In this document: positions 1 to 64,000 of the stretch, piece after piece
How positions within the stretch are numbered: the first letter of the stretch is position 1
Layout of the letters: every line of letters starts with the position of its first letter
Assembly (NCBI RefSeq): GCF_035083965.1
Contig: NC_089737.1
Coordinates: forward strand, 13,629,029 to 13,693,028
Length of the DNA: 64,000 bases
Direction: 5' to 3'
Source: Branchiostoma lanceolatum
Taxonomy: Eukaryota > Chordata > Leptocardii > Amphioxiformes > Branchiostomatidae
Notes under the pieces: generated by a model
Database searches by the model: none
Seen by the model: only the letters and a program-made list of their open reading frames with translations
What the model was told of the DNA's origin: nothing
Translations under genes and position numbers: made by a program

Positions 1-94
1 TAGATATATTCCATTTATGCTGCATGTCTAGTGTAACTTTTTATCTTCTGCAAAATGAAAAAAAGGACAAAATGTTTAATCTGCATGGCCTTAC

Positions 95-1756
95 AGCTCT
101 TTGCCGCAGTGAAGTCCGCCTTTGCAGCAGCCGCCAACCTCTTCTCTTGAGATCATCGACGGCAACTTCCACGGGGCTCCAGCATCATAGGGTGTCTCAC
201 ATGGTTCGCCTTTCTCTTGGAACGGCTTGCAGCCTGGAAGGAAATAAACTGAGAGGAAGAACCATGCCGTGCAAATCTACAAAGACTACGTGTGTGTACT
301 GCAGAGACCAAAGTACACGGGCAACCAGACAAAACACAGCTGGTTGTCCCTAAACCCAAGCGAGAGACCTTCAGAAGATCGACACTAGTAGACTACCGAG
401 GACCCGATGTTTGGAACAGACTACCACCAGACAGAAGGGGGATGCAAGTTTAGTCATAATTGGGACCGGATTCGTTCCACGGTAACGCCACATAGCAGTG
501 GTAAGGAGAAACAGTTAATATTACAAGAGAAAAGTAGCAGAGGGAATCCCGAAACATTGGTAGGTAAATATCTCTTTGCACATGAAAAGTTTTTAATTCT
601 TGTGTCGTAAAGAATGGACCGTTCCCGTCGAACACTATATCGAACGTATATAACCACCTGTTCTATTTCGAACACCTCACAACCAAGCGGCGGCGGCCAT
701 TTTGTCCGTCCATGGCTGTTTTTGACGGAGGTGTTTGAAATAGAACAGGGGCGGGGCTTATGGTATTCGCCTGGAACAGTCTATTTGAGTAACCTTGCAT
801 CAAAAACACGTGGCGCCAAGCAGTAGACTGTATCGAGATTTGGATAAGGATTATCAGACAAGCAGACTCTGCGCAGATCTCATCCAACTCACCCCTGGAT
901 CCACCATCCACATACCCACAGCACATGCCCCCCCTCTTGCAGTCAAGATCACTTTCGCAGGCAGTCCCCTCAGGCAAGATTGGGGGGCCAACTCCAGGTA
1001 CTCGACAATTCCCATCGATGGCGTGGTGCAAAGTGTCAGGAGGACACTGCTGCTTCTTGGCCATGGCGACTTCGCGGCACTGCCGGGTGGACGGGCCGGT
1101 AGGAATGCAGAACTGTCCTTCTTCGCAGTCTTCATTCAACGTGCATATCTGCAAGAGAACGCTTGTAGGTCTAGATATGTACACGTCAGGATAGAGATTG
1201 GGATCAGACAGAATCGCCTCTTCAAATGTAAGCTCATCTGTGTTGGTAGAATGCACTATTGTGCAATTTGAGCTTTGATCCAACACAAAGAATCTCCCTC
1301 CCTCTCTGAACCGTGACGGTGCTAGATTCCGTCTTCCCGCAACTTTTGTTTCGCTCCTGAAGTCATCACGTTTCCGGTTCCCCGAAGTTCAGGGCAGTGA
1401 ATCGGACGTCTGATGAAGGTCGGCGAGATCAACCGAAGATCACGATGAGTGTTTTCTTGGTGTTGGAACAAAGCTCAAATTGCACAGTAAAGATTCGCCT
1501 CTTCTACTGTTAGAGATCAGAGTCTCTGTACACAAAATTTTTTGTACATAAATGATCTAAAATGATATTTTACATTGTCCATGTCTTCTTCCCCAGTATT
1601 GCTGCTATCGTCTACAGCGACATCTTTCTTGACCCGCTGAAGGAGCTGGCTGAAGAAGTCAGGGAGTTCACGGCGAGGGCGGATAACTAATGCAAAGGTC
1701 GGTGCCAGCTGTAGTGTCAACAACACGACCGATACAAAAGCTACAACGCTCCTCAT
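95..1756 (-). CDS. DKK3-like: Dickkopf-3-like secreted cysteine-rich protein, copy A (3' end outside window)
   Basis: Three exons are seen on the minus strand: 1756-1574, 1148-893 and 233-95. The phases are 0, then 1, then 2. Exon 1 starts at an ATG and encodes a hydrophobic signal peptide (about residues 1-23), then basic sites RPRR and RVKK. Exon 2 has a Dickkopf-type N-terminal cysteine pattern, then a CESDLDC...GMCCGY stretch. Exon 3 gives CKPF..EGEPC and GLHCGK. Together these resemble the two cysteine-rich domains of the Dickkopf-3 branch, a family of secreted modulators of Wnt and related signalling. After GLHCGKEL the frame meets TAA, but that TAA overlaps a donor (CT|GTAAG) at the same place and phase as in copy B. 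I therefore infer a last exon to the left of the window. Without it, the final cysteine of the colipase-like fold would be missing. The acidic helical module of copy B is absent here, so copy A is the shorter paralogue. Confidence 0.75.
657..749. repeat. short inverted repeat (small foldback) in intron 2 of DKK3-like A
   Basis: The segment at about 657-677 reappears as its reverse complement at about 728-749 with few mismatches, leaving a loop of roughly 50 bases. It lies in the intron between exons 2 and 3 of copy A. No coding role is visible. It is most simply a small foldback element. Confidence 0.6.
1259..1484. repeat. inverted repeat in intron 1 of DKK3-like A
   Basis: About 26 bases at 1259-1285 recur inverted at 1458-1484 with one mismatch. 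The spacer is about 170 bases. It lies in the intron between the signal-peptide exon and the first cysteine-rich exon. It is probably a small non-autonomous element. Confidence 0.6.
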
Positions 1757-2947
1757 TTTTAAGGCTGATTTTGTCGTCTTCTTTGACCATAAATGCCAGC
1801 CAAATTGTGGTAGGAAAGTCTGGTTCGACTAGCAGCCTTCTGGGAGAAAAATCAGGTGGTTTTGCCGGACTTTTTCCCGTTTATATCCCGTGTGGTCGGG
1901 AACAACCACCATATACACAAAAATGGTTGACTGAAAAGCCTCAGAACAAGTTTGACAACTTTTCTAAATGCCAAAGCGAAAGGTGGGGTACGTTTGAAAC
2001 AGTTTATTATGTTTTGGTCGGTGGTCTACAGATCTTTCGCCATGCATTATATCCACACGTATTGCCTTTTACGATTTTACTTATTTCACATGTACAGAAA
2101 AGAAGCCAGCATCACATTGTCCTTCACAAAAAGAATCCATTATAAGAGTAATATGGTAACCTCCCGTCGGCAGCAAAGTATTTGGTATGTCCCGATCAGC
2201 CTTTGACCTTTGATGAATAAATGCACACGTCAGTAGCTTCGGGGCAATGGGGTAGAATCATCAGGCAAACTTGTTGTCTTTAGCGGTCAATGACCTTGAG
2301 TAGTCTTGTTGATTCGGGGCGTGGCGTACATCCTCTGTCTTTCTCAGCTCGGCATTTGATTACTATACCTTTTCTTACAGGTGTTTCATCCGGTCTCCGA
2401 CCTGAACGTTTTAGGCAAAACTTTCCTTCTAAAAAGTTCAGTGAGCGTATCTGTATCGTAATAATTTTGCAGAGTGAATAATCAGCGTACTTTCATCATT
2501 CATTTACCTTTTTCAGAAATTCTAAGCAACAATGTTAGCTTAATACGACAAACCACAATACAACTATACGTCTAAAAAAACTAAGACAGATTTCAAATAT
2601 TCCATTTTAGAGAAGTTATCTTTATTGCAATAAGTGTACTTTAACTTTCAAGTGAGACGTCATAACATCACTAATCTCTTGATGAAGAATTGATGTAGAA
2701 TTTATGTTTATCTGTCAATGAGCCAAGTGGAAAAAAGCAAGAAAGGTCGGTTTATACCTGGGAGAGCAGAGCGTATGTATGCTGAGCTTCTCTAGCTACC
2801 TTTACAATATTGACTCGCATTAGCCTTTTAAAACTTACTTGTATTGTATCATCAGTCGCCGAGTGATACGTATAATTTTGGTCTAATACATTGTGTTAGC
2901 AATCAGAATTTCTAAAGCCTTAAAAATCCTTCATGGTGTATTTAAAC
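1757..2947. other. intergenic stretch between the two DKK3-like genes
   Basis: This is the 5' flank of copy A and the 3' flank of copy B. No open frame with coding character, RNA gene or recognised repeat was seen. The short open frames here are weakly supported and have no splice context. Confidence 0.4.
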
Positions 2948-3434
2948 TGTTTCCTCAATATCATCATATGGTGAGCACCAGCACAAGTTATTCAATGAGA
3001 TATCTACGCCAGGAAGGCATTTTGTGCAATGAATTACGATTTAGCAACATTTTACATATATTTTTATTGCATGACTTGCATCTTAAGCTTGACACGTTAT
3101 TTTTGCCGTTAAGCGAGCTGTGCGCCTCACATCTAATCGTCACGATAAGGCTCGAATTTCGGGGTATCGTCAGGTAAATTTTCATCGATGTCTTCGGCTA
3201 AAATGTTTCCTCAATATTATTATATGGTGACCACCAGCACAAGTTATTCAGTAAGCTTCTACGCCAAGAAAATATCTTGTGACGTTAATTATTTTACGAT
3301 TTAGCAACAGTTTAGATATATTCTTATTGCATTTTTGGCTTCTTGACACATTATTTCGGGCCTTTAAGTGCCTTTAATCGTCACGATAAGGCTCGAACTT
3401 CAGGGTATCGTCAGGGAAATCTTCATCGATTAAT
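2948..3434. repeat. tandem duplication covering the 3' end of DKK3-like B
   Basis: Unit 1 (about 2948-3193) and unit 2 (about 3203-3440) align along their length. Both hold a segment matching the last codons and stop region of the DKK3-like B terminal exon. Unit 2 contains the functional exon end. Unit 1 is a diverged copy holding only the 3' edge, so it is a duplicated gene end and not a second gene. Confidence 0.75.
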
Positions 3435-6400
3435 TCATCGGACTCGTCAGAATCGTCGGAGCTGGGGAAGACTTCTTCATTTATTAGCTCTTTGATTTCT
3501 GAAAGGAACTCCTGAAAGCCGTCATCTTCGGGTTCGGCTTCAGCGACGGCTTCGGGAGTGTTCGGGATCTCTTCGGTGTCCTCGGGAGTGTTCGGGTTAT
3601 CGTCGGTCTCCGAACACTCGACGTCCTCATCCGCCGTGTCGGTCATTCCAAGAACCTCCTTGACCCACTCGTTGAACTGCACAAGGGCGCCGTCATCCTC
3701 CTCCATCGTGTATTCTTCAGCCCCACGGACCTCCCTCTCTGGGACCTGTTCGGAATCCGTCCCGTCATCCTCTACGGTCCCAGCATCCTCTACGACGATC
3801 CCAGCATCCTCTACGGGTGGCTTCGGCATCTCTGCGGGTACCATCGCGTCCGAGACCTCGACACCATCGACGATGCAGACACGAGAACCAGACCTAGAGG
3901 GAAGATTTATAGCATATCATTTCTACTGATTTGGGAAAGCAAAAACCTGTTCTGTTTTGCCTTCTAATCTATGAGCGCCACCATGTTGGTTTGTGACGTC
4001 ATTGTTCGGCCATCTTGCTTCGTCATTGCTATAAATACATCTCACATCTTCTTGCTTCTATGTAAATCCATCCTATCAAACTAATAGAATTCAACTCATT
4101 ACATAAAAACATTTCTAATGTCTTTATCACAATCCCTTCATTTGCTGTCGGTTTATAAATATATCATAACAATATTGCCTACTGTAACTTTCTATCTTCT
4201 ACACATAAAAAGGAAAATGCATATTCTTACAGGACCCACTGAAAAGCAGTGCCATGCCACTGAGGTGGGCCAATCTGTCTTAATAAAACAGAAATGAATA
4301 AATGAATATATTCCGTCTGCCCTTACCCGTCTTTGCCGCAGTGAAGTCCGGTGTTACAGGAGCAGTCGCCGCCCTGCCCTCCAAATAAGGACATCGGCAT
4401 GATCGGCATGAGAAGGGAAAAGAGGCTGGCGTGTGTGCACGGCTCCCCTTCATGCAGGAACGGCTTGCAGACAGTAGTCACGACATCTGAGACCAGGAGA
4501 AAACCAAGAGAAGAAATGACATTCTAACCTGTACAGATTGACATGAAACCTGCCTTCGTTAGCCTGGAGTCCGGCCTTATTAGCCTCCGTCCGCTACCCA
4601 AACTCCGCTCCTCGCCAATAAGAGCGGAGCTTGGGTAGCGGACGGAAGCTAATAAGGCTACTCTCCAAGCAGAGGTTGAATGGGCAGATCGTCACCGTTT
4701 TATCATATGCCGTCATTTTTTGTCGCTAGCCCATTCGTTAGAATGGGCTAGCGACAAAAAATGACGGCATATGATAAAACGGTGACGATCTGCCCATTCA
4801 ACCTCTGCTTGGAGAGTAAATAAGGCAAGCTAATAAGGCTGGACTCCAGGCTAGCCTATACGCACCCAGACCAGGTGCCCTTCTTACTAGCTTGTGTACT
4901 CTAGTCAGTCTCGTAAAGGATAGGGAAACCTAACATCCAACGCATTTTTTCATTGCAACATCAAAAACATTTTTTTATCGCAACATCAAAAACAACACAC
5001 TAAACAAAAGAAAACAAAACACTAACTGTACGGGAACAATACAGTTAGTGTTTCATACTTCGTTACATGTTTTGTAATCTGCCTCTTTGTCATATTTTTT
5101 TGTATGACCTCTTCTCTCATTACCTCAATGAAAAGCGGCCTGCAGGTCAATTTTAAGTTTTCATTGATAGATAGAAAACAAACTCACCACAGGACCCTTC
5201 ACTATCCAGATATCCACAGCACAAGCCGGCCTGGCAGTCATCAGCGACTTCGCAAACAGCGCCCTCTTGCCCTGGTACTGCACCTGTCTGACACCGCCCC
5301 ATGATGCAGAGAGCGGCGCCGCGGCACATCTCGTCTCGGGTGCAGGACTCACCCTCCCCGAAGGGCTCGCCGCACAGCCCGCCGAACAGGGCACCGAAAC
5401 AGACCTTGCCATCGTCACAGTCGTCATCCTGCATGCAGCTCTGCAAGAAAACGCCTATATGTCTCGGTCTGTTTAAGCTGCTCAAGCCGTTTTTATGTCT
5501 CAATTATCTTTATTCTATTACGCACAAACAAGTAAACACGCACACAAACACACACGTACACGCATACACACGTATATGTGACACACACACACAAACACAC
5601 TCACATACACATGTACACACACATACACACACACACTGACACCCACCCACATACACATGCGCACATACACATGCACACAGGCACATACGTTTTCTCTGAC
5701 TTCATCTAGATCTTGTTGCTATGACCCTCAGTGCTGTATCATACTCGTGCGTTCATATCGATCGTATGCCCAGAGGAATAACACCACATCCCGGTATACA
5801 ATGTTTTGTCATCAGACATACCGACAGCTGACGCGCACGTACATGCAAACACAGCACTACTGTATGCCCCCTAAGATTGCCCAACAACGAATTTTGCCAT
5901 TCTTTCTTGCCATGTGTCTGAGAGATACAATACTACTGAAAAAAAATCTTAGATGTGGTTTGTTGAGCTGACACAGAGCATAAAGTTTAATGAGCCCAGC
6001 ACTCTCACTGCACAACAGGGTTCCATTTCCGGACGTTTCATGTATAGAGTATATTCACAAGGAAGAGCCTGGAACTAAACAGGATGACACGCAGGCTATC
6101 TGAGAGATACAATAACACTGAAAAGAAATTCTAGGTCTGGTTTGTTGAGCTGGCACAGAAATTCTGATGATCAGCACTCTGCCACACGCATTTTGACTAA
6201 ACATTGACCTGCCCTGTTTGAATCCAGATTTTAGGTACCTGGTTTTTAGGATGCCAATGCCGAATGAATCGTAAAACGACATCTTTAAAGTTAGAAAAAA
6301 GTCTTACCTTGTCGTCGAAATGGCTTCGAGCGATGTTGGACCAATCTAGATCACTGTCGTCCGAGTCTGAGTTACCATCTCCCTCCCCAGTGCTTATATC

Positions 6401-7429
6401 CTCTATCACGATAGACATGCCCGTCTTCTTGTCTTTCAGCACTTCTTCGTGCACTGTGGCCTTCTGGCCATTGCCAATGTCTTCTTCGAACGTCTTGTTC
6501 TCGACTTCTTCAAGCTCTCCGTCTTCAATCATCTTTTGCTCTGCTTCTAGAAATTCTTCTCCTGCTTCCAGGATTGTCTTCACGAAGTTGGAAATGTCGA
6601 GAAACCCTGGGAGGCTTCTTTCCTTGCGCTTGAGAAATCCGGCAAAGGGATTGGCGGGGAGATCGTTCTCGGCGTTGTGGAGATCTCTCTTCGCTCGCTT
6701 GGCGAAGAAGCCGCCGAAGCTCTTCTCCTTTGGTGCTAGAATTTTGGCGAAGGGGTTGGAGGGGCTTTTCTTCACGGACGTGTGGAGATCTGTCTTGACG
6801 CGCTGGGCAGTGTTGGACCCCTCTGAGTCCTCCCCAGAGTCCTCCTCTGAGTCCTCCTCTGAGTCTGGGTTCTCCTCACATTCCTCCCCAACCGAGCTAA
6901 CCTCCTCTATCACGACAGACATGCCCGTCTTCTTGTCTTTCAGAACCTCTTCGTGCACTGTGGCCATCTGGCCGTCACCGATGTCTTCTTCGAAAGACTC
7001 GTTCTCGACTTCTTCGAAATCTGCGTTCTCCATCATTTCTTGCTCCGCTTCTAGCATTTCTTCTTCTGCTTCCACGATTGTCTTCATGAAGTTTGCAATG
7101 TCGGGCAGGTCCGGAAATTCGAAGCTTCTTTCCTTGCGCTTGAGGGACCCTGCGAAGGGATTGGCGGGGAGATCGTTCACGGGGTTGTGGATATCTCTCT
7201 TCACGCGCTTGGCGAAGAAGCCACCGAAGCTCCTCTCCTTTGGCATCAGAACTTCGGATTCGGAGGAGCTTTCCTTCACAGAGGTGTGGAGATCTTTCTT
7301 GACTCGCTGGAGAATATTGCTGAAGCGGTCAGGAAGCTCTCGGCGATGGCGAAAGATATTCAAAGCAGAGGTCGGCGTCAGCAGTTGCACCAACAGCACG
7401 ACCGCTGCAAAAGCTGCAACACTCCTCAT
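3374..7429 (-). CDS. DKK3-like: Dickkopf-3-like precursor, copy B, with duplicated acidic module and acidic C-terminal tail
   Basis: Four minus-strand exons (7429-6308, 5440-5188, 4486-4327, 3893-3374) join in phases 0, 1 and 2 to give about 684 residues. The ATG at 7429 matches the start of copy A (MRSV signal peptide). Exon 1 carries two copies of a roughly 135-residue acidic, helical module. Each copy ends in ATVHEEVLKDKKTGMS, which resembles the region before the first cysteine domain of vertebrate DKK3. Furin-like sites RVKR and RAKR precede DIHN and DLHN. Exons 2 and 3 give the cysteine-rich domains (CMQDDDC, GLCCGY, CKPF..EGEPC, GLHCGK). Exon 4 opens with SGSRVCIVDG, supplying the final cysteine, and then adds about 155 acidic residues. 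A TAA overlaps the exon 3 donor, so an intron-retained short form is possible. The protein is secreted, and a Wnt-related role is inferred from the family. Confidence 0.8.
4561..4853. mobile_element. nested foldback element with a perfect 77-bp-arm hairpin
   Basis: Outer arms of about 24 bases (4561-4584 and about 4830-4853) are inverted copies. Inside lies a second pair at about 4587-4610 and 4622-4646. Inside that is a hairpin whose arms, 4660-4736 and 4741-4817, are perfectly complementary over 77 bases around a 4-base loop. No coding capacity is present. It sits in the intron between exons 2 and 3 of DKK3-like B. The structure is that of a foldback/MITE-like DNA transposon, and the identical arms suggest a young copy or arm homogenisation. 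Confidence 0.85.
5521..5700. repeat. (CA)n-rich microsatellite
   Basis: An imperfect CA/ACAT simple repeat lies within intron 1 of DKK3-like B. Open frames over it are low-complexity by-products. Confidence 0.85.
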
Positions 7430-9640
7430 TTTGTGAAACTGGTTTCGTCGTCCTCTTTGTACAGAAATACCGACCAAATCGTGGTAAGAAAGGCTGGTTA
7501 GGCTAGTACGTGTCCTTCTGATTGAATGATCATGGGGTTATGACTCACTGTTTACGGTAAGTACATGTTTATACCCAATATGTACGGGACCATCCGACAT
7601 ACACAAAACAAGGTACAGTTGCTTCATAGTGAACGTACACAAACTAGCACAACGACTGCGATTAAAATCGTTAAATCCATGAAGAACCCATATTTATACA
7701 CGAATAGAATGCAAATGTTGCTGTAAACCGTAGTATAGCTCGAGCGCTTCTGCTTTTGTATCAACTGGCGATCGACCCCTCCGAAAGCTGACGTGTTCGT
7801 TCTTTCAACATATCCGGGTCTTTTGTACACGGTGCGAACAAGCTGTCTCTGTTTACATTATCTGTGTGTGATGCATTCATATATTGTGTTTATTAGAGTA
7901 GTCAGAACCATAGGATGTTGGATATTCTTTTTACACAACCAGTATATCTCACCTGCTGACGTATAAAGAATCTCCAATATCCTGAGTTCTACCAACCTGA
8001 TAAAGTTACTTTCGGTATTCAGAACCATGTTCCATAGCTATCAACCCATGTGTTCAAAAATTCATTTTTCCCTAGAACTATCATAAAGTAAAATTTGTTG
8101 CCACCAAGTACGATAGAGGCATTCTCACTAGATAACTTTAGACAACGATTACAGCTAGATGTGCAAAGGTAAGGTGTGACAGGTTGTTCAGTGTAATATA
8201 ACTAGCTGCTGCAATGTCGCGTACCTGCGAAGCTGGTGTGTTACGCTGAAAGGCGGTTAATTGCGGTTGTACTTGCTATGCAATACAGATCCGTTGCAAT
8301 AACTTCAGTTTGTAGGTATTTTTCCTTGCAGTGTAAATGTGACATCATAACTTGTGCATAGACATGTATTGTTACATTTCGTGTCTGATAGTAGCAACCT
8401 ATGTGTTACGACGGTGACTTCTTTTCTTTACGACCTGGTCTGATATTTTTATCATACAGAGGCTAGGCGTTAGTAACTGAGTAAAAGATCTGTCCAGAAC
8501 TTTATTACTAGGTGATACACTAGACACCTTTGACAGTTCATTGACCTTTATGCAATATATTCAAAACATCATAGCAGTTACAATGTTGACGGATTTTTAT
8601 CATACAGATGCTAGGTGTTAGTAACTTAATAAAAGATCCGTCCAGAACAATATTACTAGATAATAGACTGGACGCATTAAAACGTTCAACGACGTTGTAG
8701 TTATTATGTAGTATATTCAAAACATTATAGCAGTTACAATGTTGACGGATTATCATAGTTGTAGCAACTTTTGTGTTTTCCCGCTCAATTCAAATGTACG
8801 TTTTCATACATCATACATCATACATATGCCTTAATCAAGTTTGTCTATACTTTGCTTTTCAACGAAAGATAAATATTGTAGTTTCATCTTCAGTGAGATA
8901 TCACCATAATTACCGATAGAACCAAATGTAGTTTATACATTAAGATTAACCATTATTTGAATACTAGAATATTGAAATTATCATATGCACAAGTGCTCCT
9001 TGCGATTTGGGCTTTGGTTGAGTATTCATCCTATTAATGAAGTAAGGTACATACTATGAAATAATAATTTTGAAATATTTACATCCAATATCGATTTTTT
9101 TGTTACATCATACTTGACAAGTCGGCTTGATTTAACACATTTTTCTGTAGACTATATATATTATCTAAATTCTGAATATTCTTAAGTTATGATCTAAATT
9201 CTGCATGAATATTCATAATTTAACCACTCCCATGTTATGATGATGAATTATATCTGTAACTCGAAATGATGTTTTCACATGCATCACATGATATTTTGTA
9301 CCAGCATGTATGTGTCTTGTACATGTCTATTACCTTGGTCTCCTTTCATGCAGTCTATACCGCAGTTGTTTCTTGCTATGTGGTCTGCCAACTGATTTGT
9401 AGCTTGACAATGAAAATAAATACTAATTAGAATCTCATAAACTGGCCAACTACTGTTTTCCATTGTTCGCCGCAGATGATAAGCTAATGAAATTACAGTA
9501 CATAACTAGAACTGACATTATATTACATAGAATTGACAATTTTTAATAATGAAATTTACCCAACGGGCATTGTCCTCGTATTTCCAACCATATGCTTGCA
9601 TGGTCTTGACTTTTGTTGTTGTTGTTTATTTATTTTTGTT
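7430..9640. other. intergenic region with a 148-bp tandem duplication
   Basis: No gene is seen over about 2.2 kb. The only clear structure is a direct tandem duplication: unit 1 at about 8446-8595 and unit 2 at about 8594-8748, offset by 148 bases and moderately diverged. The rest is AT-rich unique-looking sequence. A (TTG)n tract at 9618-9658 abuts the stop of the death-domain gene. Confidence 0.5.
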
Positions 9641-9657
9641 GTTGTTGTTGTTGTTGT

Positions 9658-12600
9658 TTACCACAGCATGGCGTCACCATAGTTCCCTGCATCTCCATCC
9701 TCTTGGTCGTCATCGGATGGGATGACGGTGGGCTCTTCAGAAAACGAGACCGTCTTCTTCCTCAAGCTGTCATCGCGAGCAACAGACGCAGTCTTCTTCT
9801 GCAAACTCACTCGCCTAAACCTGCCATCTTCGAAAACGTCGTCGTTGCTGCCTGCTCTGGTCTTTCTGAGAACTTGTGTGAAGAAGCCAGCTCGAGAGCC
9901 TCCGTTTTGCGACTCGTCACCTGTTGAATCTCGCGAGGGTTTACGAGACATGTTGACGTAATCTGCTCGCTGGCTTGCACGCAATTCGGTTTCCCTTCTC
10001 ACGTTTACAGAAGATACGTATGATCTGGTATAGTGGTCATCAGATTCGTCTGATCGGGTGTGATTATTCACATATCCCCCAAAGATACGTCCAGTATTCA
10101 ACTGAGGGCTGTCATCGTCATATTGTGTATTCCTCTGAACTTCGGAATGTTCATTGATAGCTTCAAGTTCTTCCTCAGGTACGTATATCACCATCTCTTC
10201 CCTCAGAATATCGGCCGTATGAAACACTGGCTCTTCTGGTGGAGACACTGAAGCTGGCTCCTCGTATGACCATGTAGGTTCGTCATTTAAACTCGCTGAG
10301 TAGTTCGAATCAGTTTCGAACTCGTCAAGTGGATAGTAGATGATCAACTCCTCTTTCACGATCTCAGCCCAGTGAAGTTGGAGAGGGGGTGTGGGTTCTT
10401 TGGTTTCTTCGGCGATGTTTCTCTCGGAAAGACGTGATTCTGTGAATCTTTCCTGTAGCATTTGTTCCTGGTTGATGTTCAGTGTGTTGTCGACCGTTTG
10501 GTTCTCGTATGAGTCCGCATCGATAGCTGTTCGTCGTTGCTGCGGGAGGGGTTGGCGGGTACCGCCGACCAGAAGAAGGTTATCGTACCGGTGGGACTCC
10601 TGTACCGCTTCCGTGTCCAAGTTTTGCCGGTTCTCCTCTTCGACGTCACGGTCGGTTGACCCTTCCCGACGGCTCTGCGAGAATGTATCGTAGCGTTCTT
10701 CATCATCAGTAATGACTTCTGCCGGTCTTTCGGATCTAACAGAGGATTGGCTTAATGTTGCTCTCTCTGAAGAAACTCGGTGGATTTCTTCTGGTGCGCT
10801 CCTTGCTCTTCTTCTTCCTCTTCTGTCCTCCTTGCCGTCGTTTTCAGTTTGCACCGCAGATTTTTGGCTCGTCCGACGTCGCTCTCTCATTTGTCGTCGC
10901 ACAGTTTCTATGGACGGTCTGACTGGCAATGGGTCTTCGTCAACGCGGTCTGTCTCCCGATCTAAGACGATATTTTTGAAGGAATTACGTCGGGTGATTT
11001 CGCCGGCACTTCGGGTACTGTCGTCGCTGGATTCCTGCTCGTTGTTGAGATACATCGGAGACGCCCGACGGCTCGACCTACTTCGTTTTCGCCTCGGAGG
11101 AACAGGTGGGGTTGTCTCTCTTACTTTTGCTTGTCTAGACGTTGTAGCTTTTGCGTCACCATTCTGTTGAGGGCTCTTTGGGCTTCTGCGTGTGTCAGGA
11201 ACGTCTTCTTGTGTTATCTTTTGCTGTACAGAGCTATTGTCCTCTTCAATGCTGTGCAATTTAGGGAGTAATACTGGAATAACCGGACCCTTTTCTTTCG
11301 ATGGCCTCTCCCAATATAAGAAGTCGCCTTCTTGAGAACTGAGAGGTGTGCTCGGTACTATACGGACGATGGAGCTCTGGCTTTTTGGTCTCTCTTTCCT
11401 TCGTTCGTTCTTTTTCTCTGGAGGATGGATCGTCACTCTGGTCCAGTCAGTTATTTCTTCGACTAGTTTCTTTTGGGAGTGGGTCCTAGTCCAGTCAGTT
11501 GTTCTTTCGACTGGTTTCTTTAGCGAGTGGGCCTTTGTCCAGTCAGTTATTTCTTGGACTGGTTTCTTTTGGGAGTGCGGAGTGGGAATCCGCTGGTAGT
11601 TTTTGATACCGTCGATCGTACGTTCGCGAGGTTTTGCCCTGTGTTCGAGAAACCGGCTGTGTCGTATTTGTTTCGTTCTTGGTGGTGGCACGGGCAGCTT
11701 CGGAGGTGCAGTACGGGCGTGGCTACGCGTGGGGGCGCTGGAGTGGACGGTCTCTGACCGTCGCAATTGTGTGTTGTGTGAAGTCACTTTTGGAGGCTCC
11801 TCGCTTCGTCTTGTTTTTGCTTCGTCAGAAATGACCTTCTTCGATGGTGCAGTGCTGGTGTGGCTACGCATGGGGACGCTTGAATGGATAGACCCTGACT
11901 GTTGCACCGGTGAGTTGGATATGGTGACTTTTGGAGGCTTCTCGTTGGTCTTGGGTCTTCTTAGTACTCGGTCAGAAGTAACCGTCTTCGTAGGCGCAGT
12001 AAAGGCGCTAGGATGGATGTTTTCTGACCGTTGTAGTGGTGTGTAGTGAGTAGCCGCGTGTAAAGGTTGTTCGCTGGGTGTTGCTTGTACTGGACTACAA
12101 GTAACCTTCGACTTCTTTGATTCTGATTTGGAAGGTTTTTTCTCCTTCCGTGTTTTAGATTTCTTCTTCACAAAGATAAATGTAGGAGAATGGTTCTCCA
12201 CTTGTACTGTTTTCTCCTGAACTGCACTTGAATTAGAACTGGTCTCGTGTGTCGGTGTCGATGCCGAACTTTGCTCGGGTGTTGATACTTCTTTTTCAAC
12301 TTTGAGGAACTGTACACCACCTAAAGTTGCTTCAGAACAAAGAAAGTAGACTGTTGAATGAGTATCATTTGAATTGCAATTATCATGACCATGATTCCTT
12401 ACTCATACAACATGTAAACGTACACGACTGCATATTTTTAGAAATAAGATATGATATATGATGAAATATAGGGACAGGCAGACAGAGAGATCAGAAAACT
12501 TTAAATAGATATAGCCAGATATCATGGCAAGATTTCATCAAAATATTGCACCTTAACATAACGTTTTTATGTCATAAGTTATGAAAAGTAACTTTATGAC

Positions 12601-15600
12601 ATGGTGAAACCAAGATAATTATTGATGAACACACACCCTTTGCAGGTCGAGGTGTTTGCGAATGGCTGTCTTCTGTCACATGAGATATTCTTTCTGCGAA
12701 TATATAACACATGTTATTAGACATACAAGACTTACTGTTGTAGATATGGTTGGAGATTAACAAAAAGTAACATATTTGCATACGAGATTTTCAGGTTTCA
12801 TTACGAAAAATTGCGTAAATGATGCATCAACTCACCTGGTTCCAACGTTATTGTTTTCTTTTCAAGCACTCTTATTGGAGATTTCCCCTCGATTCTGTCT
12901 GTTCAGAAACGAAGAAATAGATTTGTTAAATGTGCAAAATTACCGATGACAGTGAAGAGTTCAAGGACCTTTTGTGAGCGAAGCGATGAGATAAAAAAGG
13001 AAAACCAATAGGAAGAGAATTAAAAATGGCTACAAATCACGCGTAACACACTGAGTGAAGCCCTACATCTACTTGGAGACTAGTAAAATATGTCCGCTTC
13101 CATCCTTCTGAAGTTTGACCTTTTCTTTGTTCAAGCGGGTAAGGATGGGCGTCAGTTTGCCCGAAGGTGGTTTAACAGGAATGTGACCTCGAATAAACCT
13201 ATAGTCGACAACACAGTTATACACAAGGCCCAGTGAGTCAACTATCACCTCGACGTGTCTACTACCACAGTGTGCTTAGTTCCTAGAATCCATTTATATA
13301 GCTAACCTCATACTTCGTAAATCGTATGCTTGCATCGGAAATGGTAGCCTACTACCCCCTGGGGCTATGACTCATATCATCGTCGCCCCCTCCCCACTTT
13401 AATGGAGCACCCATCTGTATCCACCCATTTGAAGCCTGATTTTTACATGGTTGTTTGAACTCAAATTTAGCAGGCCAAATGTTCCTATTCCATATTCTCT
13501 CAATCATAAACACTACATTTGCATAAAATGTCAAATACTTTTAACTTAAAGTCGAGGCTGTGAGTGGGGAGCTTTGGTTGTTCAAATGGGGTTTCCAACA
13601 GGAAAACACTACTTGAGTGGCCTCAGTCCTGAGTCGACTCTAAGACGACTCAAAATCACGTTTGTAAACTGGGCCATCGTAATATGAATGAATGAATGAA
13701 GGCCTTTATTGTACACATATACCCACTGGGTTAAGTACAGGTCACGTCACAACAAAAGAATAGTAAATAGCTATAGATACATCTATAAATACATTGTCAA
13801 ATAACTACAAGAATTGTAAACTCACATCGATTCGACATGTTCGACTTCTCCTCGTTTTTTCGCAATGGTAAAATATGAATCCTCCTTACCAGCGACCCAG
13901 TCCAGCCGACATCTCCGCAGCGCCTGTACGAGGTTAGGTACCGTGGCGCCCTTCGGTCCCGCCATCAGTCTCCACCAGTCGAGACTCCTCCTACACTGAT
14001 CAGGAACCTAGTATTCAGATTTTGTGTTAGATCTGTTGTATAGCAATTTCTAATTTGTTTGAGTGAGAGTTTTATTCAGATCCACATTTAGTCTCATAAG
14101 AGGCTATTCTTCCTGTGGTCTACACATTCATATTTACACATTGCAATTTAAACATTCGAAGGCATACAAATTGACAGTAGAGGACAAAAATAACATAGTT
14201 CCTTAAAAGCAATAATTTGTAGCCAAGAAGAGCAATGTATTACTATCTATCGTAATGACAATATGAGCTATTTGTGTCACCTTTTTATGAGGAATATTTT
14301 TGTTGCGTCAATAAAGCTTCTGCATAATTTTGATGAATCTTACTTTGATATACTACAAGTCATTCTACTATGAACAGATTGTGCAAATAGCTGTTGTGAT
14401 CTCCATGAGCCTCCACTACTCGAGACTCCTCCAGCACTGGTCAGGAACCTAGAATTCAAATTTGTGTGAATTTTTCTGTACATTTAAGTTTGAATGTTGA
14501 TTTTCTTAACGAACTCGCTCAGTGCAAGGCCTCAGGGGGGCACTCATCTAAGCACTGAACTAAATGTTATTGTAGCAGCATCTCTTCACCCTAGGTCAGA
14601 ATCAATGCTCGTGACAAGTATGACTTCACTGACCCATTAGGAGAAGCAGGGATTACGTCTGTATTCTTTTATTTCATTTCATGTGGACTCCAGAAAGATT
14701 ACTGAACGTTTTCACTGATGGAGATCTGAATGATGATTCTAACACCTGGAATAGCTTGAAATTGTAAGAGTACCACATGAATTAAAGAGGACCTAATGTA
14801 GACTTTTTATCACTGGTCATTTTTTTAAACATTTTTTTCCTATGTGTTGTGTATACATATATATAGTTTTTTTTTTTAATGTATGTTAATCGGTAATAGC
14901 TGCAAGTTACATTGTTTAGCTGATTGTGGGTCCAAATAAACTCATCACTCAACAAACAAATAAACAAACCTTCAAACTCTGCTTTTCGAACACCATAATC
15001 TCGTCCACCGTCTGACCGAGCTCCATGGCGACGATCTTCCAGGAGGTTTTCACTTCTGACTCCACAATGTCGAATGCACGATCCAGATCTATAACAGCAA
15101 AATTTGTTACAATACGTGCTATCTTTGTGAGCTAGTGTTGTAACAGTTTAGAGGAATGTTTGATTTAAGTTGACTTCGGATCTTTATTACGTACAAATGT
15201 ACAGTACTATGTCTCCACAATGTCAAATGCACGTCATATTTTATCTAAATATACAAGACAAAACATATGTTACAGCCAGTGTCATCTTTATGAGGTAGTT
15301 GCGTAACTTTTAATGAGGAATGTTGAAGTCTGCTGAATGGAATTGGAGCTCTCTATTATGTGCGAATACATGTACATCTGCAATCTCTATAATGTACGTA
15401 AAAAGGAACTTATCTTGGTGGACCACAATCCATTCTATTATGAAGAGAAGAAAGACTGAATGCAGCCGGAGGCTGTTTCCACAACCTCCGAGCCGCAGAA
15501 TACAGTGGATCATCATCATGAAGAGATTGTGCAAATAGTTGGTGTAATGTTAAGTCGTGCCATTGTCTTTGTGTCCTTGTCCCAAACTCACCTACATGTA

Positions 15601-16366
15601 ACACTTCAGTAGCTGTAACGTCCAAATACCAGGGCACATAGCAGCAACAAGAGGTTTTTTTGTGATCATATATGATAGAAGTAGACAGGCTTCCGTTTTT
15701 CTGCGCTGCGATAACAAAGCTTCTGTATAATTTTGCTGGCGTTGCAGCTGCTTTAATCGACTAGAAGTAATTATACTGAGAAGAAATTGACGTGTAAAGA
15801 ATCGGTTTGAAACAGACGCAAGCCTACTTTTATCATATATGATCACAATTAAAAGCTCTACTTGTTGTTAGTAGTGCAGTAGTCATTGTCTCTGTCCTTG
15901 GCCCAAACTTACCTAACATTTCAATGACGTTAAGATGTCCAAATACCAGTACACTGAACTACTGACAACAAGTATATTTGTGATCATATACGAGCGTATT
16001 GTAAACGTACACTTCTGTTTGTCTGCATTAGAAAAGTAAGTTTACAAAGCAATTTACCCATTTTCACGGCGATCACTGGGCGACCGTGCAGCGACCACAA
16101 TTGGATTTGTGTAACCCATTTTCCACATTCGAATATGTGCAAGACATAAAAGTATGATTTTTTTAACAAACAAACCGCAAAAATATTAAGAAAGAAAAGC
16201 TTTCTTTATCTATGAAATTCGTTGAGCGATCTGTTAGACTTTTGGTCGCTCAGCGATCGCTCAGCAGTCGCAGTCTCTAGTAGAAAAGGGGTGTAACGTC
16301 TACAAAGCATTTGTACTTACCATCCTTGTTGGAATGATTCCTCCCTCGGGCTACTTGACTCGGCAT
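9658..16366 (-). CDS. death-domain protein with long disordered, repeat-bearing tail
   Basis: Seven minus-strand exons are inferred: 16366-16321, microexon 15612-15592, 15088-14970, 14007-13890, 12898-12836, 12693-12637 and 12320-9658. The summed frame gives about 1028 residues, all phases agree, and the stop is at 9658. Residues about 24-101 form a death domain split over exons 3 and 4 (SWKIVAMELGQTVDEI, then WWRLMAGPKGATVPNLVQAL). Death domains assemble signalling complexes in the cytoplasm. The tail is basic, then acidic, and predicted disordered. It has three divergent HSS...RSH...TAP repeats (about 233-347), three ITDWT/TTDWT repeats (about 389-437), a PPVPPRRKR SH3-type proline motif (about 546) and two copies of an acidic EE-(L/M)-(I/V)-IY motif (about 793-811 and 844-862). 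The microexon and the first exon are the weakest calls. No second death-fold or enzyme domain is seen. Confidence 0.72.
13680..13800. repeat. possible retroelement 3' tail fragment
   Basis: A GAATGAATGAATGAAGGCC tract leads into a stretch ending near TACCCACTGGG, a look often seen at SINE/LINE tails. It lies in intron 4 of the death-domain gene. No coding part remains, so this is a weak call. Confidence 0.3.
14403..14452 (-). pseudogene. echo of the second death-domain exon
   Basis: About 50 bases match the first part of exon 4 of the death-domain gene (14007-13958), including its TAG acceptor context and the codons for the start of the second half of the domain. The copy breaks off before the conserved core and has no donor. 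It is a partial tandem exon duplication. Confidence 0.6.
15060..15970. repeat. decayed tandem duplications around the 5' exons of the death-domain gene
   Basis: Blocks recur in direct orientation. About 15061-15120 resembles about 15211-15280, and includes part of the first death-domain exon. About 15560-15650, holding the 21-base microexon, resembles about 15885-15975, where the acceptor is lost. Part of about 14290-14395 resembles parts of 15490-15790. These are old local duplications with only one intact exon of each kind. Confidence 0.5.
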
Positions 16367-16369
16367 ATT

Positions 16370-18580
16370 GTTGATGGTTTGGAGGCCTTTCAACTGCCAC
16401 AAAACTTGACAAAAAAAGCTAAAACTAATCCACAAGTTGCTCCAACCTTCTCAGAAGCCTACCGTCGACACAACTTTGACGGGAAAAGTACAATATCGCG
16501 GTACGATGAATACAAAAGCAGATCAAATTCCGTCACACACAGAGCTAGATTAATAGACACAGCTACACGCCTTAAAGGTCACGCGACCTTAACCTGGATC
16601 AGACGATAATCGTCTGCACAGCCAAGGCCCCATAAGTAACGCCAATTCATGTTTATCCGTTGTGGTTACTAGAACCTATATCCGTCGTTTAAAAAAAAGG
16701 GTATTTAGAGATACTGTTTATTGAAATGCAGCATTATAAATTCCACCATTACGGAAAACTTGACAGCCGCAAGTGTCAAGATCACTATCTTGATAAACAT
16801 TCATTTGAATACAACGAGGTCAAAATTTTAAGTGATTTTGGTCACTTTTGCTCGAAGTGAGACATTTTGTTCCGTTTTGACTCTATATTCTCTAACCTAG
16901 AAATCATTTCATAAGATTGATTCGGTGTTTTGAATGTTAGATTAGTCACATTTGTGATTCTTCGAATTTTATGTTAACATGTGACAACAGTCAACACTAG
17001 TATAAAGTAATGTCAGGTATATGGGGCCCTGTAAAAAGGGATGGGTGTTTGAAAGGGCCTGGGTGGTTGTGCAACTTTCCGTTGTCTGTCCACATATTTG
17101 GTCTCGTGTCCTATCGTCAGTTTAGTGACCCTTTATTCTTTGGGTGATTGGTTTTGAAAAGACGTATCCTTGAGGATGCAACTTGATTGCTTTAGCTAGC
17201 CATCGTTGGTTTTTAGTACGGGGTCGTCAGATGAATTAAGGAGGTTGATTTTTGGAGTGTTGGATTTCTTATTCTTAATCTGTTCTCTCTCTCAAATGCG
17301 TTACAGTTTCGACTTTTTTTCACAAATCATGCTGCTAATGTCCCAATGGGACCAATAGGGAAAACAGTGGGTGACCCGATTCAAAAACACAAAATATTTA
17401 CAGTACTTGATTAGTCGAAATAATTGACTGCCACGCTTAATGGCACTTTTCGTAGCTTTAAAAGATTGGCTACGACCCCGAGCAGAATATTCTGTATGCC
17501 TACTGTATGGGCCGACAATAACAGAATTAAACTGCGTTCTTATTTCTGATTGCCCATGGTAGGTGTTTTAAAACTATATTTCAAAAGTTTTCTGATTGGT
17601 GAATATTGATTTAATGAAGAAGTGTCTCTACTCCAAGATTACCATAAACGAAATCACCATGTGTAGGCATAGTTAGCTTAGCTCAAACACTGATATAAAC
17701 TTTCGTGCTCAACAATTGAACAAGATAGAAAGAATGGCAAAAGCAACAATGCTAAGAGTCTGCTTTTAATCAAAATTACCAACACCCAAGTAACAAGGAA
17801 ACACTAATTACTAGTAAGTAACTCTCAAATTTTTCAAATGTATGTATAACAATATTGTATGGAAGGTTTTCCATATGCTGTAAACACTCTTACAGTGGCA
17901 ACAAAAAGCAGTAACTTCACCTTAGCAACACACAAATCATTCCTACACCTTCAGATGTGATATAAAATAATAATATTAAATCAGGAATAATTCTGCAATA
18001 AATTGTATCAAACTCTGCACCAATAATAAAAAGCCAATGAAAAATAATATGTCCCCAACCAAAATTATACAGATTATATCAAATATTTCAATTGAATTTT
18101 ACCATTTCTATTCATGTCAAAAACACTGTAACAAATGATTAATGATGCATGATTATAATGACATAAAGTATACAACATATTCCTATATACATCAAATAGA
18201 AAACTTACAAACTATTGATGTATGCTTTACCTTGTATTAATCACTTCACAAAAGTGCAAAAGACACTTTATAAAGGTACAAAAGAACTCAGTCAGTCACT
18301 ACAAAACAAGTTCTTGTTATAATTAACAAAATTTTTTGAATGTAGAAAAGGTACATTTAAAGCATGGCATTTCTTTCATTGGAAAATATTGTCTGCCCTT
18401 TCACAAAAATAGCATTTTGACTTATATATACTAAGTATACAAGCCTTATTCCATTTCATTCCTTTTCCAGTGTGGCTGAAAGTGCCATAGCCCTTTTTAC
18501 CAATGTCATGAGAATATTTTTTCCTATAAATGTTCACTCTTATAGTCAGCCAGCACCTCTGACACAATATTCCCTCTATT
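16370..18580. other. intergenic: 5' flank of death-domain gene and 3' flank of zinc-finger gene
   Basis: AT-rich, with no supported coding exon. The plus-strand open frame at 16334-16609 overlaps the first exon of the death-domain gene in antisense and has no splice or homology support. Part of 18000-18880 is probably the 3' untranslated region of the zinc-finger gene. Confidence 0.4.
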
Positions 18581-18790
18581 TGACCAATTTCTACTAGTCA
18601 AACCTGTACAAGTGACCACGTCAAATAAGGACTACCTGGCAAATGTAACCACTTTTTGGTGGTCCCTTAGATAATGTCCCCGTTGACACAAGCATTAAGA
18701 ATCCTGTCTATAGTGACCACCTGTCCACATAGACCAGATTTTCTAAGTCCCCTATGTAGTCTTCTTTTGACAGTATTTTTCTAGCTGGAG
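18581..18790. repeat. copy 1 of the AGTCAAACCTG dispersed repeat
   Basis: This segment shares long blocks with about 60525-60710 and with part of 54775-54870: GTCAAACCTG near one edge, GGTGGTCCCTT in the middle, and AAGAATCCTGTCTATAGTGACC towards the other edge. The 60.5 kb copy ends in an inverted GGTTTGACTGTA, so the family looks like a MITE with short terminal inverted repeats. Confidence 0.6.
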
Positions 18791-18880
18791 GCTATGTTGT
18801 CATGGCAACAATGTATTTGCCTTATACACTAACCATGGTGCCCTGCGCATCCCAGTATGCAATGGGTTCCAGCAAAACAT

Positions 18881-21800
18881 CTATTGTGGAACATTATCTG
18901 TGGCGTGTTTTGATCTCACATGGCGCTTGAGATGAGCTTTCTGCACTGCTCTGTAGTCACACTGCTCGCAAGCAAACGGCTTCTCGCCCGTGTGGATTCT
19001 CATGTGTTTCGCGAGCAACGCCTTCTTAGTCGTTCGATGACCGCACGTGCCACACATGAAGGGACGCTCGCCGGTGTGGATCTGTTTGTGAAACCTCATA
19101 GTTACCCTGTAGGCTGAGGTGTAGTCACATAGTGGACACGTGTACTTTGCACAATTGCGACTGTTTGTACTGACACTTGAACTTGTATTAACGCTCGTAG
19201 GATCGTTAGAATTGATTCTCGCAAGATCACTTGCATTCACACTTACAAGGTAATTTGTATTCATACTTTTAAGATCGTTAGCATTGATACCTGCAAGATC
19301 ATTTGCATTGACAGGTACAAGATAGTTTGCATCGACACTGGTAGGATCGTTTGTATTGACACAATCTTCAATATTGTTTTGTGTTTCGGGGCCATTTCTG
19401 TCAAAATCAGTACTAGTGTATGTCTCACTCAGACTCCGAGAACCATTTTCAGACGGCTCATGGGAATTCTGTGTTATATGTCTCTTTTTGTGTCGCTTCA
19501 AGTTGTACTTGGTTGCACATCGAATACCGCACACCTCACAATAGAAGACGTTCTTTCTTTTAGATGACGTCACTTGTTTTGTCACCCCAGGCTCTTTTTC
19601 TTTTAGTACTTCATCTTGAGACAGTGTCTCTGTTGATGCTGTGCTTGCTGTTACTGTTTCTGTTGTTTGAACAGTATGTTTCCTTTTCTTGTGTCGTTCT
19701 AAGTTGGCTCTAAGAGGGGTTTGATACCCGCATTCCACACAAGCGTAGAGTTTCTTGACCTGCATCTTCTGGAGTCTTATTTCTACTTTGCAATTTAGTC
19801 CTTCCTCTTGAGACAGTGTCCCTGTTGTTGGTGGTGGTGGTGTTGCTGTTGTTGTTTGGCCAGTAGTATGTCTCCTTTTCTTGTGTCGTGTTAAGTTGGC
19901 CCTTAAGGGTGTTTGATACCCACACTCTACACAGGTGAAGAGTTTCTTGCTCTGTACCCTCTTTGGTTCTCCTTCTACATTGCTGTCTAATCCTTCCTCT
20001 TGGGACAGTGTCTCTGTTGTTGTTATTTGGACAGTATGTTTCCTTTTCTTGTGTCGTTCTAAGTTGGGCCTAAGAGGCGTCTGATACCCACACTCCACGC
20101 ACGTGAAGAGTTTCTTGATTTGTAGCCCCTTGGGTTTTCCATGTGTACTGCTGTTCAGTCCTTCCACTTGAGACGGTGTCTCTGTTGTTGCTGCTGCTCC
20201 TGATTTGCCAGTAGTATGTTTTCTTTTCTTGTGTCGTGATAAATTGGCCTTTAGAGGCGTTTCATACCCACATTCCACACATATGAAGAGTTTCTTGGCC
20301 CTTCTGTCCACAATTTCTACGGCTTCAACATTGATATTGCTATCATGCAGGGGCAGACTTTCCTTTTCTGATGACATCACGTTTTCTGCAAGCCTTTCCT
20401 CTTGGAACAGATTTTCTGTTGTTGTTGTCGCTGTTTGGCCAGAATGTTTTCTCCTCTTGTGTCTCAGAACATTGGACTTTTGAGATGATTTATACCCACA
20501 ATCGTCACAGGCAAAGCGTTTTCTACCCTTCGCAGTAGCCACACTAGTGTCAAGGACTGGAATGTTGGTCTCATGTACTTGCAGTGTCTCTCTTTCCACA
20601 CTGTTGTTAAGGCCTGGAATGTTGCCCTCATGTAGTTGCAGCATTTCCTGTTCCACACTTGTGTTAAGGACTTGAACATTGGTTCCCTGCACTTGTAGTG
20701 TTTCCTTTTCCGCAGTACTGTTGTTAATGGCTTGAGCGTTGCTCTCATCCTCTTCCAGTGTTTCATGATCATTTTCACCACTTGTGGCAAGGACCGGAGC
20801 ATTGCTCTCTTGCTCTTGCAGAGTTTCATTTTCCAAAGACGGCATCGCTGCTGCCGCTTGCCCAACCTTGTGTTTCTTTCTCTTCATGTGTCTGATCAGA
20901 TTGTACTTGCTGGAGGTTTTTATCCCACAGACTCCACACACAAAACATTTCTTACCCTTCCTTGTCATACCGTTTACCATGGTGTTTCCAACATTGCTGC
21001 TTTCCCGTCTTTCATTTGGATCAGATACTGTTATCCTGTGGCCAGTGTGTTTCCTTCTTTGCTGGTGTCTGAGCAAGTTAAACTTGCTGTACATTTCGAA
21101 CCCGCACTCCGTGCATACAAAACTCTTCCTGCCCTTTCCTGCCAGATGATTTTGAACTTGAGCTTTTGCTTGAGATATCACCCTCATTATTCTCTGGTGT
21201 TCAGACTCGCTCACAATTACTTCACAATCTGAGTCTCGCTCACTGGCGTCGTTTTGACCAATGGATGTATATTCCTCTGCAAATACTGGACCCTCTTGGT
21301 CGCTTGAAGCCCCATTTTGCTGGGGTATCCTCTGAATAAGCATCACTGGATAGACGTCAGTTTCTTCATTCAAGCTTTGGTGGGTTCTAACAAGCCGTAC
21401 ATTAGAGTCTGAATCGTCTTGTTCATCTGTGATGTCCACAACAGATTCAAGCGGGGGCGATTGCCGCTCTGATCTCGGGAATATTTCCGACAGTCCGTCC
21501 AAATACTTCTCTGGTGCGTCTACATCTATCATACTACAAACTACAGACTCGTTGTCGTTGTTGTTTGGCATGGGTGTGCTGTTCCGACTGGTACTTCCAG
21601 TGTACTCTCCTCTGAGACCGATATTTGAATCAGCGATCCTGAAGACAGACCTTGAGGCTGGGCCGTCACCAGTTGCTGAAAGCGTTGGTTCCTCTGTTGG
21701 TTTGTTGGCAGTAGATGGACTTTGCTGTAACGCTTGTGGATTATCGTCAGTCTTACTCGAGTCTGTGATATCGATGACTTCAGGGCTTGGACTTCTGTCT

Positions 21801-22003
21801 TCTTCCTCACATTCCTTGTACTCGAGAACCATCACATCTTTAAGAATGTTGGCCAAACGTTCCTTGTTGTTGGTGTTGTTGTTGGTGTCAATGTTTCGCC
21901 TGTTGAGTTCTAAGATCAGTTCTTCTATGTAGAGTCTCGGGAGCACAGCGAGGGTCACCTCTTCAGAAAGGCCACGTAACTTGGGTTCTTCAAGATTCCG
22001 CAT
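18881..22003 (-). CDS. SAP-like domain protein with 11 C2H2 zinc fingers
   Basis: One coding exon encodes 1040 residues. The ATG at 22003 lies four bases inside an acceptor (TTATTCCAG|CAAAATG), so a 5' non-coding exon is expected upstream. The in-frame extension beyond it reads through intron. Residues about 8-62 form a SAP-like helix-extension-helix module nearly identical in layout to exon 1 of the divergent CUT-homeobox gene. Two SUMO-interaction-like motifs, VIDITD (about 76) and VVDITDEQDD (about 188), sit next to acidic stretches. Eleven C2H2 fingers start near residues 297, 356, 499, 575, 635, 691, 755, 822, 956, 984 and 1012. Only the last three are joined by short linkers, two of them the classical TGE(R/K)PF. 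Fingers 4-7 are close copies (CVECGY.TPLR.NL). Linkers include a 21-residue repeat (about 420-490) and an Asn-Ala-Asn-Asp-Leu repeat (about 885-945). It is probably a nuclear DNA-binding regulator with no known orthologue that I can name. Confidence 0.93.
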   Translation of the reverse strand: MRNLEEPKLRGLSEEVTLAVLPRLYIEELILELNRRNIDTNNNTNNKERLANILKDVMVLEYKECEEEDRSPSPEVIDITDSSKTDDNPQALQQSPSTANKPTEEPTLSATGDGPASRSVFRIADSNIGLRGEYTGSTSRNSTPMPNNNDNESVVCSMIDVDAPEKYLDGLSEIFPRSERQSPPLESVVDITDEQDDSDSNVRLVRTHQSLNEETDVYPVMLIQRIPQQNGASSDQEGPVFAEEYTSIGQNDASERDSDCEVIVSESEHQRIMRVISQAKAQVQNHLAGKGRKSFVCTECGFEMYSKFNLLRHQQRRKHTGHRITVSDPNERRESSNVGNTMVNGMTRKGKKCFVCGVCGIKTSSKYNLIRHMKRKKHKVGQAAAAMPSLENETLQEQESNAPVLATSGENDHETLEEDESNAQAINNSTAEKETLQVQGTNVQVLNTSVEQEMLQLHEGNIPGLNNSVERETLQVHETNIPVLDTSVATAKGRKRFACDDCGYKSSQKSNVLRHKRRKHSGQTATTTTENLFQEERLAENVMSSEKESLPLHDSNINVEAVEIVDRRAKKLFICVECGYETPLKANLSRHKKRKHTTGKSGAAATTETPSQVEGLNSSTHGKPKGLQIKKLFTCVECGYQTPLRPNLERHKKRKHTVQITTTETLSQEEGLDSNVEGEPKRVQSKKLFTCVECGYQTPLRANLTRHKKRRHTTGQTTTATPPPPTTGTLSQEEGLNCKVEIRLQKMQVKKLYACVECGYQTPLRANLERHKKRKHTVQTTETVTASTASTETLSQDEVLKEKEPGVTKQVTSSKRKNVFYCEVCGIRCATKYNLKRHKKRHITQNSHEPSENGSRSLSETYTSTDFDRNGPETQNNIEDCVNTNDPTSVDANYLVPVNANDLAGINANDLKSMNTNYLVSVNASDLARINSNDPTSVNTSSSVSTNSRNCAKYTCPLCDYTSAYRVTMRFHKQIHTGERPFMCGTCGHRTTKKALLAKHMRIHTGEKPFACEQCDYRAVQKAHLKRHVRSKHATDNVPQ

Positions 22004-22007
22004 TTTG

Positions 22008-23435
22008 CTGGAATAATAGAGTTTTATTTGTAAGTTCTTGCCCGAGGGCTTGTGATAGAAAAAGTATACAAAAAAAATTACGTCTGAAAACACACAAACT
22101 ATCTTCAATCAGTGCGCAGCCTGTTGGCAACATGATAGTATGTTCCTCAAATTTACAAGCAGGCAGAAGTTTTAGGCATACATTATTTTCGCAGCATGCT
22201 CTCTTTTTCGAGCGGTCACAAACCATCCTCACCACAAAACCACTGTCTCTAAACAAGAAGGTTTTATAAAACCTCCTTGCTCTAAAGTTACACACCTGGA
22301 CTTAACTTGCCTGGCTGAACACCTGGACTTGAAAGCAGAAACGGCAGAGGTCTTTGAAATCTTAGAATCCGATCTTTAGATTGTAAACATCTAAGCCACG
22401 ACACCGCCACGCACGCCACCAGTCGAACCGGAACTTCCGCCCTGGGCACGAGATTAGGTCAGGGGTCAAGGCTAAAGTTATCGACAGGATTTCTTTGAAA
22501 ACCTAATTTTCTCAAAATGTGTTACTTAACTAATGATACACATAGATATTGTTAGAGGTGCAGATAGAAAGTATGCTTTGAAGGTTTGTAATAGAACGAG
22601 TATAAAATAACAAAAACACCCCTTTGACTTGAGTGAAACAATTCGTACTCGATCCCAGGTCCTTATTTTGTACTTGACCCAAACAATGTCACTATTGACA
22701 CCTTAAGTGCCTTTCTTCAGTTCGTTTTGAACCATATTGTTTTCCGTTTTTCACTTGATCCTAGGAACATGTAAAAACTTCTTTATATCCTTGGAAAAGG
22801 CTGAAGTTCTTGTTCTAACCTTTGATCTCTGACCTATGACATTTTCTAGCATACCACAACAAACATTTGTTTCACACGCACACCCGACTCATTTGGGGCC
22901 TATTCACACCTTTCCAAAGGTCAGTATTTACATGTAGCTTGTTGGACTACATTACTCTTCGTTCGGCGTAAAAAATGTCCCTGATATACACCAGTTAACG
23001 TTTACCAAGGGAGTAAATGAGGGTACTGAGTTATGATATTATACTGTAATGGATATCACGTTATACCAAGCCCCAGAAAATACTAAGTTTTCTTGTCTCT
23101 TTCCTGTGTTCCATTTGATCGCCATAATAAGAGGGCCTTATTTGTGAGGTAGTAAATAAAATTTTATCAGCATCATATTTATTATGATATTGTAATAATA
23201 TTTGTTATATCAGATTGGCCAGATACTGTCTACGTTATCTGCTAAGTTATCTAATATATCATAAAGAAGGACAAACTTTATATTAGTCATGTATAAAGAC
23301 TGACATGTACTAGTAGTGATTCTATTGTTTTGAATGCTCATTATAATGTTTCATTGTAATAATCTATACTTGCTATACTATTACTAAGTATCCTTCATTG
23401 TGTAGTGACCTTTGACCTTACATATCTATCATCAG
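22008..23435. promoter_or_regulatory. head-to-head intergenic region of the zinc-finger and CUT-homeobox genes
   Basis: About 1.4 kb separates the two divergent coding starts, both of which sit directly after an acceptor site. Non-coding first exons of both genes and a shared or paired promoter should lie here. I see no clear TATA box or CpG-dense core by eye. The arrangement, not a motif, is the basis of the call. Confidence 0.45.
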
Positions 23436-26400
23436 ATGACCACATCAGAGTCAAGGTCGTGTGGTCTGTCCAGAGACGTGACCTTGGCCGTGCTTCCCAG
23501 GCTGCACCTGGATGAGGTTGTGCTTGAACTTGAGCGGCGGAACATCCACTGTGGCCCCGACTCCACCAACAAGGAACTCCTGACCAACGTGCTGCAGGAG
23601 GTCATGAAGCAGGAGTATTGTAAGTAAGGCATTTTTTTTAGAAATCAAATACGTAGAAATGTTTGCAGAGGTTTTATGTTTGCGGTTTTCGACTTTTCAC
23701 GTTTAACTCTTTACTGCGAACTTAAAACCAGCACAAAAAGTGTGTCCATTATGTGACTGTAATGCTTTTTACTATTGTTTCAAACTCAAACTTAAAACCA
23801 CGCGAACACCCCATTTTCTCCTTACCGCGCAATTAAATCCCCGCAAACACTTCTGCATTTACAGTATACTAAATATATGCATTATTTTGTAAAGATGCTA
23901 ATGTGTATTTGAAATTTCATACATTACTTAAGTGATGTATGTAACATTAATCATTAATGAAGGGGCCGACAGTCACCAAAATGTCAGCAGATAGTACTAG
24001 TTGTTTGTTTCCTTTTGTTGTCTGCAGATGGCATCAATTGCCAGTGGAGTGACCAAGAGAACCCAGAACCATCTGTTCCAAATATGGGCAGTCCTCATAG
24101 CTGGGCTGTGTCTGAAGAAATCATAGAAACTGCACAACCACACGACACCACTAACAACCTTGACAACAAAACCACAAATGACCTGGACAATGATACCACT
24201 AATGACCTTGACAGTGATACCACAAATGACCTTGACAATGGGACCACAAATGACCTTGACAATGAAGTCCATGCTGCACTGTCAGCTGCAGACGCTCTCC
24301 CTTCCATTACACCAACCACAGCCACCCAGCAAGCTTCTAAACCCAAATCAAAACCCCCAACAACAAAACGAAGAACCTCGCAACCAAACATTCCAGGAGA
24401 TACCATAGACACTGCAGATGTAGCTAAGAATGTAAGAAAGATCCTCCACATGAATGACTTGCAACAGAAGTGCTTTGGGAAGCATGTTTTGAGACGTTTG
24501 CCGGGGATCGTTGCAGACTTACTGAATCATCCCAAACCCTGGGAGAAGTTGAAGCCAATAACACGACAGTTGTACAGTACCATGAAGGACTGGATGTCAC
24601 CCGAGAAACTCATCCACAATGTCTTAGACCTCAAGAAACTACAAAGGGAAGGTAATGTATATGCTGCATCATTGAATCTGAACAACATTTTGCATGTTGT
24701 ATCTACTTGATTTCTAGGTTTTAAAAAGAATCAATACAAACATGAAAAGACCTGACAAACCAACTTACAGTACATAATTATACATTTGTATGACAGCTGA
24801 AAGAAAACACTATAGTGTAGCTGTCATACATGTAAGTTCGGGTTTGACCTTTGAAACAAGGGTTTTTAAAATCTAAACAGATGAGATATTTTTAGATAAT
24901 GGCAGCTTAAGATTCTTGAAACATCATTATAGGCTTTTCGTAAGGATTTGTAACTACACTGTATTTGCTCTTCTCAGGAATATATTTCTAATTAAGCAAC
25001 TTATTTATATTAAATTGTGCAATATGTCTGTGCTAATACTGTAACCTTATATGTTCTTTCTATATTACAGATACTTATATATGTGAGAAGATTCAAGACC
25101 CATCTACAGACAACTCCACCAACATCGAAGAAGCTAAAGACACATCTGAAAACGCAACTGAAGAAGTTGAACAAAAGCACAAAGAACATTCACCTGAGGT
25201 CACGTACAATAACACAATAGTGAGAGAAACATGTGTAGTGGATGAACACGCGCCATCTTATTCCTTAGCAAACACTGTGTACATCCCACCCACACTGTCC
25301 TACACTACACAGGATGAACAAAACCAGAAGGAGTTGTCTGTCAACGTCTTAGACGACACCACAGACATCTTAGACACAGCGCAGATTGCAAACACTCTCC
25401 GAGACACGTTGGTAAAGAAAAGATTGACCCAGGCAATGTTTTCAAGGCTCGTGTTACAGCGAGGACAGGGAACGTTTTCAGCTCTGCTGAACAATCCCCG
25501 ACCGTGGGAAAAGATGCACCCTCGCAAACAGAAGCTGTACAAGACCATGAAGCAGTGGGTGGAGCCAGACGTGCTCGATCGCAATGTTCAGGAGCTGAGG
25601 ACAGCTTGGAAAAGGTGTAAGTTAATCCATGAAGTTTTCAGAATCTTACTCTGTAATTTTAGCAATCAAAAGGAATGCTTCAACCATAAATTGATATGTG
25701 AACAATACTTCTTCTTTTTCCATAATGTCTTTCTGCTATTTTAGAATCAGCAATTACTGACATGTATCAGGTCAACTGACCTGCTCTTTCTTGAATGGTG
25801 TGGTGGCTCGTTTCATGTGCGTGGGGTATAGCTCTCCCCAAACACAGGACCTCCATTTAACATCCTATCCGATGGACATCCCTATAGCTAACCTAGGATA
25901 GGTACTCATTTACACCTGAGTAAAGTGAGGAAGGTTCTGTAAAGTACCTTTCCCAAGGGAACAAGATGCACATGGTAAGATTCAAACTTTTTGCCATTGT
26001 GCCACACGACCCCACAATGTTGAATATCCAAATTCTCATTTGTATTCCATGTATTTCTACAGATAAGATGAGTGACCACAAGCTCAAAAGAAAGAGGCAG
26101 GAAAGATCTACTCACAAGAGCAAACATGCATCTCATAGGAAAGGTGAGCTATGTTGTGTTGAAGACTTTGCCCATGTTATGTGAATAGTATATTATATAC
26201 TTTTACACAGCCATTTAGTGTCATACAATGCATCATCTATGCTTAAACAGCATTCAAATCTTCTAGCGCCTTTCACATGCATTGTAATGTACATACTTGT
26301 GTAATGAAAAATATCAATGTATGTGTATGCAAATCATTCATGCCTTAAAACTACTAGTAGCTGGGAGGAAGCATTGCAATCATATTGTACGCATAAGATA

Positions 26401-28187
26401 TACAAAGTTATACTCGTAAGATATACAAATTTCTGTTTGTTTCTTGTGAACATAAAAATAGCTCCTCTATAAATACTGTTGTTGACATCTAACAACAATT
26501 TGATATGATCAAGCTATCCATACTTTGATATCACAATTATCTACCCGTTGTGCATTATGTAAATTAATTTTGTAATCAGAAATAACTGTTGTTCCAACAG
26601 CCCCATCAGAAAACCATACAGAGAACCAAGCAGCGCTGGAAGCAATCCTCACTCCTGAAGATTCCAAGATCCAAGATTCCTTAGCTTCTCAAGATGCTGA
26701 GGCACCTTCTTCTTCTACACATCCTCAAGACTCAATCACACGTACTAGTGAAGCTTACAAGATGTCTGAAGCAACGCCATTGGTCAACGATGCATCTGAA
26801 GACCCTACAGAAACAGCCTGCACCAATCACAACCAGCCTTTCTCACATTGCGTCAAACCACACAAAGTCGCATTAACACTTAAACAGATCCTCAAAGCGA
26901 ACAAGATCTCGTACCAAACGTTTGCGAGGAAGGTTTTGAAAAGAAGTCCGGGATCCCTCGCGGATCTGCTTAACTACCCGCTCGCCTGGCACAAGATGAG
27001 ACCACCCCGACAGAAGCTGTATAGGACCATGTGGGAGTGGATGGGTCCTGGTGTAGTTCATAAGAACATCAAGGAGTTGACAAAGCTCAGGAAAAATCAG
27101 GGTAGGTCTTATGTGTGAAGCTTTATGGAAGACAGACATAATGTGTCAAAAATATAGTCTCTACCACTGACTAGTAGACTGAAAAATAGTAAAATATAGT
27201 CAGATATAGTAATTTCCCAAGGGGAGTTTAGCTCCCATAGGTTATCTTTTGCCAATGGTTTCCCTTACCATATGGGGTCACTCTCCAGGCAAAGTATTCT
27301 CCCTATTTGGCTAGAATGAGTCGGTGTAGTTTATATTGAATCTATGTATTGTTATAGCATGATATGATGTTCAGGGCAATTATGTGAAATGTTCATATCA
27401 TTTATGACATGTAATTTTGTTCACAGCTTCAAAAGCAAAGAAGACAAAAAGAGCAACTGAGGGACTGCTGCAGGAGGAAGAGGAATTTTCATCAGCTGCA
27501 GAAACTAGTAGACTCACATCTGAACACACATCAGTCGAAACCACTCATTATGTAGTAGAACCTCAAGATGGTGATTCCATACCAACTGTCATCCAAACAG
27601 ATTCACAACCAGAATCATCTACACAGAGAAAAAGTACACCATGTGTGGTTACAGCCCTTGACTACACGGATATTGCTCAACTTATAAGACAGCTACGCAC
27701 AATTCTGCAGAAACATTATGTGTCCCAGCAGATTTTCGCAAGAAAGGTGCTCGGACGATCGCCTAGCACGTTTGCAGAATTGCTGAATTACCCAAGGCCA
27801 TGGTCAAAGTTGACACCAAGAAAGAAACAATTGTACACAGTTCTTCACCAGTGGATGGCATCACCAAATCTACAAAACAACATTGAGAGGCTGAAGGCTG
27901 AAGAGAACAAACAACGTGAGTTGGTTGGTTGGTTGGTTGGTTAGCTGGTTGGTTTGCTGGTTGGTTAGCTGGTTGGTTAGCTGGTTGGGTGTGGTTGGTT
28001 GGTTGGTTGGCTGGCTGGCTGGCTGGCTGGTTGGTTGGTTAGCTGGTGTTGGTTGGTTGGTTGGTTGGTTGGTTGGTTGGTTGGCTGGCTGGCTGGCTGG
28101 CTGGCTGGTTGGTTGGCTGGCTGGTTGGCTGCTAATTAATTGGTTGGTTGGCTCGTTGGTTAGTTTGTTTTTTAGTTGATTAATTGT

Positions 28188-28222
<35 letters not shown>

Positions 28223-28585
28223 GATCAATAATGCTTGGATCAATAAATGAACAGATAGATGAGTACATACACAAAATATCAAGTAACAATCATTAATAAA
28301 AAGATATTTTATCATTTACACAAGTTGTATCTTTGTCATGTGTATTTCACAGTGAAAAGAGAGCCAACCCGTTTCACCAAGTCCCAACAGAAGGCTCTAC
28401 ATGACGTGTTCTCAAGAACAAAGTACCCAACTGAACCGGAGATCGAGTCCCTTGCAGAAGAACAGGCCCTCTTCGAGAGGGCTGTTTCAACCTGGTTCCA
28501 AAACAGACGTTCTCGTTACAAGATTAAGTACAGGAACACAAGAGAGCCATCAGAAACAGAGAGACTAATCAACACTGATGCTTAA
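23436..28585 (+). CDS. CUT-class homeobox transcription factor with SAP-like domain and four CUT domains
   Basis: Seven coding exons (23436-23619, 24028-24651, 25071-25616, 26063-26143, 26601-27101, 27427-27915, 28353-28585) join to 885 residues, and every intron is phase 1. The ATG at 23436 directly follows an acceptor, so a 5' non-coding exon is expected. Exon 1 is a SAP-like module (about 9-58). Exons 2, 3, 5 and 6 each carry one CUT domain (about 187-268, 369-449, 562-643, 723-804), showing the FA.KVL.RSPG, LLN.P.PW and LY.TM..W signatures. Exon 4 is a short basic, possibly nuclear-localising piece. Exon 7 holds the homeodomain (about 809-868) with L16, F20, W48, F49, N51 and R53, though position 5 is Pro where Arg is usual. 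Vertebrate CUX has three CUT domains, SATB two and ONECUT one. A TTNDLDN repeat fills about 110-140. It may belong to an amphioxus-type CUT family, and I do not assign a name. Confidence 0.93.
23650..23875. mobile_element. copy of the TACTGTAAATGC-ended MITE family
   Basis: The block GTTTGCGGTTTTCG, the repeated phrase AACTTAAAACCA, and an end GCATTTACAGTA are shared with 61604-61818 and, in shorter form, with about 63645-63745. It lies in intron 1 of the CUT-homeobox gene. Confidence 0.6.
25815..26000. repeat. diverged copy of a dispersed SINE-like repeat
   Basis: It shares the blocks TTTACACCTGAGT.AAGTGAGGAAGGTT and ACCTTTCCCAAGGG.ACAA with 50950-51235. It lies in intron 3 of the CUT gene. 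No internal promoter boxes were clear in this copy. Confidence 0.5.
27916..28228. repeat. (TTGG/CTGG)n and (CTTG)n simple repeat
   Basis: Tetranucleotide simple repeat beginning directly at the donor of CUT exon 6 and running about 310 bases. Long open frames across it on both strands are repeat artefacts. Confidence 0.95.
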
Positions 28586-28713
28586 CAGTGGAATTTCATT
28601 TTTTTTTTTTCAAATCTGTCCTTGTAAGATATTGAAAAACTAACTGCAAGTCGCCAGAAGACGCTATTGTACTGCACCTTTCATTTTGTGAACACGCACC
28701 GTAATCGAAGGCC

Positions 28714-28719
28714 AATAAA
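28714..28719 (+). terminator. polyadenylation signal AATAAA of the CUT-homeobox gene
   Basis: A canonical AATAAA lies 129 bases after the stop codon at 28585, on the coding strand. Its position fits a short 3' untranslated region. Confidence 0.6.
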
Positions 28720-28789
28720 CTCAAACGTCACAGTCATGGTGTTGCTGGTTTGATACCGTCTTACTCAAGTGAAAGCAGCTAATGTTTGG

Positions 28790-30343
28790 TTTCACTTGGA
28801 TATATTTACCCAACTGGGCACGGTATATGTATTTACAAGTCATTATTTTTACAATTCAGTCTATATCATGTCTATCATAAATGCACTTGACTCCAATGGC
28901 ATTATATTGACTAAAAGATTGGCTAACACCCCCTCCCATTTTTTTTTACAAGAAGGTAATTCGTTCAATCGTCCTATGGTCAAAAAAGGGGCTCTAATAC
29001 CCCCTCCAGTCCATTTTTTAACCAGCAGGAGATTCATGCATGGATCGCATTCTGGTAAACACATTAGAGCAAGGCGTATCCTTTATACTGACAAGGGTTT
29101 TGTGTCACTTACGTTGTGTATATTTGCACCCTACATCTGGCTAGTTCATGCAGAGTTAAACAAAATAATTACAAAAGTAAGCTAAGCTACATTGGGAGGC
29201 GACGTTGCAATCTACTCTGTTAAATAGCTGGTATTTGACATTTCATGAATAGCTAATGCTTGATCTCTCTGTACGTAGAAAGGGTAGCTGGCCTCCGCAT
29301 GGTTGCAAACTGTCACTGTGGTATGATTGATTAGCTAGTAACAAAATAAGAAGTATTCAACAGCATTGTTCAAATGATCCAATGAGATCCGTTTATTGTA
29401 CACACCAACACACACACAACAATAGCTCTCTGATAAGCCAATTGTAGTCGTTATTGTCAAGCCCACATCAGCAACAATTACACTTAATGTGATCACACTG
29501 TACTGGTTGCTATGATTTAATTTTCATAATGTAGCTGAACACTTTTGCTATCTTTTTATAAGGAATTCTATGGTAACGTGGGAGTTTAAGTTGTTCATCA
29601 GCAGAGACTCTGTGTAAATGTCGGGATTGAATGCATACACTGGAATCGTTCGTGAGGAATTTGCCTTCTAAGTGATCACAAATTCACCCCATCCTGATGA
29701 TGACAATGTCCCCATGCTACATAAAGCATATAACGTTATATACTATATGTAAGTCCGTGTAATAAATAAATCTGATACAATTGCATGCACATATCTAGAG
29801 GATCTTCAATAAATGTTTCTTACTTACTTGATCATATTTCATCATTAATTGACACATGCTATCTATATTCTGAATGCACCTCTACTTATAGCTAAAAGAA
29901 TAAGCACACCTCATAAAATCTTGTACATCAAACTGTGATTCAAACATGAACGTAAAGGCAAATTACAAAATGTGTTCTTAACCGATAAAAAAGCTGTTCA
30001 GTGCAAGATATCCGGTAAGTTCTGTCGGCAGCAAGAGCTTGATTACCTTTACCAGAAGGTGCACTTACTACCAGAACTTGAACACCCTGAACATCCTCCA
30101 AAACGCTCCATCGACTGCAAGGAAGGAACAAGTTGCGTTAATGCAGCTGACAAATGAGAGGTTAGCAGAACAATATTATTTGTGGTGGACTAGACTATTA
30201 GTATATGTGCCAAAGAGAAATCTGTTTGCATAATTGAGATAACATTCTCTATAATGCACAATTTTCAATGAGGGACACAAGTAGCTTTATATGATATCTT
30301 TAGATGTTCTTGTCAAGTAAAAGATATTATGGGAATAGGACTA
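28790..30343. other. intergenic region between CUT-homeobox and GBP-like genes
   Basis: The 3' flanks of two convergent genes meet here. A plus-strand frame at 28769-29185 has no coding signature or splice context. No RNA gene or clear repeat was recognised. Confidence 0.4.
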
Positions 30344-33300
30344 CTAACTTTCATATGGGGGTTCAGGAGGAGATGGGGGTGGTGTTCTTGTTAATTTTTT
30401 CATCTTATCCAACGCTTCCTCCAGCTGCTTGTCCTTCTTTGAGTTTTGTTTCTGCACTTCCTTCATCATCTCCCTCATCTTGGATTCTTCAAGCTCATTG
30501 CGTATCTGGGTAAGAAATTTGGCAGCAAATGGTTAAAAATTGGCGTTTATATATAGCATGATAATGCGATTCTTAAAGATCAGCATTTAGAGTTTACGTT
30601 AGTTCAACTTCCCCAAACACATGTACAGTGACCATAAGGGCTGTGTCCATGCGCATGTCGCATCATCTGTACATGTTAATTCATGTGCAATAAAATCTGA
30701 TAGATATGCTATGGCATTGTTGGTTTCCCTTACCTTTGCGATTTCCGCCATTTCTTCCATTTTTGCCTTCATCAGGTCTCGGCGCTTCTGCTCCTCACGC
30801 TCACGTCGTTCCTTCTCTTGTTCTTGCAACTAAAATCAAACAGGTTGCAGTGGTATCAGACATTATAAGTAGCATTTCTAATGCACAATGAGGACAAAAG
30901 TGGGCTCAAGACGCTGAAAACAATGCAGCTGGGCAAAACCATGAACAAATTATTGCTCATGATGAATTGGTATTTAAGCTTGGTATTCATTTCAAGTACC
31001 TTTTTCAGCTGCTCCTTGTGCTGCTGATCCATTTTCTTCATGGTTTCCTCCTGGGCCTTCTGCATGTCCTGTGCCTGCTTATATACCTCCTGCATCTCCG
31101 TGGCCATTTCCTTAGCCGCAAGCGCTTCCTCCTCTGCCTTCTGCCGTGCTTTCATCAGCTGCCGTAAAAAAAAAAACATTGAAATGAACAGACATGTTAG
31201 AATTATGCTAATGAGGACCTTCATTTGGCGAAGGTATGAGGTCGTGGAACTCTCGGTTGTAAAAGATCCTGGTTGTAAAAAAAAGAGTCTTGTTATCCAT
31301 CAGTCAGAGTCTGCAGATGACAAGCAAGTCCATCATTCCAGAGCTTGTATACGTGTAATACTTTAAAGCTCATTGGAATAAAGAAAAAAAATTACCTTGT
31401 CTTGATAGCCCTTTATTTCCTTAAAGTTGTTCTTCAGATTTTCGCTGTTGGTCATCTTCTGGAGGACAGCCCACTTCTCAGGCCCACGTGCATCCTTCAC
31501 GTACTGCTGGGTTGCATGGTCCAAATCTTTGATCAACTTATCGAAGTCATAGTCTGCCGGAGGATTCTTCACAAGTTTTCTGGCACACAATAACAATCAA
31601 AAAATGATTTAGTAAAGACCCATACCCAATTTTGACAAACTGCATTACCAACTGAAAGCCATTCTGAATGGAGGTTTATCATCAGACGTGATCTTTACAA
31701 AGAATTAAGTGAAAAATTGAGATACCTTATTGGGTCAAACAGGCCTTCATAGAGCTCCTGGCAGAAGATCTTGGACATTTCTCTGTTCTTCTGGATGTAG
31801 TGGAGAAGCTCCCCGCCAGTAACTTCGAAACCTTTGTGCTGATAGGTTTTGCCGTCTTTTGCCACATACATGACTGTGCGCTCCTCTCTTTGAACTGCAA
31901 TGAACGAGGGAAAAAACAGCTTCATTGATTTTGTAATATTCAACTTAAGCATATTAGCATGTCACTGTGATCTTTAACGATTAAAGGACGGTTGTTTTCC
32001 TTAAATGTTACATACATTCCGCAAATTCACATTTAGAGGCATTTTTCTTTCAAAATCCCAGGACCATTGGTTAACAGACGGCGTTGTGGCAGCTCAGTAA
32101 TTTATAGTGCAACTGGCTTGACTGAAATTTTCAGTCCCAAATCTCACATTATAATGTACACTTCTGCCATTGATTGCGTTTATAGTCTCCATCAGTCCCC
32201 AGAGATTTACTTCTTGGACAACTAGCCAGATACAGCAGCTAGGTATTGATCAACGTTGCCTACCCAAGCGATTTTGCATTTGGTTCACCACATCAACGTC
32301 GCTCTCATCAGTTCCCTGAGTCTCTGAGCTGCTACCAAAATGGCCGACCTTCTTCAGAAGCTTGTCTGTTAGTACCTTGAACAACTCGTGGTGGAAGTTC
32401 ATAATGCCAGGCTGGGTGGGATGGTTTCTAAATAGAGAATTGAAAAATGCATATCATATTATATTACTATAAATTAATTTGCGAATAAAGATGCAGCATA
32501 TTGCACGCAGTATGTGTGGGAAAATGGTACCATGTTCTTGTTGATTTAGTATTATCTCCATGAAAAATGGATATATAGTTTTGGGTATGTCTGTCTGTCT
32601 GTGTGTGTGTCTGTTTGTGTTTCCGGACTACTGTTGTCAGCATAACTCAAGAACCTCTCGATCGGTTATAATGATATTTGGCATGTGGGCGGGTGTTGGG
32701 AAGCCGAAATTCAAGGTCGATTTTGGGCCCCCTGGTATGTGACCTTGGTACTACAGCAGAACTTCCGTTTTTTGTATCTTTTGACCTGGAGGCGCTATGG
32801 TCTTGATTTTTTGTTGGCAGATAGCTTGTGATGTAATGAAGAAGTTGCGTAGGTTTGGGCCACCTAGCAGCTTGCTCTGGTTACAATTGATAAAAGTGAT
32901 ACATGGTATTTTGCAGTTTTGTATGGTGTAAACTGGAAATAGTGAAAAGTCAAACACATCCTCCCAACTCGTGCAAAACGTGTTTATATTTGACAAAAGA
33001 ATTCCTTACTTTTGATCTTCTGCCGCTTCCTCAATTGGAACTTGTCCATCTCCAGTGGCTTCAGCAATCCGGGTCTACAGAATAAAGTGAATATAAGTAA
33101 TGAACATCGATAGCTTTCAGTTTACAATATCTTGATTATATTCAGATATCATTAGTATTCATTACAATGAGGAAAAGTGAAAAACGTATATCTTGTCTAT
33201 TCTCTCTATTGCAGTTGCGAAATATATCATGTGACAGAAAAGTGGAAAAGTATCTATGACACGAGTAGTGATGTTAGATTTTACCTGCATCTCCAGGTTA

Positions 33301-36300
33301 TACTCCACGACCAACTCATCAATGACCTTCTTCCGCATGATCTCTACTGTGTGCTTCCAGGTGTTGTCCATGTCAGGGATGGAGTTGGGGTCATTGACCG
33401 CTTCCGCGTACTGTTTGATCATAATGCTGAGGGCCACACCTGAAAAAATCGTGTATGTATGATTGATAAATCAAACAGTCAGCACTTGAGACAGGCTTTT
33501 AACTTATTTATTTGTACGGTGGTTAATGCAGGGGTAAACTTCATTTTGTCATGAAGATAGAAGGGGAGAGGTGCTAACAGTTGTTAAACTCACCGCTAAC
33601 AGTTGAGCCTTTGTCGTAACCTCTCTTTGCACGTGACTTCAGCAACAGCCTCTTGGTGAGGTCTTCCACGCCCTTGTTGAATGCTGGATTCAGGCTGTCT
33701 GTCTTCTGAGCGATGTTGTTCATCACGTCCTTGTCCCCAGATGGCCGCTCCAAGATGGCGCACTCCACCGATGAGAAGAACAAAAGGATGGCCCGTCCTA
33801 CTTTGTCACTGGCTGACTGTTCAAACTCATTAGGATCAGGACTAAGGACCTGGGAGTAGAATTGATCGATCGTCAAAGTGTGATATAATTGATATGTTAG
33901 TTGTTCGGTATAGTAATCAAACCTTTCCTTTCATAGTGTCTTTAAACAAAACACATCTATTCTTATACCCATGTTTTGTCAGATCAGAGCACTGTCTTTC
34001 ATCTACATTCTTTGATGACAATGGTACCTCACTGCAGATGTCTTACCCTTTTCTTCAAATACTCAGTGGGGTCCATGTCTTTACCGTCCTTATCCTCCAT
34101 CTTCAGAGACACGTCACGCAGCAGCCACAGGAAGTCTGGGAAGAACTCGCGGAATTCTGCAACGTCTCTCCCCTCTCCCTTTCTCACTGTGATTCCCTTA
34201 GCCAGCTTGACGAAGCACCTGGCGGTATTTGAAAAAAAGGAGAGAGAAAAAACAGTGCTTCTATATACATATGTACAGTGATGTACCACATGACAAAATA
34301 TTGTACCGTAGTTAGAGAATAAGAAATTTCACTGAAACACAAGTCTGTATAATGGGAGGTTTCTGGTCATAAAGTTGTTTGTGTGAGCTGTATGGGTAAT
34401 CTACTTACTGCATCTTCTCCAGATCTCCCTTATGCGGCACATTGAGTGAGTTGTAGATGAGTTGGGAGGACAGCAGGATGGTCATCACCAGGATAGAGGC
34501 GTCCTGGCCAGCACTGGCACCTACTGCGTCTGAAGTCGTGTATTTAAACATTGAATATGAGTATCATCGCACATGGACCTGGAAATCCCAAGTCCAAAAC
34601 ATCGAGCACCGAGGCCTGTATCGGTACAAGCGGCTGATGTTTGGGATATCATCAGCTCCGGAGAAATACCAGCAATTGGTCAAAGAAGTACTCCGCGGAT
34701 GTGAGGGAGTCAAGAACATCGCAGACGACGTCATCGTCCACGGGAGAGGTGATGAAGAGCACGACAAGAGGCTACATCACGCGCTGGACAAGATACAGCA
34801 AGCCGGTTTAACGGTAAACCCTGGCAAGTGCCTGTTCCGAGTGCCAAAGCTAACGTTCTTCGGACACGTAGTGACTCCAGACGGTGTCAATCCGAGCGAG
34901 GAGAAGATAGCAGCCATCAGAGAGGCAGAAGCACCAAAGACGGTCGGAGAAGTAAGATCGTTCTTAGGCTTAGTCCATTACGTGGCCAAGTTCATACCTA
35001 ACCTCGCGACCATGACCGAGCCGTTGCAGAAGTTAACGCGCAAGGGAGTCGAGTTCAAGTGGAGCTCAGAGCAGCAGAAGAGTTTCGAGAAGCTGAAAGA
35101 GCTGATAACGAGTACGGAGACGTTGGCGTACTTCAGACCCACAGGGAAGACGCGCATCGTGGCAGACGCGTCGCCTGTAGGATTGGGAGCTGTGTTGCTG
35201 CAGCTACAAGACGAGAGGTGGCGAGTGATCGCGTATGCATCTCGACAACTGTCGGAAGTCGAGCGACGGTACAGCCAAACAGAGAAAGAAGCGTTGGCAC
35301 TTGTGTGGGCGTGCGAACGGTTTCATCTGTATACGTTTGGCCGGGAGTTCGAGTTGGAGACGGATCATCGTCCATTGGAACACATATACGCAACTAAGTC
35401 CAAGCCATCATTTCGCGTGGAAAGGTGGGTGCTGAGACTACAGGCTTACCCATATAAAGTCGTCTATCGTCCCGGAAAGACCAACATCGCTGACGCGCTA
35501 TCGCGGCTCAACAACAGCAAGTCAAGGGACAAGTCAAGTGAGAACTATGACTATGTCAGAAGCGTTGTGGAGGCGAGCACGCCAGTCAGTCTAACGCCAC
35601 GCGAGATAGAACGGGCATCGGGAGAAGACCCTGAGCTGAGACAGGTCAGGAGGTGTATCCAAACAGGACAGTGGGACGAATGTCAAGTGATGTCCTACCG
35701 TCATGTGAAGACAGAACTGAGCACATATGGGCAGCTCATACTACGCGGGACGAGAATCGTGATTCCGCAGGTTTTGAGGAAGACCGTCGTGCAGTTAGCG
35801 CACGAAGGGCACCAGGGCATCCAGAAAACGAAGAACCGACTGAGGACCAAGGTTTGGTGGCCCAAAATGGAAGCAGATGCAGAGGCAGTGTGCAAACGCT
35901 GTCACGGGTGCCAGGTAGTCAGCGAGCAGACACCGCCAGAACCAATGGCACGAGTAATGCCGCCAACAGGCGCATGGCAAGCCTGTGGAGCAGATCTGTT
36001 GGGACCGCTACCAACAGGGGAGACTGTCTTAGTCGTCGTGGATTACTACAGTCGCTTTTACGAGATTGCCATCATGAAGTCAACGTCAAGCCGAAAGGTC
36101 ATCGAAGCATTGGAGGTTATCTTCGCAAGATTTGGAAATCCATGCTCTCTACGTACTGACAACGGTCCACAGTTCGTTAGCGCAGAGTTCGCCGAGTTTC
36201 TACGAGAGCAAGGGATACAGCATCAACGAACAACGCCGCTGTGGCCGCAAGCCAACGGCGAAGTCGAGAGACAGAACCGTACACTGATGAAGGCGATCAA

Positions 36301-39300
36301 AGTGTCGAGAGTGGAAGGGAAAGACTGGAGGCGAGAGATTCTTAAACATATCCAAGCCTACAGGTCCACTCCGCAAGCAACTACGGGAGAAACTCCATAC
36401 AAGCTGATGTTTGGGAGAGAGATGAGATCTAAACTGCCAGAATTGCCAAGGGAACCAAAGCTGGTAAACGAAGAAGTGCGAGACCGAGACTTTGAGAGGA
36501 AAACCGCAGGGAAGGACTACGCTGATGCGAAAAGACAAGCGAAGGAAAGTAGTCTACAGCCGGGCGATCGTGTGTTGGTGAAGCAGGAGAAGAGAGACAA
36601 ATTCTCCACGCAATACGAAGCAACTCCATATGAAGTGATCGAACGAGACAGAGGGGAAGTCACAGTTCGTGACCCGGACGGGAAAGTGAAAAAGAGAAAC
36701 GTTTCCTTTATGAAGAAATACGTAGCGGAAGAGGCAGCGACAACGACAACGGGTGAAGAAACAACCTGTGAAGAAACTACGTGTGAGGAAATGTCAACAA
36801 CACCAGACAAGGAAGCAGAGACTGAAACAAAGACAGGCAGTTACGTAACGCGATCGGGGCGAGTGGTAAAACCGCCTGAGAGACTGAACTTATAATGAGT
36901 AGAAAAAACGAAGTAAACTCCACGATCCAGGAAAAGGATACGGACAATGAATACGGACAATGGACTGTCTAGTATAAATTTAAAGTTTGAAGCATAGTTG
37001 ATAATGCATGGAATTAACAAGTAGCAGTAATTGAGTAATGCATGAGTTTGATAGTCTATATACATTGTATAATGCATGTCTGAGGAAAGGAGGGATGTAG
37101 TGATGTGAAACATGTGATACTTTATATTGGCCACTCTAATCCTAGTAACTCTACACCGGATGCAGTCAAACCCTCCTACCAGATGTAGACGCAGTTGGCA
37201 ACAGAATACACTAGTGAGCAGACGTGCTTGTGTGTGTGTGCTCCTTGGGAAGCTTACAATCCCTAAAGCCAATTCAACAATGGGTTTCATCAAATGGTCT
37301 TTGGGCTTCCATACCTATAGGGTCTGTCAAAAAAGCTCTCTATACATTTGTATGTACCTTGTTCGTAGTATATTAGATTATTGTCCTGCGGTATTGTCTC
37401 CTCACACTCAAGAACTAATAGAAAGGATGGAGAATGTACAGAGGCGTGGAACCAAGTACACTCTCAATAATTCACTCGTACCATATTGTCAAATAGACGT
37501 GAAATACTAGATTTAGTTCATCTTTAAGTGCTTCTTAGGCTATTACGAAATAGACATCAACGATTACTTAACCTTTCCACACCCTTTCTTGAGAGATCAT
37601 TCTCTGGACAAATTGACCCTAATAAGATGTCATACAACGACCTCTAAGCACTCTATTTTCTCGAGAATTGTCCAAATAGGGAATACCCTCCCAGCATAAA
37701 TCAGACACCTCAGGCTAATTCCAGACTCATCAATCAAATGCTGTAAGCAAACATTACCTTTTTCTTCTGACCACACATTTCGACGTTCATGCTCATGGAT
37801 TAACTGTTGCATGGACAGTATGTTGATTTTGTACTTATGTCCTACTCAGAGACCATTCCTTTATTCAAGGTTACTGTAATAGGTACTGTTATCTGCACGT
37901 TTTTGCCCTGTTGTTATTCATTTATGTATTTTGTGCGGGGAGACAACTGGTACAAGTAGAGGGGATTTCGATCACCTGTTAACACTCTAGACTAGTTCTG
38001 AACAATACCACGTACCAATTCCTTCAGTGTCCAGTAGCACGATAGTGAAGTCCTTCCCCCGCATCACCTTGGTGCCCATCCAGATGCCAAACGTCTGGGG
38101 GTCCATGCGATGGCCAAGCTCGAATGCATCATTCGAACCCAGCAACCTAGAACACCGATGGTATTAAAAAGTATTTTTTGCCTGGTAAAGTCTTGCTATC
38201 GTAATTCACCTTCACCCTTCCTCTATTCAAACATCATAAAAAATCTAACAACCTAGCATCATTTTAAAATCCGCATGCCAAAGCAGATGCGTGTAGCGTC
38301 ATGTTTTTTTTTTGACGAGGATCAATTTTCATAGAGAACACAAATAAAATTTGTTAAATGGTACGTGAAGTTGATAAGTGAATTGACTTACAGATCATTG
38401 TAAAACCACTTATCAGCCGTTTTTACTTTTGTAAGATGGTCTGAGGTCAGAGGATGAAAATGAAAGTCAACGCGCCATTTTGATTTTCAAAGTGACGTCA
38501 GTTCATTAATATTCGGAGGTTCAGTCTTCTGGTTGGATAACACTTCGATTGTTGGGCATGGCTTTGTGATGTTGTACATATCACTATTAGTATCAAGTAG
38601 ATTAGTCCGGAATGGAGGAATAGTTTTAAAAAATACATTATCTTGTCCTGTTGAAATGGTTGGTTTACTACTAAACAAAAGGACTAAAATTATACATTTG
38701 TTCATCACGTTTGTCCGTGCCATTGTGGGTATCTACACTTTGATTAATGTTGGGAACAATGGGTTGCATTGCGTGTACTACGGAATTACAGTTCCCATGG
38801 TGTTTTTGCACCCATGGGGACCGAATCGTTTCTGCAATTGACGTCAGCAGTGTAGCCATAGCAATGTTTCGCCAATTTGTTCTGCAGGCTTTAACAATAA
38901 CAACGACTCGTAGACTATTTTTCTAGTGTGATCTTTAATGTTAAGGCTGATGAATTTCGAATTCAATGATACCATAAGGAGACCATAAGTCAAGTTAACT
39001 TAACTTAACTTAACTTACAACAAAAGTTGAATTACAGGGTAGAAATAAAAACATGTCCACCTCTTCCTTCCTTCTAAAACAGATAAAGCAATATCGCATG
39101 TGTGCATTCGGCCTTTACTGAAGAATGTTTGCACCAGATGACTACCAGCAAAAAAAGTTAAAATGGGAAATGACCATGTGTAGCAAGAAGAACTTTACGA
39201 CAAAATACTAGTTACACCAGTGATTTTGCTACCATATGCATGGCATCGTCAAATGTATCCTGGTCAATTTGTCCTAGAATTTAGTAAGTCTGACATTTCA

Positions 39301-39752
39301 TATTAAATGTGATATTACCTGGATAGGATGTAGCTTTTCCCACTCCGACAGGGGCCGCAGATTGAGATGACACTCACGGGCTCCTCTATCCCCTCCAGTA
39401 GGTCCAGGGCCTCGGGAACGATCCGCAGGCTCCCCCGGCGGACGCCCTGCACCTTCTCGACTTTACCAGTGGACACGTTGTACTTCAGATCGTTCGGTAG
39501 AATGAGTGGGATGGAGGAACCCAGGACGGCATCCCCACCTCCTTTCGGCTTCAGCTCCTCGACTTTAAACCCAAACTTGGAATGTAGCCCCGATATGTTT
39601 GCAGGAGAGGATGCATGTGACCCCGACATGTCTGAACGAGGCGATCTCTTGCGAATTGAAAAGCGACTGCGAGCATCCTGAAACCGAGCCTTAAACTCTT
39701 CTTCCTCCAAGCACTCTTCATGATAACGTCCGGTTGCTCCACTTTTAGCCAT
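30344..39752 (-). CDS. guanylate-binding-protein-like large GTPase
   Basis: Thirteen minus-strand exons: 39752-39319, 38146-38016, 34529-34409, 34218-34047, 33849-33594, 33439-33285, 33074-33010, 32427-32264, 31894-31726, 31579-31396, 31158-31000, 30829-30734, 30505-30344. Phases agree throughout and give about 755 residues. The GTPase domain begins after a roughly 125-residue Ser/Arg-rich leader unlike classical GBPs. G1 is GPCRSGKS (133-140), the switch I region has DPQTFGIWMG, G3 is DTEG (184-187), and the guanine-contact LLRD is at 261-264, the GBP/atlastin form of G4. The helical GBP middle domain follows. Residues about 618-735 are charged coiled coil. The end is Pro-rich with no CAAX box, so prenyl anchoring is not expected. 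GBPs self-assemble in interferon-type defence against intracellular microbes in vertebrates, and a defence role here is inference. Intron 2 holds an antisense gypsy element. Confidence 0.9.
32535..32750 (+). repeat. ATCTCCAT-hairpin dispersed repeat, copy 1
   Basis: It starts with ATTATCTCCATGAAAAATGG, has a (TG)-rich segment and CAGCATAACTCAAGAACCTC, then TAATGATATTTGGCATGTGG, and ends in GATTTTGGGCCCCCTGGTAT. The same order of blocks occurs at four other places in this window. It lies in intron 7 of the GBP-like gene. Confidence 0.8.
34605..36895 (+). CDS. gypsy-type pol fragment: partial RT, RNase H, integrase
   Basis: About 760 residues of open frame belong to the element. The frame happens to stay open upstream to 34457 through antisense GBP exon 3, but that part is not element protein. 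In order: the RT palm from the LMFG..SAP motif, with the catalytic box reading IADD where most elements have Y-x-D-D; RNase H with its four acidic residues (in VADAS, EKEA, ETDH and ADAL); an integrase zinc finger (HEGH...CKRCHGC); the DDE core (ADLLGP, TDNGPQF, NGEVERQ); and a C-terminal integrase domain ending in a Thr/Glu-rich tail. Because the N-terminal part of RT is missing, this copy cannot be autonomous. The lack of stops over 2.3 kb suggests a recent insertion. Confidence 0.92.
34605..37100 (+). mobile_element. 5'-truncated Ty3/gypsy-type LTR retrotransposon
   Basis: The element lies in intron 2 of the GBP-like gene, opposite to its transcription. Its left edge cuts into the reverse transcriptase, so gag, protease and the start of RT are absent. 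Coding sequence is open to 36895. A purine-rich tract (37081-37094, GAGGAAAGGAGGGA), followed by TGTAGTGATG, is a plausible polypurine tract and start of a 3' LTR. The LTR end is not resolved. No 5' LTR was found. The left junction is about 75 bases from the splice acceptor of GBP exon 3, which stays intact. Confidence 0.9.
37335..37650 (+). pseudogene. remnant of non-LTR retrotransposon reverse transcriptase
   Basis: A degenerate frame reads roughly SILDYCPAVLSPHTQELIER followed by MENVQRRGTKYTLN, the pattern of the C-terminal thumb region of LINE-type reverse transcriptases. Stops and frame changes follow. It lies in intron 2 of the GBP-like gene, downstream of the gypsy element. Confidence 0.65.
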
Positions 39753-39759
39753 AGCTGAG

Positions 39760-41110
39760 ACAGGGAACGCCAACGGTCTCGGTTTGTATAGTGACTGTCC
39801 CAAAGAGATTTTCAGCGACGTCCTCACTGCATGGACGCTTTTACCTTTGTGAGACTGTATCAAAGCAGTTGATGAAAGTGAAAGTTGATTTGGTACATCA
39901 CGTCAGTCATTTGCATACGAAGTTTCGGTCGTCTCGGGGTTTGAGCTTGTGTTAGTCAACATATCGCCATTGATTGTTTTCATTAAAAGCAATAATGACC
40001 CCTCTTTTGAAATTCGCTGGTTATAGCCTTTTTGATTCGTCAGAAGGGTTGCTAATCGAGAGATTCGGCAGTCTGCGGCTAGTGGTCGGGATGGTTGGGA
40101 GTAAGTTAGAAAGCATCTGGGCTCAGTCAAGGGTGGTTAGGACATATGGTCGTCCCAAAAATATAGGCGTGGCCTAAAACTGGTCGGACTGCTCCCGACC
40201 ATCCGGCAACTTTGGTCGGTTACTGTGGTGGGCAAGTTCCGCTATGCGTAACCGGGGCTTAACAGGGGCTTTAAATAGTTGTTGAACTCCATATTCTGGT
40301 TCCGCCACTGACGACAGACGGCAGATAATGCTTGAAACGTCTGACCATAATATTTGTCGTGGCTTTTGACGTATACGGATATGTGTTTTCCCCAGAAATG
40401 TTGATTTTGTGTATTCAAACTTCAAAGTGATCATACTTATATACCTGTTCTCCATTGTGTTTGTTATTATTGTTCACGGGAGACCAGCGCATCACCATCT
40501 TGCATCCTAAGCACGTCGAATGATGTTGGGGATGATGATCGTTCACAAGTACAATCGGTTGTGTCTTCAAACATATTCTAGGTATAGGATATTCTTGACC
40601 ATGCGTGACAGTTGTCTAAGTTGTATGTGACACATGTAACAGATGGAGCAAGTGAGTTCTGTCCCAGGGGGAAACTTGTATCCCAAAGGGAGCGTGACAA
40701 AAATACTCCACACATCTGTCACATGCCATCAGGTACTCACTTTATAATGCACAATTTGAATACATATAGAGAAAGGTAATATACATGCTTGAACAAGATC
40801 ACATCCACAGGAAAATACAAGAACCAAATTGATATAACAACATGCGAACTCGGTGAAGGTATTCATTTTCTTTGGTGGAGAGAGGATTTCCGTATGTGCC
40901 ATGTTGCCCGCTTCTCTATTCAATAAATTTTACCTCTTTTCTCGTTTTGCGTCCGATGGTTCTACAGTGAATGACGAAACAGAATTGCATTGAAGCATAA
41001 TTTTCTCTTAAGAATTTATCTTTTAAACATCTGACATTTCTAATGCGTTTTGAGAAGGAAAACCTAATATTCTTCCAACAGGCCTAGAAAGACATGCTTA
41101 GAAAGATATA
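39760..41110. other. intergenic: 5' flank of the GBP-like gene
   Basis: It separates the GBP-like gene from the palindromic receptor region. The short open frames lack coding character, and no repeat family recognised elsewhere in the window is evident. Confidence 0.4.
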
Positions 41111-41113
41111 GGC

Positions 41114-41437
41114 CTAGGAAGAGCTAGGGGAATTTCCCCGTGCAATGAACCTGCACATAGTGCCTGTCTTCTCCGCCACGAGCTCTTCATTGAGCTTAAG
41201 TGGTTCGAGATCATTTTCACTTTCACAATATGAACGTGTTGCTCTTTTTAGCACAATACATCGTATGAATAATTCATCGGTTTCAGGTGCGTAAATGGTA
41301 TTGCTATTTTGCACGTTACACTGATCATATTGTGTGACTGCATTATATCTACATGGCAATCTTGGAGTGTATGGGAGAGGGCAACTAACTATTGAAGGCA
41401 TGACATCAAGTAAATTGGTGTTCCCAGAAAATATCAT
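41114..41437 (-). CDS. hypothetical short reading frame downstream of LRR-Ig receptor A
   Basis: A 107-residue frame with an ATG start and mixed composition (seven Cys, charged residues, no simple repeats). It lies about 300 bases beyond the stop of receptor A on the same strand, so it may simply be 3' untranslated sequence. No acceptor, signal peptide or known domain was recognised. No matching frame was seen downstream of receptor B. Confidence 0.2.
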   Translation of the reverse strand: MIFSGNTNLLDVMPSIVSCPLPYTPRLPCRYNAVTQYDQCNVQNSNTIYAPETDELFIRCIVLKRATRSYCESENDLEPLKLNEELVAEKTGTMCRFIARGNSPSSS

Positions 41438-41734
41438 TCATTCAGAAGGCAATTTTACCAAAACATATCTGTACATTACAAGCCAAGAATGCCCCCATCT
41501 GTCTACAATTATTACTTGCTCAAAATTAGCAATTTTTCTCTAAATTCTTCTGTAAATATTGTGGCAAATGCTTGAGTGTTCATTGTTCATTAGAGCCAAG
41601 GAGTAACGTTAACGTTTTAGGTCTTTCTCATTATCAAGCTCTATATGGCCTACGCCATGTTGGGTTATGTACAGTGCTGTTTACTAGTAATCATACCCAC
41701 ACGACGGAAGAAGACCTTGATCCACCCTAGTTTG

Positions 41735-43972
41735 CTATTCTGGAGAATTGTCTGTTTCTGGAAATGTTACATAAACATCGTCTGAAATGTCATCATCGTC
41801 AGATGCCCTGTCCTCTAAAGGTTCTCTGCTTGCGCTATGGGCGCTTCTCACTTTCATATCATTGTCATAATGTCCTTCTTCTTCTACACTACATGAACTT
41901 TCGACTGTTTGGTCATCGCACTTGTTTCTTGTTCTATTGGGGAGGTGCCCAACCCTCCTGTGTTTATCAATGTCAAAATGTGCAACGTTTTGGATACCGG
42001 CCTTGGATACTTCATCCATTGATGGAACAGATTCAATTTCTGGGATTGTCTCGTATCCATGGTGACGAAAATCTTCATTTTTATATTGGCCTTCCATTGC
42101 TGAGTTTGCAGCAGAAGATTGGTCTGCGTTTTCATGTCGTTCTCCCGTAGTTGTGCCTATATCAGAGAACTGGTCATCATTTTCATAAAACTGGTCATTA
42201 TTTTCATAAAACTGGTCATTATTTTCATAATGTCCTCTTGTGGTTTTGCCTGTGCCAGAAAACTGGTCATTATCGTTATAATGACCTTCTCTAGTTCTGT
42301 CTGTATCAGAAAACTGGTCATCATTTTCGTAAAACTGGTCATTATTTTCATAATGCCCTTCCCTATTTCTGTCTTTATCATAACATTGGTCAATATTTTC
42401 ATAATGCCCTTCCATATTTCTGTCTTTAGCAGAAAACTGGTCATTATTTTCATAAAACTGGTCATCATTTTCATACAACTGTTCATCATTTTCATATTGT
42501 CCTTCTCTGGTGGTGTCAGCATCAGAGGGTTGGTCATCATTTTTATTGCTCCTTGCAGTATTGCCATGAGCCTCTCTTTGCTTATGTCTGACTAAATCTA
42601 TATCATACTTTCTGACACAGAAAACAACAGCCATGACAAAAGCACAGCCCATACCGATTACTGATCCTATGAGCATGTTGACGAGAAGCCCCTTTGTTGA
42701 TAGGCCAGGATTCTGACTTCCAAGGAGTATTAGAAATGTTCCGTTGTCGCGTGTGGGGACAATCGAGTTTTCTGGTATTGTGTTGTTTTCTTCCATTGTT
42801 CCACTTGAGGGTGTAACACGTAATTCAGCACCAAGGACAGTAAGTAAAGCGGATGCTTGTGCACTTCGTGTGTGATTGGCTGCCACTGTACAAGTATATA
42901 CGCCGGATGCGTTATCATCAGCCACAACAACCTCCAAAACTGAGCAACACACCTTTTTTAACTCCAATCTTACCAGAGACGAACCTTTACACGACGTATT
43001 GCTTGCACGAGTGTAGTTTTTAAAGTACACGTAACTTGGTGGTGTGTCCTCACCGTTTGGTAGAGTCCAGGAGAAAGTCAAATCTTCCTCACAATTTGCT
43101 TGGCAGTTGAGAGAAATGCTCTCTCCAACATGAACACTCTGATTATAGGGCACAACCACAACCTCAGGCGAATCGCAAACCAGGTTTTTCTGAGGGATTC
43201 TCCACAGACTCATTTGCCCAGTGTCATCAGAGATGCACGGGATTTCCCAGTTACCCAGAGCATTTTTCATAACCCACAGCTTGACTTCGTTCAGCCTGCA
43301 GTCACAGCGAATTTTGTTTCCTGCCAGTTTGATGTGAAAATTTCTCTTCAGGCCAATTACATCTCGGTTCAATACGGTTGTGATCATATTATTACACAGG
43401 TTGAGCTTGCGGATGTTTTTCAGGAACCCGATTTTGGGAGGGATTCGAGAAAGACAGTTACCCTCCAGGTCAACGATAAACAAATTGTCTAGTCCAACGA
43501 AAACACTTTCATCGACGGAATGGATCCGGTTTCGTTGTAGACGCAAGCTTTTAAGCTGACTCATCCCCTTGAATGTCCCAGCTTCCAACTTTGTAAGTTT
43601 GTTATAACTGATATCAAGAAAGGATGTGCTGGACATGGCTTCGAAAGACCTTCCTTCTATGCTCACTATATTGCTTGTAGACATCCGTAAAACACGTAAC
43701 TGCGTCAGGGAGGGGAAGTCCCCAATCCTGATGGTTGTGTTTATTTGTGACTGGATTATCAGGGTTTTTGCAGCTGATAGAACAGGTGTTGGAAAATGAT
43801 GAAGAAATTCGCTGGCTGAACAGTAGAGTTGAAATGGCGGATCGCCCGTGCATGAACACTGGGTCTGCACAGGGCACGTCTCGGATCTGTTACAAGTTAC
43901 TGACACACCACATGTTATAATCAGTACAAAAAAAAAAAAAAAAGCACTTTTTTTACACGTTGGCTTTGCCAT
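41735..43972 (-). CDS. single-exon LRR-Ig transmembrane receptor A with multi-YEN cytoplasmic tail
   Basis: An intronless 745-residue type I membrane protein. Order: signal peptide with a Phe run (residues 11-15) encoded by a homopolymer; LRR N-cap (about 33-52); about five LRRs (about 90-210); LRR C-cap (CDCRL...C, about 222-266); one Ig-like domain (about 280-378, CQANC...YTCTV); stalk; one membrane span (about 429-453); and a 290-residue acidic tail. The tail holds nine Tyr-Glu-Asn motifs, mostly as YENDDQF/YENNDQF heptads, plus YKN, YDN and a C-terminal YVTF. Tyr-x-Asn is the classical Grb2-type SH2 recognition pattern. Amphioxus is known for many LRR-Ig proteins thought to act in recognition or adhesion, and ligand and signalling here are inference. 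Receptor B is its inverted duplicate. Confidence 0.95.
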   Translation of the reverse strand: MAKPTCKKSAFFFFFVLIITCGVSVTCNRSETCPVQTQCSCTGDPPFQLYCSASEFLHHFPTPVLSAAKTLIIQSQINTTIRIGDFPSLTQLRVLRMSTSNIVSIEGRSFEAMSSTSFLDISYNKLTKLEAGTFKGMSQLKSLRLQRNRIHSVDESVFVGLDNLFIVDLEGNCLSRIPPKIGFLKNIRKLNLCNNMITTVLNRDVIGLKRNFHIKLAGNKIRCDCRLNEVKLWVMKNALGNWEIPCISDDTGQMSLWRIPQKNLVCDSPEVVVVPYNQSVHVGESISLNCQANCEEDLTFSWTLPNGEDTPPSYVYFKNYTRASNTSCKGSSLVRLELKKVCCSVLEVVVADDNASGVYTCTVAANHTRSAQASALLTVLGAELRVTPSSGTMEENNTIPENSIVPTRDNGTFLILLGSQNPGLSTKGLLVNMLIGSVIGMGCAFVMAVVFCVRKYDIDLVRHKQREAHGNTARSNKNDDQPSDADTTREGQYENDEQLYENDDQFYENNDQFSAKDRNMEGHYENIDQCYDKDRNREGHYENNDQFYENDDQFSDTDRTREGHYNDNDQFSGTGKTTRGHYENNDQFYENNDQFYENDDQFSDIGTTTGERHENADQSSAANSAMEGQYKNEDFRHHGYETIPEIESVPSMDEVSKAGIQNVAHFDIDKHRRVGHLPNRTRNKCDDQTVESSCSVEEEGHYDNDMKVRSAHSASREPLEDRASDDDDISDDVYVTFPETDNSPE

Positions 43973-44784
43973 GTTTTAGAACTTTGCCCCTCTTTCTTAC
44001 TTACTTTCTTGAAAATAAGATTACAGAGAGGAATGAAAACAGATGTCCCAAATCGAGGCTAAATCATGGCGAGTCACACATGGGTTTTTGTTTTTGTTTC
44101 GTATAGTCGCCTTTAGGAGTTACAGTAACACACCAGTTATCTGTATCTGTATAGCCGGTATAACCGCCCTTCGGAGTAACACGCCAGCTTCGCAGGCACG
44201 CGGTGCGGCAGCAGCTGGTTTATAGTACACTGAACCTGACACACCTAATTAATCTTTGCACATCTAGCCCCAAGCGTTGTTCAAAGCTATCCAGTCCCTA
44301 CTGTAATTGGTGATAACGAATCACACTCTACGATAGTTCTAGGAAAATCAATCTCAGGTTTGTAACTCTGGTACTGGCTATTTCTTGTTCTTTCTTTGAG
44401 CTGGTATTAGATAGTAGGTACGTCCTCCGTTTTGTCTAGTTAGTTCAGCTCACAAAGAATAAATAAAGTGAAAGTTTAGTCTGTGACGATTTGAAAATAT
44501 CTGTTGCACGTTGAAAAATTAAGCCTACTCCTACAGGTACTTCACCTCTCTTGCTGTTGTCTTCTAGGTGATGATATCCGCAATGACGCCTCCAGGAGTA
44601 GATATACAAGGGCACGACCCGCTCCGAACCCTTTTCGACCTTCTCTTCGGTTCAGTGAAAGATGCCGTTTGAAGACCGTTGTTTATTTGCTACGAGATGC
44701 TGTCTCTCTGTAGCCTTATCTTCACCTAGTAATTGTATCTAGTACCTGCATGGAGTCCAGGTCTAACCAGTAGTACAGTACTCA

Positions 44785-45100
44785 AGCAAAACAACTCGAG
44801 AACATCCAGCGCCGGGCATGCCGCACAATTCTAGGTCAACATTACATCTCTTACTCAGAAGCCTGTACTCAACTCAACCTCCCCACACTGGAGTACAGAC
44901 GAGAACAGCTACAGGAAGTTTAAAGGCGCGGACTTTTAAACTCTACCGCCTACCGGGATTGGCTCCCCTTGCCTCGTGGAGAGATCAGCGGACGCCAGAC
45001 CAGAACATGCAACAACCTGGACACAATCTTTGGTTTTCATAATAGCTGTATCCCATATATCGTCAGACTGTTAAATCCCTCGCTCTACTAGACAATAAGC
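44785..45100 (+). pseudogene. LINE reverse-transcriptase C-terminal fragment
   Basis: The frame reads LENIQRRACRTILGQHYISY and continues with a TLEYRREQL motif, the familiar end of many non-LTR reverse transcriptases. It then hits a stop, and the rest is broken. There is no 5' part. Confidence 0.75.
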
Positions 45101-45244
45101 GCACCTGCATATGAATGCAGTCTGTACTCTGTGACCTTCGTCCGAGTTCTTCTCAGTACGTTTAGCACGATCACACCTAGTGCAATAGTAGCTTTCAACT
45201 AACTTAGATTTTTAAATGTAAACGTATATTTAACTACACTTATA

Positions 45245-45580
45245 TTATTATCTCCATGAAAAAATACTTTTTCATGGGGATATTGTTTTGCATGCGTTTG
45301 TGTGTGTGTTATCCTGTGTGTATGTTTGTGTCACCGGACGCTTAAAATCAGCATAACTGAAGAACGTGTGGATGGATTGTAATGATATTTGGTATGTGGG
45401 TAGGTGCTGGAAGGAGAAAGGTCAAGGTCAATTTTGGGCCCCCTGGTATGTGTCACTGGAACTGCAATGGCGTATTTGTAAAAAATTTCCAACGAGAATA
45501 ACTGAAGACAGGAACGACAGATTTTCATGTTATTTGGTATGCAGGTGGGTTGGACAGAGATGTACAAACTGAAGTGCTAA
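45245..45580 (+). repeat. ATCTCCAT-hairpin dispersed repeat, copy 2
   Basis: Same block order as the 32.5 kb copy: ATTATCTCCATGAAAAA with an inverted ATGGGGATAT, a TG-rich stretch, CAGCATAACTGAAGAACGTG, TAATGATATTTGGTATGTGG and TTTTGGGCCCCCTGGTATGT. It then adds a second AATAACTGAAGA...TTATTTGGTATGCAGG block. Confidence 0.75.
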
Positions 45581-46482
45581 TTATGCAAATTTGGACCAAA
45601 TTTGCATAAGTAATGAGGATTATCTACTCCTCCATTGTGGGTATGTGCTTTGAGGTCGCATCTGTCGAATCTGTTGGTCTCTTATCTAGGACAAGGGCCT
45701 CATTTGCATAATTTATACATAAACTTGTATTTTCCTTGCTGAAAAAGCTACGGATGTCATATTTCAGATGTAGGTACCTTTAGAGAAGGTGAATACACCT
45801 GTCATTAAAATATACTAATGCTGACCTCATTTGCATAATCTAGGTATAACCTTGTATTTCCCTTACTACAAAGGCTACGGATTTCATACTTGACATGTAG
45901 GTACCTCTAGGAAAGGTCAGAAAACCTGACCATAAATTATGCTAATAAGGGGTGTATGCATAATGTATCCATATCCCTTACCATAAAAAGGTACGGATGA
46001 TATTTTTCAGATGTAGGTACCTGATTAGGAAATGTGAACACACATGACCATACATTATGCTTATGCAGACCTCGTTTGCATAATCTATGCAGAAACTTCA
46101 GAATTCCCTTACACTACAGTAAATGCTAAGGTCGTCATATTTGAGGTGTAGGTAATGGGAGGGGAATATCCTGCATTTTTCCGAAAATGTTGCCTTTCTA
46201 GTTTCTACTACGTGGATACCCTCTACACATAAAACAAAACAACCAGCGGCAACAACAGATACAACATGTAACTAGGGCAAATAAAACACATCATATATAA
46301 AAACAAATTTCATGAAGATTTTGGGTCTTCGGACTCTTGTTTATATATGTATCAGTATTGCGTAATGTTAACGTGCTTACTGCATTATTTGTTGTGATGT
46401 CCGTTCGTCAATCCAGCCATATACTGGTATATGGCTGCAAGCTGTTGGACAAGTGACAATTTTGACAATAAACCATTATTAA

Positions 46483-46640
46483 ATCCCTATAGCTCAACTG
46501 GTAGCAGCCTCAAAATTGAGCTCCTGATTCCAATTAGTTCATAACTGGGAGACTCCGGTTCAATCCTGGGCCGGACATCTCGATTGGGGTTGCACTCGTC
46601 TTTTGGCAGGGACTTACATGAAAATGGGGGTCCCGTGTTC
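46483..46640 (+). mobile_element. tRNA-derived SINE, copy 1
   Basis: The head has an A-box-like TAGCTCAACTGG and, about 65 bases on, a B-box-like GGTTCAATCC, as in RNA polymerase III promoters of tRNA-derived SINEs. A shared body (CGATTGGGGTTGCACTCGTC, TTTTGGCAGGGAC) follows. Inverted copies lie at about 47360-47505 and 58690-58892. Confidence 0.7.
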
Positions 46641-47359
46641 AAGGAGCTGTCTCAAGCACGTCAAAGGGGAAGGACTAGCAACCCCTCCCTGTGAAAAAAT
46701 ATACCCTGCTACTGAAACAGCAAGGAAACTTGCTTCCCTGTGTGTCACGTTGCACTACATGGGTCTGAACGAATGGATACTTGTCTGGTAATTGTCTGGT
46801 GTGCTCAGGATATTTTTTTGAATTAAATATACTGACATCCGTGTACGGGATGTGAACCACGTGGCAAGTGCCCCTGTTTTCGACCTCGGGCATATAACTG
46901 GGTGTTGTTTTGTAAGGACTGTTCCAAAGTAAGTGGGGGTCCGTTTGAGACAATTAAAAGAAATAAATGATATCTAAAGATGATAAAAACATAAATCTGA
47001 CTAAAAATGTCATTTAGTTCTAGTAACTGTGGCTTGAACAGACCCCCTGTTTGGATCAGTGCTTACAGAACTACACCCAATTATATGTCTGATGCTCGAG
47101 GTCAAAGACGGGCACAGGTAGTCATTCACGTGGGTTACATCCTCTACACGGATGTCAGTTACGTTACATTAATAAAACATATTTTAAAGATAATACAGTG
47201 AATTGAGCACACCAGACAACTGTTGGTACTCGTTCGTTCAGTCTCTTGTAGTGCCTTGTGACACAGGGCAGCAATTCTAGTGGCAGGGTATATTTCTACA
47301 GGGAGTGGTTGCTAGTCCTCCTCTTTAGTGTGCTGGATGCAGCTTCTCGAACACTGGAC

Positions 47360-47505
47360 CACCATTTTACGTCCCTGCCGAAAGACGGGTGCAGCCCCAA
47401 CCGAGACGCTCTGACCAAGTTGAGCCGCAGTCTCACAGGTAGCAATTGATTGGAACCAGAAGCTCGATTGTGAGGCTGCTCCCATGGTGTTGAGCTACGG
47501 GGACT
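47360..47505 (-). mobile_element. tRNA-derived SINE, copy 2
   Basis: Reverse complement of copy 1, with matching A-box region (GTAGCTCAAC near 47493) and the TTTCGGCAGGGACGTAAAATGG body. It is the palindrome partner of 46483-46640, so it predates the duplication. Confidence 0.65.
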
Positions 47506-48042
47506 TCCCAATTAGTAGATGAAGTTAGGACTTCAGAAAGAGAGCATCTTGTGGCAAATAAACAACGGTCTTCAGAAACGACACATTTCGCTGAACAGAA
47601 GAGAAGGTCGAGCAGGGTTCGGTTGCGCTCTTTCATATCTACTCCTGGAGGCGTCATTGCGGATATCATCACCTTGAAGACAACAGCAAGAGAGGTGAAG
47701 TACATGTAGGAGTAGGCCAGCATAAAGGCAGGACTTTATTATTCAACGTGCAACAGAGATTCTCAAATCTTCATTGACTAAACACTTTATTCATTCATTG
47801 TGAGTTGAGTTTAAGTGACAAAAATGGTAGACGTACCATCTATCTAATACCAGCTCCGGTTATACCGACCATATAAATACACGTATCAACTGGTGAGTTA
47901 CTGTAAAATACACCTATGACGGTGGTTTTCCGACTATGCTGAACAAACAAAAACCCATGCATATGATTTAGCTCCGAATTTGCTACACCCGTTTTCAGAC
48001 CTTTCTGAAATCTCATTTCAAAAGAAGGCCAAATTCTGAAAC

Positions 48043-50361
48043 ATGGCAAACTTGACGTGTACAAAGATGCTTTGTTTTGTACTGATCATTTCATCTGTCG
48101 GGTCAGTTGCTTCTAACAGACCCGGGACCTGTCCTGAACTGACCCAGTGTTCATGTATGGGCGATCCGCCATTTCAACTCTACTGTACGGCAAGTGGATT
48201 TCTCCATTATTTTCCAACACACGTTCTATCAGCTGTATCAACCCTGATAATCCAGTCACCGAAAAACACAATTATCACGACTGGCGACTTCCCCTCTCTG
48301 ACGCAGTTGAAACTTCTACAGATGTCTCGAAGCAATATAGTGAGCATAGAAGGAAGGTCTTTCGAAGCCTTATCTAGTACGACCATTCTTGACATCAGTA
48401 ATAACAAACTCAGAAAACTGGAAGCTGGGACATTCAGTGGGATGCACCGGCTGAAAATACTGCGTTTACAGCAAAACCAGATCCATTCCGTCGATGAAAA
48501 TGTTTTTCTTGGCCTAGACAATTTGGTTATCGTTGACCTGGAGGGTAACTGTCTTTCTCGTATCCCTCCCAAAATCGGGTTCCTGAAAAACATCCGCAAT
48601 CTCAACTTGTGGAACAACATGATCACAACCGTATCGAGCGAAGATGCGATCGGCCTGAAGAGAGTTTTTCATTTCAAACTGGCAGGAAATAATATTCAAT
48701 GTGACTGCAGGCTGTACGAAGTGAAGCTGTGGGTTATGAAAAATGCTCTGAGTAACTGGGACATCCCGTGCATTTCCGATGACACTGGCCAAATGAGTCT
48801 AGGGAGGATCTCTCCGAAGAACCTGGTTTGCGATTCGCCCGAGGTTGTGGTTGTCCCCCGTAATCAGACTGTTCATGTTGGAGAGAAAGTGTCTCTCAAC
48901 TGCCAGGCAAATTGTGAGGAAGATTTGATTTTCTCCTGGACTCTACCGAACGGTGAGGACAGACCACCAAGTTACGTGTACTTTAAAAATTACACTCGTG
49001 CAAGCAATACGTCGTGTAAAGGTTCGTCTCTGGTAAGATTTGAGATTAAGAAGATGTGCTGCTCAGTTTTGGAGGTTGTTATAGCTGATAAAAACGCAGC
49101 GGGCGTATACACTTGTACAGTGGCAGCCAACCACACAAGAAGTGCACAGGCATCTACTGTACTGACTGTCCTTGGTGCTGAATTACGTGTTAAACCCTCA
49201 TGTGATACAGTGCAAGAAAACAACACTTTTCCAGTAAAGAAAAATATGAAAGTTCAAGATAATATTACAACAAGCAAGAATAGAATAGCTTTAGTGCTTC
49301 TCGGAAGTCTTGATCCTGGCCTGTCATCACAAGGTTTAATCTTTGATATACTCATAGGATTAGTAATTGGTTGGTGCTGTTGTTTCTGCATGACTGTTGT
49401 GTTTTGTGTAAGAAAGCATGTGGTCAGAGATAAGCAAGGGGATGCACAGGACAATGCTGCAAGGCAAAATTATAATGACAACCAATCCTCTGGTGAAGAC
49501 AGAACTGGAAAAGGACATTATGAAAATGATGACCAGTTTTATGAAAATGATGATCAGTTCTCCGGTACAGAGAGAGATATGGAAAGACCTTGTGAAAATA
49601 ATGATCAGTGTTCGGATGAGCACAAAGATGGAGAAGGACATTATGAAAATAATGACCAGTTTTACGAAAATGATGACCAGTTCTCTGGTACAGGCAGAAG
49701 TAGAGAAGGGTATTATAATGATGATGACCAGTTTTCTGGTACGGGACAAACTACGAGAGCACATTGTTATGAAAATGATGACCAGTTTTATGAAAATGAT
49801 GACCAGTTTTATGAAAATGATGACCAGTTTTATGAAAATGATGACCAGTTTTATGAAAATGATGACCAGAACTCTGATATAGGCACAGCTCCGGAAGAAC
49901 GACATAAAAATGCAAGCCAATATTCCTCTTCAAACTCAGCAATGGAAGGTCAATATGAAAATCACGATTTGCGTTACCATGGATACGAGACAATCCCAGG
50001 CAACAATGAATCTGTTCTATCAACGAATGAAGTCTCCAAGGCCGGTATCCAAAACGTTGCACATTTTGACAATGACAAACACAGGAGGTTTGGTCACCTC
50101 ACCAATAGAACAAGAAACAAGTGCGATAACCAAAAAAATGACAATTCATGTAATATACAAGAAGGACATTATGACAATGATAAGAAAGTGAGGAGAGCTC
50201 ATGGTGCAAGCAGAGCAACAACAGAGGACAGGGCATCCGACGATGACTACATTTCAGACGATGTTTATGTAACATTTCCAGAAACAGACAATTCCCGAGA
50301 ACAGCAAACTAGGTTGGGACAAGGACATCTTTCTTGTGGGTATGATGACACTGTTATGTAG
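48043..50361 (+). CDS. single-exon LRR-Ig transmembrane receptor B with multi-YEN cytoplasmic tail
   Basis: An intronless 772-residue paralogue of receptor A, divergently transcribed. It has the same layout: signal peptide (no Phe run), LRR N-cap, about five LRRs, LRR C-cap, one Ig-like domain, one membrane span, long acidic tail. The tail has ten YEN motifs. Five form an uninterrupted YENDDQ array encoded by 21-base units at 49768-49872 (four identical, the last varied), which suggests slippage or conversion at DNA level. YETIP, YDND and YVTF motifs near the end are shared with A. The ectodomain is strongly conserved between the copies while repeat number differs, so the tail is the fast-changing part. 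Long antisense frames over the repeats are artefacts. Confidence 0.95.
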   Translation: MANLTCTKMLCFVLIISSVGSVASNRPGTCPELTQCSCMGDPPFQLYCTASGFLHYFPTHVLSAVSTLIIQSPKNTIITTGDFPSLTQLKLLQMSRSNIVSIEGRSFEALSSTTILDISNNKLRKLEAGTFSGMHRLKILRLQQNQIHSVDENVFLGLDNLVIVDLEGNCLSRIPPKIGFLKNIRNLNLWNNMITTVSSEDAIGLKRVFHFKLAGNNIQCDCRLYEVKLWVMKNALSNWDIPCISDDTGQMSLGRISPKNLVCDSPEVVVVPRNQTVHVGEKVSLNCQANCEEDLIFSWTLPNGEDRPPSYVYFKNYTRASNTSCKGSSLVRFEIKKMCCSVLEVVIADKNAAGVYTCTVAANHTRSAQASTVLTVLGAELRVKPSCDTVQENNTFPVKKNMKVQDNITTSKNRIALVLLGSLDPGLSSQGLIFDILIGLVIGWCCCFCMTVVFCVRKHVVRDKQGDAQDNAARQNYNDNQSSGEDRTGKGHYENDDQFYENDDQFSGTERDMERPCENNDQCSDEHKDGEGHYENNDQFYENDDQFSGTGRSREGYYNDDDQFSGTGQTTRAHCYENDDQFYENDDQFYENDDQFYENDDQFYENDDQNSDIGTAPEERHKNASQYSSSNSAMEGQYENHDLRYHGYETIPGNNESVLSTNEVSKAGIQNVAHFDNDKHRRFGHLTNRTRNKCDNQKNDNSCNIQEGHYDNDKKVRRAHGASRATTEDRASDDDYISDDVYVTFPETDNSREQQTRLGQGHLSCGYDDTVM

Positions 50362-50466
50362 AAAACCCAACAATCTGATATGTTGTTGTTGTTGTTGTTT
50401 TCAGAAAATGTATACAAGGACACAACTATTCTCCAATGATTTTATTTTAGCACTTCTAGAATGTAA

Positions 50467-50472
50467 AATAAA
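50467..50472 (+). terminator. possible polyadenylation signal of receptor B
   Basis: An AATAAA lies about 106 bases after the receptor B stop, on the coding strand, following a (TTG)n tract. Support is by position only. Confidence 0.45.
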
Positions 50473-50949
50473 AGATAAACATTTTAACAATCATATTCAT
50501 TTCGAAATACTATCCAATTTTATTTTCTTATTCTTTTGACATTGGCGACAAAATTAATTCATAAGCAAATCAATTATACAAGCCAACTCATCTATCCAAA
50601 GAACAAAGCTCCACTAACAACAGTAACATTGTACATACTAGTAAAGTGTAAAATTTTTCATCAATCGATTTCATCATACTTGAGGAAGAAATGTGAATAA
50701 GACAGATAAAGTACACTCGAAAAAATTGAGCTTGAGTCTTCAATGGCGAATAGTAAATTACACAATAAATAAATAGCATTTTCTTGGTGACTAGCATGTA
50801 TGTTTACATGTATAATACAGCTTTGTTTGACTTACAATAGTTCATAGATTTTTAATCAAACTCACATATATCAAGCTTTCATTTTAAAAATTAATTCCTC
50901 CATGATACAAACTTTTCTATCAAAACAGGTGAAAAAAAAATTAAGGTAC

Positions 50950-51235
50950 ATGTAGGTATTCCCATAACCTTAATGAGGCTGTAGGCGCAACTTGGGTTGT
51001 TATCCACGGTGTCTAGGGCACGGTATTGCAAGGCGGAGCCCATCTCTCTCCTTTAACCGCCTTTTACCTTCCCAACCGAAGTCAGGTACCCATTTTTACA
51101 CCTGGGTGGAGTGAGGAAAGTTGTGTCAAGTGCCTTTCCCAAGGGCACAACATCAGTGACATGTCAGAGGATTCAATCCCAGGACCTCTGTGTTCTAGAC
51201 CAGACAACCCAACAGTTACACCAACACATTGACGC
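50950..51235. repeat. dispersed SINE-like repeat, copy 2
   Basis: It contains TGAGGCTGTAGGCGCAACTTG, GTGTCTAGGGCACGGTATTG and GGCGGAGCCCATCTCTCTCC, blocks found again at about 53630-53770 and in diverged form at about 54600-54720. The second half resembles 25815-26000. It lies just beyond the 3' end of CARF. Confidence 0.65.
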
Positions 51236-51259
51236 AGCAAAAAGAGAAAGCTTCATCAT

Positions 51260-54200
51260 TTACAAAAGTTTTCCTTCTTCCGGTTGTGGGTTCTCTTGTT
51301 CACTTGTCTGCTCTTGAGTCTCCACTTTAACAGTATCTTCCAAATCTGAAATGTTTGTCATAGTTTCTTCTGTTGGTAGCAAGTTTGTGGTTGCTGTGGC
51401 AACTGTGCTGCTATTGGTCAAGAATTGTGAGGGCAGGGTCTGTTCTACGTGCTCATTGGTCACCGTAAGTGGGATGGTATGAGTCGTCTGATTGGTGCAG
51501 AACTGTTCGGATATTTTGTCCTGTATCAGGAGTTGTGATTGGCCGATTTGTTGGTCGTAGCCCTTTGCTCCGTCGACATTAACTTGGGTTGTTGTTTCCG
51601 ACTCCTTTCTGGCCATTTCATCTTCACTCTGCATACAAAAGTTGTAGATTATTAAAAAAAAAGGTTTTAGCGAAATGTTGTTGCAACAGAGCCCCCTTTT
51701 GAAAATGGTACAGTCTTACACACTTACATGTAAATCAGCATACCTGATATACCTGTAGCAGCCTCTATGGGTGCCACTCAGCATGTTACATTACCAATAC
51801 TTTGGAACTTTGAACACTAAAGCTTGAAAATGTCTTTTATTAATTGTCTTCTCTACACAACAGTCATGTACCTTATGATAAACTACCGTAAAATCCCTAT
51901 TTACGTACGCACTTTTTAAACTTTTCAAGTCGCAAGCAGGTGCTCCAGGCCGACGCCAAAGTCGGGGTGCGTACGTTAGGAGGGGTTCCTCCTCGTAAAA
52001 ATCTCATATCAGCTTGAGAGTACGGTATATGTAGAATAAATGATACATATATTTAAATTGTTTGACATGTTGTACCCAGAAACATTTTCTCAGTAACCCT
52101 TTAAGTCGGTAAACATCATCGGAAGGATGATCATGTCAACCTCTTAACTATCCACCGAAATGCTGGAGAGGGGGTGCGTACGTTAGGAGGGTTTTCCCCC
52201 TGAACGTTTCAACTCACTGAGTCAGGCCCGCAATCATCCCCAAATCTGGGGTGCGTACGTTAGGAGGGGTGCGTACGTAAATAGGAATTTTACGGTATAT
52301 GAATATAAAACAATATCATACAACAGTCGGGATTTAAACTCCTGAACTCTAGTTCCAGAGGTAGATGTAGGATCAATAACCCTAGACTACACATGATATT
52401 GCATGCAACACAACAATAACAACGTTGTAACACCCTCGTAAACCAGGACCGCCTATCGCTCGATGTTACATGGCGAGCGTAAGCGGCCCTGGTAAAATGG
52501 ACCGCTGTATATGGTTATAGCTACGTCACCTGCTTCCCCTCATCGGAAGCAGTGCGCAAAGAACGCTGGGAAGCTATCAACCAATCAGGTTACGTGTTAC
52601 ATCGTTGCTTTGGTTATCCAAAACAACTATCGGCTGACATTTGTTTTGGGTAACCAAAGCAACGATGTAACACGTAACCTGATTGGTTGATAGCTTCCAA
52701 GCGTTCTTTGCGCGCTGCTTCCGATGAGGGGAAGCAGGTGACGTAGCTATAACCATATGCAGCGGTCCATTTTACCAGGGCCGCTTACGCTCGCCATGTA
52801 ACATCGAGCGATAGGCGGTCCTGGTTTACGAGGGTGCGTTGTAAAGATTACCTGTGTTTGGAATATTTTGGGGTTGAGAGCTGACAGGAGTTGGGCTGTT
52901 TCTGGTGTGAGAGAGTCGCTAACAAGAGTTGTGCCGTCACTCATGGTCGTCTCTACCTGGGATACCACATGTTCTGGGAGAATAACAGGGAGGAAAACAC
53001 GGCTATCAGGGATGGCAGACTTCACCCTTTTTATCAGAAACAAAAACATAAACATGCAGCAAACCTCTCTTGATAATGATATAACAAGAGCCTTAACATA
53101 CCTTACGGATTCAAACAAACAAATAGGTCACTATCCTCATTTGAAGAAATTTTAAACTCGAAGGTGCAAAACTGTACACTGAATCAATTTTGCTGCAGTT
53201 TTCAAAATGATCAACAGGGGGCAATTAATCACTTTCAATTCATTAGAGAAAAGAATCCAGATATTGTTTCAGAGTTTGTTCAAGGATTCAGTTCATAAAG
53301 CCAACTGGGCCCCCAAGCAGCTTTTTGAAACTTAAGTGGCCGATTTGAGTCTTTTAGAGCTTTGAAAGAGAAATCGAAGGAAGTAAAAAAACATTGTCAT
53401 AATTTTTGGTACGTATATAGATAGCTGTACCTCTGCCATGGTTGGTTGTAAGTGTGACGGTGACTGTCTGAGTGTGAGGTCCGTCTGCGTCCCCCTCCCC
53501 ACACCCTGGGGGCTGACACCCCACCGGCCACAGCTGACTCTGTAAGTGCTGCGCTGCCGCCGTCTCTAAACTGGTGTCTGGAGCAGACACCTGAAATAAC
53601 ACACAGGGATAAGCAATCTTGTATACATGTAGAGGTAAAGGTAAGGTAAAGGTAGTCCCATACTGTACTGAGCCTTTTCTTAAGGTCGTAGGCGAAGTGC
53701 TTTGAATCTGCTGTGTCTAGGGCATGGTATTGGAAGGTAGAGCCCATCCCTCTCCTTCCAATACCAATTTTTCACCCCGACCAATCAACCTCTTTGAAAC
53801 CCAGATTTGAATCAGCCATGACCCGGCAAATCGCTTTTTAAGTTTCCTTCACGACTAAATCTGGCAAAACAAACTCGCCAATGAGCTTTTAAAGGTGTCA
53901 GCTTTTAAAGGGTGTTTTCTAAAGGATGTATCATTTCCCAAAGTGACAAAATTGTCAATCTGAAAACATCCTTTAAAAGCTGACACCCTCCCACATCTCA
54001 CATCTGGATTACGCAGTGCCCATAACTGGTAACATTAGCTCAGCAGTTACCGTAGTGACAGCGAGTTCTCCGCGCTCGATGGCCATCTGCGCCAGGTGCA
54101 CGTGGTTCTGGATGTCGTTCACCGTCGGGAAGTACGACAGGTTGTGTCGCTCGGGCACCATGTCGCTCCCACCGAACAACTCCTTCTCCACAAACTTCCT

Positions 54201-57200
54201 GTAGAAAACAGAAGTCACCTGGTAAATTTAACAAAAGTTAAATGGAGAGACATGACCATAGCATGTCCAAAAAGCCCCAGCAATTCCAGAACAACCTGCT
54301 AGTCCAAACTATCCAACATGACAGGTTGTGTCGCTCAGGCACCATGTCACTCCCCCCAAACAACTCCTTTTCCACAAACTTCCTGTAAAAGGACACATAG
54401 TCCCGAAAAGTCATGTAATTACAGGGACCTTGTTCAACCAGTTACAAAAGAGAAGACACGTCTTACTGAATAAAAAGACTTTTTTGAAAGGGTCTTTTTA
54501 TTCAGTGACTTACCAACCTGATGAAACTATTCACAGACATGTCTTACTGTTAGGTTTCATCTAATGACATTGTTCTGTATCACAGGCCATACCATAAAAA
54601 GGTAGGTAAAGGCAGTCCCATTGCCAATTTGAGACTGTAAAGAGGCAGTGGGCTGTCAATCCACTGTGTCTCAAGCACAGTATAAGAAGACGGAGCCTAT
54701 ATCCCTCTCTTTCCACCACCTTTCCAGATAATTTTTACACCAAGAACAACGTCTAGGCAGAAATCAAACCTGTGACCAGTGTAATTTTTCTCATTGACCT
54801 AAGCGTTAAGGATCCTGCCTATAGTGATAACCTGTCTACTGTGTGGAGTCACCAAAACGGACCACAATAGCCCTTGTTGCCTACCTTACTGCTTTCCTGA
54901 CTTGGTACACTTCATTCATACCAGACGCGACCAGTTCCCGGATCTTAGAGGAGACGCGCGGGTGAAGTCGTGACGAGGCTTCCATGTTGCACACGGAGAA
55001 GTCTGCGAGAACGTGGTCCTGAATCTCGTCATGGAACTGGTGAGCCTCTGGAGTGGGCAGCTGTACATACTGTCTGTAAAAGAATTGGTATAATAAAGTC
55101 AAACCAGGTCTTGTACAAGTATCTTGTCACATCTACCAGTGCCAAACTCAAATCATACAGAGTACAATGCAGGTCAAGCGCCGCCACCTAGAAAAACAAG
55201 CTGGTTTTGCACCTGAAGTGATGTATCAAAATAACTGAAATTGTTCCCTAATATGGAAAATCATGAGTTAAAATGAGAATTTTGGAACCAAAATAACAAA
55301 AGAAACATTTCCTTACCTCTCCTCGCCTCCGTGCTCCAGTCCAGACTCCTTCAGCGAGCGGAATGCTCTCTCCTGCGCCTGCCTCAGAGCCTTACGGTCC
55401 ATGCCGTGTCTCAGCTGAACTTTGAACTGCGGAAACTTACGCACCTTCTTGATATAGATTCTGGGGAAAAAAAGCGAAATATAGAAAAAAATTTAGCCGG
55501 AGACTAATCTGGTTCAGTCCCTGACAAGGTAGAAAAAAATACCTTCTTTCCTTTTTTATTTGTTTAAATCTTCATGGCAGAAATACACAGAATATTATAC
55601 AATACACAAATGTACTCCTCAACTACGTTGGTCTTGAAGAAGTTCCCAAACCTTGCGGGACAAGTCGCCTTGAAGCCCTGTTTTCCATTCCTCTCCTGCT
55701 CTCCTATTTTCTTGGCCACGATTCCTTTTCTCCTGGGTCCAAATTGGCATTCTTGTACTATAGCTCTGCTCCCTGGAACAAAGATAGCACAACTAGAATC
55801 AATCATTCCAGTCTACTTCATGTCTTGAGTCGATTCTTGCCTTAAAATAATGATGTACCTTTCTTCAGAACTGAAGAAATCAATCATAGACTCTTATATA
55901 TTTTAAGTAATGGTATTATCCAGAATCTGAACCCTTACACACATGACCTGATTGACCTCCGAATGCATTTAAGTTACTTGGCTTCCCACTGTGCTATTGC
56001 ACCGGTAATGATAAGATAGCGGGAATAAAACTTTCCTGAAAGATATAAATCCTAAATGTCGTGCTTAAATGTATAAAGAACTAGAGGAAAAAAACTACAC
56101 CTTAAACTCTCTTAAACTCTCTATCCCAATATCCCAAGAACTATTTATCTATTTATTTAAATATGGACCATAGCATGTCCAGAATACAAGATATTAAAAT
56201 AAAAATTTCCGCTGCAGTACTGTAGAAAGCAGTTAGGAGACCCATTATCAAACTTCACCTTCATTTTCTCAACCCCTACCCACATAACAAATATACGGAT
56301 CCAACCACAGCTTCTTGAGTTATGCTGTTCAAAAACAGACGTACAGTCACACACACACACAAACATCCAGACAAACTGCACCGAAAACTTACCAATGTTG
56401 ACAAATGGAATGCCATCAAACGGTACATATTGTGACTTCCACATGAGGCGTGTGGAGGGTTTGCCTGGTGTTGGAGACTGTCGCGTGCCCCAGAAGCTCT
56501 GTGTCTGCTGTTTATGGTACGTCAGGAGAAGGTCAAGCTCTACATCGTTCTCAACCCATCCGCGAAAAGAGTCGCCGATTTTCTGTATCAAGGTAAAGAC
56601 AGAGAAAGAAGCTGAAAATTGCAGCATTGTTATCAAAGTTTCTAAGACAGTGAATACATTAACACTATCCTCTTCATCAGTCAACGTACTTACATTAACA
56701 CTAAACAAGAACTTTAGAAGGATATGAAACCTGTGAACAAAAATGGTTCAGATTCACTACTAACCTAGGAACACAACACCAAATTTTATGTCACGTTGTA
56801 ATATTCAATTTGTAGGTTTTCTTCCTTTGTTTTAGATAGAACTATATGTATAAACTTACTAGACAGAATTGTAAAGGTTAATGTGAATACAATAGGAAAT
56901 TTTAATCAGGAAAAAGATGTATGCATAATTTTTATTGTCGCTCCATTATAATCTTTTCCTGCCAACTTTACTTTTTTTATCGTCCTAATGCAACTAACCC
57001 TCATTTTGCTACAACTATATGTACCTTCCCTTGCAACGTTTAATTGTATTTTCCCTGAAAACATCCTGGATTACCGGTACCTTAGCTTGAAAGTTCATCA
57101 GTGTTGGTATAAATCATTCTGAAAAAGTTTTAACTGTAATTTTCGACACAAAAATTGGACTTACCCAAATTTTTAACTGTACGACACCAGTCTTTGCCAA

Positions 57201-60200
57201 GGAATGAGCAATCCACTGCTGACATGACACCACATTATGCAGATAGCATTAAAAAAAAAGATTATGTGACTCGGTGAGCAGTGGATCATACATTGCAGAA
57301 AGTCTTTAGACAGTAGTCTTTAGACAGACTTTCTGCAACTTATGATCCATTGCTCACCAAGCAATAAGTTGCAGAAAGTCTTTAGACAGTCTTTAGACAG
57401 ACTTTCTGCAACTTATGATCCACTGCTCACCGAGCTATCTGCATAACGTGCCGTCATCTCAGCAGTGAATTGCTCATTCCTTGACAAATCCTGGATTACC
57501 ATACATTTCACACAGGCTTTAGCTAGGCATGCGTCCATGCGTCTTTTGGGTATGATACTAAAATAACAAGGAAGGTTGACGCCCTCTTTTTCAGCTGGAC
57601 GTACAGAGGACCCCTGTTTCCCTGATAATTTCATATAGATGTTACAGTGTTACTGTTGCTTTTTAGTCCTACCAGACACTGGGACAGCATGGAAACTGAT
57701 TGACATGCAAAGCTACCAGGAAATTGTTAATCAATAGAGCCCATTGGGAGACAGAGAGGGAACCAGCAGTTTTTTGGGCTTAAAATGGTCTGCTAAAAGT
57801 ACGATAAGACTAGAACACACCTAACCCCCGCATCACAGCATCCCCCCCCCCCCCATTTTTGCACCTACATGTATAAGACTTGTCTATAAATCCTAGCTAA
57901 AAGCCTGATTACCATATATTTCACACATGTTACTATCACTCACTAGGGAGACACTCCTATGAGCAGGTGTTAGGAAAGATTACTGTTTGAGTGTCGCTGG
58001 TTTATGACAGTTTTCACTTTCTGACAGGCACCACTGGGGGGCTTTACTGTCAATTTCAAGCAACCTGAGCCATGTTAAGTACTTTCAGCATTGATAGCTT
58101 TTAAAGAGTGCATTGCAGGTAACTATGCTCACATTTCATATTCTTAGATAAGCTTAGGGCGCTAAGTAAATGTTTTAGATCAGTTCTGCTGGCTAGAAGG
58201 GAATTTCTACTGTCACAGTATAATCATGTGTTCATGCAGCCGTTTATTTTTTTGGAAAGTAGTACTCTTTATGTAGTCACTCACTCACTCACTCATTCAC
58301 TCACTCATTCACTCACTCACTCACTCACTTTCTCACTCACTCACTCTTACTCACTCTTACTCACTCACTCACTCACACACACTCACTCTCTCCCATAGCT
58401 TTTACATACTACTAACTGTTTATCAAGTGTTTCTGTCATCATTGAAGACCACAGGTTACTTTGTCAAACAATTTAGGTACAGGTACATGTCTGTATGTAT
58501 TCTATCAGCACCTGTACCTGTACCTGTACCTAGTGTTTAATTTATATTTAGGTACTACACACCTCCACCCCCATGCACACAACCTAGCTGCCCAGGGGGA
58601 ACACCCGTCGGGAAGGTCCTGTTGAGGAGGTGGTGACATCATCTGACGATAGCTTTTCTAGACTGACCGCAGCTATACCGTTTAAGTAATGAGTCTGTTG
58701 TAGTCCTTTTAACAGGCCCAAGAAACCTCTTCAAGCACAGGAAACCCCTTTTATGTCCCTTGCAAAAGATGAATGCAGCTCCAACCAGTATGCCCTTTTC
58801 CCGGATTCAAACCAGTGTCTCCCAGTTACCAACTACTAATAGAACCAGGAGCTCAACTGTGAGGCTGCTACCAGTTGAGCTTATGGGAGGACCCTCATCA
58901 ATAACTTAAATAAGCATAGGACATTACCTCCACCCCACGTAACCTAGCTGCCCAGGGGGGACACCCGTCCGGAAGGTCCTGTTGAGGAGGTGGTGACATC
59001 AGCGTGATGGTGGCTACGTCGTCTGACGACAGCTTCTCTAGACTGACCGCAGCGATGCCGTCGGGCGGAAGTCTCTCCAGTGTGGTGGTGGCCTGGGTTA
59101 GATCGTGGATGATCTCTGTAGACTGAGGGTGATCATCAGGATCTGGAAGGTCACAGATACAAACAAGGTCACATACCAGGGGGCCCAAAATCGACCTTGA
59201 ATTTCGGCTTCACAACACCCACCCATATACCAAATGTCATTGTAATCCATCAATTGCAAGAGGCTCTTGAGTTATGCTGACTGGAGTGATGCAGAAACAC
59301 AAACAGACAAACAGACAGACAGACAGACCCAAAACAATATCTCCATTTTTCATGGAGATAAACAAGAGACTGATTGAAGCTTAATTCATTAGTTAATTGA
59401 CACACCAAAAAGTACTGAAGGTGTATAGAAACTCTCGTATGGTCAACTACAAACTACAATTAATCAAATCTTAATTCTATTTTCTTTAACATTAGTAATT
59501 CTGTAATATCATGTTACAACCAGGTGGGGCTAATAGCAGGTTTCAATATCTTTTCTGATAACAAAGCAACCTTTCGTGTCTTTACATATTTTTGCATTGT
59601 GAGAGTTGGCACAGCTTTTCAATGTATCGGTTCGTGCTTATCTCTGTTTCTGCCGCCCTTGGGCCACACAGTTGTGCAAAGATGTACAAAATGGGGCTAG
59701 TCACTAATGCAGTTCTAGTAAGTAGTAAAACTTATCAATAAAATTCCCCTTTTTGTGCTCAAGTTGTGCATACCTGTGTGCTCATGAGTGTTCTCTTGGG
59801 AGTCGTGTGATTGGCTGACGGTGATCATGTGAGGGGCCTGGGCCTGGCCGACTGCTGATTGGCTGACAGGGATCACATGATACAGCTGACCCTGTGACCC
59901 ATCACTGCCGTTAAGTGCTATCATCTGAAAGACAGAAGTTAATGTTAATTTTAACCCTTCCATGCAATATGATGTATAACTCTAAGGCAGTACCCATCTC
60001 TGTTTCTATAGCCCTAGGGCTACATGGCTGTGCACGCATAGATAATACTTCATGACAGAGATCTCCCAGAGAAATATAGAGCAGGAGAGGGTGCCAAGCA
60101 TGTAAGATGCATGCCTTGAGGGGAAGGTCTGTTGAATTTTGCCTTTTCCAGACACAAATTGAAGTCATTTCTTGCAACTTCAGCTTTACATCACATCTGC

Positions 60201-60919
60201 AATGAATGAAATCTGGAGTTTTGATCAAAATTACTGGGGGAAATACTGGAAAAAGAAACACCAATGTCCTAAGTTCTTCCAATCTGATGAAATTATTTTA
60301 GGGATTATAACTATATAAGACTGAATGTTTTCCACCTGAGCGACAGCCCCACTGACAGTCATCTGTCCCATGTTGCCCTCTGTACTGACAGGAATGATCT
60401 GCACCACTTCCATGGGCTGGCTGGTACTGGACTGACTCACACTTACAGGTCTGTCTGTGTCATCCTGAAACAAACAACACACAAAAATAAAATATCAACT
60501 GTAGAGAACATATTCATTTGCAATAGAGTCAAACCTACAAATGTACCAGTGACCACCTCTACATATAAGGGCCACCTGGCCAAATTACTTTTGTTGGTGG
60601 TCCCTTTAAGTTAGATCTTTTTCCCGTTTACACAGGCATCAAGAATCCTGTATATAGTGACCAACTGTCCCCTGAGTAGTCTAAATTTTGGGCAGGTTTG
60701 ACTGTAAGTGTAATAGCAAACTGATAAAAATATACCTTTGTTTGATTTGATATACCTTAAACAACAATGACTACTACAGAGAGTAATGTATGTATATGTA
60801 TGGATGGATTGATGAATGGATAGATAAATGGATGGATGGATGGGTGTGTGTGTGTGTGTGTGTGTGATGGATGGATGGATGGGTGTGTGTGTGTGTGTGT
60901 GTGTGATGGATGGATGGAT

Positions 60920-60961
<42 letters not shown>

Positions 60962-61549
60962 TGGATGGATGGATGGATGGATGGATGGATGGATGGATGG
61001 ATGGATGGATGGATGGATGGATGGATGGATGGATAGATAAATGGATGGATGGATGGATAGATAAATGGATGGATGGATGGATGGATAGATAAATGGATGG
61101 ATGGATGGATGGATGGATGGATGGATGGAGGATGGACGGATGGATGGATGGACGGATGGGTGTGTGTGTGTTGGTGGATGGATGAATGGATGGATGAATG
61201 GCTGGATGGATGAATGAATGAATGAATGGGGTAGATATAGAAGGGTGGGTGCATGCATTGGATAGATATTAAATGAATGCAGGGAGGGATGATAGCTGAT
61301 GCTTAATGATTTGAACAAATAAAGTTGACAGACAGAAAGCAGAACAAACTAAAAGGTTCTCAAAAGCTGTCAAACTAAGAAAAGTTTCATCAGACATTGT
61401 CCAGTGAGTTAAACCACTTTACTTTGTACCTGCTGATATATAGTCCCTGTTGCCACACTGCCATCTGTAGAGCCTGCTGCACTCACGATTTCTGTCACTC
61501 CTGTGATGGCATGGTGGACAACCTGCATCTGTTCTTCTTCTGAGGACAT
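51260..61549 (-). CDS. CARF: calcium-responsive transcription factor (CARF / ALS2CR8 family)
   Basis: Twelve minus-strand exons (61549-61430, 60464-60336, 59924-59774, 59142-58928, 56582-56393, 55772-55652, 55460-55317, 55073-54885, 54198-54051, 53590-53431, 52973-52852, 51628-51260) keep phase throughout and give about 685 residues. Exons 5-9 carry the conserved CARF core: [12 protein letters not shown]-like [72 protein letters not shown] and RKFVEKELF...[16 protein letters not shown]. This matches the vertebrate protein exon for exon in order. The flanking Gln/Ser/Thr-rich parts are weakly conserved, as in activation regions. CARF binds calcium-response elements in the nucleus. At exon 8, the downstream donor (AG|GTAGGC) is the one that keeps frame into exon 9. 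A nearer GTAAGG would shift frame. Exon 12 has acidic Glu/Thr-rich composition and the stop. Confidence 0.95.
51884..52297. mobile_element. MITE with 29-base terminal inverted repeats
   Basis: TACCGTAAAATCCC...TACGTACGCAC at 51884-51912 is repeated inverted at 52269-52297. The interior has three or four copies of GTGCGTACGTTAGGAGGG. Non-coding. It lies in the last intron of CARF. Confidence 0.8.
52431..52836. mobile_element. hAT-type foldback MITE with 8-bp target duplication
   Basis: Nearly the whole 406-base element is an inverted repeat with ends CACCCTCGTAAACCAGG, arms of about 195 bases and a short loop. It is flanked on both sides by CGTTGTAA (52423-52430 and 52837-52844). An 8-base target duplication is characteristic of hAT transposons. 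It sits in the last CARF intron, only about 7 bases past the target duplication from the exon 11 boundary at 52852. Confidence 0.88.
53625..53800. repeat. dispersed SINE-like repeat, copy 3
   Basis: It starts with GGTAAGGTAAAGGTAGTCCC and includes GTGTCTAGGGCATGGTATTG and GTAGAGCCCATCCCTCTCC. It lies in intron 9 of CARF. Confidence 0.65.
54321..54389 (-). pseudogene. echo of CARF exon 9
   Basis: About 68 bases repeat the start of exon 9 with its acceptor (TTTTACAG|GAAG) and the codons for [20 protein letters not shown]. The copy then leaves homology without a donor. It lies upstream of the real exon in intron 8. It is a partial tandem duplication, and inclusion would break the protein. Confidence 0.75.
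54590..54790. repeat. dispersed SINE-like repeat, copy 4
   Basis: GGTAGGTAAAGGCAGTCCCA, CCACTGTGTCTCAAGCACAG and ACGGAGCCTATATCCCTCTC match copies 2 and 3 with more divergence. It lies in intron 8 of CARF. Confidence 0.55.
54775..54875. repeat. fragment of the AGTCAAACCTG dispersed repeat, copy 2
   Basis: It holds AAACCTGTGACCAGTG and AAGGATCCTGCCTATAGTGA, shared with 18581-18790 and 60525-60710. It ends about 10 bases from the exon 8 donor of CARF. Confidence 0.5.
56218..56375 (-). repeat. ATCTCCAT-hairpin dispersed repeat, copy 3 (partial)
   Basis: In reverse orientation it has the CATTATCAAACTTCACCTT...ACCCCTACCCACATAACAAATAT and CTTCTTGAGTTATGCTGTTC blocks plus the (CA)n stretch. The hairpin end is missing. 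It abuts the donor side of CARF exon 5. Confidence 0.6.
57198..57483. mobile_element. nested foldback element
   Basis: Outer arms (57198-57248 and 57432-57483) are diverged inverted copies with ends CAAGGAATGAGCAAT. Inner arms around AGCAGTGGATCAT and GCAGAAAGTCTTTAGACAG occur several times in alternating orientation, so the element can form multiple hairpins. Non-coding. It lies in intron 4 of CARF. Confidence 0.75.
58277..58393. repeat. (ACTC)n simple repeat
   Basis: An imperfect tetranucleotide array in intron 4 of CARF. Confidence 0.95.
58583..58682 (-). pseudogene. echo of CARF exon 4
   Basis: About 100 bases match the second half of exon 4 (58940-59060), including its 3' coding end. 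An internal block of about 17 bases is deleted and substitutions are scattered. It lies downstream of the real exon in intron 4, next to a SINE. Non-functional duplicate. Confidence 0.75.
58690..58892 (-). mobile_element. tRNA-derived SINE, copy 3
   Basis: Reverse-oriented copy with A-box-like AAGCTCAACTGGTAGCAGCC and B-box region GGTTTGAATCC, then the TTTTGCAAGGGACATAAAA body. It lies between CARF exon 4 and its echo. Confidence 0.7.
59165..59362 (-). repeat. ATCTCCAT-hairpin dispersed repeat, copy 4
   Basis: Complete reverse-oriented copy: CATACCAGGGGGCCCAAAAT, ACCAAATGTCATTGTAATCC, CTCTTGAGTTATGCTGACTG, an (ACAG)n tract, and the terminal hairpin ATCTCCATTTTTCATGGAGAT. Confidence 0.8.
60525..60712. 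mobile_element. AGTCAAACCTG MITE-like repeat, copy 3
   Basis: The left end AGAGTCAAACCTAC and right end CAGGTTTGACTGTA form a short terminal inverted repeat. The interior shares GTGACCACC, TTGGTGGTCCCTTT and AAGAATCCTGTATATAGTGACC with 18581-18790. It lies in intron 1 of CARF. Confidence 0.7.
60808..61265. repeat. (GGAT)n minisatellite with (TG)n islands
   Basis: A long GGAT/GATG tetranucleotide array is interrupted by three (TG)n blocks, with GATAGATAAATG variants. It lies in intron 1 of CARF. Open frames of 60-235 residues over it are repeat artefacts. Confidence 0.97.
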
Positions 61550-61603
61550 CTCTGTGACTTAAGCTTACTGCCCTGTGCAATAACAAGAAATTGTACAATC
61601 ATA

Positions 61604-61818
61604 TTACTGTACATGCAGAAATATTCGTGGTGATTTTATGTTCGCGGTTTTCGCGGCAACCGTTTCACCGCAAACTTAAAACCACGGAGAACATTTTTGT
61701 CCAACACTGTAGGAGAATGTGACTATAGCGCTGTCGGAAACTTAAAACCACCGCAAACACTCCATTTTCGGCTTAGCGCGAAATGAAAACCACGCGAACT
61801 TAAATGCATTTACAGTAA
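61604..61818. mobile_element. TACTGTAAATGC-ended MITE, best copy
   Basis: Left end TACTGTACATGCAG and right end TGCATTTACAGTA are inverted. The interior has GTTCGCGGTTTTCGCGG and repeated AACTTAAAACCAC. It lies upstream of CARF exon 1. Confidence 0.7.
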
Positions 61819-61842
61819 CACGATCCCAACTAAAACAATTTC

Positions 61843-61925
61843 TGTCACTCCAGTGATGGCTTGGTGCACAACCTGCATCTGCTCTTCTTCTGAGGACATC
61901 TTTGTGATTTAAGCTTAGTTTCCTC
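61843..61925 (-). pseudogene. echo of CARF first coding exon
   Basis: About 80 bases match the start of exon 1 and its leader, including an ATG and about 20 codons with one visible residue change. It then leaves homology with no donor. It could supply an alternative leader only if spliced in some way not visible here. Confidence 0.6.
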
Positions 61926-62269
61926 TACAATAACAAGAGATTGAACATCTCATAGTCATACGTCCATGAAATATTTATACAGTTGTTGTGACTATACAAA
62001 GGGCAGTCAAAAACTAGCAGTGGTTTACAAACTTGCTCATTTTTTCATCAAATGAGTTGGATTTAGTTGCCATAAATGTAAAGAAACATATCTTCTTGAA
62101 ACTGAAATATCTCAGTTTGTTACGCCAAAAATAATTACTCAAGCAACTGGATAAAATTTTGAAACAGTCAGACGTTTCAGACAGCATCCACTGTCTTTCG
62201 TCAGTGACTAACGATAGTTCTTCAGTTTGTTCTTCAAATTTTCATGAGCGACTGAATAGATTTCAAGCT

Positions 62270-62458
62270 AAGGCCACACCAATGTAATTTCTTGGTCAAC
62301 GAATTTTTATTTTCCAAAAATAAAATTTTAGAAAAAAAAAATCATGAAAACAGAAGGCTGGGCCAGCCTTCTGTTTTCATAATTTTTTTTTTCTAAAATT
62401 CTTTTTTTTCTAAAATAAAAATCCGTTAACCAAGAAATTACATTGGTTCGGCCTAACC
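62270..62458. mobile_element. hairpin MITE with ACACCAATGTAATTTC ends
   Basis: AGGCCACACCAATGTAATTT at the left is inverted at the right (AAATTACATTGGTTCGGCCT). Almost all of the element folds back, including GAAAACAGAAGGCTGG at the centre. Confidence 0.8.
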
Positions 62459-62669
62459 ACGCCTTTGGAAGTCCATGGAAGATATGTTCATTTATGTACA
62501 TTTGTACCAAATCCCAGTTTCATTTGATGAAAAAATGAGCCTGTCAATTTATGAAAGCACTATTAGCCCCTTGTATACACATGTAGGTTGAATTGTGCTT
62601 GATCAAAAGAGAATGGCCAAAACATAGAAGAAAAATTGATTTTTCAGAGCTAGTGAGGAAACATTTCTA

Positions 62670-62793
62670 AAAAATCGACCTTGACTTTCGTCTTCCCAAC
62701 ACCTACCAAAATACCAAATATCATCATAATCAATTCAGAGGTTCTTGAGTTATGCTGACTACAATAGTCCGGAAACACAAACACACGCACGTA

Positions 62794-62836
<43 letters not shown>

Positions 62837-62910
62837 ACACACTCACACACACACACACATACACACACACACACAAAACTATATCTCCATTTTTCACGGA
62901 GATAAATATC
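62670..62910 (-). repeat. ATCTCCAT-hairpin dispersed repeat, copy 5
   Basis: Reverse-oriented copy with AAATCGACCTTGACTTTCGTC, CCAAATATCATCATAATC, GTTCTTGAGTTATGCTGACT, an expanded (CA)n of about 90 bases and the end ATCTCCATTTTTCACGGAGAT. Confidence 0.8.
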
Positions 62911-63200
62911 CAACTCTAGGCATTCAATGCAGAGGAAGGGCAGACACATAACTTAAGATTCATGCATGACTGTAATAATTGCAGTACATCCGCAACAATT
63001 TGTCTTTGTCTTGCCTGCTGTTTTTGATAAATTGATCGTTCGGAAAGTCTGTGGCAACAATTTCCGTTTAGCCTTAGGACAAGCAGATCCCCAATCTCGC
63101 CACATTACGGTACAATTTATAACCACTTCTGCCTCAGTACCCAATTGTTCTTCCATTCATCAAAAGTATTTTATGTCAAAGATGTTTATCATCTAACTTG

Positions 63201-63815
63201 TAAGGACACACCAATTTTATTTCCTGGTTCTTGGATTTTTGCAGGAAATTAATGTACCTGGCAGGCGAAATAAAATAAAAAAAGACAGATTCTTAATCCT
63301 GTCATTTCTCAAAATAATCAAATGCTACATGTACCACGGGCGCCAGAGTCAAAATACCAGGTTAACATTTCTATGATTTCATAAAATAGGTTTTGAACTT
63401 TTTATTTCTTTTTTTAAACGTACAGTTCATTCATGCCTTGATACATTGAAAAACTGTCACAAAAACTTTCTTCAGCTGTTGGTACCAAAATAGAAGCATT
63501 TTTGGGTTGATTCATAATTATATCCTGAAGCCAATGATGTACCTAAGTTTGAGGGGATTTAATTTCCCAATTAGGAAGAAAATGGAATATACGCACTGCC
63601 AGTGTTTTTCAATTTGCAGTTGAAACAAGGGCCAGAACAAGCATTTACAATAAAAAGGTGGTTTTATGTTTGCAGTGAAATCGAAGAGGTGACCGTAAAA
63701 CCCGCAAACATTAAACTAGCGCAAAGTTTTCATCATTTTACAGTATGTGATCTCAAATCAGAAAAATAATGAAGCACCGAATCCATGAACCAAGACATTA
63801 AATTGGTGTGGGCCT
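63201..63815. mobile_element. longer MITE related to the ACACCAAT hairpin element
   Basis: The left end AAGGACACACCAATTTTATTTC and the right end GAACCAAGACATTAAATTGG-TGTGGGCC are inverted and resemble the ends of the 62270-62458 element. A TACTGTAAATGC-type copy (about 63645-63745) lies inside. No coding frame was seen. Confidence 0.55.
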
Positions 63816-64000
63816 ACTTTTAAGAATTTTGCTCTATTAAACACCATGTATTGTAGAGCTCTCAAATTCAAGGAAAATATACTCAGAGAATTCTACTTGA
63901 CTTTAACAACAATTATTATGGATTCAACAAGCAAGTAAAATTGAAATGATTTCAAAATACATTAAGATAAGAGTACTCAATGTACATATAATTATATGTT

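Follow-up and report, generated by a model that had tools for sequence, protein, structure and literature searches.

The 64,000-nucleotide window of the Branchiostoma lanceolatum genome analyzed here (contig NC_089737.1, positions 13,629,029 to 13,693,028 of the forward strand) holds a pair of LRR-Ig receptor genes whose predicted tails are arrays of Tyr-Glu-Asn (YEN) heptads. This raises the question of whether such tails could act as multivalent docking platforms for Grb2-type SH2 domains, with the valency set by the number of repeats, as a preliminary description of the locus had proposed, or whether the repeats have another function or none.

Each gene lies within one open frame (41735-43975 on the minus strand for gene A, 48040-50361 on the plus strand for gene B), which runs uninterrupted from the signal peptide to the tail. 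Both genes are intact and apparently single-exon, and since the tail repeats are in the same frame as the receptor, splicing is not required for either of them. The preliminary description had placed the pair correctly; the coding regions proper and the parts of the encoded proteins are as follows.

41735..43972, minus strand: gene A coding region, LRR-Ig-TM receptor of 745 aa in one ORF
48043..50361, plus strand: gene B coding region, LRR-Ig-TM receptor of 772 aa in one ORF
43178..43888, minus strand: LRR region of A with its Cys-containing flanks, aa 29-265 (Pfam LRR_8, E 8.6e-23; bounds rounded by eye)
48118..48828, plus strand: LRR region of B, aa 26-262 (Pfam LRR_8, E 6.1e-32; bounds rounded by eye)
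42833..43177, minus strand: Ig domain of A, aa 266-380 (Pfam I-set, E 3.3e-06, aa 268-378)
48829..49173, plus strand: Ig domain of B, aa 263-377 (Pfam I-set, E 1.1e-05, above cut-off; Ig_3, 2.9e-06, below cut-off)
42614..42691, minus strand: transmembrane segment of A, aa 428-453 (Kyte-Doolittle peak 2.42, basic residues next to it)
49333..49407, plus strand: transmembrane segment of B, aa 431-455 (Kyte-Doolittle peak 2.57)

The Pfam families LRR_8, I-set and ig scored above the cut-off in A and B alike. Hydropathy profiles of both proteins revealed a hydrophobic N-terminus and one further peak, which lies around residues 428-455 and has basic residues after it. A and B thus combine a signal peptide, LRRs, an Ig domain and a single TM helix, as expected of LRR-Ig transmembrane receptors, and their LRR-Ig ectodomain comprises about 400 residues. 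Open reading frames, Pfam domains, hydropathy and motif counts therefore bear out the initial view of the locus as paired LRR-Ig receptors with YEN tails. Based on the single hydrophobic segment with its basic residues, and on the position of the tail on the side opposite to the signal peptide, the type I rule predicts that the tail is cytoplasmic, as first proposed. Both tails are acidic, with a net charge of -45 (A) and -43 (B). Open reading frames antisense to the array (42104-42595, plus strand; 49360-49929, minus strand) were rejected as by-products of the repeat codons, because it is the receptor frame that runs on into the LRR and Ig domains.

The two genes form a head-to-head inverted pair, the longest arms of which measure 1168 bases and are 86% complementary. 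The inverted duplication also takes in sequence upstream of the genes, which agrees at 79% of 358 aligned columns and contains one identical run some 40 bases long; it includes the following arms.

44523..44619, minus strand: upstream arm on the A side, 93% complementary to 47621-47717 and containing the identical run
47621..47717, plus strand: upstream arm on the B side, partner of 44523..44619

The aligned proteins share 75% identity, and for the genes as a whole dS is 0.33 and dN 0.14 (ratio 0.43). Calculated by region, dN/dS amounted to 0.56 for the signal peptide, 0.33 for the LRRs, 0.36 for the Ig domain, 0.53 for the stalk and 0.38 for the TM segment; in the tail it was 0.83 before the array, 0.42 within it and 0.63 in the C-terminal part. 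This divergence shows purifying constraint, and both genes therefore look like old inverted-duplicate copies.

The organisation of the tails is given below.

42086..42547, minus strand: tail array of A, 17-residue units with tandem heptad blocks of 3, 2 and 3
49468..49953, plus strand: tail array of B, 17-residue units with tandem heptad blocks of 2, 2 and 5
49768..49902, plus strand: block 5 of B, five YENDDQF/N heptads plus linker, the heptads forming 4.9 perfect 21-base copies (49767-49869)
41738..42085, minus strand: C-terminal tail of A with YKN, YETIP, YDND and YVTF sites
49954..50358, plus strand: C-terminal tail of B with YEN, YETIP, YDND and YVTF sites, its end 19 aa longer than that of A

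Our count confirmed nine YEN motifs in A and ten in B, and the wider YxN pattern occurs 11 and 12 times, respectively. When the tails were shuffled 10,000 times with their composition kept, YxN was found on average 1.45 times in A (maximum 7) and 2.16 times in B (maximum 9), which rules out an effect of composition alone, while constraint is the better test for a repeat. Up to residue 430, either protein has seven tyrosines, none of them in a YxN motif. That the motifs are mostly YENDDQF holds true for B, with 7/10 exact matches, but not for A, where 3/9 are exact and 7/9 fit YEN[D/N]DQ[F/L/N]. Similarly, the near-identical 21-base unit described for B is perfect only in its last block (100% identity over the 4.9 copies), and the heptad is nested in a larger unit of 51 bases.

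This larger unit of 17 residues, consisting of the heptad and a 10-residue linker (e.g. SDTDRTREGH), is the older repeat. It stands in common register in A and B, and seven units can be paired in order. Extra heptads are found within every second unit (3/2/3 in A, 2/2/5 in B), and this insertion in alternate units leads to the 123-base period (17+17+7 codons) detected in both genes with Tandem Repeats Finder. The first four heptads of the last block of B are identical at the DNA level; based on this identity and its perfect repeats, the block has probably been expanded or homogenised since A and B separated. Two of the three blocks contain unequal numbers of heptads in A and B, whereas the block-3 doublet encodes the same protein in both genes, with one silent difference in 42 bases. 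Instability of array length is plausible, because copy numbers differ between the paralogues and the last block of B is perfect.

With near-identical in-frame DNA repeats in unequal copy number, the arrays have the properties of a coding minisatellite. It could therefore be assumed that the repeat simply spread by slippage in a disordered, length-tolerant tail, and that YEN was copied along without any signalling role. The perfect 21-base copies in B and the unequal block sizes are in line with this explanation, as are a neutral linker ratio and weak constraint on the YEN columns in the following comparison. This comparison covered 14 units (seven per gene) with 17-residue boundaries set by eye. 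Tandem blocks entered it by their last heptad only, the other heptads having no linker, and the eighth unit (YKNEDFR / YENHDLR), which has neither the repeat linker nor the Gln, was left out. Over the 14 units, pN/pS was 0.37 for the heptad and 1.02 for the linker. When each unit was omitted in turn, the ratios were 0.33-0.40 and 0.96-1.12, and the ten inner units gave 0.31 and 1.00; the contrast was weaker (0.31 vs. 0.59) when only the seven A/B counterpart pairs were considered. Among all 19,448 picks of 7 from 17 columns, 218 were equally extreme. In a simulation without selection, 36.6 changes were expected in the heptads compared to 27 seen (P 0.0005, a value that overstates independence, the simulation using a star tree and a consensus ancestor), and 65.5 were expected in the linkers compared to 68 seen.

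The linker thus looks as if it evolves neutrally, while the heptad is conserved as a peptide. Within the heptad, the constraint lies chiefly in DDQF (pN/pS 0.24), and YEN alone is weakly constrained (0.83 across all 14 units, 0.73 across the ten inner units), although the YEN ratio is based on few synonymous changes (pS 0.29) and hence uncertain. The pN values of the two heptad halves are near-equal (0.24 and 0.23) and below that of the linker (0.38). Without the Gln column, the heptad ratio is 0.52. Gln6 was kept in 14/14 units despite codon changes (CAG 9, CAA 5), in a set of units delimited by eye from which the eighth units, carrying Phe and Leu at this position, had been left out. Other columns were kept in 12 (Asn3), 12 (Asp5), 9 (Tyr1) and 9 (Glu2) of the 14 units. 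A list of 24 heptads, in which Gln occurs 24/24 times, is uninformative in this respect, as the search pattern itself required Gln6 and mostly Asn3. The clear difference between heptad and linker within the same units, the retention of Gln through synonymous changes and the preservation of the block-3 doublet across a dS of 0.33 argue against passive spread. On the evidence here, the repeat appears to be more than an inert minisatellite, and we consider slippage without function an unlikely explanation of the tails.

These measurements also provide the chief argument against regarding the array purely as docking sites: the measured constraint sits mainly in DDQF, and that on Y and N themselves is uncertain. 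YxN was kept in 7/14 units and Tyr was lost in 5/14; some array tyrosines have been lost in each gene. Where heptads stand in tandem, Y and N are retained. YxN is present in 17/17 heptads of the tandem blocks compared to 1/6 single units between or after blocks (three per gene), or 3/10 once the first unit, in which Asn replaces Tyr in A and B alike, and the eighth, with YKN and YEN, are included as single; these classes were assigned by hand, and the tandem heptads are partly recent copies of each other, so that 17/17 does not stand for 17 independent events. Tyrosines of YxN sites are common to A and B in 9/11 gap-free columns, compared to 3/9 for other tail tyrosines (Fisher test, one-sided 0.040, two-sided 0.065); for tyrosines overall, sharing amounts to 12/20 columns in the whole tail and 5/9 in the ectodomain. 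The C-terminal YETIP, YDND and YVTF sites are identical in both proteins.

Recognition by the Grb2 SH2 domain is described as dominated by Asn at +2 (PMC10065799), a residue whose predicted contribution to affinity is two to three orders of magnitude (PMC12521615), and pYxN is reported to be bound by Grb2-family SH2 domains (PMC6669380). This dominant determinant is present at 11 sites in A and 12 in B, and the assignment of Tyr-x-Asn to the Grb2-type pattern was therefore sound (PMC10065799, PMC12521615). The wider proposal of a multivalent docking platform is supported by the predicted tail topology and the Asn +2 sites, but the location of the measured constraint mainly in DDQF, the YEN ratio of 0.83 and the tyrosine losses in both genes speak against it. 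Taken together, we tentatively favour the view that both tails are built-in multivalent phosphotyrosine scaffolds for Grb2-type SH2 domains, acting in a LAT/LAX-like manner, and judge its chances to be close to even.

Such a scaffold might work in the following way. The LRR-Ig ectodomain would bind a ligand or a neighbouring cell, as its family suggests, and the resulting receptor clustering would allow a Src-like kinase to phosphorylate the tyrosines amid their acidic surroundings. In tandem heptads, the conserved DDQF could provide the kinase context for the tyrosine that follows. Each pYEN would then dock a Grb2-family SH2 domain, as predicted from its sequence determinant, and with its 11-12 nominal sites, distributed over three tandem blocks and some single positions, each tail could hold several Grb2-SOS-like complexes. 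In this way the receptors would be crosslinked into clusters, for which three sites are sufficient in LAT.

As for the kinase, ZAP-70 is reported to have a strong preference for Asp at -1 and to exclude basic residues, and Lck and c-Src to favour Ile, Leu or Val at this position, with Lck being weaker than c-Src at highly acidic sites (PMC5089863, PMC5889215). In the arrays, the first heptad of a tandem block is preceded by His, Gln or Cys at -1 and the later ones by Phe or Leu, which fits neither preference perfectly but is nearer to that of Src. Phe at -1, not being the Ile, Leu or Val most preferred by Lck and c-Src, and the highly acidic setting, less favoured by Lck than by c-Src, count against the docking scaffold as the best reading.

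The suggestion that valency may vary with repeat number is in line with the different copy numbers of the paralogues, but the spacing of the heptads may point to blocks as the relevant unit. Seven residues correspond to an estimated 24 angstroms or so if extended, and one SH2 domain per tyrosine will probably not fit. If so, the working valency may track the number of blocks rather than that of heptads, which is in agreement with the A/B comparison, where units are held in register and heptad number drifts. More heptads per block might then make phosphorylation and rebinding locally more likely, and the conserved block number would set simultaneous occupancy. In theory, trivalent LAT forms gel-like aggregates with Grb2-SOS-Grb2, whereas bivalent LAT cannot (PMC3291652); by analogy, 11-12 nominal sites would be far above the LAT gelation threshold. 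Carried to its end, the idea would describe a receptor with its own expandable LAT: a ligand-binding domain joined to a high-valency Grb2 scaffold, in which the inherited 21-base copy number tunes the clustering threshold, and the block number (kept) and the heptads per block (variable) serve as separate controls on simultaneous occupancy and rebinding. We regard this full version as rather doubtful.

A phosphotyrosine tail could also have a main partner that is not of the Grb2 type. Another SH2 protein or the kinase itself might read Y-E-N-D-D-Q-F, and the conserved C-terminal YETIP, YDND and YVTF might give the specific signal, e.g. phosphatase recruitment or YxxF-type endocytosis. The strongest constraint, at +3 to +6 (DDQF, 0.24), indeed lies past the Grb2 determinant, the three C-terminal sites are the same in A and B, and a lancelet LRR receptor is reported to associate with SHIP1 via ITIM or ITIM-like tyrosines (PMC8211107). 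However, the ITIM consensus [ILVS]xYxx[ILV] is absent from both tails, and Asn +2, the hallmark of Grb2-family ligands, occurs at 11 and 12 sites, so that we hold a different main partner to be decidedly unlikely.

In order to place the proteins among known ones, we searched structures and sequence databases. The best 60 of 313 PDB sequence matches of the ectodomain (E up to 0.01) were led by the IGF acid labile subunit (2.2e-41) and LRIG1 (4.8e-30), with LGR4 also among the best, and the LRR matches were generic. A model of the B ectodomain reached a mean pLDDT of 49.7, with 75/356 residues at 70-90 and none higher; in the 15 best Foldseek matches of this model, query TM-scores were 0.43 or less at 15-21% identity, and these matches serve only as a lead to the neuronal LRR-Ig adhesion group. 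A full-length model of B from a two-row alignment (mean pLDDT 36.3) was uninformative on the tail. Pfam returned 0 families for each of the tails alone at E up to 0.1. PDB hits of the B tail alone (24 distinct sequences, E up to 1) were rejected as composition matches; the best (0.041) was an E-N-D-rich repeat of a CNG channel, and MHC class I chains, with E values from 0.12 upwards, made up the other 23. Against prokaryotic contigs, 10 stretches matched a peptide pattern of protein B and tblastn confirmed none of them, and viral contigs gave no peptide-pattern match, which says little on animals in either case. We infer an immune role of A and B.

The array might, finally, be an acidic and aromatic low-complexity spacer that works independently of phosphorylation, by binding cytoskeletal or adaptor proteins or by self-associating, in a receptor that is possibly an adhesion protein with an ectodomain resembling SALM/LRFN, NGL, AMIGO and LINGO. 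Conservation is highest in the Q, D and N columns, ahead of Y, and the top Foldseek matches of the low-confidence ectodomain model were the LRR-Ig structures of SALM2, SALM5, NGL-1 and AMIGO-1. However, tail charges of -45 and -43 should oppose self-association, Y and N are both kept in 17/17 tandem heptads, and an adhesion ectodomain is compatible with a pY tail, which makes the spacer quite improbable. Classical immune motifs were dismissed altogether: an ITIM pattern is found in neither tail, its sole match being residue 121 of A in the LRR region, and an ITAM consists of two YxxL/I sites 6-8 residues apart, while the tail Yxx[LIVMF] sites (residues 524, 640 and 734 of A; 648 and 742 of B) are too widely spaced.

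Returning to the Grb2-type docking scaffold, its significance would lie in the role of valency. Signalling in T cells and mast cells depends centrally on multivalent pYxN scaffolds, whose valency in theory decides condensation into large clusters. If the reading is true, an invertebrate chordate has joined a pYxN scaffold to a recognition receptor, with about four times the nominal valence of LAT and a changeable copy number. The pair would then offer a simple system for how valency sets signalling thresholds, and its tails would be candidates for the way in which lancelet LRR receptors without a tail connect to Grb2.

Comparing A and B to known systems, the order of LRRs followed by Ig in the ectodomain is shared with LRIG1, SALM/LRFN, NGL/LRRC4, AMIGO and LINGO, and we know of no YEN array tail in any of them. 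A large LRR-Ig set was reportedly found in a 2008 survey of the lancelet immune repertoire. Searches of the open-licence PMC literature, a scope that takes in few subscription papers, gave no match for YENDDQ, and a lancelet receptor with a YEN array was not among the matches listed in literature searches (titles and abstract openings).

The nearest described lancelet proteins found are two receptors of Branchiostoma belcheri. BbLcLRR is likewise a transmembrane LRR receptor, the tail of which is reported to be phosphorylated by Lck at several tyrosines in cells (PMC8211107). It differs from A and B in its architecture of 699 aa (SMART: LRRs, WSC and TM, no Ig) and in its tail, which is described as inhibitory and SHIP1-associated, with the ITIM or ITIM-like sequences DDYATV, HDYSEV and HDYDDP (PMC8211107). 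FrLRR, also a lancelet LRR receptor, is reported to act in phagocytosis through Grb2, but is predicted to be GPI-anchored and lacks a cytoplasmic tail; to account for the connection with Grb2, a mediator, e.g. a co-receptor, was suggested by its authors (PMC10199209). The string "YEN" is absent from the main text of both papers (PMC8211107, PMC10199209). Receptors with YEN arrays would be suitable candidates for the link between FrLRR and Grb2.

The nearest functional analogue, judged by likeness of the tails, would be the group of LAT, LAB and LAX. These proteins have a very short ectodomain without ligand-binding domains, and their YxN sites are not known to stand in tandem repeat. With an LRR-Ig ectodomain of about 400 residues, A and B are therefore not members of this group, while a LAT-like way of working is possible. 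In their predicted cytoplasmic tails with several YxN sites, A and B resemble the membrane-anchored LAT, LAB (NTAL) and LAX, whose YxN sites are described to bind Grb2 upon phosphorylation; of the ten tyrosines of LAX, five belong to Grb2 motifs, and LAT has three such motifs (PMC3291652). Tyr226 of LAT is itself reported as a YEN site in an acidic context, PDYENL (PMC5089863). In contrast to LAT and LAX, A and B would have the scaffold fused to an LRR-Ig receptor, with a higher nominal valence and a number of sites that can change by repeat expansion. A precedent for valency based on repeat number, and for this only, is CagA, a bacterial effector with another motif and another partner. Its EPIYA-C segment is a tandem-duplicated phosphotyrosine SH2 docking site whose copy number changes partner binding, that of SHP2 by more than a hundredfold according to the report (PMC4623810). 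The parts of the lancelet receptors are thus of known kinds, and their combination looks new.

The two LRR-Ig-TM receptor genes with YEN heptad arrays in their tails, A and B, are head-to-head inverted duplicates, and the C-terminus, one tyrosine included, has probably been lost from gene A, because the DNA beyond its stop is still similar to the last 19 residues of B. The TAG stop itself, within 41675-41737 in gene A, corresponds to CAG (Gln) in B, within 50300-50361. Part of the signal peptide of gene A (43900-43972, minus strand) is encoded by a run of 16 T (FFFFF) that B lacks; frameshifts and errors of assembly arise easily in runs of this kind.

Upstream of the two genes lie inverted arms (44523-44619 and 47621-47717), which are 93% complementary and include an identical run of about 40 bases. 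These arms are more alike than the synonymous sites of A and B (dS 0.33). A shared regulatory element or gene conversion is possible.

The following additional frames were observed in the window:

9658-12402, minus strand: open frame of 914 residues with PPVPPRRK and five YxN sites (Tyr with Asn at +2, the Grb2-type SH2 docking pattern)
18881-22108, minus strand: frame encoding C2H2 zinc fingers, inside which tandem repeats of 57, 72, 168 and 192 bases occur
23961-27944, plus strand: four adjoining frames, one CUT domain apiece
34457-36895, plus strand: retrotransposon pol frame matching RT, RNase H, integrase zinc-binding and integrase core
39315-39902, minus strand: frame whose C-terminal end is similar to the start of the guanylate-binding protein domain (20.6 bits, slightly under the Pfam cut-off of 21.1)

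The adjoining CUT frames make up a small cluster at this locus, of either exons or genes with the domain. The 914-residue frame, for which no Pfam match was obtained at an E-value of 0.001, possibly encodes another signalling tail or scaffold.
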